NCBI RefSeq assembly: GCF_902168435.1
Contig: NZ_LR656171.1
Location: forward strand, 62,001-126,000
Origin: Bacillus marasmi
Lineage (GTDB): Bacteria; Bacillota; Bacilli; Bacillales; Cytobacillaceae
DNA length: 64,000 bases
Direction of reading: 5' to 3'
The position numbers and the translations under genes are program-made. Numbering within the stretch: position 1 is the stretch's first letter; the number at the start of each line of letters is the position of its first letter. Below are positions 1-64,000 of this stretch, one piece after another. Below the pieces are notes generated by a model. That model had not been told where the DNA came from, ran no database searches, and saw only the letters and a program-made list of their open reading frames with translations.

Positions 1-2
1 GA

Positions 3-218
3 TTAAAGTTCATATTCAGTAACATTCCGATCGATTACTCTCGCTCCACTAACTGAAGCTAAGTTTCCATTTGCTGTATGAAAAACATTAGCTGTAATAA
101 TTTGCTCCATTGCTAGCGTTACTGCAGCAGGATCAATCGGTTCAATCGGACTTTCAAATGATAATTTAGCACTTTTTCCAGAGTCGGTTCCAAAAACAAG
201 TTCCAATGTTTTAGCCAT
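3..218 (-). CDS. DUF2922 family small protein
   Basis: A 71-residue protein of the DUF2922 type, found in Bacillaceae next to DUF1659 proteins; the function is unknown. The start was placed at MAKTLELVFG because GGGAGGTG lies 6 nt upstream of that ATG. An ATG three codons earlier would overlap the ribosome site. The DUF1659 gene lies directly upstream on the same strand, so the two are probably one transcript. The family call rests on the conserved beginning (KTLELVFGTDSGKSAKLSF) and on the gene pair. Confidence 0.8.
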   Translation of the reverse strand: MAKTLELVFGTDSGKSAKLSFESPIEPIDPAAVTLAMEQIITANVFHTANGNLASVSGARVIDRNVTEYEL

Positions 219-255
219 TCTATACACCTCCCTGTTAATTTATTTGTAATGCTCA

Positions 256-474
256 TTACGCAATCACATCAAAGCTGTTGTTACGTTCGACTGTAACAAG
301 TGGATGTGTGCATAATGTCGAAATCGCTTGTGCTACTTGATAAATCTGTTCTGCTTCTGCCTCCTTCTTCACATTATTAAATGACTTTGTTTTGAAGATT
401 GGTTCGCCTTTATCATTTAGACCCGTCTCAAAAATCAAACGCAACTGAGTGCTTTTTAACATTTCCTGTGCCAT
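256..474 (-). CDS. DUF1659 family small protein
   Basis: A 72-residue protein beginning MAQEMLKSTQLRLIFETG, typical of DUF1659. It has no signal peptide or membrane segment and its function is unknown. The start is fixed by AAAGGAGGTGAGG just upstream; the open frame seven codons earlier begins inside that ribosome site. It precedes the DUF2922 gene by about 37 bp on the same strand and is probably co-transcribed with it. Confidence 0.8.
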   Translation of the reverse strand: MAQEMLKSTQLRLIFETGLNDKGEPIFKTKSFNNVKKEAEAEQIYQVAQAISTLCTHPLVTVERNNSFDVIA

Positions 475-639
475 GTTTTCCTCACCTCCTTTCACCCCTT
501 ATATAGGGAGAAAGGGTAAAAAAAGACATGGTAAATTACGCCTCTTTATGAATAATTAGTGAACTATTTTTTTAAGTGGAGGTAAAAATTAATTCTATCT
601 TTAGAATTAAATGGTAGAATATCAAAAGAACTCCATTAT

Positions 640-664
640 ATTTTGACGGGTATTTTGTCAAAAT
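640..664. promoter_or_regulatory. inverted repeat between divergent genes
   Basis: ATTTTGAC and GTCAAAAT are separated by 9 bp, between the DUF1659 gene (leftward) and the VWA-like gene (rightward). It could be an operator or the overlapping -35 regions of divergent promoters: on the minus strand TTGACA and TATAAT are 15 bp apart, short of the ideal 17. No regulator is assigned. Confidence 0.3.
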
Positions 665-704
665 AACAACTGTTGTTTCATTCTTACAAAGGGAGCTGGT
701 CTTA

Positions 705-1115
705 TTGAGATGGCATAAAAAGGTATTATCATTAATTCAGGAGCGTCAAGCAAAGAAGGTAGCATTAGCGATTGATACCTCTTCCAATCAAGTAAACACC
801 ATATTAATAAATAATATTGTGAAATTATTTGAACAATTAAAGCCTGATACGCTGCTAGTTCAGGCTGATTATAAAATCCGCAGCATAACCCCGATTAAAT
901 CTGATACGATAAAGTATTACAGTCATGGTAAATCATCCTATACACTTGTATTAGAGTGGGCAAAAACAGAACAGATAGACACTGTTTTTTATATTACCGA
1001 TGTAACTGGTTATTTTTATGAAGATATGGAAGAACTAAACTTTGAAATGTTTTGGTTGGTTCCGAATGATTTCATCCCTAAAGTACCGTTTGGAAAAGCC
1101 ATTAAAGTGGCTTAA
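705..1115 (+). CDS. VWA-like (DUF2201 C-terminal type) protein
   Basis: A 136-residue soluble protein. It resembles the C-terminal VWA-like half of DUF2201/COG3864 proteins: a beta strand with VALAIDTSSN near residue 20, an ITDVTGY segment near residue 97, and a final FWLVPND...PFGKAIKV strand. The usual N-terminal metallopeptidase-like half is absent, so it is a stand-alone domain. Translation starts at TTG with GGGAG about 9 nt upstream. The degenerate metal-site aspartate (AIDTS) is visible but the serines of a full MIDAS are not. Its role is unknown. Confidence 0.6.
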   Translation: MRWHKKVLSLIQERQAKKVALAIDTSSNQVNTILINNIVKLFEQLKPDTLLVQADYKIRSITPIKSDTIKYYSHGKSSYTLVLEWAKTEQIDTVFYITDVTGYFYEDMEELNFEMFWLVPNDFIPKVPFGKAIKVA

Positions 1116-1225
1116 ATCAAGCTCTACCTCATTCTAGTAATTATTTTAACTGATTAGTTTTTTGTCCAATCCATTCCACCATTTTTTCCATACAATGCTA
1201 ATAGCTATGAATGGAGGTGAATAGA

Positions 1226-1495
1226 TTGGACCTACTAAGTGCTTTAAATGAAAATTATTTAATGCTAGTACCAGCTTTATGGGTATTGGGATTTGCATTA
1301 AAACAAACGCCAAAGGTTCCGAACTGGTCTATTATTTGGATTTTAACAATTCTGTCGCTAGGTTTGGCTGTATTTGCCTATGGTTTTAACGTTGATGCTA
1401 TTACCAATGGCCTGGTCGCGGCCGGTGTAGCCGTTTATGGTCACCAGTTAGTAAAACATTCCATTCTATCAAAAAATAACAATAATAAACAATAA
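1226..1495 (+). CDS. phage-type holin (Phage_holin_5 / A118-like), orphan
   Basis: An 89-residue membrane protein with three hydrophobic segments (near residues 11-25, 34-51 and 57-75) and a charged, Asn-rich tail. The segment LKQTPKVPNWSIIW followed by GLVAAGVAVYGHQLVK is typical of the A118/Hol44-type holins. The start is TTG at 1226, because GGAGGTG (1213-1219) sits at ideal distance and an upstream in-frame ATG overlaps it. No endolysin, tail or packaging gene is nearby, so this is an orphan holin rather than part of a prophage. Confidence 0.7.
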   Translation: MDLLSALNENYLMLVPALWVLGFALKQTPKVPNWSIIWILTILSLGLAVFAYGFNVDAITNGLVAAGVAVYGHQLVKHSILSKNNNNKQ

Positions 1496-1576
1496 CTAAG
1501 AAAACCACTAACTTTAAACTCCGATCACCATAATCTCTTTTCGGTTATTTTTCTGAATCCCCAAAAAAGAACGAGG

Positions 1577-2836
1577 CTAAATTACACGCCTCGTTCTCTC
1601 AGTATTTGGAAATTTTACAATAAATTGCGTACCATGTTTAGGCTTACTAATAATTTCAATTGTTCCGTTCATCGCTCGAATAATGCTGTGGGCAACCATC
1701 ATCCCGAGCCCTGTTCCATGCCCTTCAGTAGTTGAGTAAAATGGTTCACCCAATCTGTTAAGGATTTCCTCGGACATTCCATATCCAGTATCAGTTATCG
1801 TAATAATGACTAATCCTTTGTGATCCGAGGTTTGAATCGTTAAGTTACCACCTTCTGGCATCGATTCGATATTGTTTTTTATTAAATTATGAAAACAACG
1901 GCGCAGCATTTCTTTATCGGCAACAAGAGTGCTTTTGGATGTGAATTTTTTCACAATTTTAATGTCTTGATTACTTATCATAGGTGATAATTCACTTAAT
2001 ATTTGATGAAAAATCCAATGACTATTCACTTCTTCTACCTTCTCAATGGCGGGTTTTGCAAAGGTTAGATAATTTCCAATTACTTCCTCAGCTTGATTCA
2101 ATTCTGATATTGCTATTTCAATATACATTCTTTGAGTTTGGTCGAGATTTTTTCCTTCATTCAAAAATTGCAAAAAACCTCTTGCTGATGTTAGTGGATT
2201 GCGGATTTCATGAGATATGGCCGCTCCCATTTGACTGACCGCTTCAATCCTTTTTGATTTTAGTAATTGTTCACGCATTTTCATGTTTGAATGCATTGAT
2301 TCTATTGAGTAAGCGATAATGCCCGTACCTAGCGCAGCAATAATAAAATAAGGAATCCATATTTGCAAACCATACGCTAGTTGGGTAAATATAGAAACAA
2401 AAGCTGAAAATATCATTGACGCAATGATACTTAACATGATGGAGACTACGATTCTATTTTTGCTTGTAAGCTTTAAAAAATATGGCTTTACTAATAAAAG
2501 CAATAAAGCCACTGATAAGTTTAAGAAGACCGTTACTAAAAAGCCGGAATCGAAATCGATTATCGCCCGGACGAAAATAGCAACACCGGCAAATAAAAAG
2601 GCTGAACCTAAATATAAACCCGAAATGATTAATGGTACAAGCCTTAAGTCCATGCGAACTCCAGGATTAAGATAACTGGAAAAAAGCATGCAGAGGACAA
2701 TCGCGATGATACCATACATATATGCAGTCTTTGTTTGTTTGTTATATGAAAAGTTTTTCTCAAACCACATTTGCATAAAAAATAGTAAAACTAATAATAG
2801 AGATAAATTAAAAAGCAAGTGTTTTGCCATTTCCAT
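1577..2836 (-). CDS. sporulation-type sensor histidine kinase, KinB-like
   Basis: A 419-residue membrane histidine kinase. The N-terminal ~190 residues hold about six hydrophobic segments as in KinB. After them come the H-box (AISHEIRNPLTSARGF, His near residue 209), the N-box (NLIKNNIESMP), the G1 box (DTGYGM), the F box (FYSTT) and the G2 box (GTGLGM). All catalytic boxes are intact. There is no PAS domain and no adjacent response regulator, which fits an orphan kinase feeding a phosphorelay such as Spo0F; that is inference. GGTGG lies about 7 nt before the ATG. Confidence 0.82.
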   Translation of the reverse strand: MEMAKHLLFNLSLLLVLLFFMQMWFEKNFSYNKQTKTAYMYGIIAIVLCMLFSSYLNPGVRMDLRLVPLIISGLYLGSAFLFAGVAIFVRAIIDFDSGFLVTVFLNLSVALLLLLVKPYFLKLTSKNRIVVSIMLSIIASMIFSAFVSIFTQLAYGLQIWIPYFIIAALGTGIIAYSIESMHSNMKMREQLLKSKRIEAVSQMGAAISHEIRNPLTSARGFLQFLNEGKNLDQTQRMYIEIAISELNQAEEVIGNYLTFAKPAIEKVEEVNSHWIFHQILSELSPMISNQDIKIVKKFTSKSTLVADKEMLRRCFHNLIKNNIESMPEGGNLTIQTSDHKGLVIITITDTGYGMSEEILNRLGEPFYSTTEGHGTGLGMMVAHSIIRAMNGTIEIISKPKHGTQFIVKFPNTERTRRVI

Positions 2837-3001
2837 CTAATCACCACCAAAAAAGTCCACTGTTAAAATTTTAAAATAATCCCATTCATTTGGCAATGTT
2901 TATCAAGTTATTTCTTTATATAAATATAATTATAATGGTGAATAATTCGAAATAATTTCATAAATAGAAACAAAAGTGCCTTGTAAACAAAAAACCATCC
3001 A

Positions 3002-3439
3002 TTACGGATAGTCTTTTGAAATAAGCGATTGATTAAATTTTCTTAGGTATTTACCAAAGGCAACACGTTCTTCTTCAGACCATTCTTCCAAAACCTCTCT
3101 AATTGCGTTTAATCGGTTATTTTTGTAAAGGTTGAATTCCTTGGCCCCTAGTTCTGTAATGTGTAAAGTATAGGCTCTTCCATCATAAGGATCAGGCTTT
3201 CTTGTTAAGTAGCCCTTCTTCTCAAGCGCACTTGCTTGACGACTTACTGTCGAAATATCCAAATGAAACTCATTTGCTAGTGTTTTAACTCCGACTGACC
3301 CATGTGTTGAAATTTGATGCAATAATAAAAAACCAGATCGATCTAGATTTCCAAGTTTTTGCTTTGTTGATATATAAGTAACTCCTCGGATTAATACAGC
3401 TAATTCCATACTGATTAAGTCCAAACCATCTTGCTCCAT
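3002..3439 (-). CDS. MarR-family transcriptional regulator
   Basis: A 145-residue winged-helix protein. The recognition region reads HLDISTVSRQASALEKKGYL, followed by the wing RKPDPYDGRAYTLHIT typical of MarR. The ATG at 3439 was preferred (GAGG about 10 nt upstream); an in-frame TTG six codons earlier is possible. It sits alone between the kinase and a divergently transcribed CBS gene, so its target is not clear from context. Confidence 0.85.
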   Translation of the reverse strand: MEQDGLDLISMELAVLIRGVTYISTKQKLGNLDRSGFLLLHQISTHGSVGVKTLANEFHLDISTVSRQASALEKKGYLTRKPDPYDGRAYTLHITELGAKEFNLYKNNRLNAIREVLEEWSEEERVAFGKYLRKFNQSLISKDYP

Positions 3440-3624
3440 GACTATCCAACCTCGCAATGAACAATATTATTATTATGCCAATCATAGCATGCAAAAGTTA
3501 TTTTTTGTATGATTTTTCACATAAGTGAATTAATATTACTATTCCCAATTAATAGTTGTATGACACAATCAAAGGATTAATATAAAATAATCATATAGAT
3601 TAACTTAAAGTTGGTGATTATAAC

Positions 3625-4080
3625 TTGAAGGCTCATGATATCATGGTTCGCGAGGTATACAAAGTAATGGAATATGATACGGTCCGAACGGTAATTGAAA
3701 AATTCATCAAATATCGCATTAGTGGTCTCCCGGTGGTAAATGACCATAATGAAATTGTTGCTTATATTAGTGATGGCGATATAATGCGTTATATCGGTAA
3801 GCGGAAGGATTACTATGTTGACAATTTTTATTATTCCTTTGTTATAAAGGATGATTTAGAGGATTTCCAAGAACGCGAACAAAGGTTGCTAGGTCTAAAT
3901 GTCATGGAAATAGCGAAGAGGAAAAGTGTCACGGTAGATTGGAACGAGAATATTGAAGACATCGCTGCATTATTAGGTAACAGACAAATTAAGAAAGTGC
4001 CAGTCGTTAGAAATGGTGTCTTGGTGGGAATCATCAGTCGTGGTGACATAATTAGACACGCCTTTAAGTCGATGATTTGA
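3625..4080 (+). CDS. CBS-domain protein
   Basis: A 151-residue protein with two CBS domains, about residues 1-60 (KAHDIMVREVYKVMEYDTV...GLPVVND...YISDGDIMRYI) and 88-150 (IAKRKSVTVDWNENIEDIA...KKVPVVRNGVLVGIISRGDIIRH). CBS pairs usually bind adenine nucleotides; no effector domain is attached here. Translation starts at TTG with GGTGAT upstream. It is convergent with the YitT gene, sharing one strong terminator. Confidence 0.85.
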   Translation: MKAHDIMVREVYKVMEYDTVRTVIEKFIKYRISGLPVVNDHNEIVAYISDGDIMRYIGKRKDYYVDNFYYSFVIKDDLEDFQEREQRLLGLNVMEIAKRKSVTVDWNENIEDIAALLGNRQIKKVPVVRNGVLVGIISRGDIIRHAFKSMI

Positions 4081-4092
4081 TATTTTTATTAA

Positions 4093-4125
4093 AGAGGACC
4101 TGTCACAAATAGTGACAGGTCCTCT
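4093..4125. terminator. bidirectional terminator
   Basis: A perfect 14-bp stem (AGAGGACCTGTCAC and its complement) with a 5-nt loop, flanked by A- and T-rich sequence, between the convergent CBS and YitT genes. Confidence 0.85.
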
Positions 4126-4129
4126 CATT

Positions 4130-5032
4130 TTAGTGAATATCGCGCTTTTTGAAGCGCCCGCCTCTTACTTCTGTAATATCAGCAATCGCTAAAAAGGCTG
4201 AAGGATCGATTTCTTCCACAATTGATTTTAATTTTGATTCTTCTAACCTGGTGATAATCGAAAAGACTACCTTCTTATCATCACCAGTAAATGCACCCTC
4301 ACCTTTTAAATAGGTAACACCTCGACCCAAACGCGCATTCACTACTTCACCAATTTTGTCCGCTTCATCACTAATAATCCAAACTGATTTCGATTCTTCT
4401 AATCCAGCTACGACTGTGTCAATTGCTTTTGCAGCAATTACGTAGGCAAGCAATGAATACATTGCACGATCCCAACCAAATACAAAACCAGCTGTTCCGA
4501 GAATGAAAACATTAATAAACATAATAATTTCGCCGACTGAGAATGGAACCTTTTTGTTTATTAAAATGGAAAGAATCTCAGTGCCATCCAAAGCTCCACC
4601 ATTTCGGATAACCAAGCCCACTCCAACACCAAGGATAATCCCTCCAAAAACGGTTGCTAACAGGATATCATCTGTAAAGGCTGGAACTGTATGAAAGAGT
4701 GATGTAAACACAGATAACACGATAATTCCATATATAGTGGAGATTGCAAATGTTTTTCCCATTTGTTTAAATCCAAGATATACAAAAGGTAAGTTTAATA
4801 GGAAAAGAAAGATTCCTAGTGCCACGCCTGTTAAATGTGAAAGCATGATGGATATCCCGGTTATTCCGCCATCAATAACATGGTTTGGAACTAAAAATAT
4901 TTCTAATCCAGTAGCCATTAAAATAGCCCCAAGAGTAATCCCTATTGTTCTCATAATCTTTTTTCTTGCTGTAAGCTTACGATGCTTTGCTACAGCACCA
5001 GCTAATTCCGCCGCTTTTGTCAATTCTGTCAC
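4130..5032 (-). CDS. YitT family membrane protein (DUF161/DUF2179)
   Basis: A 300-residue membrane protein. Five to six hydrophobic segments fill residues ~28-200 (LVPNHVIDGGITGISIML is the YitT signature). A soluble DUF2179 domain follows (GRGVTYLKGEGAFTGDDKKVV). Translation starts at GTG, with AGAGGTGG just upstream. Paralogues are common in Bacillus and their transport substrate is not established. Confidence 0.88.
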   Translation of the reverse strand: MTELTKAAELAGAVAKHRKLTARKKIMRTIGITLGAILMATGLEIFLVPNHVIDGGITGISIMLSHLTGVALGIFLFLLNLPFVYLGFKQMGKTFAISTIYGIIVLSVFTSLFHTVPAFTDDILLATVFGGIILGVGVGLVIRNGGALDGTEILSILINKKVPFSVGEIIMFINVFILGTAGFVFGWDRAMYSLLAYVIAAKAIDTVVAGLEESKSVWIISDEADKIGEVVNARLGRGVTYLKGEGAFTGDDKKVVFSIITRLEESKLKSIVEEIDPSAFLAIADITEVRGGRFKKRDIH

Positions 5033-5158
5033 ACAACCACCTCTTATAAATTATAAATACAGTTTATTATATCAAAATATACCTAACCTATGGTAATTTC
5101 GGGGTTTACTTTTTCCTAATATTTTGCATTGTATCATATTAATTAATGACCTTCTCAG

Positions 5159-5191
5159 AAAAAAAGCCCCTAGCATTTAGATGCAAGGAGC
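5159..5191 (-). terminator. terminator of the methionine gamma-lyase gene
   Basis: On the minus strand GCTCCTTGCAT and ATGCTAGGGGC form an 11-bp stem (one mismatch) around CTAA, followed by a run of seven T. Confidence 0.8.
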
Positions 5192-5208
5192 CTATAATCC
5201 ATTCATGC

Positions 5209-6390
5209 TCATTCCGATAATGCTTGGTCGAGGTCATCTCTTATGTCCTCCCAAGCCTCCAAGCCAACGGATAATCTTAACAACGTGTCACTAATACCCA
5301 TTTTTTCACGTTCCTGTTTCGGGACCACTGCATGCGTCATTGTTGCCGGATGCTGAATTAATGTTTCCGCATCGCCCAAACTAACAGCAAGCTTGATTAA
5401 TTTTAACCGATTCATAAAATCCTGGGCAGTTTCCCTTGTTCCTTCTATACAAAAAGAAATAAGACCACCCGCTTGCTTCATTTGCCTTCTCATTATGGCA
5501 TAATCAGGGTGCTGATGGTCGCCCGGATAGTAAACGGCTGAAATCTTCGGATGCCCCTGTAAATACTCAAAAAGCTTTGCAGCATTTTCACTATGACGGT
5601 CCATCCGAACTGCCAGTGTTTTAACTCCTCTAAGCAACAGCCAGGCATCAAACGGAGAGATTGTTCCCCCGATATCCTTTTGTGTCGTCTTAGACACATC
5701 AGCGATAAATTCCTTTCCTCCAACTACCAAACCTGCAATCACATCACCATGTCCACAAATGTATTTTGTGGCACTGTGAATGACGATATCACAACCATGT
5801 GTTAATGGTGTTTGTAAATAAGGCGAACAAAACGTATTATCGACGACAACGGGTATTCCCTTTTGCTTGGCTGCCTGCACGACTAACTCTAAGTCTATAA
5901 GCTTCATCGTTGGATTGATTGGGGTTTCGATATAAATGCAAGCAGTATTAGGAAGAATTTGTTTCTCTAACTCTTCCTTTGACTTCATTTCTGAAAAATC
6001 ATGATTTATTTTGTATTTTGTTCTTAAAAGCTGAAGCAAGCCGAAAGTACAGCCATAAATACCCTTTGAAACGAGGATATGATCACCCGTCTTTGTTAAA
6101 GCCAATAAAACGGCGGAAACGGCTGCCATCCCCGATGAAAAAGCTAATCCAGCTTCTCCTTTTTCCAATGCGGCTATACGACTTTCCAATATTGTTACGG
6201 TTGGATTCCCTAATCTTGAATAAACATATCCAGCTTCTGTGCCAGCAAATCTTCTTTCCCCTTGCTCTGCCGATGAAAACGTAAACGTCGAGCTTTGGTA
6301 AAGGGGTGGAACTAAACTATCCTGATGCTTATCTGGTGAATATCCAGAATGAATGACCTCGGTTTCGAATCGGACCTGTTTTTCTTCCAT
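5209..6390 (-). CDS. methionine gamma-lyase / trans-sulfuration PLP enzyme
   Basis: A 393-residue PLP enzyme of the Cys/Met metabolism family that cleaves methionine, or related sulfur amino acids, to a thiol, ammonia and a 2-oxoacid. The cofactor lysine is in HSATKYICGHGD. The Cys in GIYGCTF matches the active-site Cys of methionine gamma-lyases and argues against a plain cystathionine lyase. SSGMAAVSA and the YSRLGNPT loop are also present. The start is MEEKQVRFET, with AAAGGAG 9 nt upstream; an extension of 41 codons lies in the intergenic region. The ABC transporter gene precedes it on the same strand but has its own terminator. Confidence 0.85.
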   Translation of the reverse strand: MEEKQVRFETEVIHSGYSPDKHQDSLVPPLYQSSTFTFSSAEQGERRFAGTEAGYVYSRLGNPTVTILESRIAALEKGEAGLAFSSGMAAVSAVLLALTKTGDHILVSKGIYGCTFGLLQLLRTKYKINHDFSEMKSKEELEKQILPNTACIYIETPINPTMKLIDLELVVQAAKQKGIPVVVDNTFCSPYLQTPLTHGCDIVIHSATKYICGHGDVIAGLVVGGKEFIADVSKTTQKDIGGTISPFDAWLLLRGVKTLAVRMDRHSENAAKLFEYLQGHPKISAVYYPGDHQHPDYAIMRRQMKQAGGLISFCIEGTRETAQDFMNRLKLIKLAVSLGDAETLIQHPATMTHAVVPKQEREKMGISDTLLRLSVGLEAWEDIRDDLDQALSE

Positions 6391-6480
6391 TTGGCGCACT
6401 CCTTTGCCAACATATAGGCCTTTTCCTATAGTATATGAGTGAACCTGTATTATGGGATGCAATAGTCGCATTCTCAACCC

Positions 6481-6510
6481 AAAAAAAATGAAGCATATTT
6501 CAGCTTCATT
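6481..6510 (-). terminator. terminator after the ABC transporter gene
   Basis: On the minus strand AATGAAGC and GCTTCATT pair across 8 nt and are followed by a T run. Confidence 0.75.
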
Positions 6511-6513
6511 CAT

Positions 6514-8481
6514 TTATTCGTATCTCAGCGATTCAATTGGGTCGAGCTTTGCGGCTTTTGAAGATGGTAATAATCCAGCAACGATACTGATGATCGTACT
6601 GGTCGCCAAGCCAAACAGGATGTTCCCTAACGAAAGATTTATCAACTCTGCACCAAAACTGTCCTGGAGGACACTGTTTAATATCGCACCTATGGCTACC
6701 GCTGCAACGACGCCAATCAATCCGCTTAACAGTCCCAATAGAGCTGATTCAGAAAAGAAGATACGCTTAATGTCCTTCTTTCGTGCTCCGATCGCCCGTA
6801 AAATCCCAATTTCTCTGGTTCTCTCTACCACACTAATATACAGGACGACTAAAATCATAATTCCTGAAACGATTAAAGAGATTCCAGCAATGCCAGCTAA
6901 AACAAAGGTAGCCATGTCCAAATAGTTGGTCACCTGCTTTAACAGTTTTTCTAAATTCGCGCTTGAATAGCCCGCCTTTTCGATATTAGTCTTTAACGCT
7001 TCGAGGTGATCCTGGTCATCGGCATAAACATTCAATTGCATCGGTTTAAGCGTCTTTCCACTACCTTCATACATTTTTTCCAGAGTCTCATATGGTAAAT
7101 ATGCGATATTGGCATTGGCAACATTCGCATTTTCAATATCCGCAATTCCAGATACCGTAAGTTCTCTTTCTAGAATGATCGGCTTATTTTGTTCATTAAT
7201 ATCATTCACATAAAACATTAATTTTTTACCTACCAGCTTTTTATAACTTTTTTCACTGCTGATTGCCTTCGCTTGATCGGCAGTTAGGACAATTTCATTT
7301 GAAGCTGGGAATTCTCCTACTACTAAAATACTTTCATCTGTATCCTTCGTCAAAGTTGAAAGTTGATTAATTTCTGTTCTGTTTTCGCCATAAACAACAC
7401 TGCTTTGCCGCATTAATGAGGCAACGCTATCAACACTTTCGACATGGTTAATTGCTTTAATTTTATCAATATCCTCTTGTTCAAAAGGTAGCAAGGTTTG
7501 TTGAACAGCTGCTCCCGGATGTGCTTGTTCAGATGGTGCGCTTTTATCGGGCTTCGTTACATCAATCATTAAAGGATTCAAGCTGGCATTTATTTCATCA
7601 TTGATATAATTTGTTACACCACTTCCGAGGCTTAACATTAAAATGACGCTTAAAATCCCAATCGAACTTCCTAATGCGACCAATAAATTTCTACTAGCTT
7701 TTAACCGCATATTTCTTATTGCGAGCTTAAACGAAGCGCTTAAACTAAACGATTTTGCTTTATTATGTACTTTTTCAGTTAAGGTTTGATATCGTTCCTT
7801 TAGTTTGCGATCCTCTTTAATTTTTCCATCCTCAATTTTCACAATTCTACTGCTTTTATCTGCTACCTTTTGTGAGTGAGTCACAGTAATAATTAAAATA
7901 CCTTTTTGGGCGATTTTATCGAGTAAATCTAGAATTTGTTCACTTGTGTCTTGATCTAGTGCGCCTGTCGGTTCATCAGCTAAGATAATTTCCGGATCAT
8001 TCGCAAGCGCCCTGGCAATTGCAACACGCTGCTTTTGACCACCGGAAAGCTGATTTGGCTTTTTTGTTAGTTGATCGGCTAAACCAAGCTCGGTCAATAT
8101 TTCTTTAGCTCGAAGGTTGCGTTCCTTTTCACTCGTATCAGTCATTTGCATAGCAATCGTGACATTTTCCAGTACGGTTAAATGTGGTATCAAATTAAAG
8201 CTTTGAAACACAAAACCTATTTTATTTTTCCGATAATCATCAATTTCCTTTTCCTTCATCGCTTTAAAGCTCTGCCCTTGAATTAGGATATCCCCTTCAA
8301 AATCTGAATCCATCCCGCCGATGATATTCATCAAGGTTGATTTCCCGCAGCCTGATTCACCGAGAATCGAGACAAATTCTCCTGTTTCAAAGCTCAAGTT
8401 CACATCATAAAGTACTTGAACTCTTTCCTTGTCATATAGCTTATAGGATTTGTTAATATTTTTTAATTGCAGCAATTCCAT
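6514..8481 (-). CDS. MacB-like ABC transporter, ATPase fused to permease
   Basis: A 655-residue single-chain half transporter. Residues 1-230 are the ATPase: Walker A GESGCGKST, signature LSGGQKQRVAIARAL, Walker B IILADEPTG. A membrane segment near residue 265 is followed by a ~240-residue extracytoplasmic MacB-type domain and an FtsX domain with three membrane segments (about residues 530-650, containing ERTREIGILRAIGARKKDI). The domain order is that of MacB. MacB-type pumps use mechanotransmission to export peptides, toxins or lipids; the substrate here cannot be told. No partner adaptor gene lies next to it. Confidence 0.88.
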   Translation of the reverse strand: MELLQLKNINKSYKLYDKERVQVLYDVNLSFETGEFVSILGESGCGKSTLMNIIGGMDSDFEGDILIQGQSFKAMKEKEIDDYRKNKIGFVFQSFNLIPHLTVLENVTIAMQMTDTSEKERNLRAKEILTELGLADQLTKKPNQLSGGQKQRVAIARALANDPEIILADEPTGALDQDTSEQILDLLDKIAQKGILIITVTHSQKVADKSSRIVKIEDGKIKEDRKLKERYQTLTEKVHNKAKSFSLSASFKLAIRNMRLKASRNLLVALGSSIGILSVILMLSLGSGVTNYINDEINASLNPLMIDVTKPDKSAPSEQAHPGAAVQQTLLPFEQEDIDKIKAINHVESVDSVASLMRQSSVVYGENRTEINQLSTLTKDTDESILVVGEFPASNEIVLTADQAKAISSEKSYKKLVGKKLMFYVNDINEQNKPIILERELTVSGIADIENANVANANIAYLPYETLEKMYEGSGKTLKPMQLNVYADDQDHLEALKTNIEKAGYSSANLEKLLKQVTNYLDMATFVLAGIAGISLIVSGIMILVVLYISVVERTREIGILRAIGARKKDIKRIFFSESALLGLLSGLIGVVAAVAIGAILNSVLQDSFGAELINLSLGNILFGLATSTIISIVAGLLPSSKAAKLDPIESLRYE

Positions 8482-8542
8482 CCCACTATCCCCTTAATTG
8501 TGTCTTTGAGGTGCCGTTCGCAATGGTTGTATTCTCTCATAA

Positions 8543-8548
8543 ATTATA
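8543..8548 (-). promoter_or_regulatory. extended -10 promoter for the ABC transporter
   Basis: On the minus strand TGCTATAAT gives a perfect extended -10, about 60 nt before the ATG. No clear -35 is seen. Confidence 0.5.
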
Positions 8549-8611
8549 GCATTCACAGGGGTAGGAAAATTTAACAAAATAGTGATAACACCTAATATCT
8601 TCAAATAAAAT

Positions 8612-8642
8612 AACAAAGGCCATGTAGGAACATGACCTTTGT
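8612..8642 (-). terminator. terminator after the 118-residue hypothetical gene
   Basis: AACAAAGG and CCTTTGTT, with an inner CATGT/ACATG stem and a T-rich minus-strand tail. Confidence 0.65.
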
Positions 8643-8707
8643 TTATTGCATATTATTATTATTTCTGCTTTTCATTGTTATAGTGCCTTTCCTTACCTCT
8701 GGGCCCT

Positions 8708-9064
8708 CTAAATATCATGTGTCATGGAGTATTTATTTAAAATAAAAGCTATACAACGATGCGCATCTTTGCGATTTGCAAAAAAGGATTTAAGCTCTTC
8801 TACAACAATCGGAATCGGATTCATTGAATAACTAGAAATTGCTGAATGTACATCAATTAAAAGTTCACGATAGAATTCTAGATCTTCAGTCTTATCACCG
8901 CAAGTACAACTACCTTTCTTCAAGTGTTTATTCATGTTGTAATATGCCTGCCCCAGCTCATACCGGACTAAGCCTAGTAGTTCAAATGACCAAGATTCAT
9001 TTAATAAAATGGATAGAGCCTTTAGTGCATGTTCGTGTGCTAGTTTCCCTGAATTTTTCTTCAT
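8708..9064 (-). CDS. hypothetical protein with CxC motif
   Basis: A 118-residue soluble, mostly helical protein that I do not recognise. A central KKGSCTCGDKTEDLEFY segment carries two cysteines (CTC) that could bind metal or be redox active. AAGGAGG precedes the ATG at good distance. A well-formed promoter lies about 270 nt upstream (9341-9370), so the mRNA would carry a long leader. A terminator follows it. Confidence 0.6.
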   Translation of the reverse strand: MKKNSGKLAHEHALKALSILLNESWSFELLGLVRYELGQAYYNMNKHLKKGSCTCGDKTEDLEFYRELLIDVHSAISSYSMNPIPIVVEELKSFFANRKDAHRCIAFILNKYSMTHDI

Positions 9065-9340
9065 AATAAAACCTCCTTAATAACTTAGGTATTTAGATTA
9101 GAATATTAATGGTCATTCTAATCAAAATGATTCATTCTTAAACGCCCACTAGTTATAGAGGCTTGAACAGGGATTGTTTCATTTGATTTCAAATGTTCGA
9201 TAATGAGCAAGCCATTGCAAAAAATAAAGCACATATTACTTTAGCTGCAAATTACTCATATTCCCTATGGTTCAGAAGCTTTCCAAATTATTCGCGCGAA
9301 TAAATTATTAATTTAGAAAATTCTGAATATATTTAATATT

Positions 9341-9370
9341 AATATACATGATATTCTTGGGTTGTGTCAA
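9341..9370 (-). promoter_or_regulatory. SigA promoter with long leader
   Basis: On the minus strand TTGACA, 18 bp, then TATATT. The nearest downstream gene on that strand starts at 9064. Confidence 0.6.
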
Positions 9371-9561
9371 CATATTTATTATTTATTAACAATGCATTTG
9401 GATAAAATCACAAGAAATAACGCAAATTCAACTTGATATTTGGTTCATACACATAGATTCACTAAACACCAACACAAAAAATATATTAAAACTGCATTAG
9501 GCTAAATATGCCTCATGCACAAACATTCCTCGATGAAGTGGTCTTTTCGACTTAGAATGAT

Positions 9562-9609
9562 AAAAAAAGGATATCTCATAAGCTATTTGCTATGATTCAT
9601 CCTTTTTTT
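9562..9609. terminator. bidirectional terminator
   Basis: AAAAAAAGGAT and ATCCTTTTTTT form a long stem with an inner TCATA/TATGA stem. It ends the GGDEF gene on the minus strand. Confidence 0.8.
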
Positions 9610-9637
9610 GTTAATCAATATTGGTTTGGTTGAAATA

Positions 9638-11476
9638 TCAACGTTTTAAACTAGGTTCCCTTTTATATAGATTTACTTGATTTCTTCCGGCATTTTTTGA
9701 TGTATAGAGTGCGTTATCAGACATTCTTATAATATCCATCGGTGTCAAAAAGCGACTTGGGATAACAGTAGCAACTCCAAGACTGCAGGTTACAACATTA
9801 CTTACTATTGAGGAAATATGTGGGATTTCCAGCCCCTCAATTGCTAGCCTTATTTTCTCTGCAATAATCAGACCACCTTGTTGATTTGTTTCCGGTAATA
9901 TAATGGCAAACTCTTCCCCACCATATCGACACACAATATCAGATGGTCGACGAATACAATCTTTAATTGTCTGGGCAACTTTTATGAGACACTCATCACC
10001 ACTTTGATGTCCGTATGTATCATTGTAGGCTTTAAAACAATCGATATCGAGCATGATTAAAGTAAGAGACTTCGAAACTCTTGAGCAACGTCCCCACTCA
10101 TTATTAATCGCTTCATCAAAGAAACGACGATTAAGGATATTCGTTAATCCATCAACAATGGAGGCTTCCTTTAGTTCTAGCTCTAGTTTTCTTTGTTCCG
10201 TTATATCTTTAAATTGCCATAGATAACCTTCGAATTCTCCATTTGTAAAAATTAGAATAGCGTCGCGGCTTATTAAATCTCCATTCTTTAATCTCCATTC
10301 CTCCCCTATCACCTTTTCTCGACTTGCGAATATTTCTTTAATACGATTTTCTATTAAGTCACCTTCTAAAAATTGATCCTTACCTAAATTAAATAAATCC
10401 ACATGTTTCATCCCTAAAACATCAGTAGGTAATACAGATAATTTAAATACATTACTGAATTGTTCGTTTATGAGAGTAATTTTATTTTCTTTGTCTTCAG
10501 CCACAATTCCATAAGGCATATGTGAAATAATCGCTTCAAGTCTTGCAGCATTTCTTTTTTGCTTTTCTTCCATTTCTCGCCGATCAGTAATATCACGGAT
10601 ATTTGCTAGAATGGCAGATTCATTATTAAAATGAATGAGCGAACCTCTTACTTCAACAATGATGGAGCTCCCGTCTTTCCGTCTGTACACCTTCTCACCA
10701 ACAAAATGTTGATTTTTTTTCAGTACAGTTTCAATATTTCCCTCAACCGTAGCCATATCGGATATGATAATATCTTCAAGCGTTAACTTAAGTAACTCTT
10801 CTTCCTTATAACCAAGCATTTCACAAAACCGTTCATTCGTCTCTACTATCGTTTTATTAAAAGGGTTAAATGCGTAAATGCCTTCTGTAGATTGTTTTAA
10901 CATCGAACGATAGCGTATTTCACTATCATGAAGCTTATTTTGCAATAGCTTAACCCGATTCAATTCATTGATTAATTGTCCACGTACACCCTCTGTAAAA
11001 CGGGATTCATATATTTTTAATAGAGAATAGCTAAAAAAGAACAATAAAAAATAGTAAATATCTGTCTCTTTCCACTGAACGAAAAAGCCTTGTCCATTAA
11101 AAATCATAAAATAAGTAAAAGCTCCAGCACTACATAGAGTCGTAAAAATGATGTTCTGCCAATTTCGATATGCTACACTTAACATTGGCGGTATTAAAAG
11201 GAAAAATAAATTTATATAATGTTCTTCAATCGTATTCAAAATAAATAAAACTGTAATACTTAATATTGATAAAAAATACATAGTAAGCTTAGGGCCAAAT
11301 CCCTTTTTAATTAAAAAGGTTAAAAGTAACATTGGAGGTATGGTAAAAGAAGCAATTAGAAGCCCCGTTTCGATATCCTCAAAAATCATATTTAAAGGAA
11401 TATCTAAAATGATGAAAATCCATACTCCTTTCACCATTAAACTATTACGATATTTTATTAGTGAGTCATCATCCAT
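9638..11476 (-). CDS. membrane PAS-PAS-GGDEF diguanylate cyclase
   Basis: A 612-residue protein expected to make c-di-GMP from GTP at the membrane. Residues 10-165 contain about six hydrophobic segments. Two PAS domains follow (near 185-310 with PAC LANIRDITDRREMEEK, and 315-435 with PAC WQFKDITEQRKLELE), then a GGDEF domain from about 440. The active site is RYGGEEF, and an RPSD inhibitory-site motif lies exactly five residues before it, so both catalysis and product inhibition look intact. The start is MDDDSLIKYR with GGGTGGTG upstream. There is no EAL partner in the window. Confidence 0.9.
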   Translation of the reverse strand: MDDDSLIKYRNSLMVKGVWIFIILDIPLNMIFEDIETGLLIASFTIPPMLLLTFLIKKGFGPKLTMYFLSILSITVLFILNTIEEHYINLFFLLIPPMLSVAYRNWQNIIFTTLCSAGAFTYFMIFNGQGFFVQWKETDIYYFLLFFFSYSLLKIYESRFTEGVRGQLINELNRVKLLQNKLHDSEIRYRSMLKQSTEGIYAFNPFNKTIVETNERFCEMLGYKEEELLKLTLEDIIISDMATVEGNIETVLKKNQHFVGEKVYRRKDGSSIIVEVRGSLIHFNNESAILANIRDITDRREMEEKQKRNAARLEAIISHMPYGIVAEDKENKITLINEQFSNVFKLSVLPTDVLGMKHVDLFNLGKDQFLEGDLIENRIKEIFASREKVIGEEWRLKNGDLISRDAILIFTNGEFEGYLWQFKDITEQRKLELELKEASIVDGLTNILNRRFFDEAINNEWGRCSRVSKSLTLIMLDIDCFKAYNDTYGHQSGDECLIKVAQTIKDCIRRPSDIVCRYGGEEFAIILPETNQQGGLIIAEKIRLAIEGLEIPHISSIVSNVVTCSLGVATVIPSRFLTPMDIIRMSDNALYTSKNAGRNQVNLYKREPSLKR

Positions 11477-11623
11477 AAGAATCACCACCCTTTATAGGTT
11501 AATTTTACTATACATTTCAAAAAAATCCCAATATTAATTATTCTAATAAAATATTAACACTTATTGAAACATCCTTTCATTATAGTATTCATCATTGTGA
11601 GATAAGGGTTTTACCCTATTTTT

Positions 11624-11652
11624 TTGATAAGTTAAAATATTGTCACTATACT
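11624..11652 (+). promoter_or_regulatory. SigA promoter of the FAD-protein gene
   Basis: TTGATA, exactly 17 bp, then TATACT. It gives a leader of about 55 nt before the ATG at 11715. Confidence 0.6.
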
Positions 11653-11714
11653 GTAGTTTGTGTTGACAAGTTGTTTTATACTTAAGTTAAAATTTGAAAA
11701 AAGAGGTGCTTTAC

Positions 11715-12281
11715 ATGAAAATAGATGTAGCGATTATTGGCGGAGGAATTGCTGGTCTTTCAGCCGCTTTGTTCACTGGTCATGCTGGATTAAAAACCTT
11801 GGTGTTCGATTCCGGAGCTTCACAAATTAAACAAGTATCAACTTTAAATAACAATTTAGGGACACCAGGTATTTCAGGTGAACAGCTTCTGAATCAATAC
11901 CGTGAGCAGGTTAATGAATTTGTAGAGTACCGTGATGCGGAAGTCGAATTTCTTCAAAAAGAAGGCGATGTCTTTATTGTAAAGGCAGCTGGTGAAAGTT
12001 ATGAAGCGGATACAGTAGTTGTATCAACAAATCTTCAAACTCAACTTTTAGAAAATATGGGGCTTGAAATTGGAATAAATGAAAATATAAAAAGCGGAAA
12101 AATAAAAAAAGTTGTTGGGGTAAATTGGGAAGGAGTAACATCCATTCCAAATCTATTTATTGCAGGTCTACTTGCTGGTGTTGCTAGCCAGGTTATGATA
12201 GTCGCTGGTCAAGGTGCAGCAGTCGGAGTAAGGATTGCTCAGAAATCCACTGGCGAAAAATATATGTGGCATGATAAATAA
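11715..12281 (+). CDS. half-size thioredoxin-reductase-like FAD protein
   Basis: A 188-residue flavoprotein-like sequence. It has the FAD dinucleotide fold at the N terminus (VAIIGGGIAGLSAALFTGHAG) and the terminal FAD-contacting motif (SIPNLFIAGLLAGVASQVMIVAGQGAAVG). The NADPH-binding domain and CxxC redox centre of thioredoxin reductase (~310 residues) are missing between them, so the two FAD halves are joined directly. It could be an electron-transfer flavoprotein or a stable remnant; short relatives of this kind exist in Bacillaceae. The start at MKIDVAIIG is set by AGAGGTG 6 nt upstream. Confidence 0.75.
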   Translation: MKIDVAIIGGGIAGLSAALFTGHAGLKTLVFDSGASQIKQVSTLNNNLGTPGISGEQLLNQYREQVNEFVEYRDAEVEFLQKEGDVFIVKAAGESYEADTVVVSTNLQTQLLENMGLEIGINENIKSGKIKKVVGVNWEGVTSIPNLFIAGLLAGVASQVMIVAGQGAAVGVRIAQKSTGEKYMWHDK

Positions 12282-12350
12282 TCAATAGATGTTTGTTGAA
12301 TTTTCCAGGTGGGATTCCGGGAATCTCACTAAAATATTACATTAGAAAAA

Positions 12351-12389
12351 AATAAACAAGGTTAGCTGAGATTGCTAACCTTGTTTTTA
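12351..12389. terminator. bidirectional terminator
   Basis: A perfect 13-bp stem (AAACAAGGTTAGC and its complement) with a 7-nt loop and T runs on both sides, between the convergent FAD-protein and CwlO-like genes. A second weaker hairpin (GTGGGATTC / GAATCTCAC) lies at 12309-12329. Confidence 0.85.
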
Positions 12390-12399
12390 TATCAATCTA

Positions 12400-13575
12400 C
12401 TATTCGATAATTCGAATTACACGACCACTAAAAGTATTGGCCCAATAACCACTAGACATATTAGCAATTGCCACACCAGTAGAGTCTTGAGATCCGATGA
12501 ATCGACCTCCACCCAAGTAAATGCCTACATGTCCATCTGTTTTGTAAGTATTAAAGAATACTAAATCTCCAGGACGCATTTCATTAGTCGATACTCTGCG
12601 ACCGCTATTTTTCAAAGAGTCTGTACTTGCCCCAATGCTAATTCCAGCTTGAGAAAACGCCCAGTGAACAAACCCTGAACAATCAAATCTACCGTTAGCC
12701 ACATCGTATGCATTACGACCGCCACCAAATACATAGACAGAATTGCCAATATATCGGTTTCCTACAGTTGTAACAATTTGAATTTTTTCACTTGCAGAAG
12801 CTGATGCAACATATGATGGTACGCCTGTGCTAAAATTCCCACCTGAAGTGCTTTGAGTTTTTGTTGGTGCTTGTTGCGCTGCTAAGCTACGATCTTGCTG
12901 CTGCAAAGATGCCTTTGTGGAAAGACCTGCTGCTTCCTGCGCCTTAAGCTCCGCACGTAAATTGTCATTTTGCTCCTTTTGCATCATAATTCCAGTACGC
13001 ATTCCTTCTAATTCAACTTTCATATTGTTAAGATCACCAAGCTTACCTTTAACAGAAGCCTGCTTTTCTTCAACTGCTTTTACATCTGCTTCATGCTTTT
13101 CACGAAGCTCCTTGTCAGCATTCATAATGGTAGCAACTGCTCCAATACGATCAACAAAATCTGTAAAGCTTGATGAGCCAAGTATTACATCAACATATTT
13201 TACGTTGCCAGTCTCTTGATAAGAACGTGCCCGTTCTTTTAATATCTCATTTCGTTTTTCAATTGCTTCCTTTAAACTCGCAATCTCTTCTTCAAGCTTT
13301 TGAATTTCGAGATTAGCAGCATCGATATCGCTTTGAGTTTTTGCAATCATTGCTTCATTATCTTGAATCGCTTTTTCAGTACGTTTAATTTGTTCATTAA
13401 GTTGTGCAAGCTCATTCTGTACAGCTGAGATTTGTTGGTTTGCTTGTGTAATTTGAGCCTGGAGGCTAGAACGCTGAGTCGAGATTGAGTCTGCATGTGC
13501 AACCGGAAGCGAGAAAACGCTTCCTAAGCCAATCAACACGGTTGTATTTAGCACTAGGAGCTTCTTCTTAATCAT
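12400..13575 (-). CDS. secreted NlpC/P60 DL-endopeptidase, CwlO-like
   Basis: A 391-residue secreted cell-wall hydrolase. The signal peptide covers residues 1-28 (KKKLLVLN...LPVAHA). A long coiled coil (~30-230) follows, as in CwlO, where it contacts FtsEX. After a Ser/Thr/Gly linker comes the C40 peptidase domain (~270-391). The catalytic Cys is in RFDCSGFVHWAF and the His in GHVGIYLGGG. CwlO-type enzymes cut the gamma-D-Glu-diaminopimelate bond during elongation. The length is shorter than B. subtilis CwlO (473). A WalR-like half-matched site lies near 13733-13749 (minus strand TGTAAT, 5 bp, TATAAC); regulation by WalKR is inferred. Confidence 0.85.
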   Translation of the reverse strand: MIKKKLLVLNTTVLIGLGSVFSLPVAHADSISTQRSSLQAQITQANQQISAVQNELAQLNEQIKRTEKAIQDNEAMIAKTQSDIDAANLEIQKLEEEIASLKEAIEKRNEILKERARSYQETGNVKYVDVILGSSSFTDFVDRIGAVATIMNADKELREKHEADVKAVEEKQASVKGKLGDLNNMKVELEGMRTGIMMQKEQNDNLRAELKAQEAAGLSTKASLQQQDRSLAAQQAPTKTQSTSGGNFSTGVPSYVASASASEKIQIVTTVGNRYIGNSVYVFGGGRNAYDVANGRFDCSGFVHWAFSQAGISIGASTDSLKNSGRRVSTNEMRPGDLVFFNTYKTDGHVGIYLGGGRFIGSQDSTGVAIANMSSGYWANTFSGRVIRIIE

Positions 13576-13824
13576 TTTTTCCCTGCTTTCTCTATCATTC
13601 TATTTATGTATTGTAGATACATGTAATCATAGTTTTAATGTTTTGAATTATTACATTGTGCAATTAGGTTGAAACCCTTTTATATTCAACACACAAACCG
13701 AAGTATAGCACTGTAATTTGTCAGTTACGTTATAAAAACATTACAAATATATTTCAATTGCTACACAATGCGACATTTTACACAAAACGTTCACATATCA
13801 AGCAGTTATTTTGTTCTTTTTTCA

Positions 13825-13863
13825 CAAAAAAAGACAATTCCCATCGATTAATGGAGATTGTCT
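13825..13863 (-). terminator. terminator of the DUF1801 gene
   Basis: On the minus strand AGACAAT..ATTGTCT with an inner CTCCAT/ATGGGA stem, followed by a run of T. Confidence 0.75.
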
Positions 13864-13870
13864 ACATTAT

Positions 13871-14260
13871 CTATTTTCTCTTTTTTTGTTTTTCGAGAGC
13901 GTTTTGTGTGTTTTCTTCGACTCTAAACTGGACTATTTTTGAGATGGTTTTGATTGGTAGAGGTTGATCGAAAGGGAATTGAACCGCTCCTTTTGAGCGT
14001 TTGTAGCCATTCAATTGATCTGTAAAATTGGCGATTCCGCTTGGTGCTGGGTAAAAACCAATATGATGACTATGCGCTGCAAAATGAACAAGGTTACCAT
14101 AGAGATAGAAAGTTGGCATTTGATAGCTAATTTTCTCTGTAGCAGTCGGTGCAGCCTCCTTTATCACCTTTCTAATTTCATGTAGTTTTTCTTGTACATC
14201 AGGAGGAAATTGGGATATGTAATCATTAATTACATCAACAGCCTGTTTGCTCACTTCCAT
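13871..14260 (-). CDS. DUF1801 / YdhG-type protein
   Basis: A 129-residue soluble protein with the DUF1801 signature: ISQFPPDVQEKLHEIRKVI, then EKISYQMPTFY and HSHHIGFYPAPSGI, ending in a KGAVQFPFDQPLP strand. The fold family includes the FrataxinLike YdhG proteins. The start is MEVSKQAVDV, with AAGGAGTGATC just before it. Confidence 0.85.
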   Translation of the reverse strand: MEVSKQAVDVINDYISQFPPDVQEKLHEIRKVIKEAAPTATEKISYQMPTFYLYGNLVHFAAHSHHIGFYPAPSGIANFTDQLNGYKRSKGAVQFPFDQPLPIKTISKIVQFRVEENTQNALEKQKKRK

Positions 14261-14313
14261 GATCACTCCTTCATTTAATTGCTTCATTAGAAATTATTTT
14301 ACCAAACCATCCA

Positions 14314-14808
14314 CTATAATTCTGTAAAATAATCATTTTTACTGGTTTCTTTACTTGCAACACCGTACATTGTAATACCGTTCGGTGAGTGCTGCCATAA
14401 TTTTTCTTTTACAATATTCGCTTGGGCTTTATTCTCGCAATAAATCAGCAGAAAAACTTCCGTTGTAGCTCTGTCTCGGATACTTCCCTTCCTCTCCTTT
14501 TGCTTCACTCTTAAATAATCAATAAAAAATCCTATGCCCATTCCAATAACTAATCCAATAATCGCCCAGATTATTGGGCCCCATTTAAGTACATAGCCAT
14601 AAATCGTTCCAAGTAACATCAATATCATCCCAACAATTGGAGCAGACTCGAATAACATCCTCTGTTTTTCCGGAAGTAATTCTCGTTCAATTTTTGTTTC
14701 AAGTGGTAAGGCTAAAATAGCATCACTTTCAATCCCAATCATTTCTAGTTCTGCAATCGCATGTTCAAATTGTTCTGTTATTCTAAAAGATGCGACTACG
14801 TTCATCAT
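14314..14808 (-). CDS. hypothetical membrane protein with glycine-zipper segments
   Basis: A 164-residue protein with an N-terminal soluble part (VVASFRITEQFEHAIAELEMIGI, ferredoxin-like in pattern), two membrane segments near residues 57-72 and 77-94 (WAIIGLVIGMGIGFFIDYL), and a C-terminal soluble part with FLLIYCENKAQANIVKE. The pattern resembles proteins that take the 'general stress/heat induced' YflT-like fold around two helices, but I cannot name it. Its start codon overlaps the stop of the upstream gene (ATGA), so the two are translationally coupled. Confidence 0.65.
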   Translation of the reverse strand: MMNVVASFRITEQFEHAIAELEMIGIESDAILALPLETKIERELLPEKQRMLFESAPIVGMILMLLGTIYGYVLKWGPIIWAIIGLVIGMGIGFFIDYLRVKQKERKGSIRDRATTEVFLLIYCENKAQANIVKEKLWQHSPNGITMYGVASKETSKNDYFTEL

Positions 14809-15629
14809 TTTATTTTCTCCTTCATACCTCTAATACTACTAATTGGAAAATGTTGATTTTGATAAAATTTTTTCAAGAATCGTTTCTGCTGCAACATATA
14901 AATTTTATTGTTTGATAACGTTTGAACAAAAACATCGTACCATATAAAGCAATATATGGAAGGGAGATATAACACCCATTGCGGATCGATGTTTTGTTTT
15001 GCTTTGAGAAAATCTCCTTCTAAGGTAAAGTGGAAAGCGGGTAATAAATGTGATAAATGAAAAACCATCACAAACCACGGTACCAATAGAATCATGAGCA
15101 TTTGATTAATATAAACATAGCCAATTCCCGGTGCAAATATGGACCATAGCACAGCAAGAATCGGATTTTTGATACTTAGTCTGTTTAAACCAAAAATTGA
15201 ATAATCCTTTGAAGCAATTTCATAGCCTCTTTTCATTGCAATCTTATAATCATTATTTAGTTGAATTGTCCGTTGATAGCCATCCCATATCGCGAAAATA
15301 TATGGACAAATATAAGCGATAATCCATTTTTTATTTAGCATTTGTTTGGCCATCTCAAAATCCCCGATCATTGAATATACAATTGCAGAATTTAATCCTG
15401 ACAGCGTATTTGTAATCATTTCATGCGTGATTAGAATAAAGCCAATTAAATAATGTCCTAATATCAAGTGACCAAAACCTGGTAATGCTGCTGACCACCA
15501 GGCAATTACACCAGGATGATAAATCCCTATTGTATTCATTACAAAAGGATTGACGGATGCGACAACTGATTGATTTTTGTAAAATTTGGAACTATTATCA
15601 TTCAAAAAAATCATCCTGTTCTTCATCAT
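14805..15629 (-). CDS. hypothetical multi-pass membrane protein
   Basis: A 274-residue membrane protein. It has two related TM2-like hairpin segments: AALPGFGHLILGHYLIGF near residue 50 and IFAPGIGYVYINQMLMIL near residue 170. Each is followed by further hydrophobic stretches, which suggests an internal duplication. The ribosome site is weak. It overlaps the next gene by 4 nt. I do not recognise a specific function. Confidence 0.65.
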   Translation of the reverse strand: MMKNRMIFLNDNSSKFYKNQSVVASVNPFVMNTIGIYHPGVIAWWSAALPGFGHLILGHYLIGFILITHEMITNTLSGLNSAIVYSMIGDFEMAKQMLNKKWIIAYICPYIFAIWDGYQRTIQLNNDYKIAMKRGYEIASKDYSIFGLNRLSIKNPILAVLWSIFAPGIGYVYINQMLMILLVPWFVMVFHLSHLLPAFHFTLEGDFLKAKQNIDPQWVLYLPSIYCFIWYDVFVQTLSNNKIYMLQQKRFLKKFYQNQHFPISSIRGMKEKIK

Positions 15630-15772
15630 AATGCCTGTAGTATTTGGAATTAACGCTAATAAAATACATAATATGGAAGGCGGTGTTTTTATTCTTAAAT
15701 CAGTGTTTTTTTAACTTTGCACATGTGGTAATATACAGATATTATGCTTAAAAATTGGAGAGGTTGGTTGGA

Positions 15773-16336
15773 TTGGTTTATAAAATAGCTATTTTTGTCG
15801 TAAGAGTCTTTTTAAATATCCGTTTTAAAATGAAAATTATTGGATTAGAAAATATCCCTGAAGGCGCAACGATATTAGCCATGAATCATACGAGTAATTT
15901 CGATGCACCGATGGTTGGCGTCTATACTCCAAGAAAAATGTATATTATGGGAAAAGAGGAGTTATTCCGTAAAAAGTTTTTTGCTTGGCTAATTACGGAG
16001 TTAGGCTGCTTCCCTATTAAACGAGGACAAGCTGATATCAAATCTCTTAAACATACGTTAAAGCTTTTAAAAGAAGGAAATATTTTTTCTATTTTTATAG
16101 AAGGAACTCGTTCCAAAACTGGTGAAATGCAGGAAGCTAAAAAAGGCATTGGCTTTATTGTCGCAAAAAGTAAAGCACCTGTTGTCCCTACTTATGTTTT
16201 CGGGACAAAAAACGGTTGGTTTAAACCAGCTGGAATGATTTTTGGGAAACCGATGACTTTTGAGGATGGCTTAAATCCTGAAGAAATTGCAAATAAAATC
16301 GCTGAAGAAATTAAAAAACTGAAGCCAGAACAATAA
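15773..16336 (+). CDS. plsC: 1-acyl-sn-glycerol-3-phosphate acyltransferase (PlsC type)
   Basis: A 187-residue membrane-associated enzyme that acylates lysophosphatidic acid to phosphatidic acid. The catalytic HX4D motif is NHTSNFD, and the glycerophosphate-binding motif is FIEGTRSKTG. An N-terminal hydrophobic segment anchors it. TTG at 15773 was chosen because GGAGAGG lies 9 nt upstream; the longer frame starts inside that site. A rho-independent terminator follows at 16361. Confidence 0.85.
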   Translation: MVYKIAIFVVRVFLNIRFKMKIIGLENIPEGATILAMNHTSNFDAPMVGVYTPRKMYIMGKEELFRKKFFAWLITELGCFPIKRGQADIKSLKHTLKLLKEGNIFSIFIEGTRSKTGEMQEAKKGIGFIVAKSKAPVVPTYVFGTKNGWFKPAGMIFGKPMTFEDGLNPEEIANKIAEEIKKLKPEQ

Positions 16337-16360
16337 CTAATAATCTCAAGGAAACAAATG

Positions 16361-16397
16361 AAACCGCACGTAGCTTAATTGTCAACGTGCGGTTTTT
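16361..16397 (+). terminator. terminator of plsC
   Basis: A perfect 11-bp stem AAACCGCACGT / ACGTGCGGTTT across 13 nt, ending in T5. Confidence 0.85.
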
Positions 16398-16436
16398 GAT
16401 TACATCAGCTTAATTCCCAAAGTACTACTTCGTCAA

Positions 16437-17078
16437 TTATTGTAAATGCTTTGGTGGATTGTTAGCATGTGCCTTATTCTGAACTTCTGCGAATAGGTCC
16501 TCTTGGCTATCGACCTCAAACTTTTTATTAATAACGTTTAATATTTCGTTAATCTGAGTAATTTGGGAATTACTTGGCATTAAATTAATTATTATTTGTT
16601 TAAAATCCTCGAAATCCTTTTTCGTTACAGGTTGGGCATCCTCTATTAACTCAAAACCTAATTGACCATTCGGTTCCAATGTTGCCCATTTTACGTCACT
16701 TATTTTAGATACACTATTTTGTCTAAGCTTCATTTCAAGCTGATCTACTGATAATCTAAGTTTCCTCAAGTTTTTTTCATTTAACGATCCGTTATTAATG
16801 ATCACCTTGGCTTTACCAGTAATCATTTTTTCAAGTGTGTCTGATTTTATTTGAATATATTCCATTACCAATAATGTTCCGACCAGAACACTACCAACCA
16901 ATATCGTCGTCCAAATATTATCTCCAGCTACAGGTTGAATCAACAGGGACCCAATTCCCACCATTATGACTGTTTCAGCCAATGTCATTTGTGAGATAGT
17001 TTTCCGACCTGCAATTCTCAATAGCACTGTGCCCGCAACAACAACTAATATTGCTTTCCATATAAAATCCCATTCCAT
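16437..17078 (-). CDS. DUF421 membrane protein (YetF/YrbG type)
   Basis: A 213-residue protein. Three hydrophobic segments occupy residues ~6-80 (GRKTISQMTLAETVIMVGIGS is the DUF421 signature). A soluble domain follows (KVIINNGSLNEKNLRKLRLSVDQLEMKLR, then GFELIEDAQPVTKKDF). The family has been linked to spore and envelope stress, but no biochemical role is settled. The start MEWDFIW has only a weak upstream ribosome site. Confidence 0.85.
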   Translation of the reverse strand: MEWDFIWKAILVVVAGTVLLRIAGRKTISQMTLAETVIMVGIGSLLIQPVAGDNIWTTILVGSVLVGTLLVMEYIQIKSDTLEKMITGKAKVIINNGSLNEKNLRKLRLSVDQLEMKLRQNSVSKISDVKWATLEPNGQLGFELIEDAQPVTKKDFEDFKQIIINLMPSNSQITQINEILNVINKKFEVDSQEDLFAEVQNKAHANNPPKHLQ

Positions 17079-17171
17079 ATAAATAAAACCACCATTCGAT
17101 TAAAAAGAATTAATGCTATCTTTCCCAAATTTCACTCCATTATCCAATCGCTCATGTCCAAACTATTCCTT

Positions 17172-17665
17172 AAAAAGAGGCTGGGACATAAGTATTTCAG
17201 TTAAACAAAAAACCGAACTATCATGCGAAATTCTAACTTAGAATTTCCTAATAGTTCGATTTTTATATTACTATTTACTATAGAGCTACCCTGAAATAAA
17301 TGTGGATTGGATCACACATTAAGTGCAGTTTTTTTGCTTGAGGGTTTGTTAACCCGAATGTTGATTTCCTTGTGTTTGAAAATAAGCGGAAGAATTACGC
17401 TTATTTTGGAAAAGACCCATATTTCCCTTATAATAACGGGAGTTTTTCCAAAAATCAGTTGATTTTGTCTTTTGGGGAGTAGTTAAGCGGAAAATCTACT
17501 CTTATTTCAGCTCATTTAGCCCCCCTTATATACAATAAGGGGAAATTCTACTCTTATTTAGATTCTCATACCTACATGAAAATCAACACTGAACTTTAAT
17601 ATATTCCTCCATAAAAATCATTTGGTTTTAATAGCGAACGATTTAGTTCTGTCCCAGTTTCTTTT
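17172..17665 (-). repeat. dispersed 3'-UTR repeat element, copy A
   Basis: A 494-bp non-coding element between DUF421 and katG. Read from the katG side (minus strand) it starts with a terminal repeat (GCTGGGACAGAACTAAA-like, 17649-17665) and passes four imperfect palindromes with arms like AATAAGCGGA / TCCGCTTATT (near 17535, 17482, 17425 and 17379). It then reaches a terminator-like hairpin (17206-17265, arms CCGAACTAT / ATAGTTCGG-like) and the opposite terminal repeat (GAGGCTGGGACA, 17176-17187). It begins 36 bp after the katG stop codon. Five related copies lie elsewhere in the window. Confidence 0.8.
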
Positions 17666-17700
17666 CAAGAATAACTTTAGATACACTATTGTTTTGATGC

Positions 17701-20249
<2,549 letters not shown>

Positions 20250-20717
20250 TTATAACTTTTTTGTCATTCGCTCAATATCTTTTGCAATTGTAGATTTCTT
20301 TCCCTTTCCGTCCTTATAATTGGTTAATTGTATATGAAAATAGTTAATATATTCGATAATGGTAAATACGTAAATAATTAAAGCTAGCCATAAAATAAAA
20401 AACGAACTATGGTCCACAATTTTATCTATAATCACAATAAAAGGCCCAATACATATGAGAACTAGATTAATTTTCTTCAGGGCTAAAAAAAACTTGTTTA
20501 AATTAGGTAAAATAGTTCTTCTTTCCCTCATTCTTCTCCATTTAATAACCCAGAAAAAACTGCCTTGTAATAAGATAAAGTTTAAAACAAACAATGTATA
20601 CATCAGTGAATAACTGTGATACGAGGAAAATTGGTAAAAGTACACAAGTGTAAAAGCTACTACCGCAAAAAATTCTCCCGAAAATAAGTACACCAGCCTA
20701 TTTTCTATTCCCTTCAT
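20250..20717 (-). CDS. hypothetical membrane protein (four helices)
   Basis: A 155-residue protein with four hydrophobic segments (about residues 10-28, 36-55, 78-98 and 101-118) and a basic tail (KDGKGKKSTIAKDIERMTKKL). It is not recognised. The start at MKGIENRLVYL is set by TAGGAGGAG 4-5 nt upstream; a longer open frame would read into the promoter region. Confidence 0.65.
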   Translation of the reverse strand: MKGIENRLVYLFSGEFFAVVAFTLVYFYQFSSYHSYSLMYTLFVLNFILLQGSFFWVIKWRRMRERRTILPNLNKFFLALKKINLVLICIGPFIVIIDKIVDHSSFFILWLALIIYVFTIIEYINYFHIQLTNYKDGKGKKSTIAKDIERMTKKL

Positions 20718-20912
20718 TGTTCTCCTCCTAATTGCAAACCTCGCTCGGGTAAGAATGAAATACCAGCCCTGGTTAATTTTAAATTTACTAATATGGCGTA
20801 AAGTATACACAAAAAAGAATGAGGATTACAATGGAAGTATTCATTATCACTTTAATCCTATCCAAAATGTTGTACAATTTGTTAAAGACTTGAATTATTA
20901 GGAGAGTTAATT

Positions 20913-21530
20913 ATGGGTAAAAAAGTTTTAATAGCCGTACTATGTTTGGGAGTAGTGTTTGTCATTTCATTTTTTGTTTTGCGCCCTAATCCTTCTCCTT
21001 CTAAGCCTATTTCTAATAACATCAATAATCCGACTACCTCTCCTCCAGCCAGTATTCATAGTACATCCTTGGAGGAAAGTATTTGTGAAAAAGTATCGAA
21101 ACAATTTGGTGATTGCAAAAGAATTCTTTTGTATGATTCCGATAATAAAATCGTTTTTGCAGAGAGTAGCGCCGGAATCATCCCAGTCCTTACGAACGAA
21201 GAGTTTACTAACTTTAAAAAGTTTATTTTTCCAATGATGGACTTTCAGGAGTTTAAAGAAGAAAAAGTAGAGCGTGGTCCAATAGACTGGCGCGTTAATA
21301 ATATTGCTCAAGAAGGACTTTCCATAATATACGGATTTGCTGAAGATGAAGCAAAGACGATCATGATTAATAGTGAGGGCAACATACAGCCGAACAGGTT
21401 TTTTGTTCGTGATAATTTATCGGTTTGGTATGCTATTATTCGGAGTAAAAACATCAAATTGCCTGTAGAGGTGACAGTATATAATCATGATGGAAAGATG
21501 ATTTACGATGGAAATGAAATGAGAGATTGA
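20913..21530 (+). CDS. hypothetical membrane-anchored extracellular protein
   Basis: A 205-residue protein with one N-terminal membrane anchor (residues 5-23, LIAVLCLGVVFVISFFVL), a Pro/Ser/Asn-rich linker (24-50), and a soluble domain of about 150 residues starting at LEESICEKVSKQFGD. There is no lipobox cysteine, so it is an uncleaved anchor or a weak signal peptide. The domain is not recognised; its last strands (VEVTVYNHDGKMIYDG) look like an all-beta fold. TTAGGAGAG lies at normal distance from the ATG. An inverted repeat (AAGGCTTCA / TGAAGCCTT) follows at 21543-21592. Confidence 0.6.
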   Translation: MGKKVLIAVLCLGVVFVISFFVLRPNPSPSKPISNNINNPTTSPPASIHSTSLEESICEKVSKQFGDCKRILLYDSDNKIVFAESSAGIIPVLTNEEFTNFKKFIFPMMDFQEFKEEKVERGPIDWRVNNIAQEGLSIIYGFAEDEAKTIMINSEGNIQPNRFFVRDNLSVWYAIIRSKNIKLPVEVTVYNHDGKMIYDGNEMRD

Positions 21531-21663
21531 TACATGTACGACAAGGCTTCATGGATTCTTCTTTACTATTAAAAGACAAACTCGTGAAGCCTTATGAAAA
21601 CGATACAATCCCTGTTGAATGCTAACCTTTTTGAGTTGTGTGAAAAACTTTAATATTCCATAT

Positions 21664-23136
21664 TTATTTGCTAGGCAATTGAATGTCTCGCCAGCTGCTA
21701 ACATCGCACTGTCCATATTCATTATCACCCGCTGCAACCACTGTGCCGTCTGATTTTAGACCAACTGTATGGGCACAACCAGCCGCTATCGCAACAATAT
21801 CGCACCAATCATTTACATTACATTGACCATACCTATTACAACCTACCGCCGCAACAGTACCGTCCAATTTTAAGCCAATACTATGATTACTTCCTGCTGC
21901 TATCGCCACAATATTGGTCCAGCTGCTTACATTGCATTGATTATGTTTATTCAAACCCACCGCCGTCACCGAACCGTTAGCTTTTAGACCAATTGTATGA
22001 AGATAACCACCTGCGACCGCCACCATATCGCGCCAATCGCCAATATTACATTGGCGATACCGATTATTACCTGTTGCCATCAATGTGCCGTCCAACCTAA
22101 GACCAATCGTATGCCAGTCACCAACCGCAAGCGCCACAATATCCTGCCAGCTGCTTACATTGCATTGGCCTTCATTATTTCTGCCCACTGCTACCACTGT
22201 ACCATCCGATTTAAGACCAATCGTACGACGCCAACCCGCTGCAACCGCTACAATATCGCACCATCCACCTACATCGCATTGTTCATACTTATTCCAACCC
22301 ACAGCCACCACAGTTCTATCAGATTTAAGACCAATTGTGTGGGCGTTGCCCGTGTTTGTTGCCATATGAACATTACCAGCCGCTACCGCCACAATATCGT
22401 TCCATCCGCTTGTATCACATTGGCGACATTTGTTATCACCCACTGCCACCACCGTACCATCAGATTTAAGCCCCACGGTATGACGACGGCCTGCGGCAAT
22501 GGTATCTCTAGAACACCATTCCATGTTAACACCTCTATCATTATTTCTTCCATGCTCAATCATATTAGGACGAAGTCTATAAATTATGAAAATAGAGGCT
22601 ACAGCAATCGCCCCAAAAACAAGACCATATTTTGTCCCCAAATCTACTATGGTCTCTATGTTGTCACCAAATAGGAAACCTAGGATAAAATAAATCATAG
22701 TCCATACAAATGCAGTTGAATAAGAGTAAAGGGAATACTTCTTAAAGGTCATTTTATTCATCCCAACAATATATGGGACAATATGTCGGACTACCGGGAT
22801 AAAATAACTAAAGACCAAAGCGACATTTCCATATTTTCGTATGACTTCCTCAGCTTTATTATAATGTTTAGACTCCTTTTTAATGAATCTATCGATCACT
22901 TTTGCACCAAGTATTCTGCCTAGAATAAACCCCAGTGATAACCCGGATACCACACCTAAGTAAGTAATGATAAAAGCAGGGACAAGCTTTAATATCCCCA
23001 AAGAAGCAACGAAGCCGCCAGTCGCAACAATCATTTCATCCGGAAGAGGCATACCGATAATCCCAAGCCATAAACAAAAAAATAAGGCGAAATAACCGTA
23101 TTGGTGAATATAGCTTAATAGTTCATTCGTTTCCAT
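21664..23136 (-). CDS. DedA-family membrane protein fused to a seven-repeat RCC1-like propeller
   Basis: A 490-residue frame. Residues 1-204 are a DedA/VTT protein with the typical FFCLWLGIIGMPLPDE opening, GFILGRILGAKVIDRF and YFIPVVRHIVPYIVGM; DedA proteins work in lipid scrambling and membrane homeostasis. Residues 205-490 are RCC1-like: seven copies of a ~38-residue unit (GLKSDGTVVAVG..x..QCDVSSW.DIVAVAAG..HTI), the first with a ~9-residue insert. DedA proteins normally end near residue 200. A second start, ATG at 22524 (residue 205), has its own AGAGGTG 5 nt upstream, so the propeller (286 residues, 21664-22524) can be made separately. The DedA start abuts the methyltransferase stop (TAAATG). 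Confidence 0.85.
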   Translation of the reverse strand: METNELLSYIHQYGYFALFFCLWLGIIGMPLPDEMIVATGGFVASLGILKLVPAFIITYLGVVSGLSLGFILGRILGAKVIDRFIKKESKHYNKAEEVIRKYGNVALVFSYFIPVVRHIVPYIVGMNKMTFKKYSLYSYSTAFVWTMIYFILGFLFGDNIETIVDLGTKYGLVFGAIAVASIFIIYRLRPNMIEHGRNNDRGVNMEWCSRDTIAAGRRHTVGLKSDGTVVAVGDNKCRQCDTSGWNDIVAVAAGNVHMATNTGNAHTIGLKSDRTVVAVGWNKYEQCDVGGWCDIVAVAAGWRRTIGLKSDGTVVAVGRNNEGQCNVSSWQDIVALAVGDWHTIGLRLDGTLMATGNNRYRQCNIGDWRDMVAVAGGYLHTIGLKANGSVTAVGLNKHNQCNVSSWTNIVAIAAGSNHSIGLKLDGTVAAVGCNRYGQCNVNDWCDIVAIAAGCAHTVGLKSDGTVVAAGDNEYGQCDVSSWRDIQLPSK

Positions 23137-23709
23137 TTATCGTGTCTCCTGCCATTGTTCGCATGACAAAACAAAGGCTGGAGGAAAATTAAGCAATACC
23201 CTTTTTTCTATTATTCTCGGGAAAAACCTCTGAATGAATTTCTTTTTTACAAGAGAGTATTGAAAAGTAATGAACTTGCCACTATGAAGAAGTGAGTCTC
23301 TAACATTCCGTAAAACTCGTTCTGACACGTCTAAAGGCATTGACGCAAACGGCAATCCGGATAATACATAGTCTACACGATCTACATTTAGCACTTCTAA
23401 GTATTTTTTCAAATTCTCAGCTGAACCATGGATGACTTGGACACTTGGATCTTGAGCATATTGTTGCTTTAAATTTTTCACAAAAGTTCCGTTAATTTCA
23501 ATGAGAATTAACAATGTTTCCTTCTTTTTTTGTTTTGCAATTTTTTCAGTAAATGCTCCTGTACCTGGTCCCAATTCCACAATCGTTTTTGAATGTTCGA
23601 AGTTAATTGCCGCAATCATATTCTTCGCCAGCATCGCTGAACTAGGCATTAGAGCTCCAATGTATCGAGGATGTTTAATAAACTCGTTAATGAAAGTAAT
23701 CATTTGCAT
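23137..23709 (-). CDS. class I SAM methyltransferase (phospholipid / KsgA-like)
   Basis: A 190-residue methyltransferase. It has SAM motif I VELGPGTGAFTEKIA, motif II LLILIEINGTF and the later YVLSGLPFASMPLD strand. The opening (FINEFIKHPRYIGALMPSSAMLAKNM) is typical of the phospholipid N-methyltransferase/rRNA-dimethyladenosine-like subgroup. Its stop directly abuts the DedA start, and both are read as one operon, which fits a membrane-lipid role; that is inference. AGGTG precedes the ATG by about 8 nt. Confidence 0.8.
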   Translation of the reverse strand: MQMITFINEFIKHPRYIGALMPSSAMLAKNMIAAINFEHSKTIVELGPGTGAFTEKIAKQKKKETLLILIEINGTFVKNLKQQYAQDPSVQVIHGSAENLKKYLEVLNVDRVDYVLSGLPFASMPLDVSERVLRNVRDSLLHSGKFITFQYSLVKKKFIQRFFPRIIEKRVLLNFPPAFVLSCEQWQETR

Positions 23710-23854
23710 CCCACTTCACCTCATACCCGTCATATTTCTTCAAGTATGAAGGACAGATATTAAGAATTAGTAGATGTATTTCTTAATATTTTATTAGGAT
23801 TTACTTCCGATAGAGACACTTTCGTGACCGTCAGCATTACATAAAAAACTCTAA

Positions 23855-24220
23855 TTATTTTAGACGGTTTTCCAAGGATTCAATTGCCAGTTGAAGCGCA
23901 GTTAAGCGACGTTTATTTAATGTTTTTTGTGAGCTACCTTCTTTTGCTTTCTCTATCTGTCGTTCGATAGATGGAAGAACCCCTAGTAAAACATCCTTTG
24001 AATTCAAAATGGCTTCTTTGTCACGAATAAAAGTATACCCATTCCAATCATCTTTGAGGCTTTCTAAACCGATTTTAACTGCATCTCGTCTCTTTTTGAC
24101 AAGGGTTGTATTTGAACCTTTATCGCTCATGCTATGATAAGCATTTGATAGTTTTTTTAAAGTCGACTCTAAGGAATTGATCGACAATTCTTGGATTTCT
24201 TCGCTAACATTCTTCATCAT
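23855..24220 (-). CDS. hypothetical helical protein
   Basis: A 121-residue charged, helical protein. It has two related halves: STLKKLSNAYHSM...VKKRRDAVKIGLESLKD and IERQIEKAKEGSS...LNKRRLTALQLAIESLEN. The repeated KKRRxAxxIGLESL pattern suggests an internal duplication or coiled-coil pair. It is not recognised. GGGAGGGG precedes ATG ATG. Confidence 0.6.
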   Translation of the reverse strand: MMKNVSEEIQELSINSLESTLKKLSNAYHSMSDKGSNTTLVKKRRDAVKIGLESLKDDWNGYTFIRDKEAILNSKDVLLGVLPSIERQIEKAKEGSSQKTLNKRRLTALQLAIESLENRLK

Positions 24221-24263
24221 TACATCCCCTCCCTTTTCATTTTAGAAATATAGTATTGCATAA

Positions 24264-25097
24264 TCATGGCGATTCAACAATCCAATTCAATTCTTTACTC
24301 CCTTTTTTGGGTATAAAATTCCGTACAAACTTATATCTTTTCTGATCATGCCGAGCGTATAGATAGCCGAACACACTGAAGACGACTGCACCAAGCAGGT
24401 TTACAAATAAATCTTTCATTGTATCGATAATACCAATATCAAGGTATCCGTTATTAATAACGGTTTCAATCTTATTTCCCGAAGCGTCTATTCTTTCAAT
24501 AATGGTGCGTTGAATATTCTCAATATGTAAGACTGTGTTTTTTTCCTCGCCCACACTTACACTGTTTATTTGTGTAATAATGCGGTCTTTCTGCATATCG
24601 AGATTCATCCAACGGTCTGCGGAGTATTCGATAAACTCCCACATAACCCCAACCGTCATTGAAAAACTGAACGTGACTATCGCAAGAAACAATGGGGTTA
24701 AATTCATCCCCTCTGCATTCTTATTTAATAGATAGGCCAGTGAAAAACCGACACCCGCAGCTAAAAAACCATTGAGCGTATGAAGTGCTGTATCCCAAAT
24801 TTTGAAATATCCGTAAAAATCGCTCAGTTCTCCCAGAATAGTCGAACTAAATATAAATAATATGATAATCATTTCCAACATATTTGGAAATTCAATGTTA
24901 AACAATCGTTCCACTACAAGTGGTATAGCAAATAAAACAAGCGTTAGCACAAGAATAAATGCGTTTCCCCATCTTTGCATAAATATTTGATTGATTAACA
25001 TAAAAATAGCGATTGCTCGAAATACTACATACACTACAACAACCTTTTTGTCAGCTGTTTTCGTGCTACTAGTAAAGAATTTTTTTATTAAATTCAT
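24264..25097 (-). CDS. multi-pass membrane protein, YjdF/DUF2238-like core
   Basis: A 277-residue protein with about six to seven membrane segments. The core FKIWDTALHTLNGFLAAGVGFSL and GVMWEFIEYSADRW resembles the YjdF/DUF2238 membrane family. A hydrophilic insert (~165-215) separates it from a last pair of helices and a basic tail (KKGSKELNWIVESP). The start is MNLIKKFFTS, with GGAGG 9 nt before it. The function is unknown. Confidence 0.7.
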   Translation of the reverse strand: MNLIKKFFTSSTKTADKKVVVVYVVFRAIAIFMLINQIFMQRWGNAFILVLTLVLFAIPLVVERLFNIEFPNMLEMIIILFIFSSTILGELSDFYGYFKIWDTALHTLNGFLAAGVGFSLAYLLNKNAEGMNLTPLFLAIVTFSFSMTVGVMWEFIEYSADRWMNLDMQKDRIITQINSVSVGEEKNTVLHIENIQRTIIERIDASGNKIETVINNGYLDIGIIDTMKDLFVNLLGAVVFSVFGYLYARHDQKRYKFVRNFIPKKGSKELNWIVESP

Positions 25098-25214
25098 GTG
25101 CCACATCCTCCAACTCATTACAATAACATCTCATTTTCATATCGTTTGCTTAATAATCCCTTTGTAAACACTTCTAATCCACATTGAAAAAATGACCATT
25201 ATGTAGCAAGCAAA

Positions 25215-25240
25215 AAAGCACAGGCAATTTGCCTATGCTC
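25215..25240 (-). terminator. hairpin downstream of a possible 33-codon gene
   Basis: AGCACAGGCAA pairs with TTGCCTATGCT with one mismatch, with a T run on the minus strand. It supports a transcript entering from the right. Confidence 0.45.
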
Positions 25241-25301
25241 AAAATTACGAAATACAGGAATTTCAATTGTATTAATCTACAGTTTTCCCGTTTATAACAA
25301 A

Positions 25302-25403
25302 TCAAGCCAGTTTATTTTTGTAAATCTTGCTTTTCTTTTTTTCTAAGTATAGCTTTGACACTCCAACGAACAAAAAGCACACGAAGGAAATCATAAACCA
25401 CAT
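25302..25403 (-). CDS. possible small single-pass membrane protein
   Basis: A 33-codon frame starting MWFMISFVCFLFVGVSK, then a lysine-rich tail (YLEKKKSKIYKNKLA). It has one membrane helix and a positive cytosolic tail, with a terminator-like hairpin 60 bp downstream. The ribosome site is poor, so it may be a remnant. Known small membrane proteins have this layout, but no family is assigned. Confidence 0.3.
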   Translation of the reverse strand: MWFMISFVCFLFVGVSKLYLEKKKSKIYKNKLA

Positions 25404-25498
25404 TTTTGAGGGTGTCTCAATAATGTTAAGCAATTACTAGTACACCTTGGTAAATGTAATATATTTCCATTGTAACGCTTTTTATAGACACACAACTA

Positions 25499-25527
25499 TT
25501 GAACAGCTAATTTATGTATGATATGCT
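25499..25527 (+). promoter_or_regulatory. SigA promoter of the ZTP riboswitch-folD transcript
   Basis: TTGAAC, 17 bp, TATGCT. The expected start site is near 25534, about a dozen bases before the aptamer. Confidence 0.6.
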
Positions 25528-25545
25528 CAAAGAAATAATCATATT

Positions 25546-25621
25546 TTGGTGCGGTAACTGACGGCAATTGTGGAATTAACCACAAGGAAGCCGCATTATT
25601 AATTAGTCGGGTCGTCTGGGC
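25546..25621 (+). ncRNA. ZTP (pfl) riboswitch
   Basis: The sequence carries the two conserved halves of the ZTP/ZMP aptamer: AACTGACGGCAATTGTGG, the stem GTGG..CCAC, then after a linker GTCGGGTCGTCTGGGCA. TGCGG and CCGCA pair to close the first domain. The terminator hairpin at 25622 follows at once, and folD comes next. This is the expected layout for a ZTP switch that turns on one-carbon (10-formyl-THF) genes when the purine intermediate AICAR phosphate accumulates. Confidence 0.92.
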
Positions 25622-25658
25622 AGAGATAGGGATATGTATTCCTATCTCTTTTTTTTTT
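25622..25658 (+). terminator. riboswitch expression-platform terminator
   Basis: A perfect 9-bp stem AGAGATAGG / CCTATCTCT with a 10-nt loop, followed by T9, 15 bp before the folD start. Confidence 0.88.
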
Positions 25659-25672
25659 AAGGAGGATTTCCA

Positions 25673-26521
25673 ATGGAAAAGATCATTTTAGACGGTAGGA
25701 CTGTTGCTAAACATGTTACAGAAAAGTTGGTTGACCGTGTCAAGGAATTGAAAGCAAGAGGAGTAACTCCCTGCCTGGCGACAATTTTGGTAGGTGATGA
25801 TCCATCGTCAGAAACATATGTGAAAATGAAAGGAAATGCTTGCGAAAGAATTGGTATAAAATCGTTAAGGATTCATCTTCCAAAAGAAACCCTTACAGAT
25901 GACCTGTTAAACGTAATTGAAGAATTAAATCAAGATAAGTCAGTGCATGGAATACTCCTTCAACATCCCGTCCCTTCACATATTGATGAGAGAAAAGCAT
26001 TTGAAGCTATTGCTATTACGAAGGATGTAGATGGCGTGACAAGTTTGGGTTTTGGTCAAACTGCCTTTGGTTTTGGAAAATATCCCTCTTGTACCCCTGC
26101 AGCAATCATGGAAATCATAAATTATTATCAAATCCCTATTAATGGGAAATTTGCTGTGGTTGTGGGAAGAAGCCCTATTCTCGGCAAACCAGTTTCTGCT
26201 TTACTTTTAAATGGGAATGCAACCGTAACTACTTGTCACTCTCACACTGTAAATTTATCAGAAATAGTAAAACAGGCTGATATAGTTGTTGCAGCTGTAG
26301 GGAAGCCAAACTTTATTAAAGGTGACTGGATTAAGGAGGGCGCAGTTGTCCTTGATGCGGGTTATAATAAAGGAAACATAGGTGATGTTGACTATCAGGA
26401 ATGTTTCGAAAAGGCAGGAGCAATCACTCCAGTTCCAGGTGGTGTTGGTCCGGTGACAATCTCAATGTTGTTAAAACATACAGTAATATCGGCAGAGACT
26501 TCTACCGAACAGTCCCATTAA
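25673..26521 (+). CDS. folD: methylenetetrahydrofolate dehydrogenase / cyclohydrolase FolD
   Basis: A 282-residue bifunctional enzyme interconverting 5,10-methylene-THF, 5,10-methenyl-THF and 10-formyl-THF. The catalytic Lys is in YVKMKGNACERIGI. KDVDG and TPAAIMEIINYY are present, the NADP-binding segment is VGRSPILGKPVSALL, and PVPGGVGPVTISMLLKHT closes it. The substrate loop reads GILLQHPVP rather than the common VQLPLP. The ZTP riboswitch suggests an inducible folD for purine stress, perhaps a second copy in the genome (inference). AAGGAGG precedes the ATG. Confidence 0.95.
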   Translation: MEKIILDGRTVAKHVTEKLVDRVKELKARGVTPCLATILVGDDPSSETYVKMKGNACERIGIKSLRIHLPKETLTDDLLNVIEELNQDKSVHGILLQHPVPSHIDERKAFEAIAITKDVDGVTSLGFGQTAFGFGKYPSCTPAAIMEIINYYQIPINGKFAVVVGRSPILGKPVSALLLNGNATVTTCHSHTVNLSEIVKQADIVVAAVGKPNFIKGDWIKEGAVVLDAGYNKGNIGDVDYQECFEKAGAITPVPGGVGPVTISMLLKHTVISAETSTEQSH

Positions 26522-26530
26522 TAATCAAAA

Positions 26531-26992
26531 TAAAGCTGTGACAGATCTAAATGATCTTACGGAAGTCTATATAAAGGTCAGAGTGATTTTCATGTAAGTA
26601 TGAGAAAAAATAAGCGGAGAATTTCCCGTTATTATATGCAAGGGGAGCTAATTGATCTGAAATAAGAGGAGAATTTCCGCTTAAATGCTCCCAAGAAGAC
26701 AAAATCCAATGGTTTTTATGAAATAAGCGGAAAAACTCCCTTTATTCTTAGCAAAAAACCCGTATTTCTCAAAATAAGCGAAATTCTTCCGCTTATTTTT
26801 AACCACAAGTAAATCAACATTCTGGTTAACAGACTCACGTGCAAAAAAATTTGCACACAGTTATTTCAAGGTAGTGCATATTGGAAAATAGAATAAAAAA
26901 ACCGAACTATTAGGAAATTCTAAGTAAGAATTTTTCATAATAGTCCAGTTTTTTGTTTAGCTGAAATACTTATGTCCTTGCCTCTTTCTTTT
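26531..26992 (+). repeat. dispersed 3'-UTR repeat element, copy B
   Basis: A 462-bp non-coding element that begins 10 bp after the folD stop with a degenerate terminal repeat (AAAGCTGTGACAG). Four palindromes follow (near 26610, 26665, 26725 and 26778), then a ~110-bp spacer with TGTTAACCAGAATG on the complement. The terminator-like hairpin is at 26895-26955 and the far terminal repeat, written TGTCCTTGCCTC here, ends it. Same orientation to folD as copy A to katG. Confidence 0.8.
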
Positions 26993-27104
26993 ACAATCAA
27001 AAAAGATTCATACTTATAGCTGATTCAATATCATCAATAGCTTCCCGATATTATTCATTCTGTTAGAATTCAAGACAATATTCCTAAGATTATGCACATA
27101 GCAA

Positions 27105-27458
27105 TCATAATACATTACACTTTGCTTTTATGTTATTTCTATGGATAATATATCCACATATAATATAAAAAATTAAAATAACAATTCCTAATGGCTTTTC
27201 ATTTATTATTTGTCCTGTTTCTTGTGTTCCCATATAAATTAGATGAATTCCAGGTAATGCTCCCATTAAGCTACCCCAAAAAATATTCTTATTTAACATA
27301 AAACCACTAACATAGAAAAAGGCTAACCAAACTAAAACAATAGAAGAAATAGCTCCAGCATCGTTAATCGCTATCACACCATAAAAAATTGAAAAAATGA
27401 TAGCTGGTATATAGACTATAATTTTCAAAACCTTCCCGCCCCCATTATTGTAAGTCAT
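27105..27458 (-). CDS. hypothetical small membrane protein
   Basis: A 117-residue protein with about four hydrophobic segments (IIVYIPAIIFSIFYGVIA, then ISSIVLVWLAFFYVSGFML, IFWGSLMGALPGIHLIYM and LGIVILIFYIICGYII). It is not recognised. The ribosome site for ATG at 27458 is modest (AAAGAGTGAT); an internal TTG at residue 11 is an alternative. Confidence 0.55.
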   Translation of the reverse strand: MTYNNGGGKVLKIIVYIPAIIFSIFYGVIAINDAGAISSIVLVWLAFFYVSGFMLNKNIFWGSLMGALPGIHLIYMGTQETGQIINEKPLGIVILIFYIICGYIIHRNNIKAKCNVL

Positions 27459-27959
27459 TACAATATCACTCTTTTAAAAGTTTTATATAGTGTAATTTTA
27501 CACTATTGATATTAGCTTGTAAAATATTTCCTAATAGACTGTTCTCCCTAAAATTGTTAACTTTTTAAAATTTTGTGATTTTGTTGATTGATTAATTGTT
27601 GACAGGTTTTGTAGATTATGCAAATATAATATCGAAAACCTCTTATTCTTTTAGTTGACCCAACCACTTATACATTCAAAATGTACAAAGAAACTCTTCC
27701 AATTATCATCCATTAAAGTAAATCCATATTTAATTCAACTAAACAATTCTACAAATATGCCATTTTAAGTCAACCTCATATGTGTTTTTTCATGTCATTC
27801 TTCTTATCATTTCTTTTTCACAATAATGTTTTCATAGTTTATTTTTCATTTCATTAGAAACATGAAAGGAGTGATTAACAATGTAAACGATTTTTGATCG
27901 TCTAAATTTGAGATATTGTCGTTTTCATGCCATGGAGATTTTTTTAGGAGGAAAAATAA
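27459..27959. other. intergenic region with a minimal start-stop frame
   Basis: There is no gene in 500 bp of very AT-rich DNA. At 27865-27886 a good ribosome site (AAAGGAG, 9 nt spacing) leads to ATG followed at once by TAA. The same bases also allow an 11-codon frame from ATG at 27862. Both lie in the likely leader of the 27960 gene. A TTGACA near 27599 has its best TATAAT 20 bp away, so it is a poor promoter. Confidence 0.4.
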
Positions 27960-28292
27960 ATGGGCCATGATATCTTAGGTTTCAATCAATCTGGAGAAGA
28001 AGTTGCTTATGCGCGTTTTAATATGTGGAATAGCAATGCTACCATCCTTTACTCTTTATTAGATGCCAATAATTTTTATGCGGGCGTCAGCGGCTGTGGC
28101 GGCACTTCAACTTTTTCAAAAAAACAAATTGAGAAAGCACTAAAAAAATATAAACATTTATACAAATATGATGATTCTTTACTACCAAACGATAAATATT
28201 TAAAAATGGATCAACAACAAATAGAAGATTTTATTAAAAAATGTTTAGTAACAGCGCAAAAGGAAGGCTGCGTAAAGGTGTATTTTGGCTAA
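27960..28292 (+). CDS. hypothetical protein
   Basis: A 110-residue soluble protein not recognised by me. Notable segments are GFNQSGEEVAYARFNMWNS, NNFYAGVSGCGGTSTFSKKQI and a C-terminal helix ending EGCVKVYFG. Glycine/serine and cysteine residues cluster at GVSGCGG. TTAGGAGG precedes the ATG. It is a solo gene, with an inverted repeat downstream at 28489-28521. Confidence 0.6.
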   Translation: MGHDILGFNQSGEEVAYARFNMWNSNATILYSLLDANNFYAGVSGCGGTSTFSKKQIEKALKKYKHLYKYDDSLLPNDKYLKMDQQQIEDFIKKCLVTAQKEGCVKVYFG

Positions 28293-28618
28293 ATTGTTTA
28301 AATGTTTATGAATTTCTCCAAATAACCCTCCAGTCATTTGACCATCTTCAATTACTTATGTCGATACATATCCCCACTAAATATCATTCATATACAACTA
28401 AGACTAAATATCTACCTTTTTCCATTTACACTGTTCACAATTAATGAGATTTTACATCGTTGTTTCTGGGGATAAACTACTAAGAGAATCGAGGGCGCTC
28501 TCAAATTAAGGCACCCTCGATTAATATTTACAGCTGCTTCACAAATAAACATTATTTTCCTTTATGGTCATTAGAAAGTTGTACCATAATCTTGATCAGA
28601 AAAAAGAGTCGCTTTTTT
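28293..28618. other. intergenic region with a GC-rich inverted repeat
   Basis: No gene seen. An inverted repeat (TCGAGGGcGCT / AGGCaCCCTCGA, about 28489-28521) stands out; it has no T run but is the only terminator candidate for the 27960 gene. Confidence 0.4.
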
Positions 28619-28661
28619 TGTGAGATAAATCACAATCAGTTAACCTTCTTAATGCTATCAT
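28619..28661 (+). promoter_or_regulatory. FNR/CRP-type activated promoter
   Basis: A perfect TGTGA-N6-TCACA palindrome (28619-28634) is followed by a TATCAT -10 (28656-28661). If transcription starts near 28668, the palindrome is centred at about -41.5, the classic class II activator position, and there is no good -35. This suggests FNR-dependent, low-oxygen expression of the PAS protein. Confidence 0.6.
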
Positions 28662-28761
28662 TATAAATGAGCTTAGATAATAAACACCTAAAGGCGGAAG
28701 TATTTTCACGCTACTATTATAGTGTTTTCATAAAGAGAGATTGCATAAAGGAGTGTTATAC

Positions 28762-29238
28762 ATGTCTGAAAATAAACTGTCAGAATTAATTAGTCCTGAA
28801 GCTATCATTAATTTTGAAACAGGTGCAATTAAAGCGAGCACTTTAGATTCAATTATCAATCTATTACCATTTGAAATGGGTTTTTGTGATGCTAAAGATA
28901 TTTTCCGCTGGTATTCAAATAATCCGAACCGTGTCCATGGTCGTCGTAAAGAGGCAATTGGTCGACATGTGCTAGAGCTTCACCCAAAACTGGCACATCA
29001 CGTTGAAAAGTTGTTGAATGATTTCCGTTCAGGAGCACGAGACGAGTGGGAATTTTGGTTTCCAAAACGCTCTGGAGAAGAAACAGGCCAAATTTTCCAA
29101 AAGTTCATGGCAGTACGTGATGAAAATGGAAAATACCTTGGCTGCATGGATGTAACTATTAATCTTGACTTTTTCAAAGGAAAAGAAGGTAAACATACAC
29201 CTGAAACGATTGACGAATTTATAGCTTTAAAGCCTTAA
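28762..29238 (+). CDS. single-domain PAS protein
   Basis: A 158-residue protein made of one PAS domain (about residues 25-135). It resembles the C-terminal PAS part of DUF438 proteins: LLPFEMGFCDAKDIFRWYSN, then AIGRHVLELHPKLAHHVEKLL, EWEFWFPKR and YLGCMDVTINLDF. No output domain is attached. The start at MSENKLSEL is set by AAAGGAG 8 nt before it. The upstream FNR-type box suggests a role under oxygen limitation. The ligand, possibly haem or flavin, is not known. Confidence 0.8.
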   Translation: MSENKLSELISPEAIINFETGAIKASTLDSIINLLPFEMGFCDAKDIFRWYSNNPNRVHGRRKEAIGRHVLELHPKLAHHVEKLLNDFRSGARDEWEFWFPKRSGEETGQIFQKFMAVRDENGKYLGCMDVTINLDFFKGKEGKHTPETIDEFIALKP

Positions 29239-29389
29239 TATAAAATATCTTTTGAATTTGAGAGGATGATGAAAAACACACTAGATCCCCCGGGATGCTT
29301 TGATGACAGCTTCCATCATATAAAGCATCAAAATTATTGTTAAACAATTATTGGGTCAGTTTCCTTAAAGCAAGGCCACCAACAAAAGT

Positions 29390-29585
29390 AAAATAAGCGG
29401 AGATTTTCCCGTTAATAATAGAATAGAGCCCGTTTCGGGGTAAATAAGTGGAGATTTTCCGCTTATGCTCATATAAATTGACTATCTTCTCGTTTTTTTG
29501 AGTCATTAAGTGGAATTTCTCCGTCTATTTAGGCTAGTTTCAATGCTATTTTTAAAATAAGTGGAATTTCTCCGTCTATTTATTA
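29390..29585 (+). repeat. dispersed repeat element, partial copy C (palindrome array only)
   Basis: Four imperfect palindromes with arms like AATAAGTGGA / TCCGCTTATG at 29392, 29442, 29507 and 29556. The first unit matches the first unit of copies D and F in the same orientation, facing the 3' end of the PAS gene. Terminal repeats and the terminator hairpin of the full element are missing or unrecognisable. Confidence 0.65.
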
Positions 29586-29705
29586 GTAGCGTATGTTAAA
29601 CCTATGAATTTGAATCCTTAAAGCCTCCCCGACAATGAAAGGGCTCGACTCTTTTTGAATCGGCCTTTTCTGGTATATCTTGTCTATTATATTAGCTTGT
29701 ATAAT

Positions 29706-29975
29706 TTAATACATTAATAAATAAAGATAAAATCCAGATATAGTTAAATAAGCTAATAACATTAAGCTTAGCAAGAAAACAAAAGATGCATAAAGTAACA
29801 CCTTTGATTGTTTATTCATTTCAACACCGTTTTTAAAGAAGTTTGAAAACCCTAGTAACAAGCCTCCTAAAATCGATATTAATCCAAAAAACGGATTGAT
29901 CATGCTTCCCAACCAAATTCCTGTCACAAAAAGTATTAAAGCGAACACCGGATTAAGAATAGAATTTATAACCAC
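29706..29975 (-). CDS. hypothetical small membrane protein
   Basis: An 89-residue protein with four hydrophobic segments (ILNPVFALILFVTGIWLG, FGLISILGGLLLGFSNFF, KVLLYASFVFLLSLMLLAY and a tail helix). It is not recognised. Translation starts at GTG with AAGGGGGA about 7 nt upstream. Confidence 0.55.
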   Translation of the reverse strand: MVINSILNPVFALILFVTGIWLGSMINPFFGLISILGGLLLGFSNFFKNGVEMNKQSKVLLYASFVFLLSLMLLAYLTISGFYLYLLMY

Positions 29976-30090
29976 TATAATCCCCCTTATTTAAATTCAA
30001 ACTAATTTGGAAAAAAGCCCCCCCAACTACTACATATTTATAAGTGTAATGCTACTTTGACCCTTGAAACGCTCCCAATTATCGATTAAC

Positions 30091-30276
30091 TTACACCCTT
30101 TTTTTATGATTATCCCTGTTCTTTTTCCCAAGTGAAAACGCAGCTGCTAAAAGAAAAACTGATGCTAATCCCACACCAACAATCATTGAATACTCAAAAA
30201 TATCTTTAAGTGCCATACCGCCAGCAATAGATGCACTAAACAAAAATAAAAAGAACACAGTATAATTTTTTTTCAA
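30091..30276 (-). CDS. hypothetical small membrane protein
   Basis: A 61-residue protein with two membrane helices (YTVFFLFLFSASIAGGMAL and SMIVGVGLASVFLLAAAF) and a basic tail (GKKNRDNHKKRV). The presumed start is TTG, with GAGG about 14 nt upstream, so expression is uncertain. Confidence 0.45.
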   Translation of the reverse strand: MKKNYTVFFLFLFSASIAGGMALKDIFEYSMIVGVGLASVFLLAAAFSLGKKNRDNHKKRV

Positions 30277-30429
30277 GATTTTTCACCATCCTCAAATACA
30301 TATTACCATAAATATCCATGTGCGTTTTCAACCAAATCCCCTTACCCAAAAAGAAGGGCGCAATTCTTTTGAAATGCACCGACAAGAGTTTCATATTGAG
30401 GATAAAATTATGCAATACCAAAAAATTCA

Positions 30430-31524
30430 TTACAAAGAATTATATTTAGCATTTATGATTTCAAGTTTATACCAATTAAATAATCCATCATCCAATACCC
30501 AAATAATGTTCATTTTTGTTGGAATCTCAATTCCGTCAATTGAACTGTATGCTTTCACTTCTCCAATACATTCTACAGGTTCAGAATTTTCGTTGCTATC
30601 CTTGTATCTCAACGCGCTTACTTTTAACAATTTTCCAAAATCATTAAAGTGATATATTGCTGATCCTGTTATCCCTTTATAAGTCATAGTTGCCTTTGCT
30701 GAGTTTTTATCTATTTCCTCCCAACTAATATATGGGTTCAGCGCAGCTGAAGGATACCAAGGTAATTCCATTAAATATCGCTGCATTGTAGACTGGTTAG
30801 TCTTGTAATCATCGACTGTATTTACAACAGGGATCATTGAACCAAGTTTTATAGTCATCTTTGCAATCCCATCTTGATATTTATCCCTACCTGAGATGAC
30901 TATTAGTGGATTCATCTTCATATTTACTTTCCATAGGAATCCCGGCTTACCTGTTATGACATATTGCTCCACTGAAGCCTCAGCCCATTCTTTTTGATTC
31001 GGTTTCAGCTTCATTTGACCTTTTTGCTTAAAATAGGCCGTTTGTATCGATTCTTTCCCAACAAGGCCAATATACTTTAACCATTTTTGTACTGCTATTG
31101 GTAATTGGTCAAGCATTTGCTCAGTAATAATGTTATTTCTCGACATTTTCCCATGTGATAATAGATTACTAATTTCCCTGTTTATTTGTGCATTAAAACT
31201 CCAGGACGAAAATGAAAAAATGATAAATAAGAGAATAATGATATTAGGAATAGTACCAAATTTAGCGTCATTCCAAGATAGAAGAATAAGGATTTGAGAT
31301 GAAATTAGAACCATGCTTGAAGGCATCCACACCCAGTCTTTCTTGAATAAAACAAGAATACTAGTTATTAAAAGTAGTAGTGCTGAGAGCAACCAGAAAA
31401 CTCCTATTGGTTTCGAAATCATTAAGGTTAATTGAGGTAATTCTAAAAGGTTGTACGCCTTCATGAAACCAAGAAAATGGATGAGTCCGTGCATAAACAT
31501 AATAATAGAGATGAATATCCTCAT
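30430..31524 (-). CDS. DUF6544-type membrane protein
   Basis: A 364-residue protein. The first ~115 residues hold four membrane segments (HGLIHFLGFMKAYNL opens the family). A soluble C-terminal half follows, with LPIAVQKWLKYIGLVGKE, FLWKVNMKMNPLIVISGRD, RYLMELPWYPSAAL and EIPTKMNIIW, the pattern of DUF6544. The start at MRIFISIIM is favoured because AAAGGAGG lies 11 nt upstream, while an earlier ATG is only 2 nt from it. The function is unknown. Confidence 0.7.
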   Translation of the reverse strand: MRIFISIIMFMHGLIHFLGFMKAYNLLELPQLTLMISKPIGVFWLLSALLLLITSILVLFKKDWVWMPSSMVLISSQILILLSWNDAKFGTIPNIIILLFIIFSFSSWSFNAQINREISNLLSHGKMSRNNIITEQMLDQLPIAVQKWLKYIGLVGKESIQTAYFKQKGQMKLKPNQKEWAEASVEQYVITGKPGFLWKVNMKMNPLIVISGRDKYQDGIAKMTIKLGSMIPVVNTVDDYKTNQSTMQRYLMELPWYPSAALNPYISWEEIDKNSAKATMTYKGITGSAIYHFNDFGKLLKVSALRYKDSNENSEPVECIGEVKAYSSIDGIEIPTKMNIIWVLDDGLFNWYKLEIINAKYNSL

Positions 31525-31632
31525 TCCAACCATAACCTCCTTTACTATTCAGATTTCTTAACATGCTTCAATATGTATTTATTTAATTTAGTAGACTTCT
31601 TATGCAACTAGAAGTCTGCAACATAATGAAGA

Positions 31633-32481
31633 CTAAATCCAACTTTCTTTATAATCCTCAATGTAGTTTCTTAATCTTCTTGGACTTTTATTAGTTAATT
31701 TTTTAATATCATCAACTACTATTCCTTTTGCCAAGCCTAATTTGGTTGGAATATGAATCCCTACAACAACATTAATAAACTCTTCGTTTCCTCCATTCTT
31801 AATCATAAATGCTTTAAACTCTTTAGCTGAAGGATTTTCATAAATAATTTCAGTATTTAGCACCTCTGACATAATCTTTGCTACTTCAAAGAAATTTAAT
31901 GCTTCATCACCTGTTATAACATATTTTTTATTTTTGTGGTCTTCAATATGTAGTAAGGATACCACCGCCATTTCGGCAATATCTCTTGCATCCACAAAAC
32001 TTGTTTTCCCTTTTCCAGCAGGAACGAATATACGTTTCCTTTCCTTTATTTCTTTATAGAGAAAATCAGTAAGGTTTTGCATGAAATAGCCAGCTCTCAA
32101 AAAAGTGTATGGAATTTTTGACCTTTTAATAAGTTTTTCATTTTTAAAATGATGAACAAAAGGCATAAACTGAACATCTTTTAATGAAAGGTATACAACA
32201 TGTTTAATTCCGTTTTCTCTTGCTTTATCAATAAAAGTATCAAATTTTATATTATCTCCAGGTGGGTACATTAAAAAAATTCTATCTACACCATTTAATG
32301 CTTCTGAAAATGTCTCTGGTCTTGCAAAATCAAGGCAAACAAACTCAAATTGATCACCGTATTTTTTCTTTGCTAGTTCAACATTTCTAACAGCGCAGAC
32401 TAAGGAAATATTCATTTCTTTCGCCTTCATTGCAACCTCAAATCCAACTTTACCATTAAAACCAGTAACTAGAATCTTCAC
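31633..32481 (-). CDS. NmrA-like NAD(P)-binding protein
   Basis: A 282-residue Rossmann-fold protein of the NmrA/atypical SDR group. The nucleotide motif is VTGFNGKVGFEVA, and RNVELAKKKYGD follows. VVYLSLKDVQ, RAGYFMQNLTDF and SFVDARDIAEMAV are typical of NmrA/QOR2-like quinone or redox-sensing reductases. Translation starts at GTG with a weak ribosome site. The MarR gene lies 138 bp upstream on the same strand, and the pair may form a small electrophile/quinone response unit; that is inference. Confidence 0.78.
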   Translation of the reverse strand: MKILVTGFNGKVGFEVAMKAKEMNISLVCAVRNVELAKKKYGDQFEFVCLDFARPETFSEALNGVDRIFLMYPPGDNIKFDTFIDKARENGIKHVVYLSLKDVQFMPFVHHFKNEKLIKRSKIPYTFLRAGYFMQNLTDFLYKEIKERKRIFVPAGKGKTSFVDARDIAEMAVVSLLHIEDHKNKKYVITGDEALNFFEVAKIMSEVLNTEIIYENPSAKEFKAFMIKNGGNEEFINVVVGIHIPTKLGLAKGIVVDDIKKLTNKSPRRLRNYIEDYKESWI

Positions 32482-32619
32482 AAGAAGCCCAACTTTCGTT
32501 TCATATTTATAGTTTGATATAGAACAAAGGAAAATATTGTTTTTTGTAAAATGATAGAATTCCCCTTTGGTTTTTACATTAACTCAAAGATTTTTAGTGA
32601 ATTGTTAATAATTTTCTTG

Positions 32620-33066
32620 TCATAATATCTTATCCTTGCTTAACGTCATATCCATCTTACTTAATAAACGAACAAATATCTCTTTCTCTTTAGCAGTAAA
32701 GTTTATTAAAGAATCTTCAATAACACGATCACTTATTGATTCAAGAATTGGGATCATTTCTTTTGCTTTTGGAGTCAAAAATAAAATAAATGCTCTTTTG
32801 TCGTTTGGATGCTGTTCTTTTCTTAACATTTCTTTTTCAAAAAGACGATTAACAATCCCAGATATTGTTGGTTTATCTAAATTGAGATTTGAGGCAATTT
32901 CGACAGCTGTTCTCATAAGTAGTGAGGAGTTATTTTCTTCTTCTATTTCAACTCTTTTTAAAACCGACCATTGTGAGGTTGTAAGACCATATGTCGATAA
33001 TTCTTTAGTCAATGTATATCTCAATTCCTTGGAAACCTTCATCAATAAATACCCTATATTGTCCAA
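32620..33066 (-). CDS. MarR-family regulator
   Basis: A 148-residue winged-helix regulator with recognition helix LDKPTISGIVNRLFEKEML and wing RKEQHPNDKRAFILFLT. Translation starts at TTG with AAGGGGTGG upstream. Two spaced palindromes sit directly before the gene and are probably its operator (autoregulation). The co-directional NmrA-like gene downstream is the likely target. Confidence 0.85.
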   Translation of the reverse strand: MDNIGYLLMKVSKELRYTLTKELSTYGLTTSQWSVLKRVEIEEENNSSLLMRTAVEIASNLNLDKPTISGIVNRLFEKEMLRKEQHPNDKRAFILFLTPKAKEMIPILESISDRVIEDSLINFTAKEKEIFVRLLSKMDMTLSKDKIL

Positions 33067-33088
33067 TATATACCACCCCTTGAAGATA

Positions 33089-33122
33089 GTTAGTATACTA
33101 ACGATATACTTAGCGTACTAAC
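33089..33122 (-). promoter_or_regulatory. double palindrome operator of the MarR gene
   Basis: A perfect 14-bp palindrome GTTAGTATACTAAC (33089-33102) and a near copy (minus-strand GTTAGTACGCTAAG, 33109-33122) lie exactly 20 bp apart, two helical turns. The site covers the promoter region just upstream of the ribosome site. Confidence 0.6.
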
Positions 33123-33142
33123 TATATCTTGTTTTGTCAATC

Positions 33143-33187
33143 AAAAAAACAAGTCTCTGACTTGGAAGAACAGAGACTTGTTTTTTT
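33143..33187. terminator. bidirectional terminator after kimA
   Basis: A perfect 17-bp stem, AAAAAAACAAGTCTCTG and its complement, with an 11-nt loop. It ends kimA on the minus strand. Confidence 0.88.
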
Positions 33188-33233
33188 ACTCGATATAAAA
33201 AATTTTTAAAATTTTTTCGATAGTTGCCCTGTA

Positions 33234-34973
33234 TTATTTTTTCAAATGAAAAGGTACTGTCGAAACAATCACGTCTCTCCGATAAAGTAAGAAAGCTCGG
33301 ATAAGTAAGCTAGATTGATTATGAAGGATATTATGCCAAGCTTTTTTTGTAATGAATTGCGGGATGATGACGGTCACTTGATAGTTGGCTTCTTTCGCTT
33401 TGTGTTCAACTGTATCAACAAACTTTGTTAATGGAGCGATGATACTTCTGTAATGCGAGTGTAGTGTTACTAGTCTTACGTCAGGCTGCCACTTCTTCCA
33501 TTTTTCTTCAAACTTATGCTCGTCTTCTCTTTCAAATGCAACATATACCGCAATAATTTGATCTGGAGAAAGAGATTTCGCATAGTTAATCGAATTTTCA
33601 ACGACATGAGTTATCCCCGCTACAGGAACAATGATGACATTTCCTTCAATCTTAATGTTAGTATCATACGATGTTATTCTCAATTGATCGCCAACGGCAT
33701 CATAGTGTTTTTTAATTCGGTGAAACATCAAAATAATAATTGGAACAAAGATTAAAACCGGCCAAACCTGCTTAAATTTTGTAATAAAGAACATGATGGT
33801 TACAACAAAACTTATAACGGCACCGGTTGTATTTACCACAAATTTCAAAATCCATCCTTGAGGCTTCTCTTTCATCCACTTTACCATCATTCCAGTTTGA
33901 GACAATGTAAATGGGATAAACACACCAACGGCATAAAGTGGAATCAGATGCTCTGTTTCTGCATGAAACCCAATTATTAAAATGATTGACGCAACACCGA
34001 GCATGATAATTCCATTTGAATATCCTAACCTGTCCCCTCTAATAAGAAACATCCTAGGAATAAATTTATCTTTAGCAAGATTCACTGCAAGTAACGGGAA
34101 TGCTGAATATCCCGTGTTTGCTGCAAGAATTAATATGAGTGCTGTAGTGCCTTGGATAAAGTAATACATAAAGTTTCGACCAAATATTTCTTCTGCAATT
34201 TGGGAAACGACTGTCACCTCTACTTTAGGTGACACACCGTAGTAATAAGCAAGGGTAACAATCCCAGAAAAAAGGATAGCCAACAAAAGCCCCATCATGG
34301 TTAATGTTTTCGCAGCATTGTTTGGTGCTGGGTCTTTGAAGTTTGGTATCGCATTGGATATTGCTTCGACTCCGGTTAGGGCTGAACTTCCCGAAGCAAA
34401 AGCTTTTAATAGAATGAATAAACTGACACCAGCCACCGGAGTTCCTATCGGAGTGTGTAATTGTGGTGACACACTTCCTGTTACGATATTGTAGATACCC
34501 ACACCAATTAAAATGAATAATGCTAGCACGAATAAATAGACAGGGTATGCTAATACGGATGCTGACTCTGTTACTCCTCTTAAATTTAATAATGTAATAA
34601 AAATTACAAAAACAATAGCAATTTCCACATTATAGGAATGTAGGCTTGGAAAAGCTGATGTGATGGCATCAGTTCCAGCTGACACACTTACTGCAACAGT
34701 TAGGATATAATCAACTAAAAGTGAACCCCCAGCAATTAAGCCTGGATTTACGCCTAAATTACTCTTAGAAACAACATAGGCTCCTCCACCGTGCGGATAA
34801 GCGAAAATAATTTGTCGATAAGATAATATAAGTGCAGCTAACAGAATTAATACTCCCACCGCGATAGGAATGGAGTACCAAAATGCGACTATTCCTAATG
34901 TAACTAATACGATTAGAATTTGTTCAGGACCATATGCTACAGATGATAATGCATCTGAAGAAAGGATTGCCAA
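33234..34973 (-). CDS. kimA: potassium importer KimA, N terminus displaced by frameshift
   Basis: A 579-residue APC-type transporter body with about 12 membrane segments, then a cytosolic C-terminal domain (IKIEGNVIIVPVAGITHVVENSI). SSDALSSVAYGPEQ, YPHGGGAYVVSK and SALTGVEAISNAIPNF are hallmark KUP/KimA segments, and the c-di-AMP riboswitch upstream fits kimA (ydaO) exactly. The frame as it stands opens with TTG at 34973 and has no ribosome site. The natural first 28 codons lie at 34976-35059 in another frame, so one base appears to be missing at 34975/34976. Either the strain has a broken kimA or the base is a sequencing error. Confidence 0.85.
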   Translation of the reverse strand: MAILSSDALSSVAYGPEQILIVLVTLGIVAFWYSIPIAVGVLILLAALILSYRQIIFAYPHGGGAYVVSKSNLGVNPGLIAGGSLLVDYILTVAVSVSAGTDAITSAFPSLHSYNVEIAIVFVIFITLLNLRGVTESASVLAYPVYLFVLALFILIGVGIYNIVTGSVSPQLHTPIGTPVAGVSLFILLKAFASGSSALTGVEAISNAIPNFKDPAPNNAAKTLTMMGLLLAILFSGIVTLAYYYGVSPKVEVTVVSQIAEEIFGRNFMYYFIQGTTALILILAANTGYSAFPLLAVNLAKDKFIPRMFLIRGDRLGYSNGIIMLGVASIILIIGFHAETEHLIPLYAVGVFIPFTLSQTGMMVKWMKEKPQGWILKFVVNTTGAVISFVVTIMFFITKFKQVWPVLIFVPIIILMFHRIKKHYDAVGDQLRITSYDTNIKIEGNVIIVPVAGITHVVENSINYAKSLSPDQIIAVYVAFEREDEHKFEEKWKKWQPDVRLVTLHSHYRSIIAPLTKFVDTVEHKAKEANYQVTVIIPQFITKKAWHNILHNQSSLLIRAFLLYRRDVIVSTVPFHLKK

Positions 34974-34975
34974 TG

Positions 34976-35059
34976 CTTTGGTTTGTTAATTTTTTGTTCT
35001 CCTAATTCATGTGATTTTAAAGGTCTTCCAATTAAGAGCCTCTTTATGGATGAAAGCAT
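34976..35059 (-). other. kimA: out-of-frame 5' end of kimA
   Basis: ATG at 35059, preceded by AGGCGGTGAT, encodes MLSSIKRLLIGRPLKSHE then LGEQKINKPK, matching the start expected for KimA. After AAG at 34976 the frame runs into TAG within 13 codons. Adding one G after AAG would give ...KPK-ALAILSSDALSS and join it perfectly to the main frame. Confidence 0.75.
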
Positions 35060-35141
35060 TTATTCATCACCGCCTTGAAGTGTATTTTTTAGCTAAGTAA
35101 TATATTGCCCAAATTAATCTTTTAAACATCATCAGTACAAT

Positions 35142-35179
35142 AAAAAAAAGCCTACAAGTCATAGTTAAAAGACCTGTAG
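35142..35179 (-). terminator. terminator of the c-di-AMP riboswitch
   Basis: On the minus strand CTACAGGTC and GACTTGTAG pair (one mismatch) around a 10-nt loop and are followed by C and T8. It lies between the aptamer and the kimA start, as expected for a transcriptional OFF switch. Confidence 0.85.
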
Positions 35180-35194
35180 ACACATTTAAAGTAT

Positions 35195-35345
35195 CACAAG
35201 CTCCACCTTCCTTCTCATATAACGCTTACGAGGTTAGCTGTCGGATTCGGGCCATTGAGTAGCCCTACCTAAAAAGGATTCACCCCCAGGATGATCATCA
35301 CCCTAAAAATGGTTCCCCCGTACCAATTGGTTTCAGCGAAATAAG
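35195..35345 (-). ncRNA. c-di-AMP riboswitch (ydaO/yuaA class)
   Basis: On the minus strand the leader carries the conserved blocks of the class in order: CGCTGAAACC, GGTACGGGGGAACC, GGGGGTGAATCC, TAGGTAGGGCTA, CCGAATCCGACAGCTAACC, CGTAAGCG and GAAGGAAGGTGG. High c-di-AMP, which signals abundant potassium, is expected to favour the terminator at 35142 and shut off kimA. Confidence 0.95.
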
Positions 35346-35491
35346 AAATTTGAAACTGTGAATATTTTATTCCTCTATTTGACTAAAGTAAACGATTTTT
35401 TTTTGAAAAAGATAAAAAAACTAAAAGAAGGCAATATTATGTAACGGAAGCATGAAGAGTCCATGTCCCTATACTTCAAGGAGGAACGAAC

Positions 35492-35632
35492 GTGCCAAAA
35501 GAAAGAAAACCCTTATTATCGGATGAGTACTTAGACGAACTAGCAAATGAAATAAATCAACTATATGGTAGTAATACTCAAAAAAAGCAAGATGAAACAC
35601 TACCAAAAAAAGATGAAGAAAATAAATCCTAA
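35492..35632 (+). CDS. small hydrophilic protein
   Basis: A 46-codon frame starting at GTG with an excellent ribosome site (AAGGAGGAACGAAC). The protein is highly charged (MPKERKPLLSDEYLDELANE, then INQLYGSN and a Lys/Asp/Glu tail DEENKS). It is not recognised. The quality of the ribosome site and the codon-like composition support it as a real gene. Confidence 0.6.
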   Translation: MPKERKPLLSDEYLDELANEINQLYGSNTQKKQDETLPKKDEENKS

Positions 35633-35647
35633 AAATCATCTGTTATT

Positions 35648-36016
35648 TCAAACTAAATATGCTCCTAATGCAACCATGGCATTTTTTAATGCATGTTCGT
35701 ATGCTTTATCTTTACCAATTACTATATGGAAATCATCTTTATTTTTAACAGTTGAGCGCCCTTCTACCTCATAACCATTTTCAAAGATTAGAAGACAAAT
35801 GGTTGATTTATCACTCATTCTGCAAAATTTCTTCTCGATGATCATCTCTTCCAATTTTTTACGTCTGTCATCATTAATTTCAGCTGTTCGAGAATAGGGC
35901 ACCACAATATGATCGTAAAAATGGTTGTTCTTACACTGTACAATAAGAATTTGCTCCCCATTGTGTTCTACGTTATTAATCTCACCACATTTAGGACAAA
36001 TACTTTCAATAACCAT
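35648..36016 (-). CDS. zinc-ribbon plus phage Gp49-like protein
   Basis: A 122-residue protein. Residues 1-35 look like a zinc ribbon (CPKCG near residue 8, with a second CKNNH half). Residues ~55-122 match the phage Gp49/66 family (KKFCRMSDKSTICLLIFENGYEVEGRS, then IGKDKAYEHALKNAMVALGAYL). No other phage genes are near, so it looks like a single captured gene, or a family spread between phages and hosts. Its function is unknown. Confidence 0.72.
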   Translation of the reverse strand: MVIESICPKCGEINNVEHNGEQILIVQCKNNHFYDHIVVPYSRTAEINDDRRKKLEEMIIEKKFCRMSDKSTICLLIFENGYEVEGRSTVKNKDDFHIVIGKDKAYEHALKNAMVALGAYLV

Positions 36017-36176
36017 TCTACTCTCCCCTTCTAAAACGAATTTATTATCAATGATTCTACGGAAATTATCGCATATACAAATTCAAGGCAACTCACCAAC
36101 ATATGAAGTTTATTTGAATAATCGAACGAAGGGGAGGTTCTAAATTTCCGATAGAACTACATCACAAATGAGAATA

Positions 36177-36276
36177 AAAGAGGCTTGTTAAACAAAAGCT
36201 CATTTTTACGATGGGTAAAATTTCACAGGCTTTGCCTTTTTCATGTATATAAGCTAGTTTTGTCCCAGCCTCATTA
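36177..36276. repeat. short element with GGCTGGGACA terminal sequence
   Basis: A ~100-bp segment opening AAAAGAGGCTTGTTAAACAAAAGC and closing TGTCCCAGCCTCATT. The closing end is the same terminal repeat as in the large dispersed elements; the inside is unrelated apart from an AGGCTTTGCCT hairpin. It sits 3' of arsC and may terminate it. Confidence 0.55.
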
Positions 36277-36281
36277 AATTC

Positions 36282-36704
36282 TTACTCACCAGTTTCAGCA
36301 AATTGTTTAATTCGATCTCCGATTTCATCACGAACCCGCTGAAAGAAGGCCCATTTTTCTTCATCTGTTCCTTGCGCTTTTGCTGGGTCATCAAATCCCC
36401 AATGAACGCGTTTTACCTTCGGTGGTGTGATTGGACATTTATCAGCAGCATCACCACATAAAGTCACTACTAGATCTGCATTGTTTAAATATTCAAGGTC
36501 GATAATATCAGAAGTATGTTCTGAAATGTCGATACCAGCTTCTTTCATTGCTTTCACTGCATTCGGATTTAAGCCGTGTGCTTCGATTCCAGCACTGCGA
36601 ACTTCCCATTCTTTACTTAAATGCTTCTTTGCCCATCCTTCAGCCATTTGGCTACGACATGAGTTTCCAGTGCATAAAAAATATAGTTTCTTCTTATTAT
36701 CCAT
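36282..36704 (-). CDS. arsC: arsenate reductase ArsC (thioredoxin-coupled)
   Basis: A 140-residue low-molecular-weight-phosphatase-fold reductase turning arsenate into arsenite. The nucleophilic Cys is in the P-loop CTGNSCRS, and the redox pair Cys82/Cys89 of the family is in [28 protein letters not shown] is diagnostic. The start is MDNKKKLYF; the longer frame begins inside AAAGGTGGT. It is the last gene of arsR-acr3-arsC. Confidence 0.93.
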
Positions 36705-36729
36705 GTTTATTACCACCTTTCAGTTGTCA

Positions 36730-37785
36730 TTATACTGACTGTTCTTTAAAATACTTCCGTTTAAACCACAATGCCACGTTTACCAGGGCAATCATGACCG
36801 GTACTTCGACAAGTGGTCCAATAACTGCTGCAAACGCTGCACCAGAATGAATTCCAAATACCCCGACAGCAACTGCAATTGCTAGTTCAAAGTTATTACT
36901 TCCAGCTGTAAATGCAAGAGTTGTTGTTACAGGATAGTTTGCTCCAATTTTCTTTCCCATAAAGAAAGATACAAAGAACATCACAACAAAGTAAATTAAT
37001 AATGGGATGGCGATACGAACTACATCTAACGGCAAGCTTACAATCGCGTCCCCTTTTAAGGAGAACATAACGATAATCGTGAATAGCAGTGCAATTAAAG
37101 TCATTGGACTAATCTTTGGAATAAATACTTTCTCATACCAATGTCTGCCTTTAGCTTTTACCAAAGTAAAACGGGTAATCATTCCAGCAATAAATGGGAT
37201 CCCTAAATAAATGAATACAGATTTTGCCACTTCAACCATAGTAATATCTACTACTGCCCCTTGAATTCCGAACCATTCAGGAATTACGGTCACAAACACG
37301 TATGCATAAACCGAGAAAAATAACAATTGAAATATAGAATTAAAGGCAACCAGTCCGGCTGCATATTCCGTGTCTCCTTTTGCAAGATCGTTCCATACAA
37401 TAACCATCGCAATACATCGAGCCAAACCAATCAAGATCAGGCCAACCATATACTCTGGTTTATCTTGAAGAAAAATGATTGCTAAAAAAAACATTAGAAT
37501 AGGCCCAATAATCCAGTTTTGAACAAGAGACAACGAAAGAACTTTTACATCTTTAAACACTCGCCCAATTTCCTCATAGCGCACCTTCGCAAGTGGAGGA
37601 TACATCATTAATATCAAACCTATTGCTAATGGAATCGATGTGGTACCTACTTGCATACTATTAAGACTATCTACAAACCCTGGTGCGATAAACCCTAATC
37701 CAATACCAAATGCCATCGCAAGGAATATCCAAAGTGTAAGGTATCGATCCAAGAATCCTAACCTTTTTTTCTCCGAAGTACTCAT
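36730..37785 (-). CDS. acr3: arsenite efflux permease ACR3
   Basis: A 351-residue membrane carrier of the ACR3 (BART superfamily) type with about 10 membrane segments. [21 protein letters not shown] opens it; [21 protein letters not shown] contains the conserved Cys, and [20 protein letters not shown] is diagnostic. It exports the arsenite produced by ArsC. It sits between arsR and arsC on one strand, with GGGAGTG before the ATG. Confidence 0.95.
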
Positions 37786-37816
37786 TTTTTCTACACTCCC
37801 TTATCACGTTTTCCTA

Positions 37817-38149
37817 CTAACTTTCGCAACCACACTTAGCTGTGGGATTGCATTGAATAATTTGATTAATTTTCTCATCCTGCTCAGGGATATGTTTCAA
37901 AATATCATCAATCAAGCGATAATATTGATTCTGTACATTTAATGAATAATAAATCCACTGACCTCTTCGCTCTTCTTTCACCAAACCGGCATCCTTCAAC
38001 TTCCGCAGGTGCTGGCTAATGGATGGTTGACTCATTTCAAATACTTCCGAGAACTCACAAACACAACATTCTCGTTGTTTGAGGATTGTCACCATTGTTA
38101 AGCGTGTTTTGTCACCTAATAACTTTAACACATGCGATACTTGTTCCAT
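37817..38149 (-). CDS. arsR: arsenical-resistance repressor ArsR
   Basis: A 110-residue ArsR/SmtB winged-helix repressor. The As(III) site is ECCVCEF before the recognition helix MSQPSISQHLRKLKDAGL; a second Cys cluster ends the protein (CNPTAKCGCES). It is first in the arsR-acr3-arsC operon and is expected to repress it until arsenite binds. GGAGGG precedes the ATG. Confidence 0.93.
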   Translation of the reverse strand: MEQVSHVLKLLGDKTRLTMVTILKQRECCVCEFSEVFEMSQPSISQHLRKLKDAGLVKEERRGQWIYYSLNVQNQYYRLIDDILKHIPEQDEKINQIIQCNPTAKCGCES

Positions 38150-38210
38150 TTGATTCCCTCCATTCTATTGATATATAATTATTTGCTTATATGCTTATTA
38201 ATCCGAAACA

Positions 38211-38240
38211 AGTATATAACTAGTTACTTATATAAATCAA
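38211..38240 (-). promoter_or_regulatory. ars operon promoter with operator palindrome
   Basis: On the minus strand TTGATT (38235-38240), 18 bp, TATACT (38211-38216). The palindrome TAACTAGTTA (38217-38226) sits inside the spacer, a position where a bound ArsR would block polymerase. Confidence 0.55.
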
Positions 38241-38287
38241 GAGAAATAGACCTAGTTTTACATAGTCTTTACATTTTACCTCAAATC

Positions 38288-38331
38288 AAAAAGGGCTTGG
38301 ATACATTTCCAAACCCTTTTTACCTTTAGAA
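38288..38331 (-). terminator. terminator of the permease/mini-thioredoxin operon
   Basis: AAAAAGGGTTTGG and CCAAGCCCTTTTT pair around a short loop, with A/T runs on both sides. Confidence 0.85.
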
Positions 38332-38340
38332 TTTTGTTTT

Positions 38341-38586
38341 TTATACTAGGTTTTCCTTCTCAAAAATTCTAACAATATCCTTTGGTTTTAAAACTTTGCC
38401 AAACGAAACAACCTTTTCGTCAATGACTAATCCAGGTGTTGACATAATGCCATATGCCATAATATCTTGTATTTCTGTGACTTTAACAATTTCAGCCTCC
38501 ATACCTAACTCTTTCAATGCTGCTTCCGTGTTTTCACCTAAAATAATACAATTTTTACATCCAGTACCTAAAATTTTAATTACCAT
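38341..38586 (-). CDS. mini-thioredoxin (redox-active disulfide protein)
   Basis: An 81-residue glutaredoxin-like protein of the TM0996/MTH895 type. The CxxC centre is GTGCKNCIIL, and the cis-Pro segment is MSTPGLVIDEKVVS. It follows the permease gene by 24 bp and is likely co-expressed. This pair recurs with ArsP-type permeases, so a role in handling metalloid thiol adducts is possible (inference). Confidence 0.85.
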   Translation of the reverse strand: MVIKILGTGCKNCIILGENTEAALKELGMEAEIVKVTEIQDIMAYGIMSTPGLVIDEKVVSFGKVLKPKDIVRIFEKENLV

Positions 38587-38610
38587 AAAACTTCACTCCT
38601 ATTGTCTTTT

Positions 38611-39615
38611 CTATAAAAATAAATACCCAAAAGCATTAAAACTATATCCAATGATGATGATCCCAACTGATACAATGACAAAAAATGTAGCTAACAGCTT
38701 TGTCTTCACCACTTTCTTCAACATAATTAAGGATGGTAAAGAAAGTGCTGTAACACCCATCATAAAGGCTAGCGCAGTCCCAATACCTACTCCCTTCGCA
38801 ACAAGAGCTTCTGCTATTGGCAATGTTCCGAAGATATCAGCATACATAGGAACTCCAACGAGCGTTGCTAGAAGAACCGAATACCATTTATCTTGACCAA
38901 GTAATGCCGTGATGATGGACTCAGGAATCCAGTTATGAATAGCAGCACCAATTCCGACTCCAATCAAAATGTATAGCCATACCTTTTTTATGATGTCGAT
39001 AACTTGATCCTTCGAAAAATCTATCCTTTCACGAGTTGTCAATTCTTCTTGTTGAGAATCAAGCATCTTATTATTAAACACAAATGGTTCTACATACTTT
39101 TCGAGTTTCAGTTTACTTATGATTGTTCCACCAATAACAGCGAGGATTAATCCTACTACAACATAAGCAATCGCAATCTTCCAATTAAAAATACTAGCCA
39201 ATAAAATAACGGAAGCTAAATCTACAAGAGGCGAGGAAATCAAGAATGAAAAAGTAACGCCAATCGGTAATCCAGCACTTGTAAAGCCGATAAATAATGG
39301 AATCGATGAACAAGAACAAAAAGGTGTAACCGTACCCAGTAAGGCACTTAAAATATTGGCAGTAATTCCATTAAATCTCCCCAAAATTTTTCTCGTTCTT
39401 TCAGGTGGAAAGAAACTTTGAATATAGGAAATGCCAAAAATTAAAACCGATAGCAAAATAAATATTTTGATAACATCATAAATAAAGAAATGAACGCTTG
39501 CACCAACCCTACCATCCACATCTAAACCGAAAACATCTCTTACAAGCAAGGTTACAAGATTATGAAGCCATTCCATTTTTAATAGCTGATTATTTAACCA
39601 TTCAAAAATAATCAT
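38611..39615 (-). CDS. ArsP-like permease (DUF318/UPF0718)
   Basis: A 334-residue membrane permease with eight or more segments. The conserved cysteine motif is TPFCSCSSIPLFIGFTSAGLP, repeated more loosely as LATLVGVPMYADIFGTLPI. This family includes ArsP, which exports trivalent organoarsenicals, and other metalloid permeases. It lies between an ArsR-like regulator and a mini-thioredoxin on one strand. Confidence 0.85.
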   Translation of the reverse strand: MIIFEWLNNQLLKMEWLHNLVTLLVRDVFGLDVDGRVGASVHFFIYDVIKIFILLSVLIFGISYIQSFFPPERTRKILGRFNGITANILSALLGTVTPFCSCSSIPLFIGFTSAGLPIGVTFSFLISSPLVDLASVILLASIFNWKIAIAYVVVGLILAVIGGTIISKLKLEKYVEPFVFNNKMLDSQQEELTTRERIDFSKDQVIDIIKKVWLYILIGVGIGAAIHNWIPESIITALLGQDKWYSVLLATLVGVPMYADIFGTLPIAEALVAKGVGIGTALAFMMGVTALSLPSLIMLKKVVKTKLLATFFVIVSVGIIIIGYSFNAFGYLFL

Positions 39616-39627
39616 AAAATCATCTCC

Positions 39628-39990
39628 TTATTTATCCTCGATTAAATAAGGAATTAGATGTTCTAATTTTTCTTTATTTAAATGATAAATAGTAAATTTC
39701 CCTTCTCGTCTTGATTCTATAATATCTCCCTTTTCCATAATCTTCAAATGATGATTGATGGTTGAAGAAGCCCCATTTAAGCCAGATACAATTTCACACA
39801 TACACATATCCTCGATCCAAAGCAGCGATACAATTTTTAGTCTCGTTTCATCTCCTAATCCCTTAAAAAAAGCAGCGATGCTTTCCAATTCTCCACTGTT
39901 TAATACTTTTGGGAATTTCCCTTCAGCTAATTGACGGATTTTATCCATTTCCTCATTAGACTTTATATCCCACACTGTTTTTGCATCCAA
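39628..39990 (-). CDS. ArsR/SmtB-family regulator of the permease operon
   Basis: A 120-residue winged-helix regulator. The metal-site-like cysteines are in EDMCMCEIVSGL, and the recognition helix is GASSTINHHLKIMEKGDII. Unlike ArsR downstream it has a ~30-residue N-terminal extension. Translation starts at TTG with AAGGAGG upstream. It directly precedes the ArsP-like permease. Confidence 0.88.
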   Translation of the reverse strand: MDAKTVWDIKSNEEMDKIRQLAEGKFPKVLNSGELESIAAFFKGLGDETRLKIVSLLWIEDMCMCEIVSGLNGASSTINHHLKIMEKGDIIESRREGKFTIYHLNKEKLEHLIPYLIEDK

Positions 39991-40165
39991 AATTTAATGC
40001 CTCCTTGCCTTAATACTTAGTGCGTTAAGTTAATTAATATTATACACCTATTTTTCTAGTTTTGTAGTTTAATTATTGATGATATTCTAAATGAAGCTTG
40101 TTCCCTTAAATGGTATAAAACTCCCTTTCTTTTTCACCTTCTAAATCCCCTTTTCTGTAAAACTA

Positions 40166-40198
40166 TAAAAAACCCCCTTTGGATAAATTCCAAAGGGG
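40166..40198 (-). terminator. terminator of the amino-acid permease gene
   Basis: A perfect 9-bp stem CCCCTTTGG / CCAAAGGGG with a 7-nt loop, with a T run on the minus strand. Confidence 0.85.
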
Positions 40199-40247
40199 TA
40201 TACGAAACTTCTTTTCTTACAATGACTTTTTTGAATCATCAACAGAA

Positions 40248-41624
40248 TTAAACCGCTTTTTCTTCTCTGTAGTCGACCACAGCTTCCTTTTTCTTTTTCA
40301 TAGCATATAAGCCGAACAATAGCACAAACCATAGAGGGGTTAATAACAACGCAACGCGTGTTTCTTCTGCAAATAACATGATAATAAGTAGAAAAGCAAA
40401 AAATGCTAGCACGACATAGTTAATAAATGGTGTGAGTGGCGCTTTAAAGCTTGATTTTTTGCGCAAGTCTGGACGAGTTTTCATATAGCGAAGGTGAGAC
40501 ACTAAAATAACGCCCCAAACCCAGATAAAGCAAATTGCACTGATGGTTGTTACGATACCAAATGCCTGGCCAGGAATAAGCTTGCTTAAAAGAGCGCCAA
40601 TTGAAATCACAATCGTCGACGTAAACAATGCATTACTTGGAACATGGTTTTTATTTAATTTAGCAAAATGTGTTGGACCTTGCTTATTTTGACTTAAGTT
40701 ATAAAGGATTCGACTTGTTGAAAACAATCCACTATTGCAAGCTGAAGCAGCAGAAGTCAATACGACAAAATTAATGATCCCGGCTGCAACAGGAATGCCC
40801 ACGAGGCTAAATACTTGCACAAATGGACTATTCGAAGCATTTAATTGCTCCCATGGATTGATTGCTAAAATAACAAAAATCGCTCCGACATAGAAAAATA
40901 GAATTCGCAGGGGAATTTTGTTGATAGCTGACGGGATATTCTTCTTTGGATCGGAAGTTTCTGCTGCCGACACACCAACTAACTCAACCCCAACAAAGGC
41001 GAACAGAACCATTTGGAAGGATAATAAAAATCCTCCGATGCCATTTGGAAAAAAGCCTCCATAGTTCCATAAATTCGAAACTGAGACAACACCTGAATCT
41101 GTTTTAAAGCCAATCACTAATAAAATAACTCCGAGAGCGATTAGGGCCAAAATGGTAATCACTTTGATTAAAGCGAACCAAAATTCCAATTCACCAAACA
41201 GCTTTACGGTTAGTAAATTCAAGCCTAATAGTATCACTAAGCAAACGACCGCAGGTATCCATTGCGGTATGTCAAACCAATATTGAACGTACATCCCAAC
41301 GGCAATAATATCGGCCATTCCAATCATAATCCAGCAAAACCAATACGTCCAACCAGTTACATAAGCTGCCCATGGTCCGATATAATCTGCTGCAAAATCG
41401 GTAAAAGACTGATAGCCTGCATTCGATAGCAGCAATTCTCCTAATGCTCTCATTACAAAAAATACCATAATTCCGATAATTAAGTAGGAAAAGATAATCG
41501 AAGGTCCTGCCAATTGGATTGCTTTTCCTGAGCCTAGAAATAACCCTGTTCCAATCGTTCCTCCAATTGCGATAAGCTGGACATGCCGATTTTTCAAATC
41601 TTTCTTTAGTTCTTTGTGTTCCAC
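40248..41624 (-). CDS. APC amino-acid permease, probable glycine/alanine/D-serine transporter
   Basis: A 458-residue permease with 12 membrane segments of the CycA/AapA amino-acid transporter group. GGTIGTGLFLGSGKAIQLAGPS is the substrate/ion motif in helix 1, and ALGELLLSNAGYQSFTDFAADYIGP follows. The start is GTG at 41624 with GGGGG 8 nt before it. The glycine riboswitch in the leader indicates that glycine is the substrate or signal. Confidence 0.87.
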   Translation of the reverse strand: MEHKELKKDLKNRHVQLIAIGGTIGTGLFLGSGKAIQLAGPSIIFSYLIIGIMVFFVMRALGELLLSNAGYQSFTDFAADYIGPWAAYVTGWTYWFCWIMIGMADIIAVGMYVQYWFDIPQWIPAVVCLVILLGLNLLTVKLFGELEFWFALIKVITILALIALGVILLVIGFKTDSGVVSVSNLWNYGGFFPNGIGGFLLSFQMVLFAFVGVELVGVSAAETSDPKKNIPSAINKIPLRILFFYVGAIFVILAINPWEQLNASNSPFVQVFSLVGIPVAAGIINFVVLTSAASACNSGLFSTSRILYNLSQNKQGPTHFAKLNKNHVPSNALFTSTIVISIGALLSKLIPGQAFGIVTTISAICFIWVWGVILVSHLRYMKTRPDLRKKSSFKAPLTPFINYVVLAFFAFLLIIMLFAEETRVALLLTPLWFVLLFGLYAMKKKKEAVVDYREEKAV

Positions 41625-41681
41625 ATGTGATTCCCCCAATAATCATTTGTCATTCTGAGCTGTGTTCTTTTCTAGAAAAAT

Positions 41682-41712
41682 AAAAAATGAGATTGGAATT
41701 TCTCCAATCTCA
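41682..41712 (-). terminator. terminator linked to the glycine riboswitch
   Basis: TGAGATTGGA and TCCAATCTCA pair perfectly around a 5-nt loop; six T follow on the minus strand. It lies between the aptamer and the permease start. Confidence 0.85.
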
Positions 41713-41774
41713 CGGTTTGACAGAATAACAAATCAAAATGGTTACTTCCACGGGGAAATAACAATTCGATTCGA

Positions 41775-41845
41775 TACTCTTCTGTCCTTTTGCCTGAGAT
41801 TGTGAACCCTTCGGCGCCGCGGAAATTCGCGGTCTCTCCAGAAGC
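41775..41845 (-). ncRNA. glycine riboswitch (gcvT RNA), single aptamer
   Basis: On the minus strand the conserved core reads GGAGAGACCGCG, then GGCGCCGAAGGG, CTCAGGCAAAAGGACAGAAG. Only one aptamer is seen; the usual second tandem aptamer is absent and is replaced by the terminator region. Single-aptamer versions are known in front of glycine transporters. Confidence 0.92.
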
Positions 41846-42045
41846 TGCTCCTGCTATAGTTTGATCCACAGCAATCATAGCTAGCTATTTAATTTGTTTG
41901 CCGTATTCCACACTTTAATTATTTCGGAATAATATAAAATTTTATCAGTATTATTTCTAATGGTCAATAGCCTTATAGAATAGTTTGCTAGTCAAAAATT
42001 AAAAATATATAATTTGTTCAATACTATTTATAGGTAGTGATAAAT

Positions 42046-42465
42046 TTGGCATTATTAAAAGCTGCACGACCTCCATCACAACGAGGAATCTATATAGTTG
42101 CTGTAATCATTACAATAGCACTCGGCTTGGCTTCAAGAGCATTCGCTGAACGACTACCTGCTTTTGTTGCAGGGCACGCAGGTGATGCCCTTTGGGCGAT
42201 GATGGTTTATTTTGGATTTCGATTATTATTTGTGCGTAGGACTCTGTTATTCGCAATGGTACTTAGTGTTATGTTTAGTTTTTCAATTGAACTAAGCCAG
42301 CTTTATCAAGCTGATTGGATAAATGCTGTTCGGGGTACTGTGCTCGGAGCGCTTGTTTTAGGGAAAGGGTTTCTTGTAATTGATTTGGTAAGATATCTGT
42401 TAGGAATTATTCTCGCGGTGGTGTTAGATAAGATTGTAATAAAAAAGAGGCTGGGACAAAAGTAA
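42046..42465 (+). CDS. DUF2809 membrane protein with repeat-derived C terminus
   Basis: A 139-residue protein with four membrane segments (IYIVAVIITIALGLASR, GDALWAMMVYFGFRLLF, TLLFAMVLSVMFSFSIEL and a last pair); FSIELSQLYQADWINAVRGT is the DUF2809 signature. TTG at 42046 (GGTAGTGAT upstream) or GTG at 42037 can start it. Its last residues, KKRLGQK and stop, are encoded by the terminal repeat of dispersed element D, which therefore lies inside the coding end. Confidence 0.8.
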   Translation: MALLKAARPPSQRGIYIVAVIITIALGLASRAFAERLPAFVAGHAGDALWAMMVYFGFRLLFVRRTLLFAMVLSVMFSFSIELSQLYQADWINAVRGTVLGALVLGKGFLVIDLVRYLLGIILAVVLDKIVIKKRLGQK

Positions 42466-42806
42466 AAACCGAATGAGTAAAGTTCAGTGTTGATTTTTAT
42501 GTAGGTATGAGAATAAATAAGCGGAGAATTTCCCGTTATTGTATGTATGGAGGGCTAATTGAGGTGAAATAAGAGTAGAATTTCCGCTTAACTGCTCCCA
42601 AAAAGACAAAATCCAGTGATTTTTATGAAATAAGCGAAAAAACTCCCTTTATTCTTAACAAAATACAGGCATTACCCAAAATAAGTGGAATTCTTCCGCT
42701 TATTTTCAAGAATCAAAAAAACGAACTATTCGGAAATTCAAAGTTAGAATTTCGCATCATAGTTCGATTTTTTTTAGCTGAAATACTTATGTCCAGCCTC
42801 ATTTCT
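42444..42806 (+). repeat. dispersed 3'-UTR repeat element, copy D
   Basis: A 363-bp element whose left terminal repeat (GAGGCTGGGACA, 42448-42459) overlaps the end of the DUF2809 gene. Four palindromes follow at 42515-42540, 42567-42592, 42628-42653 and 42678-42706. The terminator-like hairpin is at 42715-42775, and the far repeat reads TGTCCAGCCTC. It lacks the ~110-bp spacer found in copies A, B and E. Confidence 0.85.
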
Positions 42807-42807
42807 A

Positions 42808-43068
42808 TTATTTTGTTTGTTGAAGTAATGCTTCGTATGGAGTAAGGTCAACACCCTTTGCTTTTAACAGCTTAACAGCACGGTCCTGCATATCTCCAGG
42901 TGATGAAGTGATATAGCCCTTTACAACAGCGTCTTTAGTAACTACATCGCCTTCAACACTGGCCAAAATCACATTTTCAATTTTCTTTTTCGCCATTGGG
43001 CGAACAAAAACTGGGATTGGTGATACTAACTCTTCCAATAGGTCTTTTGCATCTTGATTCCATTCCAT
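42808..43068 (-). CDS. PCP_red-domain small protein (DUF2621-like)
   Basis: An 86-residue protein: MEWNQDAKDLLEELVSPIPVF, then VRPMAKKKIENVIL and an IT-type helix. The W..DAK..L and PVFVRPMAKKKIE pattern is that of the small domain at the end of protochlorophyllide reductase subunit B (PCP_red), which also occurs alone in Bacillaceae. The start MEWNQ has AAGGAAGG about 10 nt upstream. No photosynthesis link is implied. Confidence 0.75.
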   Translation of the reverse strand: MEWNQDAKDLLEELVSPIPVFVRPMAKKKIENVILASVEGDVVTKDAVVKGYITSSPGDMQDRAVKLLKAKGVDLTPYEALLQQTK

Positions 43069-43147
43069 AATATTCAATACCTTCCTTATTTTAAAAATAT
43101 ACAAAATCTATTATACACCCTTTAACACATTTAACACCATTTAAATG

Positions 43148-44338
43148 TTATTTAAAACAATTCTGTTCTGTTAAGTAATAGGCGAGGCATTTGGAATTCG
43201 ATTTTTGCGTTAATGCCGCTTCCATATACTTTCTTCCATAAAAATATGTAAATATATAAGATTCACAATAAGGGCGTTGTAATGATTGGATAGCATAGTT
43301 TGCTCGACTTTCATCATATTTGGCATATTTCATGAGGTAGTTGACTGCCTCAGAAGTTGGTCTCCCTTCATAGAGAAGCAAGGCTGCGTTACACCAAGTA
43401 CCACGTATCAAATCTATTGCTTTTTGAATCCCAAGTAAATCCATTTCCTCAGGTTCAATCCCCAATTCTGGATAAATATGATTAGCCATCCATTGTTCAG
43501 CCTCGCCTGGTGCAAATATTGATTTCATCGCCATTAGTGCAATACCTTCACTAACAACGAAAGAAGGCGTCAGCAACAAACTTACCTGCTGCTCCTCGTA
43601 TCCTTGACGATTCACCAAGTGTTCTTCCTTCAGCAAAAATTCAGCAATATGGCCAGGGTATCCCTCGTGGCAAACAATCGATAATAATTCAGCAATATTA
43701 AAGGGCATATTGGTATTCACATAGATTTTGGCTTGATAATGTCCGGAATATTCAGCCATTGCCTTCACTGGTAAATCCGTCTTTTCAACATGAATCTGTG
43801 TTTTGGGTAGCATGATTAATTTTTCATTAGTCCTTCTAAAAGCTTCAGCAGCTGCACGTTGAATCAGTTCTGGCAAGAGTTCCTTCTTTTCAATCGGAAG
43901 TAAATACTTTAGTTGATAATTTGCTAATTGCTCTTCAATGCTGCCTTTACCTGGCAAGGACTTCTCATAAAGCTCCCATGCCTCCTCAAACACAGTTTCT
44001 GAAATCCATTCAGACGGTACATGAAAATACTTTTGCACTTCTTCTCTTAACGTTATTCTTTCCCCCGCGATTCGACGACAGACTGTCTCTAAAGCAACTA
44101 AGTGTTTAGTTAGGTAGTCCTCTCGCCTGGCATCAAATCCCTGTTGTGACACATCATTTATTAATAAAGTTACTTCTTCGAAAAGTTGCTTACCTGACCA
44201 AACAGGCTCACTGTCCACTTGTTTTTTTATACTTTGATTTCCATAAAAATCGTACAATATATCATTCGTTTCATTTTGGATCGCCTTACCGATTCTGAGT
44301 ACAAGAAGAACATATCTTTGTATCCAGGTTAAACTCAT
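43148..44338 (-). CDS. DUF885-type putative metallopeptidase
   Basis: A 396-residue soluble protein. The zinc-type motif CHEGYPGHIAEFL lies near residue 232, with a downstream glutamate-containing segment VVSEGIALMAM, as in DUF885 peptidases. It is shorter than the ~550-residue family norm, so the N-terminal part is reduced. The start at MSLTWIQRYV is fixed by GGGAGGAG 7 nt before it. The substrate is unknown. Confidence 0.8.
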   Translation of the reverse strand: MSLTWIQRYVLLVLRIGKAIQNETNDILYDFYGNQSIKKQVDSEPVWSGKQLFEEVTLLINDVSQQGFDARREDYLTKHLVALETVCRRIAGERITLREEVQKYFHVPSEWISETVFEEAWELYEKSLPGKGSIEEQLANYQLKYLLPIEKKELLPELIQRAAAEAFRRTNEKLIMLPKTQIHVEKTDLPVKAMAEYSGHYQAKIYVNTNMPFNIAELLSIVCHEGYPGHIAEFLLKEEHLVNRQGYEEQQVSLLLTPSFVVSEGIALMAMKSIFAPGEAEQWMANHIYPELGIEPEEMDLLGIQKAIDLIRGTWCNAALLLYEGRPTSEAVNYLMKYAKYDESRANYAIQSLQRPYCESYIFTYFYGRKYMEAALTQKSNSKCLAYYLTEQNCFK

Positions 44339-44437
44339 CGAAATACTCCTCCCTGACAAATACTGCATGAAAACAACTTTAAATAATTATTTTAATATAT
44401 TTTTAAAATTCCACCAATCCCCTAATCAGTTTGTCCA

Positions 44438-44464
44438 ACCATATATGACAAGCTTGCATATATT
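44438..44464 (+). promoter_or_regulatory. possible SigK promoter
   Basis: AC, 17 bp, CATA-N3-T fits the late mother-cell sigma factor K consensus; it lies about 35 bp before the TTG start of the low-complexity protein gene. Confidence 0.4.
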
Positions 44465-44495
44465 GAATGTAGAAAGCTTGAAAGGGGGGATTTTA

Positions 44496-44897
44496 TTGAG
44501 CAATCCATGGTTCTCAAGCAATGGCTATAACAAAGGCTTCAACAAGGGGTACAACAAAAGCGACAACAAATCACACAGCGATTCAGATTCAAAGTCAAAA
44601 TCAGATCTTGACTTTGACAATGAATTCGATAACGAAGTAGATAGCGCTAGTAAATCAAGAAACAAAAACTCTGCTGTTGCTAAGGTTTTCAAAAGTGGTA
44701 ACTCTGAAGTTTATGTTGATGCAAAAGTTTACTCCGACACTAGCGCGAAAGTTCGTGCGAAAGCTGAATCAGACCAAGATCAAGACCAAGACCAAAAACA
44801 ACACATGAAAAACAAACAACACGATTATTTCTTCGGCAAACAAAGTCAAGAAGATGGCGGTCATGACTCTGGCTCTGGTAAAAACCACAAGTATTAA
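44496..44897 (+). CDS. low-complexity protein, probable spore surface protein
   Basis: A 133-residue hydrophilic protein. It opens SNPWFSSNGYNKGFNKGYNK, followed by a Ser/Asp/Lys block, a valine-rich core (KSGNSEVYVDAKVYSDTSAKV) and a Gln/Asp/His-rich tail. Such composition, together with a SigK-like promoter and exosporium genes nearby, suggests a coat or exosporium protein; this is inference. TTG start with AAAGGGGGGA at the right distance. The SGNSEVYVDAKV core resembles SGNSDVDVKVNV in the next gene. Confidence 0.6.
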   Translation: MSNPWFSSNGYNKGFNKGYNKSDNKSHSDSDSKSKSDLDFDNEFDNEVDSASKSRNKNSAVAKVFKSGNSEVYVDAKVYSDTSAKVRAKAESDQDQDQDQKQHMKNKQHDYFFGKQSQEDGGHDSGSGKNHKY

Positions 44898-44920
44898 TGT
44901 AAACAGAAGCTAGGAAAATT

Positions 44921-44942
44921 GGGGAATGTATATACATTCCCC
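44921..44942 (+). terminator. perfect 22-bp palindrome between two related genes
   Basis: GGGGAATGTAT and its exact complement, with no loop spacer, followed by CTT and later T-rich sequence. It could terminate the first gene or be an operator for the next one, whose ATG is 36 bp downstream. Confidence 0.5.
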
Positions 44943-44977
44943 TTCTTAAAAATTTAGGATAGAAATGAGGATTTATC

Positions 44978-45331
44978 ATGAACGATCAAGATGCTAAATC
45001 TTCCAGCCGTTTTTTTGATGATCTAATGCTACGAAAAGCAAAATCAGTCAATCAGGTCAAAACAGACGCTTCATCTGCCGTCAATCACAGTGGAAATTCA
45101 GATGTTGATGTTAAGGTCAACGTAAATGTAGATACAATGCCAATCGCACTTGCCTTTTTGGTATTATCCTATGCTAACAAGCAAATTGACCGTCAGCAAT
45201 TTGAAGAAGCTGTTGAAAAATTACTGGAAGTTAACAAACAATATCAGAAAACCACTGAATCATATCCTGGTGATTCTAAGGTAAAATTAATGAAAGATCA
45301 AAACGATACAAAAATCTGGGGAAGATACTAA
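44978..45331 (+). CDS. probable spore surface protein paired with the preceding gene
   Basis: A 117-residue protein. A polar N terminus (MNDQDAKSSSRFFDDLM) leads to the core AVNHSGNSDVDVKVNVNVD and a helix TMPIALAFLVLSYANKQ with a C-terminal helical part. The SGNS-DVxV core is shared with the previous gene and hints at a common assembly motif. I cannot name the family. GAGGAT precedes the ATG. A terminator follows. Confidence 0.6.
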   Translation: MNDQDAKSSSRFFDDLMLRKAKSVNQVKTDASSAVNHSGNSDVDVKVNVNVDTMPIALAFLVLSYANKQIDRQQFEEAVEKLLEVNKQYQKTTESYPGDSKVKLMKDQNDTKIWGRY

Positions 45332-45352
45332 GCCATCATCTTCCCTTGTTTT
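45319..45352 (+). terminator. terminator
   Basis: GGGAAGAT / ATCTTCCC stem across 11 nt, overlapping the stop codon, then a T-rich tail. Confidence 0.7.
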
Positions 45353-45440
45353 ATTTTACCATTACATTTATTCCTTTTGATAATTAGTTATATTAAAATA
45401 ACAAAGTAAGATTTAATTGCACTTTAGGAGGATGGATGTC

Positions 45441-46604
45441 ATGCAAGATTTTATATTTCAAAACAGTACCAAGATTATTTTTGGCAAAAATAAAGAGGTA
45501 ACAGTTGGCGAAGAAGCATTGTTATTTGGTAAGAAGCTTCTTTTGCATTACGGTGGAGGAAGTATTAAGGAAACCGGTTTATATCAAAAAATAATTCACT
45601 CTCTTCATGAACAAGAAATAGAAATTTTCGAGCTAGGTGGAGTGAAACCAAATCCAAGAGTTAGTCTTGTCCGTGAAGGCATCGCTCTTTGTAGAGAACA
45701 TTCGATTGGATTTATCCTCGCCGTTGGCGGAGGAAGTGTTATTGATTCTGCTAAGGCGATAGCGATTGGTGCTACATACGAAGGAGATGTTTGGGATTTC
45801 TTTGATGGCAAAGCTGAGGTTACCGAGTCACTGCCAATTGGTGTTGTCCTGACAATTCCGGCTGCAGGAAGCGAATCCAGCAGTGGTACAGTCATCACAA
45901 ACGAAGATGGTTGGTACAAACGCTCGACTGGTCATGTGAGCTTGCGTCCGCGTTTTGCGATCCTAAATCCAGAGCTTTCTTATACTCTGCCTCCATATCA
46001 AACTGCCTGTGGGATAACCGATATGATGGCACATATTTTAGAAAGATACTTCACAAACGAAAAGAACGTCGAGCTAACGGATCGGCTATGTGAAGCAACA
46101 CTTAAGACGATTATCAACAACGCACATATCGTCCTTGATGACCCTACCAACTACGAAGCGCGTGCTGAAATTATGTGGGCCGGAACGATAGCGCATAATG
46201 ATTTGCTAAGTACTGGACGAATCGGAGATTGGGGCAGTCATGATATCGAGCATGAAATCAGTGGCATTTATGATATTGCTCACGGCGCCGGACTAGCAAT
46301 CATTTTCCCAGCCTGGATGAAATACGTGTACAAGCATGATATCAACCGTTTTGCTCAATTTGCCCATCGCGTCTGGGACGTTGAATTTGATGTGAATAAT
46401 TTAGAAAGAACCGCAAAGCGTGGGATTTTAAAAACCGAACAATTCTTCCGTTCCATCGGCTTGCCTGTCCGCTTGTCGGAAGCAAACATTAGCGACGAGC
46501 ATTTTGAAGAAATGGCTAAAAAAGGAACTGAGAATGGTCCGCTTGGCAATTTTGTAAAATTACATGAACAAGACCTTATCGAAATCTTCGAATTAGCAAA
46601 ATAA
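45441..46604 (+). CDS. iron-containing alcohol dehydrogenase (butanol dehydrogenase type)
   Basis: A 387-residue NAD(P)H-dependent dehydrogenase of the iron-dependent group III, similar to YugJ/YugK. The nucleotide-binding motif is AVGGGSVIDSAKAIA, and the metal ligands lie in ITDMMAHILERYF and DIEHEISGIYDIAHGAGLAI (His residues). The start MQDFIFQNS is set by AGGAGG 9 nt upstream. It probably reduces aldehydes to alcohols in low-oxygen growth. It stands alone, with its own terminator. Confidence 0.92.
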   Translation: MQDFIFQNSTKIIFGKNKEVTVGEEALLFGKKLLLHYGGGSIKETGLYQKIIHSLHEQEIEIFELGGVKPNPRVSLVREGIALCREHSIGFILAVGGGSVIDSAKAIAIGATYEGDVWDFFDGKAEVTESLPIGVVLTIPAAGSESSSGTVITNEDGWYKRSTGHVSLRPRFAILNPELSYTLPPYQTACGITDMMAHILERYFTNEKNVELTDRLCEATLKTIINNAHIVLDDPTNYEARAEIMWAGTIAHNDLLSTGRIGDWGSHDIEHEISGIYDIAHGAGLAIIFPAWMKYVYKHDINRFAQFAHRVWDVEFDVNNLERTAKRGILKTEQFFRSIGLPVRLSEANISDEHFEEMAKKGTENGPLGNFVKLHEQDLIEIFELAK

Positions 46605-46608
46605 CTAT

Positions 46609-46646
46609 AATCCACTCCGCTGTTGATAGCGTGAGTGGATTTTTTT
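46609..46646 (+). terminator. terminator of the alcohol dehydrogenase gene
   Basis: A perfect 9-bp stem AATCCACTC / GAGTGGATT across 15 nt, then T7. Confidence 0.85.
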
Positions 46647-46662
46647 GTATGGAAAATTATTT

Positions 46663-46843
46663 TCGGACAATGAAGCCCTTATTTAGACGAAAATCAACAA
46701 TTTCAAAGTGAAACCGGACATACGATCCTCTATTTGCCATCAAAACAGTCTGATTTTGAAGATTCTCACTAAATAAAGTATCTGGTGTCCGCAAAACTAT
46801 TAAATGGAGGCGTTTTAATGCAAATAGGGTATTCTGTGTCCGC
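46663..46843. repeat. four-copy GCGGACA repeat cluster in two inverted pairs
   Basis: Four related ~22-bp sites: plus strand TCGGACAATGAAGCCCTTAT (46663) and CCGGACATACGATCCTCTAT (46714); minus strand GCGGACACCAGATACTTTAT (46771-46792) and GCGGACACAGAATACCCTAT (46821-46843). Each continues into TTGC or TTAG. The two leftward and two rightward copies face each other, spaced about 50 bp. The region is otherwise non-coding. Confidence 0.7.
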
Positions 46844-46949
46844 CCAAACCATCAACATGAATCTTTTGTCTTTCATTGTCAAATCCATTGACTTTTACGA
46901 AGAAAATATTAAACTAATGTAAAGGAAATATTAAGTTTTGTAAATTTTA

Positions 46950-46965
46950 TTACAAGACCTTGTAA
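46950..46965. promoter_or_regulatory. palindrome upstream of a small gene
   Basis: TTACAAG-AC-CTTGTAA, two perfect 7-bp arms, lies about 10 bp before the ribosome site of the 46984 gene. It is a probable operator; no regulator is assigned. Confidence 0.4.
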
Positions 46966-46983
46966 CAGAAAGGAGAAATAGAT

Positions 46984-47259
46984 TTGGGCATAGAGGAATA
47001 TTGCGGAAACACTATTGAATTATCAGCCATGAAGCTTGTCTTTACCTTAACTAACGAAACACGTGAAAAAATCTCTAAAAAAGAATTAATCTATAAAGAA
47101 CAAATTGTACGTTTTATTAAAAAGAAAATCGATTTCTACTTCAACTCTTTGCAGATAAAAAAAGCCCTATTACATGCTTACAAAAATGAAATCTACAATT
47201 CTGTTATGTTCAAGCTACAACCGATTTTTAAGGAGTTTAATATTTTTCAATGCATATAA
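46984..47259 (+). CDS. hypothetical basic protein
   Basis: A 91-residue lysine-rich, helical protein (ETREKISKKELIYKEQIVRF, IKKKIDFYFNSLQIKKALLH). It is not recognised. Translation starts at TTG with AAAGGAG at normal distance. A palindrome just upstream and a strong hairpin downstream support an independent transcript. Confidence 0.55.
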   Translation: MGIEEYCGNTIELSAMKLVFTLTNETREKISKKELIYKEQIVRFIKKKIDFYFNSLQIKKALLHAYKNEIYNSVMFKLQPIFKEFNIFQCI

Positions 47260-47316
47260 AAAGTGCCTTTCAGTGTTTTGTTTACGTAACCAAAACTACT
47301 AAAAGACACTTTTTTA
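47257..47316. terminator. large bidirectional terminator
   Basis: AAAAGTG..CACTTTT with inner CTTT/AAAG and GTTTTG/CAAAAC stems, flanked by A and T runs, between the convergent 46984 and pstS genes. Confidence 0.75.
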
Positions 47317-47334
47317 TTTTCTTTATTACATAAA

Positions 47335-48303
47335 TTATTTAATTTCGTTTAATGCTTTCATTGCACTGTCAATGTCTTCATCTGCTAATGGCGCAAATCC
47401 GGTTTCTTCGGCAATTTTTTGGGCATTTTCCATTGTGTATTTTGCATAATCAAGTACTTCTGGCTTCTCTTTTGCATGTCCAATGTTTAAGTATGTGAAT
47501 ACTGGACGTGTGAATGGTGCGTAATCTCCATCCTCAGAAATCGTATCAAGTGTTGGTGCAACTGCCCCTTTTCCAAAGTCAACTTTGACTGCAGCTAGCT
47601 TGTCTTTATTGCTCGCATAGTAGCCATATCCCAAAAATCCGATTGCATTTTTGTCTTTAGAAACTAGGTCAACTAGTGTTGAATAATCCTGTTGTAAATT
47701 AATGCCTTTTACTAGGTCTTGCTCTTCTAAAATCGTTTCAAAGAAGAATTCATAAGTTCCATGGTTTTCATTTGGTCCGTATGTTTTGATTGGCTCATTA
47801 GGAAAGTCAGCACGAACATCTGACCATTTCTTCATACCCTTGCTATCTAAGAAAATATCAACAATTTCTTCTTTCGTAAGTTCTTTAGCCCAATCATTAT
47901 CTTTATTAATAACGATTGTGATACCATCTAAAGCAACTTTCAATTCTTGAACGTCAATGCCTAACTTTTCAGCCTCAGCTTTTTCTTCTTCTTTCATTTC
48001 ACGTGATGCATTATTAAAATCATTTCCGTCTTTCACCAAGAATTTTTTAAACCCTGCAGAAGTTCCGGCACGGCTTACCTCAACTGAAACGCCTTCTTGC
48101 TCGTTCGTCATGTAATTTTCAGCCATTTTAGCCATTAATGGATAAACCGTACCAGATCCATCGATGATGACTGTTCCTTCTAATTCTTCACTGCTGCTTG
48201 AGCTATCGTTACCACTTGCAGAATCTTTCCCCCCACATGCTGCTGTGAACATCATGACTGCAGCGATTAATAATAGTACGCTCCATTTTCTAAAGCTCTT
48301 CAT
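47335..48303 (-). CDS. pstS: phosphate-binding lipoprotein PstS
   Basis: A 322-residue phosphate-binding lipoprotein. The signal peptide ends in the lipobox FTAAC, giving a lipidated Cys. IIDGSGTVYPLM and SRAGTSAGFKKFL make the phosphate pocket, and SREMKEEEKAEAE follows. The start MKSFRKWSV has AGGGGG 10 nt upstream. The permease and ATPase genes (pstC, pstA, pstB) do not follow; a terminator lies 20 bp after the stop. Upstream is a clear PhoP-box array. Confidence 0.92.
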   Translation of the reverse strand: MKSFRKWSVLLLIAAVMMFTAACGGKDSASGNDSSSSSEELEGTVIIDGSGTVYPLMAKMAENYMTNEQEGVSVEVSRAGTSAGFKKFLVKDGNDFNNASREMKEEEKAEAEKLGIDVQELKVALDGITIVINKDNDWAKELTKEEIVDIFLDSKGMKKWSDVRADFPNEPIKTYGPNENHGTYEFFFETILEEQDLVKGINLQQDYSTLVDLVSKDKNAIGFLGYGYYASNKDKLAAVKVDFGKGAVAPTLDTISEDGDYAPFTRPVFTYLNIGHAKEKPEVLDYAKYTMENAQKIAEETGFAPLADEDIDSAMKALNEIK

Positions 48304-48352
48304 TTGACTTGTTCCCCCTAGTGAATTGGTTATTGTTTGTCTTACAAGTAAC

Positions 48353-48426
48353 AATATACAAGCCCACTATTAATCTGGTTTAAACAGTTTGTAAATTTCA
48401 GTAAATTTACAATGTAGTTTTGTAAA
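48353..48426 (-). promoter_or_regulatory. PhoP box array and -10 of pstS
   Basis: On the minus strand TTAATA, TTTAAA, TTTACA, TTTACT and, two turns further on, TTTACA occur at 10-11 bp periodicity (48368, 48379, 48390, 48400 and 48421), matching TTAACA-type PhoP boxes. A TATATT -10 (48353-48358) lies 9 bp downstream. It predicts strong induction by phosphate starvation. Confidence 0.7.
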
Positions 48427-48567
48427 CACTATGTCTCGATTATTGCCCACTCATGTATATTAGGCATTTGCTTTAAAAATTTTTCAAAAATAAACATACG
48501 CCTATACCCTTTGTACGATATTAAAATAGGTATAATACAAGGATATTTATAGAAAGGAGCGTTTTTT

Positions 48568-48921
48568 ATGCCCCCTAAACCTCCTAAAAAACAAAGTAAT
48601 CGTTCTTCATCAAACCAAAACAACTTTGTCAAAATTACCCCGGCGGTCAAGCGATTCTTTTACATTTGTGAAGAAGATATCGACCTATCGGTAAAACAAT
48701 TGATTCCTGCTAACAATTTCACAAATGATCAAGGTATATTGGTTACTGGATTTCCATACAAAAAGCCTAATGGCTATAACAATTTATTTATCAATGGGTT
48801 AATGCAGCAGGGAAGCATTTATTCTATATCAACAAAAGGCTTAACCATCAACGCTGTTAGTGGGACGATTTTTGCCGGCACTCCAATTATTATTGAGATG
48901 GTTGATTTTTATCTTAATTAG
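48568..48921 (+). CDS. DUF4183 protein, probable exosporium component
   Basis: A 117-residue protein. A Pro/Lys/Ser/Asn-rich N terminus (MPPKPPKKQSNRSSSNQNN) is followed by a DUF4183 beta domain: NGYNNLFINGLMQQGSIYSI, then LTINAVSGTIFAGTPIIIEM. DUF4183 proteins occur on spore surfaces. AAAGGAG precedes the ATG. It is convergent with another DUF4183 gene. Confidence 0.82.
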   Translation: MPPKPPKKQSNRSSSNQNNFVKITPAVKRFFYICEEDIDLSVKQLIPANNFTNDQGILVTGFPYKKPNGYNNLFINGLMQQGSIYSISTKGLTINAVSGTIFAGTPIIIEMVDFYLN

Positions 48922-48928
48922 TAAATAG

Positions 48929-48961
48929 AAAAAACGGGTCTCGTGTTTGGACCCGTTTTTT
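48929..48961. terminator. bidirectional terminator
   Basis: A perfect 12-bp stem AAAAAACGGGTC / GACCCGTTTTTT with a 9-nt loop between the two convergent DUF4183 genes. Confidence 0.88.
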
Positions 48962-48975
48962 GGCTATTTTGATGA

Positions 48976-49359
48976 TTATGTTTCCACAGTATTTGAAGCG
49001 GTAGGAGTGAAGTTCACTACTTCTAACACAACTGGAGTGCTCATAGGTATTCCAGGTCCTCCTGCCGGAACATCAATTGCAAGTGAACCAACAGCTGTTA
49101 TACCAGGTGTATACGTTGAAAGACCTTCCATTTGTAATACTCCATTGACATACACATTGTAATAGCTATTATCTGCTTCAAGAACCGGTAATTCAACGTT
49201 TGGATCCCCGTTATCCATAAAGAATGCAGCTGCATCAATATTCAAAGTTGCTCCTGCAGCGGTTGGAGCACCCGTTACGTAAAAGAATCTAGTATTTTCC
49301 GGATCAGCATCCACAGTTGTTGTGACACCAACATAAAGCTTCATTAATTGGAGTGCCAT
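48976..49359 (-). CDS. DUF4183 protein, probable exosporium component
   Basis: A 127-residue protein with the DUF4183 pattern SYYNVYVNGVLQMEGLSTY, then GSLAIDVPAGG and STPVVLEVVNFTP. The N-terminal part (MALQLMKLYVGVTTTVDADP) differs from its neighbour, so they are not a recent duplication. AAAGGAGG lies 7 nt before the ATG. Confidence 0.82.
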   Translation of the reverse strand: MALQLMKLYVGVTTTVDADPENTRFFYVTGAPTAAGATLNIDAAAFFMDNGDPNVELPVLEADNSYYNVYVNGVLQMEGLSTYTPGITAVGSLAIDVPAGGPGIPMSTPVVLEVVNFTPTASNTVET

Positions 49360-49469
49360 GCATTTTCCTCCTTTCCACGAATCTTTTATAGTTTATTCGT
49401 AAAAAATGGAGGTGCTTGGACAAACCATTTTCTTTTCCGAAATTACTTGCCTATTTTCTCAGATTGCTA

Positions 49470-49910
49470 TCATGCTAAGCGAATAATATTTAGTGCAGCC
49501 CCTGTTGCACCACCTCCAAGAAGTGTAGCGAGACCTAGCAGCCCAAAAAGCTCAAGTGTAATCGTATCACCTTGATTAAGTGTAGCAATCATACTATTTT
49601 GAAAGCTTGAGGCATTTAAAACAGGATCAATAATTGAACCTGGAAGAGGCGTTGACCCATTAAGGATTAGCCTTGAGTTTACTGCAAGTGCTGCGGTTAT
49701 ATTGACTTGATAAGAAATAAAATACAGCCCGTTCATCGGAATAGTAAAGGTGTCGTTTGCTCCATTAACGGAAAAACTACTAAGATTTTGATTGTTTGGT
49801 AATGGAACGTTGGTTCCTCCTAACACAACTGAAATGACAGACCCCGTAGTATTCGATGCATACATCGAGTCTTCCGTTGCATCAACGGCCTTCATATACT
49901 CTAAACTCAT
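49470..49910 (-). CDS. BclA-C / C1q-like exosporium protein
   Basis: A 146-residue protein matching the C-terminal globular domain of BclA and ExsF-type proteins: DTFTIPMNGLYFISYQVNIT, then SRLILNGSTPLPGSI and GDTITLELFGL. There is no collagen-like GXY region or signal peptide, so it is the beta-barrel domain alone, expected to trimerise on the spore surface. AAGGAGAGG precedes the ATG. It is co-directional with the second DUF4183 gene. Confidence 0.85.
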   Translation of the reverse strand: MSLEYMKAVDATEDSMYASNTTGSVISVVLGGTNVPLPNNQNLSSFSVNGANDTFTIPMNGLYFISYQVNITAALAVNSRLILNGSTPLPGSIIDPVLNASSFQNSMIATLNQGDTITLELFGLLGLATLLGGGATGAALNIIRLA

Positions 49911-49962
49911 CAGTGCCTCTCCTTCTTGCTGGTAATTTATTACATTCGTTTAGCGATATTCC

Positions 49963-49998
49963 AAAGGGGTAGCCTCCACAATTGGAGACTACCCCTTT
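49963..49998 (-). terminator. terminator of the small zinc protein gene
   Basis: AAAGGGGTAG...CTACCCCTTT with an inner CTCCA/TGGAG stem. It has A/T runs on both sides. Confidence 0.8.
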
Positions 49999-50025
49999 TA
50001 TTCTAAAATCTTTCATTATAGAGCT

Positions 50026-50145
50026 TTATTCTTCAGCTTGTTCCTCGCCGTAAGCTTCATACGTCCTCTCGCGGCACTCCCAACACTCGCACCGGTTTCT
50101 CTCCATTCTGCACAGCTCAACACCACATGAAATACATCTCTCCAT
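50026..50145 (-). CDS. 39-residue zinc-binding protein
   Basis: A small protein with four or more cysteines in CxxC-like pairs (ERCISCGVELC, then RNRCECWECRERTY) and an acidic tail, likely one zinc ribbon. The start at MERCISC is set by AAGGGGG. The longer open frame upstream runs through a short repeat and is not likely translated. The role is unknown. Confidence 0.65.
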   Translation of the reverse strand: MERCISCGVELCRMERNRCECWECRERTYEAYGEEQAEE

Positions 50146-50166
50146 GATCAATTCCCCCTTTTCCGA

Positions 50167-50187
50167 GTGCCTGTCACCACCCGAATT
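50167..50187. repeat. short interspersed repeat GTGCCT..CACCACCCGAATT, copy 1
   Basis: GTGCCTGTCACCACCCGAAT lies between the DUF2935 gene and the zinc protein gene. A near-identical copy (one base longer) is found at 51078-51099, upstream of the DUF2935 gene, in the same orientation. Confidence 0.65.
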
Positions 50188-50207
50188 TTCTTGTTTCACA
50201 GAGTGTT

Positions 50208-51017
50208 TCACAGTTCTTTTAATCGAGGTTTTGCTGGGTTACAGTTTGGTGGGTCAATCTTTCCTGATTGTGCCAGTTTCAATAAATAATAGCACTCTTC
50301 ACGATACATATGATCTGCCATGAGTGGTGCTAGCGTTCCCAATGCTTGTTTTGTAAGCCTAAGTTCTTCTAATTCTAGTAAGAAACCTTGAAACAACTTT
50401 ATTTCGAGTTGGGCATCAAGATTCATTTTTGACAATGCCGGAAACTCCGACACATTGGTTCTTAAATACCCTGCAAACTCGACTGCCTTTAAATAAAAGC
50501 TTTCAAATGTTTTCGTAAATTCACTACTTTTTTCTTTTAATTTCTTCTCGACGCCATCTAAATTTGAGGTTATCGCCTCTGCGTGACCAGCGGCATCCAA
50601 TAACCATAGGAGATGATGATGAACCTCATGATAAATCGGAGGAACCTCACCTGCCTTTAAATGGGTTAAGATTCTTAAATATTCCTCTAATTCATTCACC
50701 ATATGATTGATGAATGTAGGGGGCAGATGAATTTTGATATTTCCAACCAGGTGCTCCTTTATAAGCTCCAATTTGAAGATCCGTAATTTTTTTGCCTCTG
50801 ATTCAGCCTGAATAGTCAGTTGTGCAAGGGCATTGGTGTTTGCTTGTTCCAATAGTGTGTCAAAGACCTTGATAAATTGTTCAGCCTTGCGAATTTCCTT
50901 TGTTTGGATGGGAGCTAGTGCTTCATTGATAAACCTTGAATGATCGCCAAGTATTTGAAGCCAAAACTTATGTTCAAATCTTGCTGTTGTTTCAAACACA
51001 TCATTCATGGCATGCAT
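50208..51017 (-). CDS. DUF2935 helical protein
   Basis: A 269-residue all-helical protein with two four-helix domains. Each carries His/Glu residues in ferritin-like positions (ARFEHKFWLQILGDHSRF near residue 15, and LAPLMADHMYREECYYL near residue 235). EVHHHLLWLLDAAGHAEAI marks the start of the second half. These residues suggest a metal site. GGAGG lies 7 nt before the ATG. It is flanked by two copies of a 21-bp repeat. Confidence 0.82.
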   Translation of the reverse strand: MHAMNDVFETTARFEHKFWLQILGDHSRFINEALAPIQTKEIRKAEQFIKVFDTLLEQANTNALAQLTIQAESEAKKLRIFKLELIKEHLVGNIKIHLPPTFINHMVNELEEYLRILTHLKAGEVPPIYHEVHHHLLWLLDAAGHAEAITSNLDGVEKKLKEKSSEFTKTFESFYLKAVEFAGYLRTNVSEFPALSKMNLDAQLEIKLFQGFLLELEELRLTKQALGTLAPLMADHMYREECYYLLKLAQSGKIDPPNCNPAKPRLKEL

Positions 51018-51077
51018 CTTCCTCCCTGAAAAATATCCTCGCTATAAAATATATATTCTCGAACTTCGTTTTTATGC

Positions 51078-51099
51078 GTGCCTAGTCACCACCCGAATT
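51078..51099. repeat. short interspersed repeat GTGCCT..CACCACCCGAATT, copy 2
   Basis: GTGCCTAGTCACCACCCGAA continues to TT; same strand and sequence as the copy at 50167 apart from one inserted A. It abuts dispersed element E. Confidence 0.65.
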
Positions 51100-51111
51100 G
51101 GGGTAAGCATA

Positions 51112-51546
51112 AAGGAAGAGGCAGAGACATAAGTATTTCAGCTAAACAAAAAAACCGAACTATCATGCGAAATTCTAACTTAGAATTTCCTAATAGTTCG
51201 ATTTTTTAATTTTTGTTACTTTTACAATAGGCACTACCCTGAAACAACTGTGGATTTCATTGGTTTGTTAAATTTTTGGCATGTGAGTCTGTTAACCCGA
51301 ATGTTGATTTCCCTGTATTTGAAAATAAGTGGAAGAATTCCGCTTATTTTGATAAATGCCCTTATTTCGCTAAGAATAAAAGGAGTTTTTCCGCTTATTT
51401 CATAAAAATCACAGGATTTTGTCTTTTGGGAAGTAGTTAAGCGGAAATTATCCTCTTATTTCAGCTCAATTAGCCTCCCTGACATACAATAACGGGAAAT
51501 TCTCCCCTTATTTATTCTCATACCTACATAAAAATCAACACTGAGC
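51112..51546 (-). repeat. dispersed 3'-UTR repeat element, copy E
   Basis: A 435-bp element 30 bp after the pepF stop. Read from pepF (minus strand) it has four palindromes (near 51490, 51440, 51385 and 51323), a spacer, the terminator-like hairpin (51147-51207, arms CCGAACTAT / ATAGTTCG) and a terminal repeat written GAGGCAGAGACA. The pepF-proximal terminal repeat is missing. Confidence 0.8.
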
Positions 51547-51575
51547 ACTCCTCACAATCGCAGTTAACCGTTATT

Positions 51576-53381
51576 TTAGCTAATTTCATTCGTTAAGAGA
51601 ATAAATTCCTCAGCGTCTTTTTCCATCAATTTAATTCCAGCTTCCCAGAAAGTCGGTTTCGTCAGGTCTACTCCTAAATGGTTCAGCGCTAAATCTTCAA
51701 CTTTCATGCTACCAGTGTCGCGCAAGAGAGCAATGTATTTTTCTTCAAAGCCAGCAGGATTTTTCAAAAACTCGGCATAAATGCCTAAACTAAACAGAAA
51801 TCCAAACGTATACGGGAAGTTGTAGAATGGTATATCGTCGATAAAGAAGTGCAATTTACTGCACCAGAAATGCGGGTGGTAGCTAGCTAAGCTGTCACCA
51901 TATGCTTCTTTCTGCGCATTCTCCATCAATTCATTCAATCTTTGCTCAGAGACAATCCCCTTAGAACGCTCTTTATAAAACTTATTTTCAAACAGATAGC
52001 GAGCATGGATGTTTAAAAACATCGCAATCGCGTTCCCCATCTTAGCATCTAATAGTGTAATCTTCTCTTCCTTCGTTTTTGCATTAGCTACCGTTGCATT
52101 ATTAATAATCGTTTCGGCAAAGGTACTAGCTGTTTCAGCAACATTCATCGCATAGTTGCGGTTTAAGGTTGGCAAATCTCTCATTACATGACTGTGAAAT
52201 GCATGGCCGAGCTCATGTGCTAAAGTGCTAGCATCAGAAGGTGAACCGGTAAATGTCATAAAGATTCGAGATTCTTCATATTCTGGTAGTCCTGTACAAT
52301 AGCCTCCCGGGCGCTTATTCGGACGATCCTCCGCTTCTACCCAGCGATTTTCCAAAGCATGCTTGGCAAAGGCTGAAATTTCCTGGCCAAAACTTGCAAA
52401 GTTCTCAATGATAAAATCACAAGCTTCATCATAAGTAAAACGCGGTGGTTTTACATTTCCGAGCGCAACAGGGGCATCAACATCCTGCCAGCCTAATTTT
52501 TCCATGCCCAAAAGCTTTGCTTTTTGATTGAGAAAATCAATAAATGGTTGTTTATGATTCGCAACAGCCGTCCACATCGCATCGAGCGTTTCCTTTGTCA
52601 TGCGATTATACTCTAATGGCTCATCTAAATAACCTTCCCGGTCGTGAGCTTTCTGCAAAGTAATTCGATAGCCATCTAAATGATTCAGGGTATCGGCAAA
52701 TATTGGTGCATATTTTGTCCAGGCTGCCTCCCAGTTTTCGAATAACTGCTTTCTCACCTCTGGGTCAGGGTCGGCATACATCCGGTTCATCGCCTGACCA
52801 ACTGAGTATTCCGTTGTCTTTCCTTCCTTATCCGTAAATGGAATCGTCATGATTGAAACGACCGTATCGTATAAACGACTCCATGCGGTTAAACCATCTT
52901 TATTCAAATCAGTGATCAATTTTTCCTCTGCCTCTGACAACAGTCGTTTTCCGTGGTCTCGAAGCTCGTTCAACGCGAAGGAAACTTGGGTTAGCTCGGG
53001 GTCTAGCAAAAGATTTGTCCAGTCCTCATCTGGCAAGGCAACCATTTTTTTCGTAAATGCCTTCGAGAGATTTTCTACCTCACTTGAAAGTTCAATGACT
53101 TGTCCTTTAACTACATTCGCATAATCATCATTCATTTTGGCGTCGTGATACATATGTACAAAGGTGCCAGCCTGCCCTAAACCTTTCCCGATGCTTTCCT
53201 GTTTTTTTAGAATCGCTTTCAGCGGAGCAGCAGTAGAATCTTCCGCGAAGTTCCATTGCTGAATTAATTGTCGGTATTCTTGTATTTCTTTTTGTACACT
53301 TTGTAATTTTGTTTGTAATTCCGGTGATTTTGTCCCACCTGGAAAAATAGAATCTAAATCCCAAGTATCAACGTATTTCAT
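51576..53381 (-). CDS. pepF: oligoendopeptidase F (M3 family)
   Basis: A 601-residue zinc peptidase that cuts oligopeptides in the cytosol. The zinc site is TLAHELGHAFHSHVM (HExGH), with the third ligand region NVAETASTFAETI. EYEESRIFMTFTGSP and the C-terminal SLGIYAEFLKNP are typical. The length is normal. AAGGAG precedes the ATG. Repeat element E forms its 3' region. Confidence 0.95.
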   Translation of the reverse strand: MKYVDTWDLDSIFPGGTKSPELQTKLQSVQKEIQEYRQLIQQWNFAEDSTAAPLKAILKKQESIGKGLGQAGTFVHMYHDAKMNDDYANVVKGQVIELSSEVENLSKAFTKKMVALPDEDWTNLLLDPELTQVSFALNELRDHGKRLLSEAEEKLITDLNKDGLTAWSRLYDTVVSIMTIPFTDKEGKTTEYSVGQAMNRMYADPDPEVRKQLFENWEAAWTKYAPIFADTLNHLDGYRITLQKAHDREGYLDEPLEYNRMTKETLDAMWTAVANHKQPFIDFLNQKAKLLGMEKLGWQDVDAPVALGNVKPPRFTYDEACDFIIENFASFGQEISAFAKHALENRWVEAEDRPNKRPGGYCTGLPEYEESRIFMTFTGSPSDASTLAHELGHAFHSHVMRDLPTLNRNYAMNVAETASTFAETIINNATVANAKTKEEKITLLDAKMGNAIAMFLNIHARYLFENKFYKERSKGIVSEQRLNELMENAQKEAYGDSLASYHPHFWCSKLHFFIDDIPFYNFPYTFGFLFSLGIYAEFLKNPAGFEEKYIALLRDTGSMKVEDLALNHLGVDLTKPTFWEAGIKLMEKDAEEFILLTNEIS

Positions 53382-53425
53382 TTCACACGCTCCTTTAGGC
53401 TTGTTTTGACCATTTTTATGACGAT

Positions 53426-53827
53426 TTAACCTTGAACATAATCCCGCAATTTTGCTACCATTTCATCGCTTAACGGTTCACTTTTTTGCTCGCTCATATT
53501 AAATGAAACAAGCACATCTTCCCCTCTTGCAATTACTTCTTCAGTAATTTGATCCATGATAACGTGGTTGATGGTGACGCTTGAACGTCCAATCTTACTC
53601 ACCCATGTTTTAACAATTAGATCTTGATTTATTTTTGCCTGTCGAATGAAATCACAATGTACCGCTGCGGCAACAAATGGCCACTCTTCGACCGTTTCAA
53701 CAATATGTGTACCGATAAAGAAATCCACTCTGGCCTGTTCTAAATAAATAAAATAACTAACATTATTAATATGTCCAAAGGCATCCGATTCACAATATCT
53801 CGTTTTGATGTATGTTTGATGTTCCAT
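53426..53827 (-). CDS. acyl-CoA thioesterase (4HBT hotdog), copy 1
   Basis: A 133-residue hotdog-fold thioesterase. The active motif SDAFGHINNVSYFIYLEQAR contains the catalytic Asp. The paralogue directly upstream shares most residues in the first 50, showing a tandem duplication. The start MEHQTYIKTR has AAAGGAG 7 nt upstream. It lies downstream of the fatty-acid genes on the same strand and probably hydrolyses acyl-CoA. Confidence 0.87.
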   Translation of the reverse strand: MEHQTYIKTRYCESDAFGHINNVSYFIYLEQARVDFFIGTHIVETVEEWPFVAAAVHCDFIRQAKINQDLIVKTWVSKIGRSSVTINHVIMDQITEEVIARGEDVLVSFNMSEQKSEPLSDEMVAKLRDYVQG

Positions 53828-53910
53828 TTCATTCTCCTTTTCTATCATTTGATGTCCTATATAAATTCCATCCTAACTAGTGAATCCCTTCCTAAAATCA
53901 TCATTATTAT

Positions 53911-54312
53911 TTAATCTCGTACATAATTGTTTAATTTCCCCACTACTCGTTCCGCTAACGGTTCACTTTTTTGTTTAGTAAAATCAAAACAAACTAAGAC
54001 GACTTCCCCCTTAGCAATTATTTCTTCATTTGTTTGATTAATCACTGTATGTTTCAAGGTAACGCTTGAACGTCCAATCCGACTTACTGTTGTTTTCACC
54101 ACGAGATTCTGATTTACATAAGCCTGACCAATATAGTCGCAGTGTGCAGACGCAACGACAAAATTCCAGTTGTCGGATTTTTCGAGTATGCAGGTATCAA
54201 TAAAGAAATCCACTCTTGCTTGTTCTAGATAAATAAAATAACTAACATTATTGACATGTCCAAAAGCATCCGTTTCACAATATCTCGTTTTTATATAGGT
54301 TTGATGTTCCAT
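53911..54312 (-). CDS. acyl-CoA thioesterase (4HBT hotdog), copy 2
   Basis: A 133-residue paralogue of the following gene with the motif TDAFGHVNNVSYFIYLEQAR. It differs mainly in the middle (LEKSDNWNFVVASAHCDYIG), which lines the acyl pocket in hotdog enzymes, so the two copies may prefer different acyl chains (inference). The ribosome site is weaker than for copy 1. Confidence 0.87.
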   Translation of the reverse strand: MEHQTYIKTRYCETDAFGHVNNVSYFIYLEQARVDFFIDTCILEKSDNWNFVVASAHCDYIGQAYVNQNLVVKTTVSRIGRSSVTLKHTVINQTNEEIIAKGEVVLVCFDFTKQKSEPLAERVVGKLNNYVRD

Positions 54313-54345
54313 TCCTTCGCCTTCTTTCTTTTTATATTGAAATAA

Positions 54346-54370
54346 ATGGCTTGAGAATTTCTCAAGCCAT
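54346..54370 (-). terminator. terminator of the fatty-acid operon
   Basis: A perfect 10-bp stem ATGGCTTGAG / CTCAAGCCAT with a 5-nt loop and a T-rich minus-strand tail, between the acyl-CoA synthetase and thioesterase genes. Confidence 0.78.
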
Positions 54371-54430
54371 CGTTTAATCCTATTAAAATACTATCCTCGC
54401 TTTTAAAAAACATGTTCAAAAAAATTCATA

Positions 54431-55933
54431 CTATAGGTTCTGCAATTGTCTTCGAAGAATTTTCCCTGTTGTATTTTTGGGTAATTCCTGCAAAAACTCT
54501 ACATATGTTGGTAGCTTATATTTTGCGATTTTTCCTTTACAAAACTCCAGTAGCTCACTTTCAGTCAATGAAGCATCTTTAGAAACGACAAAGGCTTTAA
54601 CCGCTTCCCCGTATTCTGGGTCGGGAACACCAATAACTGCTGTTTCGATAATCGCGGGATGTTCATAGATTACTTCTTCTACTTCCCGAGGATAGACATT
54701 ATATCCGCCGACTAGGATCACATCTTTTTTACGGTCAACAATATATAGATAACCTTCTTCATCCATTCGAGCCATATCACCTGTATAGAGCCAGCCATCG
54801 CGCAACGCCATCTCGGTCACTTCCGGCATGCCTAAATAGCCTTTCATCACATTTGGACCTTGAACAATTAATTCACCGATTTCACCGCGTGGCACTTCCT
54901 GACCATTTGGGTCGACGACCTTGTTTGTTACGTATGGGATATCAACGCCGATGGAGCCAGGCTTGCGTACACCTCGGATGGGATTAAAAGCTGTTACAGG
55001 TGATGCCTCCGACAACCCATAGCCTTCCATCACTTGCACTTCGTATTTCTGTTCAAACTTATTCAATAGCGCTACAGGCATTGGCGCCCCACCTGAAACA
55101 CAGCTTCTAATGGATTGGAAATCCTCAGCTGTTGCATCAGGTACTTGAAGGAGGAAATTATACATCGTTGGTACACCAGCGAAAATGGTGGCCTCCTGTT
55201 CGCGGATTGTTTTAACTACTTCTGTAGGGCTAAACTTTGGTAAAAGCAGCATCGTTGCACCACAGGTAATCGTCGCATTCAGGCAAACTGTCATACAAAA
55301 AACATGAAATATGGGTAGGACCGTGATAATTCGATCCTCATGGGTTAACTCAAACAATTTCGTACAGGCTTGGGCATTTGATCCCATATTCAGATGTGTG
55401 AGCATTGCGCCTTTTGGCTCACCTGTTGTGCCTGAAGTGTAAAGGATTACTGCAAGGTCATCCTTATCGATAATCGGGCTGATAAAATTAAGATTGGCAC
55501 TGGTGATAAACTGGTCGAAGCTCGATTCAGTATCGACTTTTTCTGTATATACGACAAAATCAAGATGTTTCAACTGCTGCTTCAAGTTAGCCAACACTGG
55601 TTGTAATTGAGGGATCGAGATGGCTGCTTTCGCTTCACTATTTGCTAATATATATTCTATTTCTCTTGGGCTAAAAATTGGATTAATCGGTACTGCCGCA
55701 GCACCTGACCTAAGAATACCGTAGTATGCGATAACAAAATGAGGAGTATTCCCTAGTAATAAGGCGACTGCATCTCCCTTACCAATCCCCTCTCTTGTTA
55801 GTGCCGCTGCGAAACGATCAACCAAAAAGTCTAATTCTGAATACGTGGTGCTTTTGTCCATAAATTGATAAACGGTCCTATCGGGGAAATCACCAGCAAT
55901 TCTTTTCAGATTCTCGTTTAAGTTCCAGCCCAA
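54431..55933 (-). CDS. long-chain acyl-CoA synthetase
   Basis: A 500-residue AMP-forming ligase that activates fatty acids to acyl-CoA. The P-loop is ILYTSGTTGEPKGAMLTHLN. VMEGYGLSEASPVTAFNP is the linker/adenine motif, WLYTGDMARMDEEGYLYIVDRKKD the hinge, and PKNTTGKILRRQL carries the catalytic Lys. It resembles LcfB/YhfL in length. Translation starts at TTG behind a G-rich ribosome site. It follows fadE on the same strand by 75 bp. Confidence 0.92.
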   Translation of the reverse strand: MGWNLNENLKRIAGDFPDRTVYQFMDKSTTYSELDFLVDRFAAALTREGIGKGDAVALLLGNTPHFVIAYYGILRSGAAAVPINPIFSPREIEYILANSEAKAAISIPQLQPVLANLKQQLKHLDFVVYTEKVDTESSFDQFITSANLNFISPIIDKDDLAVILYTSGTTGEPKGAMLTHLNMGSNAQACTKLFELTHEDRIITVLPIFHVFCMTVCLNATITCGATMLLLPKFSPTEVVKTIREQEATIFAGVPTMYNFLLQVPDATAEDFQSIRSCVSGGAPMPVALLNKFEQKYEVQVMEGYGLSEASPVTAFNPIRGVRKPGSIGVDIPYVTNKVVDPNGQEVPRGEIGELIVQGPNVMKGYLGMPEVTEMALRDGWLYTGDMARMDEEGYLYIVDRKKDVILVGGYNVYPREVEEVIYEHPAIIETAVIGVPDPEYGEAVKAFVVSKDASLTESELLEFCKGKIAKYKLPTYVEFLQELPKNTTGKILRRQLQNL

Positions 55934-56008
55934 ATGCCCCTGCCCCCTTCAAAATTTAAATTAGCTATACTAGAGTGAAACTATCAATTTTTGTTTTTTA
56001 TGATAAAA

Positions 56009-57790
56009 CTAGGCTAAATATTTTTCTGCTTCGATAATTTGCCCGGCAATATCACGTTTTAAAGCAATCGTGTTGCTCGGTTTAAAGCGAGTTAATTTTT
56101 TCAAAATAGACAATTGCATGCTTAACATTTCGTCTGTCTCAAGTGCGGCTATAGTTGTTTTCGCTTTTTCTTCGATGGAGCTAAACGCCTCTTGGCAATA
56201 AACTTGAGTCATTTTGATTTTAAGCTGCGATTTTGCAAGCCCTTCGGTTTCAATCGATTTTTTCGTACGCAGTATCGCACTTTCCATCGCAAAGATGTCG
56301 ATAATCATGTCAGCCAGTGCCTCAAGGACCTCCTGCTCGCGGTCAAGCGATTGCTGATATTTCATCACGGCACTTCCACCTGTCATGAGGAAAATCTTCT
56401 TGGCAGCTTCTAACATCGCAGATTCTTTAGACAAGTTTTCATCATCGACAATCGCTGGCATATAAGAGATTAATTCCTTTTGAAGCTTTTGTGCTTCCGC
56501 TAATAGTGGCAGTTCCCCTTTCATTGCTTTTTTCAATAAGGTTCCCGGAATTAATAGACGATTAATTTCATTTGTCCCTTCAAAAATCCGATTAATTCGC
56601 GAATCACGATAAAGACGCTCAATATGATAGTCCTGTGTAAATCCATATCCACCGTGGATTTGAACCCCTTCATCAACCACAAAATCAAGACACTCAGAGC
56701 CAAACACCTTGTTAATGGAGCATTCGATTGCATATTCCTCAACTGCTCTAGCAATCTCTCGACCATAGTCAGCAGAATTCTTATCAATCGACTCCATTGC
56801 CCCGTCAATAAGACCTGTTGTCCGGTAAACTAAGCTTTCCGCAACATAAGTTCGGACTGACATCTCGGCTAATTTCTTTTGGATTAGCGGGAAACTAGTA
56901 AGTGACTTTCCAAACTGCTTGCGGTCCTTTGCATATTTGACACCAAGTTCGATTGCCCATTTGGATGAACCAACTGTACCTACCGCTAATTTGTAACGCC
57001 CAATATTTAATATGTTAAAAGCGATCACATGACCTCGGCCAACTTCGCCAAGGACATTTTCAACCGGAACCTGGCAATCCTCTAGTATTAACGTCCGAGT
57101 CGATGACCCTTTAATTCCCATTTTCTTTTCTTCTACACCAGTTGAGACACCTGAGTAACCTTTTTCAACAATAAACGCTGTGAATTTTTCACCATCGACT
57201 TTTGCATAGACAATAAACACATCTGCAAAGCCCGCGTTCGTAATAAATTGCTTAGTGCCGTTGATCATGTAATGCGTTCCTTCTTGATTCAGCACAGCAG
57301 TCGTTTTAGCACCTAAGGCATCTGAACCTGATGAAGGTTCAGTTAGGCAGTATGCCGCTAATTTCTCACCCGTCGCAAGACTCGGAAGATATTTGGATTT
57401 CTGGTCCTCATTACCGAATAATACAATCGGAAGACTACCGATGCCGACATGAGCACCATGGCTTAGTGCAAACGAGGAGCCTCTCACCATATTTTCCGTA
57501 ATCATCGATGAGCTTACTTTATCAAGGCCGGTTCCACCGTAGGCTTCAGGTACATCGGCACCGAGGAGGCCAAGCTCTCCAGCTTGCTTCAGTAAACGTA
57601 CGGTCTGCTCAAGATTTTGCTTTTCAATTTCCTCATCGTGCGGGAACACTTCGCCCTCAATAAAATCAGAGGTCATTTTGGCAATCATTTTGTGCTCATC
57701 CGTTAAGTCCTCGGGCGTGAAAATAGTTTCTGGTTTTGTTTCTCCCAATAAAAAGCTACCACCACGTATGCGTTCTTGTTTAACCGTCAT
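56009..57790 (-). CDS. fadE: acyl-CoA dehydrogenase FadE
   Basis: A 593-residue flavoenzyme making trans-2-enoyl-CoA in beta-oxidation. It has the FAD/substrate motifs YCLTEPSSGSDALGAKTTA and RKQFGKSLTSFPLIQKKLAEM, the catalytic Glu region YRDSRINRIFEGTNEINRL, and a C-terminal ~170-residue extension typical of Bacillus FadE (594 residues). TGGAGG precedes the ATG. It is third in the fadN-fadA-fadE operon. Confidence 0.95.
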   Translation of the reverse strand: MTVKQERIRGGSFLLGETKPETIFTPEDLTDEHKMIAKMTSDFIEGEVFPHDEEIEKQNLEQTVRLLKQAGELGLLGADVPEAYGGTGLDKVSSSMITENMVRGSSFALSHGAHVGIGSLPIVLFGNEDQKSKYLPSLATGEKLAAYCLTEPSSGSDALGAKTTAVLNQEGTHYMINGTKQFITNAGFADVFIVYAKVDGEKFTAFIVEKGYSGVSTGVEEKKMGIKGSSTRTLILEDCQVPVENVLGEVGRGHVIAFNILNIGRYKLAVGTVGSSKWAIELGVKYAKDRKQFGKSLTSFPLIQKKLAEMSVRTYVAESLVYRTTGLIDGAMESIDKNSADYGREIARAVEEYAIECSINKVFGSECLDFVVDEGVQIHGGYGFTQDYHIERLYRDSRINRIFEGTNEINRLLIPGTLLKKAMKGELPLLAEAQKLQKELISYMPAIVDDENLSKESAMLEAAKKIFLMTGGSAVMKYQQSLDREQEVLEALADMIIDIFAMESAILRTKKSIETEGLAKSQLKIKMTQVYCQEAFSSIEEKAKTTIAALETDEMLSMQLSILKKLTRFKPSNTIALKRDIAGQIIEAEKYLA

Positions 57791-57854
57791 TAGTAGATTC
57801 CTCCAATTTTTATTATTTTTTTAAAATAATCCCAGTCACGCTTAGCAAATCGAT

Positions 57855-59039
57855 TTATGGATTCGGGAATTCAAATACTCCCGCTGCTCCCATTCCTCCA
57901 CCAATACACATTGATACAACACCGTATTTGCTCTGACGCCTGCGAGCCTCATGCATAAGTGAGACGGTCAGCTTTGCTCCAGTACAGCCTAGCGGATGCC
58001 CTAAAGCAATCGCCCCACCATTCACATTTACCTTTTCTTCATCTAATTCCAAATGGTCGATGACATATTTGCACTGAGACGCAAATGCTTCATTAATTTC
58101 AAATAAATCAACCTGGTCTTTCGTGATGCCCGCCAGTTTCAGTGCCTTCGGAATTGCAACAACCGGACCAATCCCCATGACGTCAGGCTCAACTCCTCCA
58201 ACAGCAAATGAACGAAAAATTGCCAATGGTTGCAGCCCCAAAGCCTCTGCCTTTTCTCTCGACATAACGACTACCGCTGCTGCTCCATCACTTGTTTGCG
58301 AGGAATTTCCAGCCGTTACACTGCCACGCACATGAAAGGCTGGCTTTAATTTGGATAGTGACTCCAGATTTGTTCCAGGCCGAACCCCCTCATCACTGTC
58401 AAAAATAAAGCTCTCTTTAACGATCTTCCCTTCCTTGTTCGTATAACGGTTGGTCACTTCAACTGGGACAATTTCCTCCTGAAACCTGCCCTCATTAATC
58501 GCCTGTGCCGCCTTTTGATGGCTCCTAACCGCAAATTGGTCTTGCTCAATGCGTGTCACACCAAACCTTTGCGCAACCTGCTCCGCAGTATGCCCCATCG
58601 AGCAGTAGATTTCTGGAGCATGCTCCACAAGATAAGGGTTCGGTAATGGTTTATAGCCAGACATCGGAACATGACTCATGCTTTCCACACCGCCAGCCAC
58701 AATCACATCGGCAAAGCCAGCCATGATTCTCTCAGCAGCAATTGCAATGGCTTGTAAGCCTGATGAACAGAATCTATTAATCACGTAACCTGGAACAGAT
58801 GCCGGTAAACCCGAGCGTAAGGCAACAATTCTTCCCAAATTTAAGCCCTGCTCTCCCTCTGGCATCGCGCAGCCGATAATCACATCCTCTACTTCTTCCG
58901 GACTCAGTCCATTTGCGCGATTAATGCTCTCCTTTACTACGATACCGCCTAAATCCTCTGGTCTTGTAAACCGAAGTGAGCCCTTCCTAGACCTCCCGAC
59001 TGCCGTTCTTACACCTGAAACGATTACCGCTTCTCTCAA
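57855..59039 (-). CDS. fadA: acetyl-CoA acetyltransferase (3-ketoacyl-CoA thiolase) FadA
   Basis: A 394-residue thiolase that splits 3-ketoacyl-CoA with CoA. The nucleophilic Cys is in [14 protein letters not shown]; His and Cys of the C-terminal site are in [10 protein letters not shown] and CIGGGMG. The start is TTG giving [12 protein letters not shown], with GAAGGAGGT 7 nt upstream; a TTG six codons earlier overlaps that site. It is second in the operon. Confidence 0.95.
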
Positions 59040-59096
59040 TTTACGAACCTCCTTCAACTGTTAACCTTGAATATAGATTTAGTTTATTTGCTCCAG

Positions 59097-59252
59097 CGTT
59101 GGTCGGGGCTGAGCAAGCCGTTTCCGCTTTTCTGTCTAGCTCCAGCGGCTAGCCCCTCGAACGCTTCGGTCAATCAATTGAAGTCAAAATACGACTTCAT
59201 TTGCTTGCCCTCCACCGTTGGTCGGGGCTGATCGAGCCGCTTCCGCTTTTCT
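59097..59252. repeat. duplicated 37-bp repeat between fadN and fadA
   Basis: Two direct copies of CGTTGGTCGGGGCTG followed by AGCC and TTTCCGCTTTTCT (59097-59133 and 59216-59252). Between them lie a CTAGCTCCAGCGGCTAG-type palindrome and a GAAGTC/GACTTC hairpin. Sequences like the CTAGCTCCAGCGG block are widespread intergenic repeats in Bacillaceae. It sits inside the fad operon and could separate fadN from fadA expression. Confidence 0.65.
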
Positions 59253-59255
59253 AAT

Positions 59256-61655
59256 TTAATTTCTCAATGGCTTCCCCTTTAATAGCATGTGCTGCATTCT
59301 TTGCTGACTTTTTGGTTCGCCACAAAGACTAATAAATGCTTCCCGTTCTAGATCCAGCAAGTACTGTTCTGTCACATAGGAATTAGCTGCTATATCTCCT
59401 CCAGCCAGTACATATGCTAGTTTTTTAGCAATTTTCTCATCATGCTCGCTGATAAATCCGCTGCATTTCATCTGATAGATTCCTAGCTTCAGCACCGCTT
59501 CTCCTGGTGTTCCAACAACCCGAACTTTCTTCTGTTGTTTTGGTGTAAAACCAGTTGCATCCAGAGCCAGAACAGACTGTTTTGCATCATATAAGAGATA
59601 ATCCTTGTTAACAGTAACCTTGTCTTCATTTGTTAATATCCCTAAGTCTCTCGCATCTTTTGCACTTGTTGATACTTTCCCCATTGCTATTGCTTCAAAG
59701 GTACGGTTCACAAATGGCTGCAGGTCAACTACACCATCCACATCGACTGATTCAATATTACGAAGTAGCAATTCCTTATTACCGCCTCCGCCAGGAATTA
59801 GGCCAACACCAACTTCGACCAACCCCATATACGTTTCAGCAGCAGCCTGAATTTTTGAAGCTGGTAAGCAGATTTCTGTACCACCACCAAGCGTCATCGC
59901 AAAAGGAGCAGCAACGACAGGTTTTTCAAAATACTTAACTGCCATCGTCATATCCTGAAAGGCTTTGACAATTTGCTCGATTTCAAACCAGTTTTCATCC
60001 TGTGCCTCCATCAGAAGCATCATAAGGTTCGCACCGACACAGAAGTTCTTCCCTTGATTCCCGATGACAAGGCCACGATAGTTTTTTGACACCTCCTCTA
60101 GAGAGCGATTGACCATTTGGATAATATCTGCTCCTATTGCATTGCTGTGTGAATGAAATTCTAAGCACGCAACGTCGTCTCCGATATCAATGAGTGATGC
60201 TCCACTGTTTTGAAAAATGATTTTGTTTTGTTCTTTTAACTTTGATAATTGAATGATTTGCTCTGATTCTTGAATTGAGGAACGATCTCCGTTAATTGTA
60301 GTGTAGAAGGTATGTTGGTTTTCTTTTTTATAAAATGAAGCTTGTCCAGTTTGAAGCATGTCCTCTATCCAGCTCGGAATGCGCTCGCCCTCCTGCTTCA
60401 TTTTGGCGACAGACTCTCCGACACCAAGGGCATCCCAAAGTTCAAACGGCCCGAGCTCCCAATTGAAGCCCCATTTCATCGCTTGGTCGATTGCGACGAT
60501 ATCATCAGCAATCTCTGGAATTTTTTCAGCACAATAAAGCAGAACTTTCTTTGTAATCGCCCAAGTAAATTCACCTGCAGTGTCCTTCGCATAAAGAAGG
60601 GTACGAATTTTATCCGCTAATGTTTTTGCCGATTTGGCCATTTCTAATGAGGGAAATGTTGTTTTATTTTTTGGTCGATATTCTAAAGTTTTGTAATCAA
60701 GGACTTTGATTTCAGTGCCCTTATCAGTCTTTAGTTTTTTATAAAATCCAGCTCGTGTTTTATCACCTAACAATCGTTGTTGGACCATCTGCTCCAAAAA
60801 TTCCGGTATCTTAAAGACTGTTTTTTCCTGCTCATCTTTCGTATTTTGATAAACATTATTCGCCACGCTTACAAACGTATCTAATCCGACAAGATCTAAT
60901 GTCCTAAACGTTGCACTTTTAGGTCGTCCAAGCACTGGACCAGTAAGTTCGTCGACTTGTTCGACGGTAAACTCTCGCTTTAACATTTCCTCGATCGTAA
61001 CCATTAATCCGTACGTACCAATCCGGTTCGCGACAAAATTTGGAGTATCCTTTGCTAGTACTACACCCTTACCAAGCTTTCTTTCACTGAACTCTTTCAT
61101 GAATGAAATGATAGCGGGATCAGTGTCACGGTGCGGAATGATTTCGAGAAGCTTCATGTAACGCGGTGGATTGAAAAAGTGTGTCCCCAGAAAGAGTTTC
61201 CGGAACTCTTCAGAGCATTCCTCCACCATCGCTTGAATCGATACACCTGATGTGTTCGAGCTAACAATCGTTCCTGGTTTCCAATGCTGCTCAATTTTAC
61301 GAAACAGCTCCTTTTTCGCTTGGAGATTTTCTACAATAACCTCGATGACCCAATCCACTTCGGATATCTGATGAAGATGATCTTCAATATTGCCAACGGA
61401 AATCAAATTTACATCTTCCCGACTATAAAGCGGGCTCGGTTTCACCTTTAACATTGCTTCCTTTGCCTTCAATGAAAACCGATTGCGAAAGGCTGAGTCT
61501 ACCACCGTTAGGCCGTTTTGACGATCTTGTTCCGTTAAGGACGGAGGGACAATGTCTAACAAAAGCGTTTGAATTCCCACATTAGCTAAATGTGCTGCAA
61601 TCCCAGAACCCATAACACCAGATCCGATGACAGCTGCTTTACGAATTTTGGTCAT
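59256..61655 (-). CDS. fadN: 3-hydroxyacyl-CoA dehydrogenase / enoyl-CoA hydratase FadN
   Basis: A 799-residue bifunctional beta-oxidation enzyme. Residues 1-~300 are the NAD-binding dehydrogenase (AVIGSGVMGSGIAAHLANVG; catalytic region LGTHFFNPPRYMKLLEII). The C-terminal part is hydratase/isomerase-like (GNQGKNFCVGANLMML, GGGTEICLPASK, VGLIPGGGGNKELLL). It is first in the operon, with TGGAGG before the ATG. A LysR gene is divergent from it. I found no clear FadR box. Confidence 0.95.
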   Translation of the reverse strand: MTKIRKAAVIGSGVMGSGIAAHLANVGIQTLLLDIVPPSLTEQDRQNGLTVVDSAFRNRFSLKAKEAMLKVKPSPLYSREDVNLISVGNIEDHLHQISEVDWVIEVIVENLQAKKELFRKIEQHWKPGTIVSSNTSGVSIQAMVEECSEEFRKLFLGTHFFNPPRYMKLLEIIPHRDTDPAIISFMKEFSERKLGKGVVLAKDTPNFVANRIGTYGLMVTIEEMLKREFTVEQVDELTGPVLGRPKSATFRTLDLVGLDTFVSVANNVYQNTKDEQEKTVFKIPEFLEQMVQQRLLGDKTRAGFYKKLKTDKGTEIKVLDYKTLEYRPKNKTTFPSLEMAKSAKTLADKIRTLLYAKDTAGEFTWAITKKVLLYCAEKIPEIADDIVAIDQAMKWGFNWELGPFELWDALGVGESVAKMKQEGERIPSWIEDMLQTGQASFYKKENQHTFYTTINGDRSSIQESEQIIQLSKLKEQNKIIFQNSGASLIDIGDDVACLEFHSHSNAIGADIIQMVNRSLEEVSKNYRGLVIGNQGKNFCVGANLMMLLMEAQDENWFEIEQIVKAFQDMTMAVKYFEKPVVAAPFAMTLGGGTEICLPASKIQAAAETYMGLVEVGVGLIPGGGGNKELLLRNIESVDVDGVVDLQPFVNRTFEAIAMGKVSTSAKDARDLGILTNEDKVTVNKDYLLYDAKQSVLALDATGFTPKQQKKVRVVGTPGEAVLKLGIYQMKCSGFISEHDEKIAKKLAYVLAGGDIAANSYVTEQYLLDLEREAFISLCGEPKSQQRMQHMLLKGKPLRN

Positions 61656-61855
61656 GATAATCCTCCATTTCCGTTATCTATTATTTAAATTCCAATTAGT
61701 AGTGAGCACCTAGCTTTAAATTTGTATGCGTTTTCATCCTTCCTTTTAGTATTTTTCTGAATATTTCAAATTTATTGTACAATTCGTTTTTCCTAAAGTA
61801 AAATTAATAAAAGTAATAATTCCTTTAGCCAAACTAATAAAAGGGAGAGATCATT

Positions 61856-62764
61856 ATTAATCTTGAACAGTTGGAATATATCGTTGAGGTAGCTAAAACT
61901 GGATCGCTTTCGATTGCGTCGCAAAAGCTTCACGTAACCCAATCGGCTATTAGTCAATCTATTACTAACTTCGAAAATGAATTAGGGATAAAAGTCTTTC
62001 GCCGCTCACGGCTCGGGGCTGAGCCAACGACTGAGGGCAAGCCAATCATTAGAAAAGCTTATGAGGTCTTAAGGAAAATTCAGGAGCTCAAGGAGGAAGC
62101 TGAAGTCCACTCCAATTTGATAAGTGGAGAGCTACGATTAGCAACCGTTCCCGGTACGATGGCATTCATGATTAAAGCATTGTCAAACTTTAAAATGAGT
62201 TATCCATATGTTCACGTTGAAATTACCGAAAAAAGTTCAAGGGAAATAATTGAAGATATTAAGCAAAACAAACTAGACATCGGCGTAGTCATTATGACAG
62301 CGGACAAGCTTAAAGCGGAATCAAATCATATTGAAATCTTAAAGAAAGGTAAAATGATTGCAGCCGTAAGTAGAAATTCACCTTTGGCCTTATTGGAATC
62401 TCTCCCCCTTAATGAACTAAAACATCAACCATTTGTCTTGTATCAGGAAGAATCCGTCAAATGGTTTATTGAGGACATCACAGCAAAATACGGTGCTGTC
62501 GATGTATTATTTTGGACAAATAACGTAGATGCAATTAGAAGTGCTGTTAGAGAAGGTATGGCCATTACAGTTGGTTCAGAATTCATTATAAAAAACGACC
62601 CTTCCATTCTCCAAGGAGAAGGAATTCCGATTGACATAACTGATTATCACCTCACGAATTGCCTCGGCTTAGTTCGCTCAGAAAAAAAACAACTTTCTGT
62701 GATTACAAAAAACTTTGTCCGAGAGCTAAAGGCAGAATTAAAACGCGTAAATCCTCCCTTTTGA
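61856..62764 (+). CDS. LysR-family regulator, probable ATT start
   Basis: A 302-residue LysR regulator. The N-terminal helix-turn-helix is TGSLSIASQKLHVTQSAISQ, with SITNFENELGIKVFRRSR following; the effector domain starts near residue 90 (GELRLATVPGTM). ATG/GTG/TTG starts fit badly: the first TTG (61871) is 23 nt after GGGAG. The in-frame ATT at 61856 is 8 nt after GGGAG and gives (M)NLEQLEYIVEVAKTGS, the normal LysR N terminus. It is divergent from fadN, a common arrangement for its target. Confidence 0.85.
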   Translation: MNLEQLEYIVEVAKTGSLSIASQKLHVTQSAISQSITNFENELGIKVFRRSRLGAEPTTEGKPIIRKAYEVLRKIQELKEEAEVHSNLISGELRLATVPGTMAFMIKALSNFKMSYPYVHVEITEKSSREIIEDIKQNKLDIGVVIMTADKLKAESNHIEILKKGKMIAAVSRNSPLALLESLPLNELKHQPFVLYQEESVKWFIEDITAKYGAVDVLFWTNNVDAIRSAVREGMAITVGSEFIIKNDPSILQGEGIPIDITDYHLTNCLGLVRSEKKQLSVITKNFVRELKAELKRVNPPF

Positions 62765-62869
62765 AAATTCTCAAATCATTTGAGTTTACAATGAACCGAA
62801 ATATACTCCGCATTGTTTAGAAGTCATAAAAGATACAAATACTAACAAAAACATGACGGAGTCTCGTTG

Positions 62870-63733
62870 ATGCGAAACAAGAAATCAATTAATAGGTACC
62901 CTTTTATCATCCTAGGTATTATTTATTTTATTCTATTGATCATCACGTTTTATAAAAGTAAAGACCGCAAAAGACATGTGGTTCTATTGCTCAATTATGC
63001 AGGTTTTGCGTACATCTTCGAATACTTTGTTGTTGCATTATTTGATGGTTATGTTTATAAACCAAACTTTTTCAAGCAAAAAAAGGTGGATAGTATATTT
63101 GGTGCTGTCTGGTCACAATTTTTTTATGTCCCAGTTGCTGCACTTTTTATTACTGTCTTTGGACTTGGATGGAAAATGAAATTACTATTTAGCACCCTTT
63201 TCTTGTTAATTGAACGAATATTTATTAAAATAGGCGTTTATAAAAACAAATGGTGGAAAACAAGCTATACTTTTTTGTTAATTCTTCTTTCATTTTTTTT
63301 AAATGATAAATGGAATCAGCAACTAATAAAACGAAATCCATTCTATTTGTTTATCTCATTTACTAATACCATTCAAGTTACATGGATGAATATTCTGTAC
63401 ATTTTTGCATTATTTAAAAAAGTACGTTATGGCATTCCTCCGTTTTTATCCTGGAAAGAGCATTTTAAGATCGCTCCACTTAATGTATTTCTTATATCAT
63501 TACTGACTGCATGGTGGATAAAGGACGATAGTGTCATGGCTAAGCTAAAATCTTTATTAGTTATGATTGTTGCAGATTTCATTTTGAGAAAAAATAAAAT
63601 GTTGAAAGTGAAAAGAATTACTTATTTACCGATTATTTATTTCCTCAATATTAAATCAGCAAGTATTCTCCGAAAGTTAGTATACGGTGATGTTAACTCG
63701 AGAATTGAAGACTCTGTTTCTAATACGAGGTAA
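62870..63733 (+). CDS. CBO0543-type multi-pass membrane protein
   Basis: A 287-residue protein with about eight membrane segments (FIILGIIYFILLIITFY, then FAYIFEYFVVALF and others). GVYKNKWWKTSYTF and the spacing of helices fit the CBO0543 family of Firmicute membrane proteins. GGAG lies 8 nt before the ATG. Dispersed element F starts about 10 bp after the stop. The function is unknown. Confidence 0.65.
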   Translation: MRNKKSINRYPFIILGIIYFILLIITFYKSKDRKRHVVLLLNYAGFAYIFEYFVVALFDGYVYKPNFFKQKKVDSIFGAVWSQFFYVPVAALFITVFGLGWKMKLLFSTLFLLIERIFIKIGVYKNKWWKTSYTFLLILLSFFLNDKWNQQLIKRNPFYLFISFTNTIQVTWMNILYIFALFKKVRYGIPPFLSWKEHFKIAPLNVFLISLLTAWWIKDDSVMAKLKSLLVMIVADFILRKNKMLKVKRITYLPIIYFLNIKSASILRKLVYGDVNSRIEDSVSNTR

Positions 63734-63743
63734 GGTGACATTC

Positions 63744-64000
63744 AAAAAAACAAAGCTGGGACAGAACTAAATTGTCCGCTATAAAAACGAATGATTTTTA
63801 TGTACGTATGAGAATAAATAAGCGGAGAATTTCCCGTTATTGTATGTAAGGGGGCTAAATGAGCTGAAATAAGAGGAGAATTTCCGCTTAACCACTCTCA
63901 CAAAGACAATATCCAGTGATTTTTATGAAATAAACGGAAAAACTCCCTTTATTCTTAACGAAATATGGGCATTTCACAAAATAAGCGGAATTCTTCCGCT
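63744..64000 (+). repeat. dispersed 3'-UTR repeat element, copy F (cut by window end)
   Basis: It opens with the terminal repeat AAAGCTGGGACAGAACTAAA just after the CBO0543 gene stop. Palindromes follow near 63818, 63869, 63929 and 63980, in the same order as copies B and D. The terminator hairpin and far terminal repeat would lie beyond the window. Confidence 0.8.

Follow-up and report, generated by a model that had tools for sequence, protein, structure and literature searches.

A terminator-carrying repeat at gene 3' ends of Bacillus marasmi is very probably a MITE-like derivative of the IS1182 family

The window, by which we mean the whole 64 kb stretch of DNA that was analysed, contains five copies (A, B, D, E and F; Table 1) of a composite element that have in common GAGGCTGGGACA-like terminal repeats, four palindromes and one long hairpin. 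The original prediction counted six copies of one element. This stands for these five copies but not for copy C, in which neither the terminal repeats nor the hairpin were found and which scores 46 bits against a profile of the element; the highest-scoring pieces of A, B, D and E reach 279–497 bits and the truncated copy F reaches 230 bits. The neighbouring genes indeed encode a catalase-peroxidase, FolD, a PAS-domain protein, a DUF2809 protein and an M3-family oligoendopeptidase, the last scoring above the cut-off of the M3_fam_3 model and below that of the pepF model itself. The name CBO0543, given earlier to the gene at 62867–63733, is unconfirmed, as this gene has no match in Pfam or NCBIfam. 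The reading frame of the DUF2809 gene enters the end of copy D, which provides the last five codons and the stop codon. Within the window Rfam gives three matches at gathering score, none of them inside an element: a ZMP/ZTP riboswitch at 25544–25628 upstream of folD, a c-di-AMP riboswitch at 35207–35348 and a glycine riboswitch at 41772–41851. The small element at 36170–36275 has an IS1182-like end and a hairpin, and adjoins the 3' end of a minus-strand gene that ends at 36282.

Table 1. Element copies and related features in the 64 kb window.
Feature	Position	Strand	Remarks
Copy A, composite element	17172..17665	-	Downstream of katG (stop 17701); tandem; array side towards the stop
Copy A, terminator-like hairpin with A/T tracts	17202..17264	-	
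Copy B, composite element	26531..26992	+	Between folD (stop 26521) and a convergent gene (stop 27105)
Copy B, terminator-like hairpin	26896..26958	+	
Copy C, palindrome array only, divergent variant	29390..29585	.	Without outer ends and without hairpin; a different element
Small decayed element	36170..36275	-	GAGGCTGGGACA end matching the ends of IS1182-family insertion sequences
Copy D, composite element, short form	42444..42806	+	Between convergent DUF2809 and DUF2621 genes
Copy D, terminator-like hairpin	42712..42774	+	
Copy E, composite element	51112..51546	-	Downstream of the oligoendopeptidase gene (stop 51576); tandem
Copy E, terminator-like hairpin	51144..51207	-	
Copy F, composite element cut by the window edge	63744..64000	+	Complete in the genome as L066; convergent genes

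The profile, built from the sequences of A, B, D and E, was run on stretches fetched from the source genome, whose 46 contigs total 4.64 Mb. Hits with a summed score of 290 bits or more over their pieces were counted as complete or nearly complete copies and then aligned; this genome has at least 47 of them, a few without one end. The number is a lower bound, with 40 scored per search out of 108 and 103 first-look candidates. Matches to the palindrome pattern (541 in the genome versus 12 for the reversed control, at up to three mismatches) and to the terminal repeat (50 versus none) far exceed those of the controls, and the repeat is therefore not a product of chance; the right end of the element gives 47 matches versus three for its reversed control, again at up to three mismatches. 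Genes were called with our own hexamer script rather than with a published gene finder, and none of the called genes lies inside any of the 56 hits that are obtained when partial and array-only copies are included. The element is thus non-coding and carries no transposase gene. The identity of a copy to its nearest relative ranges from 0.86 to 0.97 with a median of 0.93, and a search with the IS1182-family transposase from Cytobacillus that is described below gives no match in this genome. Old copies together with the absence of a close transposase fit a relict family that is no longer moving.

Copies adjoin gene 3' ends in either orientation. Among the 47 copies, 26 lie between convergent genes, eight lie in tandem with the array side towards the 3' end and 11 in tandem with the hairpin side towards it, while one is found between divergent genes and one at a contig end. 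For all 56 hits the corresponding numbers are 30, 10, 12, three and one. Window copy F entered these counts as L066, which overlaps the window end; they exclude L091, any hit that does not exceed 50 bits, and L040 and L065, which duplicate copies of the window. Convergent genes enclose 26 of 46 element copies but only 42 of 250 element-free gaps, a few of which were possibly counted twice. A stop codon lies within 60 bp of 41 of the 47 copies, the median distance between element and stop is 21 bp (72 facing stops), and at six facing 3' ends the stop is located at or inside the element edge. The suggestion that the element targets gene ends is in agreement with this proximity and with the strong convergent excess. 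The headline claim, that the array side always faces the stop codon, is literally true for the six window copies and informative only for A and E, since B, C, D and F are placed between convergent genes and both sides of each face a stop. Genome-wide, the eight array-side and 11 hairpin-side tandem copies show no orientation bias (p = 0.65), the outcome that the original prediction itself had named as refuting, and the proposed polarity therefore fails.

The hairpin is positioned just inside one end of the element. An A-tract precedes it and a T-tract follows it in 42 of the 46 copies in which our script located both arms; in L064, which the script missed, the stem is changed yet fully paired. 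Structurally, the idea of a portable terminator is thereby upheld. Changes on both sides are seen in ten of the 29 hairpin pairs. For the whole structure one of 500 shuffles reached the observed number of pairs changed on both sides, and a control in which the 3' partners were slid by one column gave an equal covariation score. Median fold energies of the hairpin are −24.8 and −21.9 kcal/mol on the two strands. The hairpins of D and E are missing from the output of a general terminator scan. No other terminator-like hairpin precedes the element at 71 of the 72 facing 3' ends, a count that includes gaps too short to test, and L074 retains an ordinary terminator ahead of the element. We do not lean on the comparison of one terminator-like hairpin between stop and element at 72 such ends with 61 at 217 ordinary ends, in which stretch lengths differ greatly, gaps that are too short are scored as having none and the scanner is strict. 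Judged from its sequence, the element would supply a terminator to the flanking genes and probably provides a substitute for the stop signal that it displaced.

The outer ends point to the IS1182 family. On plasmid NZ_CP097350.1 of Cytobacillus pseudoceanisediminis, an IS1182-family transposase gene is bounded by GAAGAGGCTGGGACA and its complement, and this insertion sequence (IS) sits past the 3' end of one gene and is convergent with the next. In ISSau3, from a Staphylococcus aureus plasmid, the gene is flanked by GAGGCTGGGACA and TGTCCCAGCCTC. With the Cytobacillus transposase as query, 31 of 61 genomes match at an E value of 0.001 or better, many of them weakly. Thirty IS copies were fetched from five relatives, and 29 of these, coming from four relatives, have ends of the GAGGCTGGGACA type or close variants such as GAGAGCGGGACA; the right end of the thirtieth (L198) was not found, and this copy was excluded from the context tally and from the end and flank test. 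In the tally 14 of the 29 autonomous copies are convergent, 15 are tandem and none is divergent, with the left ends of L185 and L194 matched loosely at this stage and their proper ends found in the later end and flank test. All five transposases tested score above the NCBIfam IS1182 cut-off. When eight IS copies were folded, long hairpins of other sequence were observed near both ends, most of them with A- and T-rich flanks. Small elements of the B. marasmi genome match the IS ends at 89–95% over 31–47 bp, while copies A and D share only 15 identical base pairs with them and copy B has no match at an E value of 0.01. Terminal repeats in common with IS1182-family insertion sequences, as expected of a MITE, are thus present, but a matching transposase was not found in the same genome. 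As a MITE can outlive its partner, the missing transposase lowers the case for a MITE without excluding it. The link to IS1272 is one at the level of the family.

Three other candidates were rejected. The IS1182-family (PF13751) gene of this genome was considered as the direct partner and has ends that by eye resemble GAAGCCACTGAAAAA. ISEfa7 is without GAGGCTGGGACA ends, and an IS1182-family match from Priestia has different ends.

IS1272 and TnSha1 are described as inserting into hairpins, with loss of the hairpin sequence and without target duplication; several of the target hairpins are reported as confirmed terminators by RNA-seq, and TnSha1 as inserting in both orientations (PMC4923244, PMC5678879). 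A survey places IS1182 among the IS families that are over-represented between convergent genes (PMC9208149). In our data a direct repeat of two or more bases at the ends is absent from all 36 element copies examined, and repeats of two to three bases are present at four of 31 IS insertions. Flank complementarity at these 31 insertions is not reached in any of 5000 permutations, a value that is pooled over genomes and may be inflated. For the 36 element copies it is weak, with 156 of 5000 permutations as high by run length and 1173 of 5000 by simple count. The tandem copies (eight versus 11) show that both orientations occur at the target.

Relative G002 offers an empty site, as its matches to window positions 42154–61899 lie in the same order on one contig. 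At the site of copy D it has a short bidirectional terminator between the orthologues of the flanking genes, which folds at −20.5 kcal/mol with the surrounding stretch. In B. marasmi this terminator gives way to an A-run, a 360 bp element and a T-rich flank. A target hairpin is thus seen to be replaced, at this one collinear empty site only. Ordinary terminator-like hairpins, judged by eye on folds, follow folD in G003, pepF in G001, G002 and G003, and katG in G002, while no obvious one was seen by eye after katG in G003. We take these hairpins as supportive, collinearity being established for site D only.

The shell encloses a second and distinct repeat, the four-palindrome array. Arrays also stand alone, both in this genome and elsewhere in the genus, and several of these have terminal repeats of their own. 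A stop codon is found within 60 bp of only 11 of 34 array-only copies, compared with 41 of 47 composites, and eight of 33 array-only copies are in convergent gaps; these loci are those already fetched and not a random sample. This speaks against the array as the part that seeks gene ends. Nor is a role as the RNA-structured part supported: a change on both sides is found in one of 36 array base pairs, and that pair is unpaired in 42 of 47 copies. With RNAalifold, some pairs spanning long distances in the array were preferred, and the covariation term was just −0.29. Column identity of the array among composites is 0.92, and the P1–P2 and P2–P3 spacers are about as conserved as the palindrome arms. 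Across the family, palindrome counts are 378 for this genome, 356 for G031 and 191 for G182, and near zero in many others. Among the loci examined no partner IS bears the ends of the inner array, and the plasmid and phage records contain no match to it. As an exact 25-mer the first palindrome has one match in the genome contig set, in Solibacillus merdavium, in a set that may omit the source genome. In our view the array is most readily understood as a passenger that was captured.

Some further loci with arrays deserve mention. In L084 (G000:C26, around 4600–5020) the array is expanded to several near-identical tandem units. In L109 (G003:C1:447631-447802) the arms of a long inverted repeat enclose an array copy and an IS1182-like transposase match lies about 1 kb away, which suggests nesting in another element.

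We consider it highly likely that the element is a non-autonomous, MITE-like derivative of the IS1182 family that swaps the host terminator for its own. It works in the manner of an IS1182-type MITE, a kind already known, and most probably is one; all tested defining features are present with the exception of a transposase in the same genome. An IS1182-type transposase would recognise the GAGGCTGGGACA ends and, on the precedent of IS1272, would insert into hairpins, often Rho-independent terminators, such that the hairpin sequence is removed and no target duplication arises. Targeting of hairpins or terminators places copies a few bases from stops, often between convergent genes and in either orientation. 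The element hairpin with its A-tract and T-tract should terminate transcription in both directions, restoring what the insertion removed. The array, as a second repeat with its own terminal repeats, would have been captured inside the shell and amplified along with it, and would lengthen the mRNA of the gene that it faces by about 300 nt containing small hairpins. We infer that the copies were mobilised in the past by a transposase no longer seen in this genome and that the array entered the shell by nested insertion. Actual termination at the hairpin is a prediction from its sequence.

The alternative closest to this is that the element is an IS1182-type MITE, but with a hairpin that serves transposition or is a passenger and does not terminate, the copies marking former terminator sites. 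Terminator targeting alone would explain their position, and the copies are old (median nearest-copy identity 0.93, maximum 0.97). We nevertheless regard this as unlikely, because 42 of 46 copies have retained the hairpin with its two tracts, ten of 29 hairpin pairs are changed on both sides and the autonomous relatives have hairpins of different sequence near both ends. It is less probable again that the array is a selected multi-hairpin 3'-UTR RNA, for example one that guards mRNA from 3' decay, with the shell as its vehicle. In favour of this, composites vary little within the array (column identity 0.92), and the gene that the array faces would include it in its mRNA, but there is no Rfam match, the P1–P2 and P2–P3 spacers are conserved about as well as the arms, and the single pair of 36 that changed on both sides is mostly unpaired.

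Two further explanations appear very improbable. An orientation-specific 3'-UTR or terminator element with a functional array that always faces the stop codon would account for the six window copies, but not for the tandem copies genome-wide (eight versus 11, or ten versus 12 when partial copies are included), nor for array-only copies that are not concentrated at stops. Slightly less probable still is that the palindromes form a REP/BIME-like system and owe their spread to a RAYT (Y1 transposase) encoded in this genome. The palindromes are numerous (541 at up to three mismatches) and grouped, and two Y1_Tnp genes are present, but no AATAAGCGGA-type palindrome lies within about 1.5 kb of either gene at up to four mismatches, both genes sit among other repeats and the composite carries IS1182-type ends. 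The original prediction had suggested a search for a RAYT-like or other transposase with matching ends; the matching family is IS1182.

The two Y1_Tnp (RAYT-like) genes, in L093 (near G000:C27:254130-254471) and L094 (near G000:C4:4555-4881), are each surrounded by a different short repeat, one of the GGGGGACTGTCCCCC type and one of the GGTGCCTGTCACCGCCCGAA type, which look like REP systems of their own. Around positions 2505–2830 of L093 another repeat has ends that by eye are like those of the inner array (GAATGTTGATTTCC type), suggesting shared mobilisation.

Returning to the MITE-like IS1182 derivative, IS1272 and TnSha1 of Staphylococcus resemble it in family, in insertion into terminator hairpins with loss of the hairpin and no duplication, and in the use of both orientations, but are described as autonomous or as composite with a transposase (PMC4923244, PMC5678879), whereas the element here is non-coding and carries a terminator hairpin and a palindrome array. 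ISSau3 and the IS on NZ_CP097350.1 have the same GAGGCTGGGACA ends, and the latter also lies past a gene 3' end and has hairpins near both ends. Both differ in their length of about 1.8–2.0 kb, their transposase gene and their unrelated interior. The SPRITE, RUP and BOX repeats of Streptococcus pneumoniae are likewise small intergenic repeats that insert into one another, and SPRITEs are described as terminator-like (PMC10969869), a likeness to our element at the level of description. They belong to another organism, and the part of that source available to us states no terminator-replacing mechanism (PMC10969869). REP/BIME systems with RAYT share the many short extragenic palindromes in spaced groups, but in this genome no RAYT is linked to the palindromes. 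In titles and abstract openings of the openly licensed literature we found no description of an IS1182 MITE or of these repeats; a terminator-carrying, array-laden MITE at dozens of gene ends is a variant for which that literature yielded no description.

The case seems evenly balanced for a broader proposition, in which a clade of IS1182 elements and their MITEs destroy host terminators and carry bidirectional ones of their own, so that insertion would be transcriptionally silent. In B. marasmi dozens of native terminators would then have been replaced, some genes would have been given their stop codon and last residues, and the array would have been added to the 3' UTR of one flanking gene. 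An odd repeat becomes a testable case of how a transposon avoids damage to its host by aiming at terminators and bringing a replacement. The proximity of some intergenic repeat families to gene 3' ends could in this way be explained without invoking a 3'-UTR function, and the case warns that polarity should not be read from a handful of copies. Dozens of candidate natural terminator swaps are available in this genome, and their consequences for operon boundaries, antisense transcription and mRNA decay could be measured.

Among the fetched loci there are also elements of about 690 bp (L077, L078, L080 and L067:6069-6204) that have GAGGCTGGGACA-like ends and the hairpin end of the composite around a different interior. 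L077 and L080 each hold a complete small IS1182-like mini-element.
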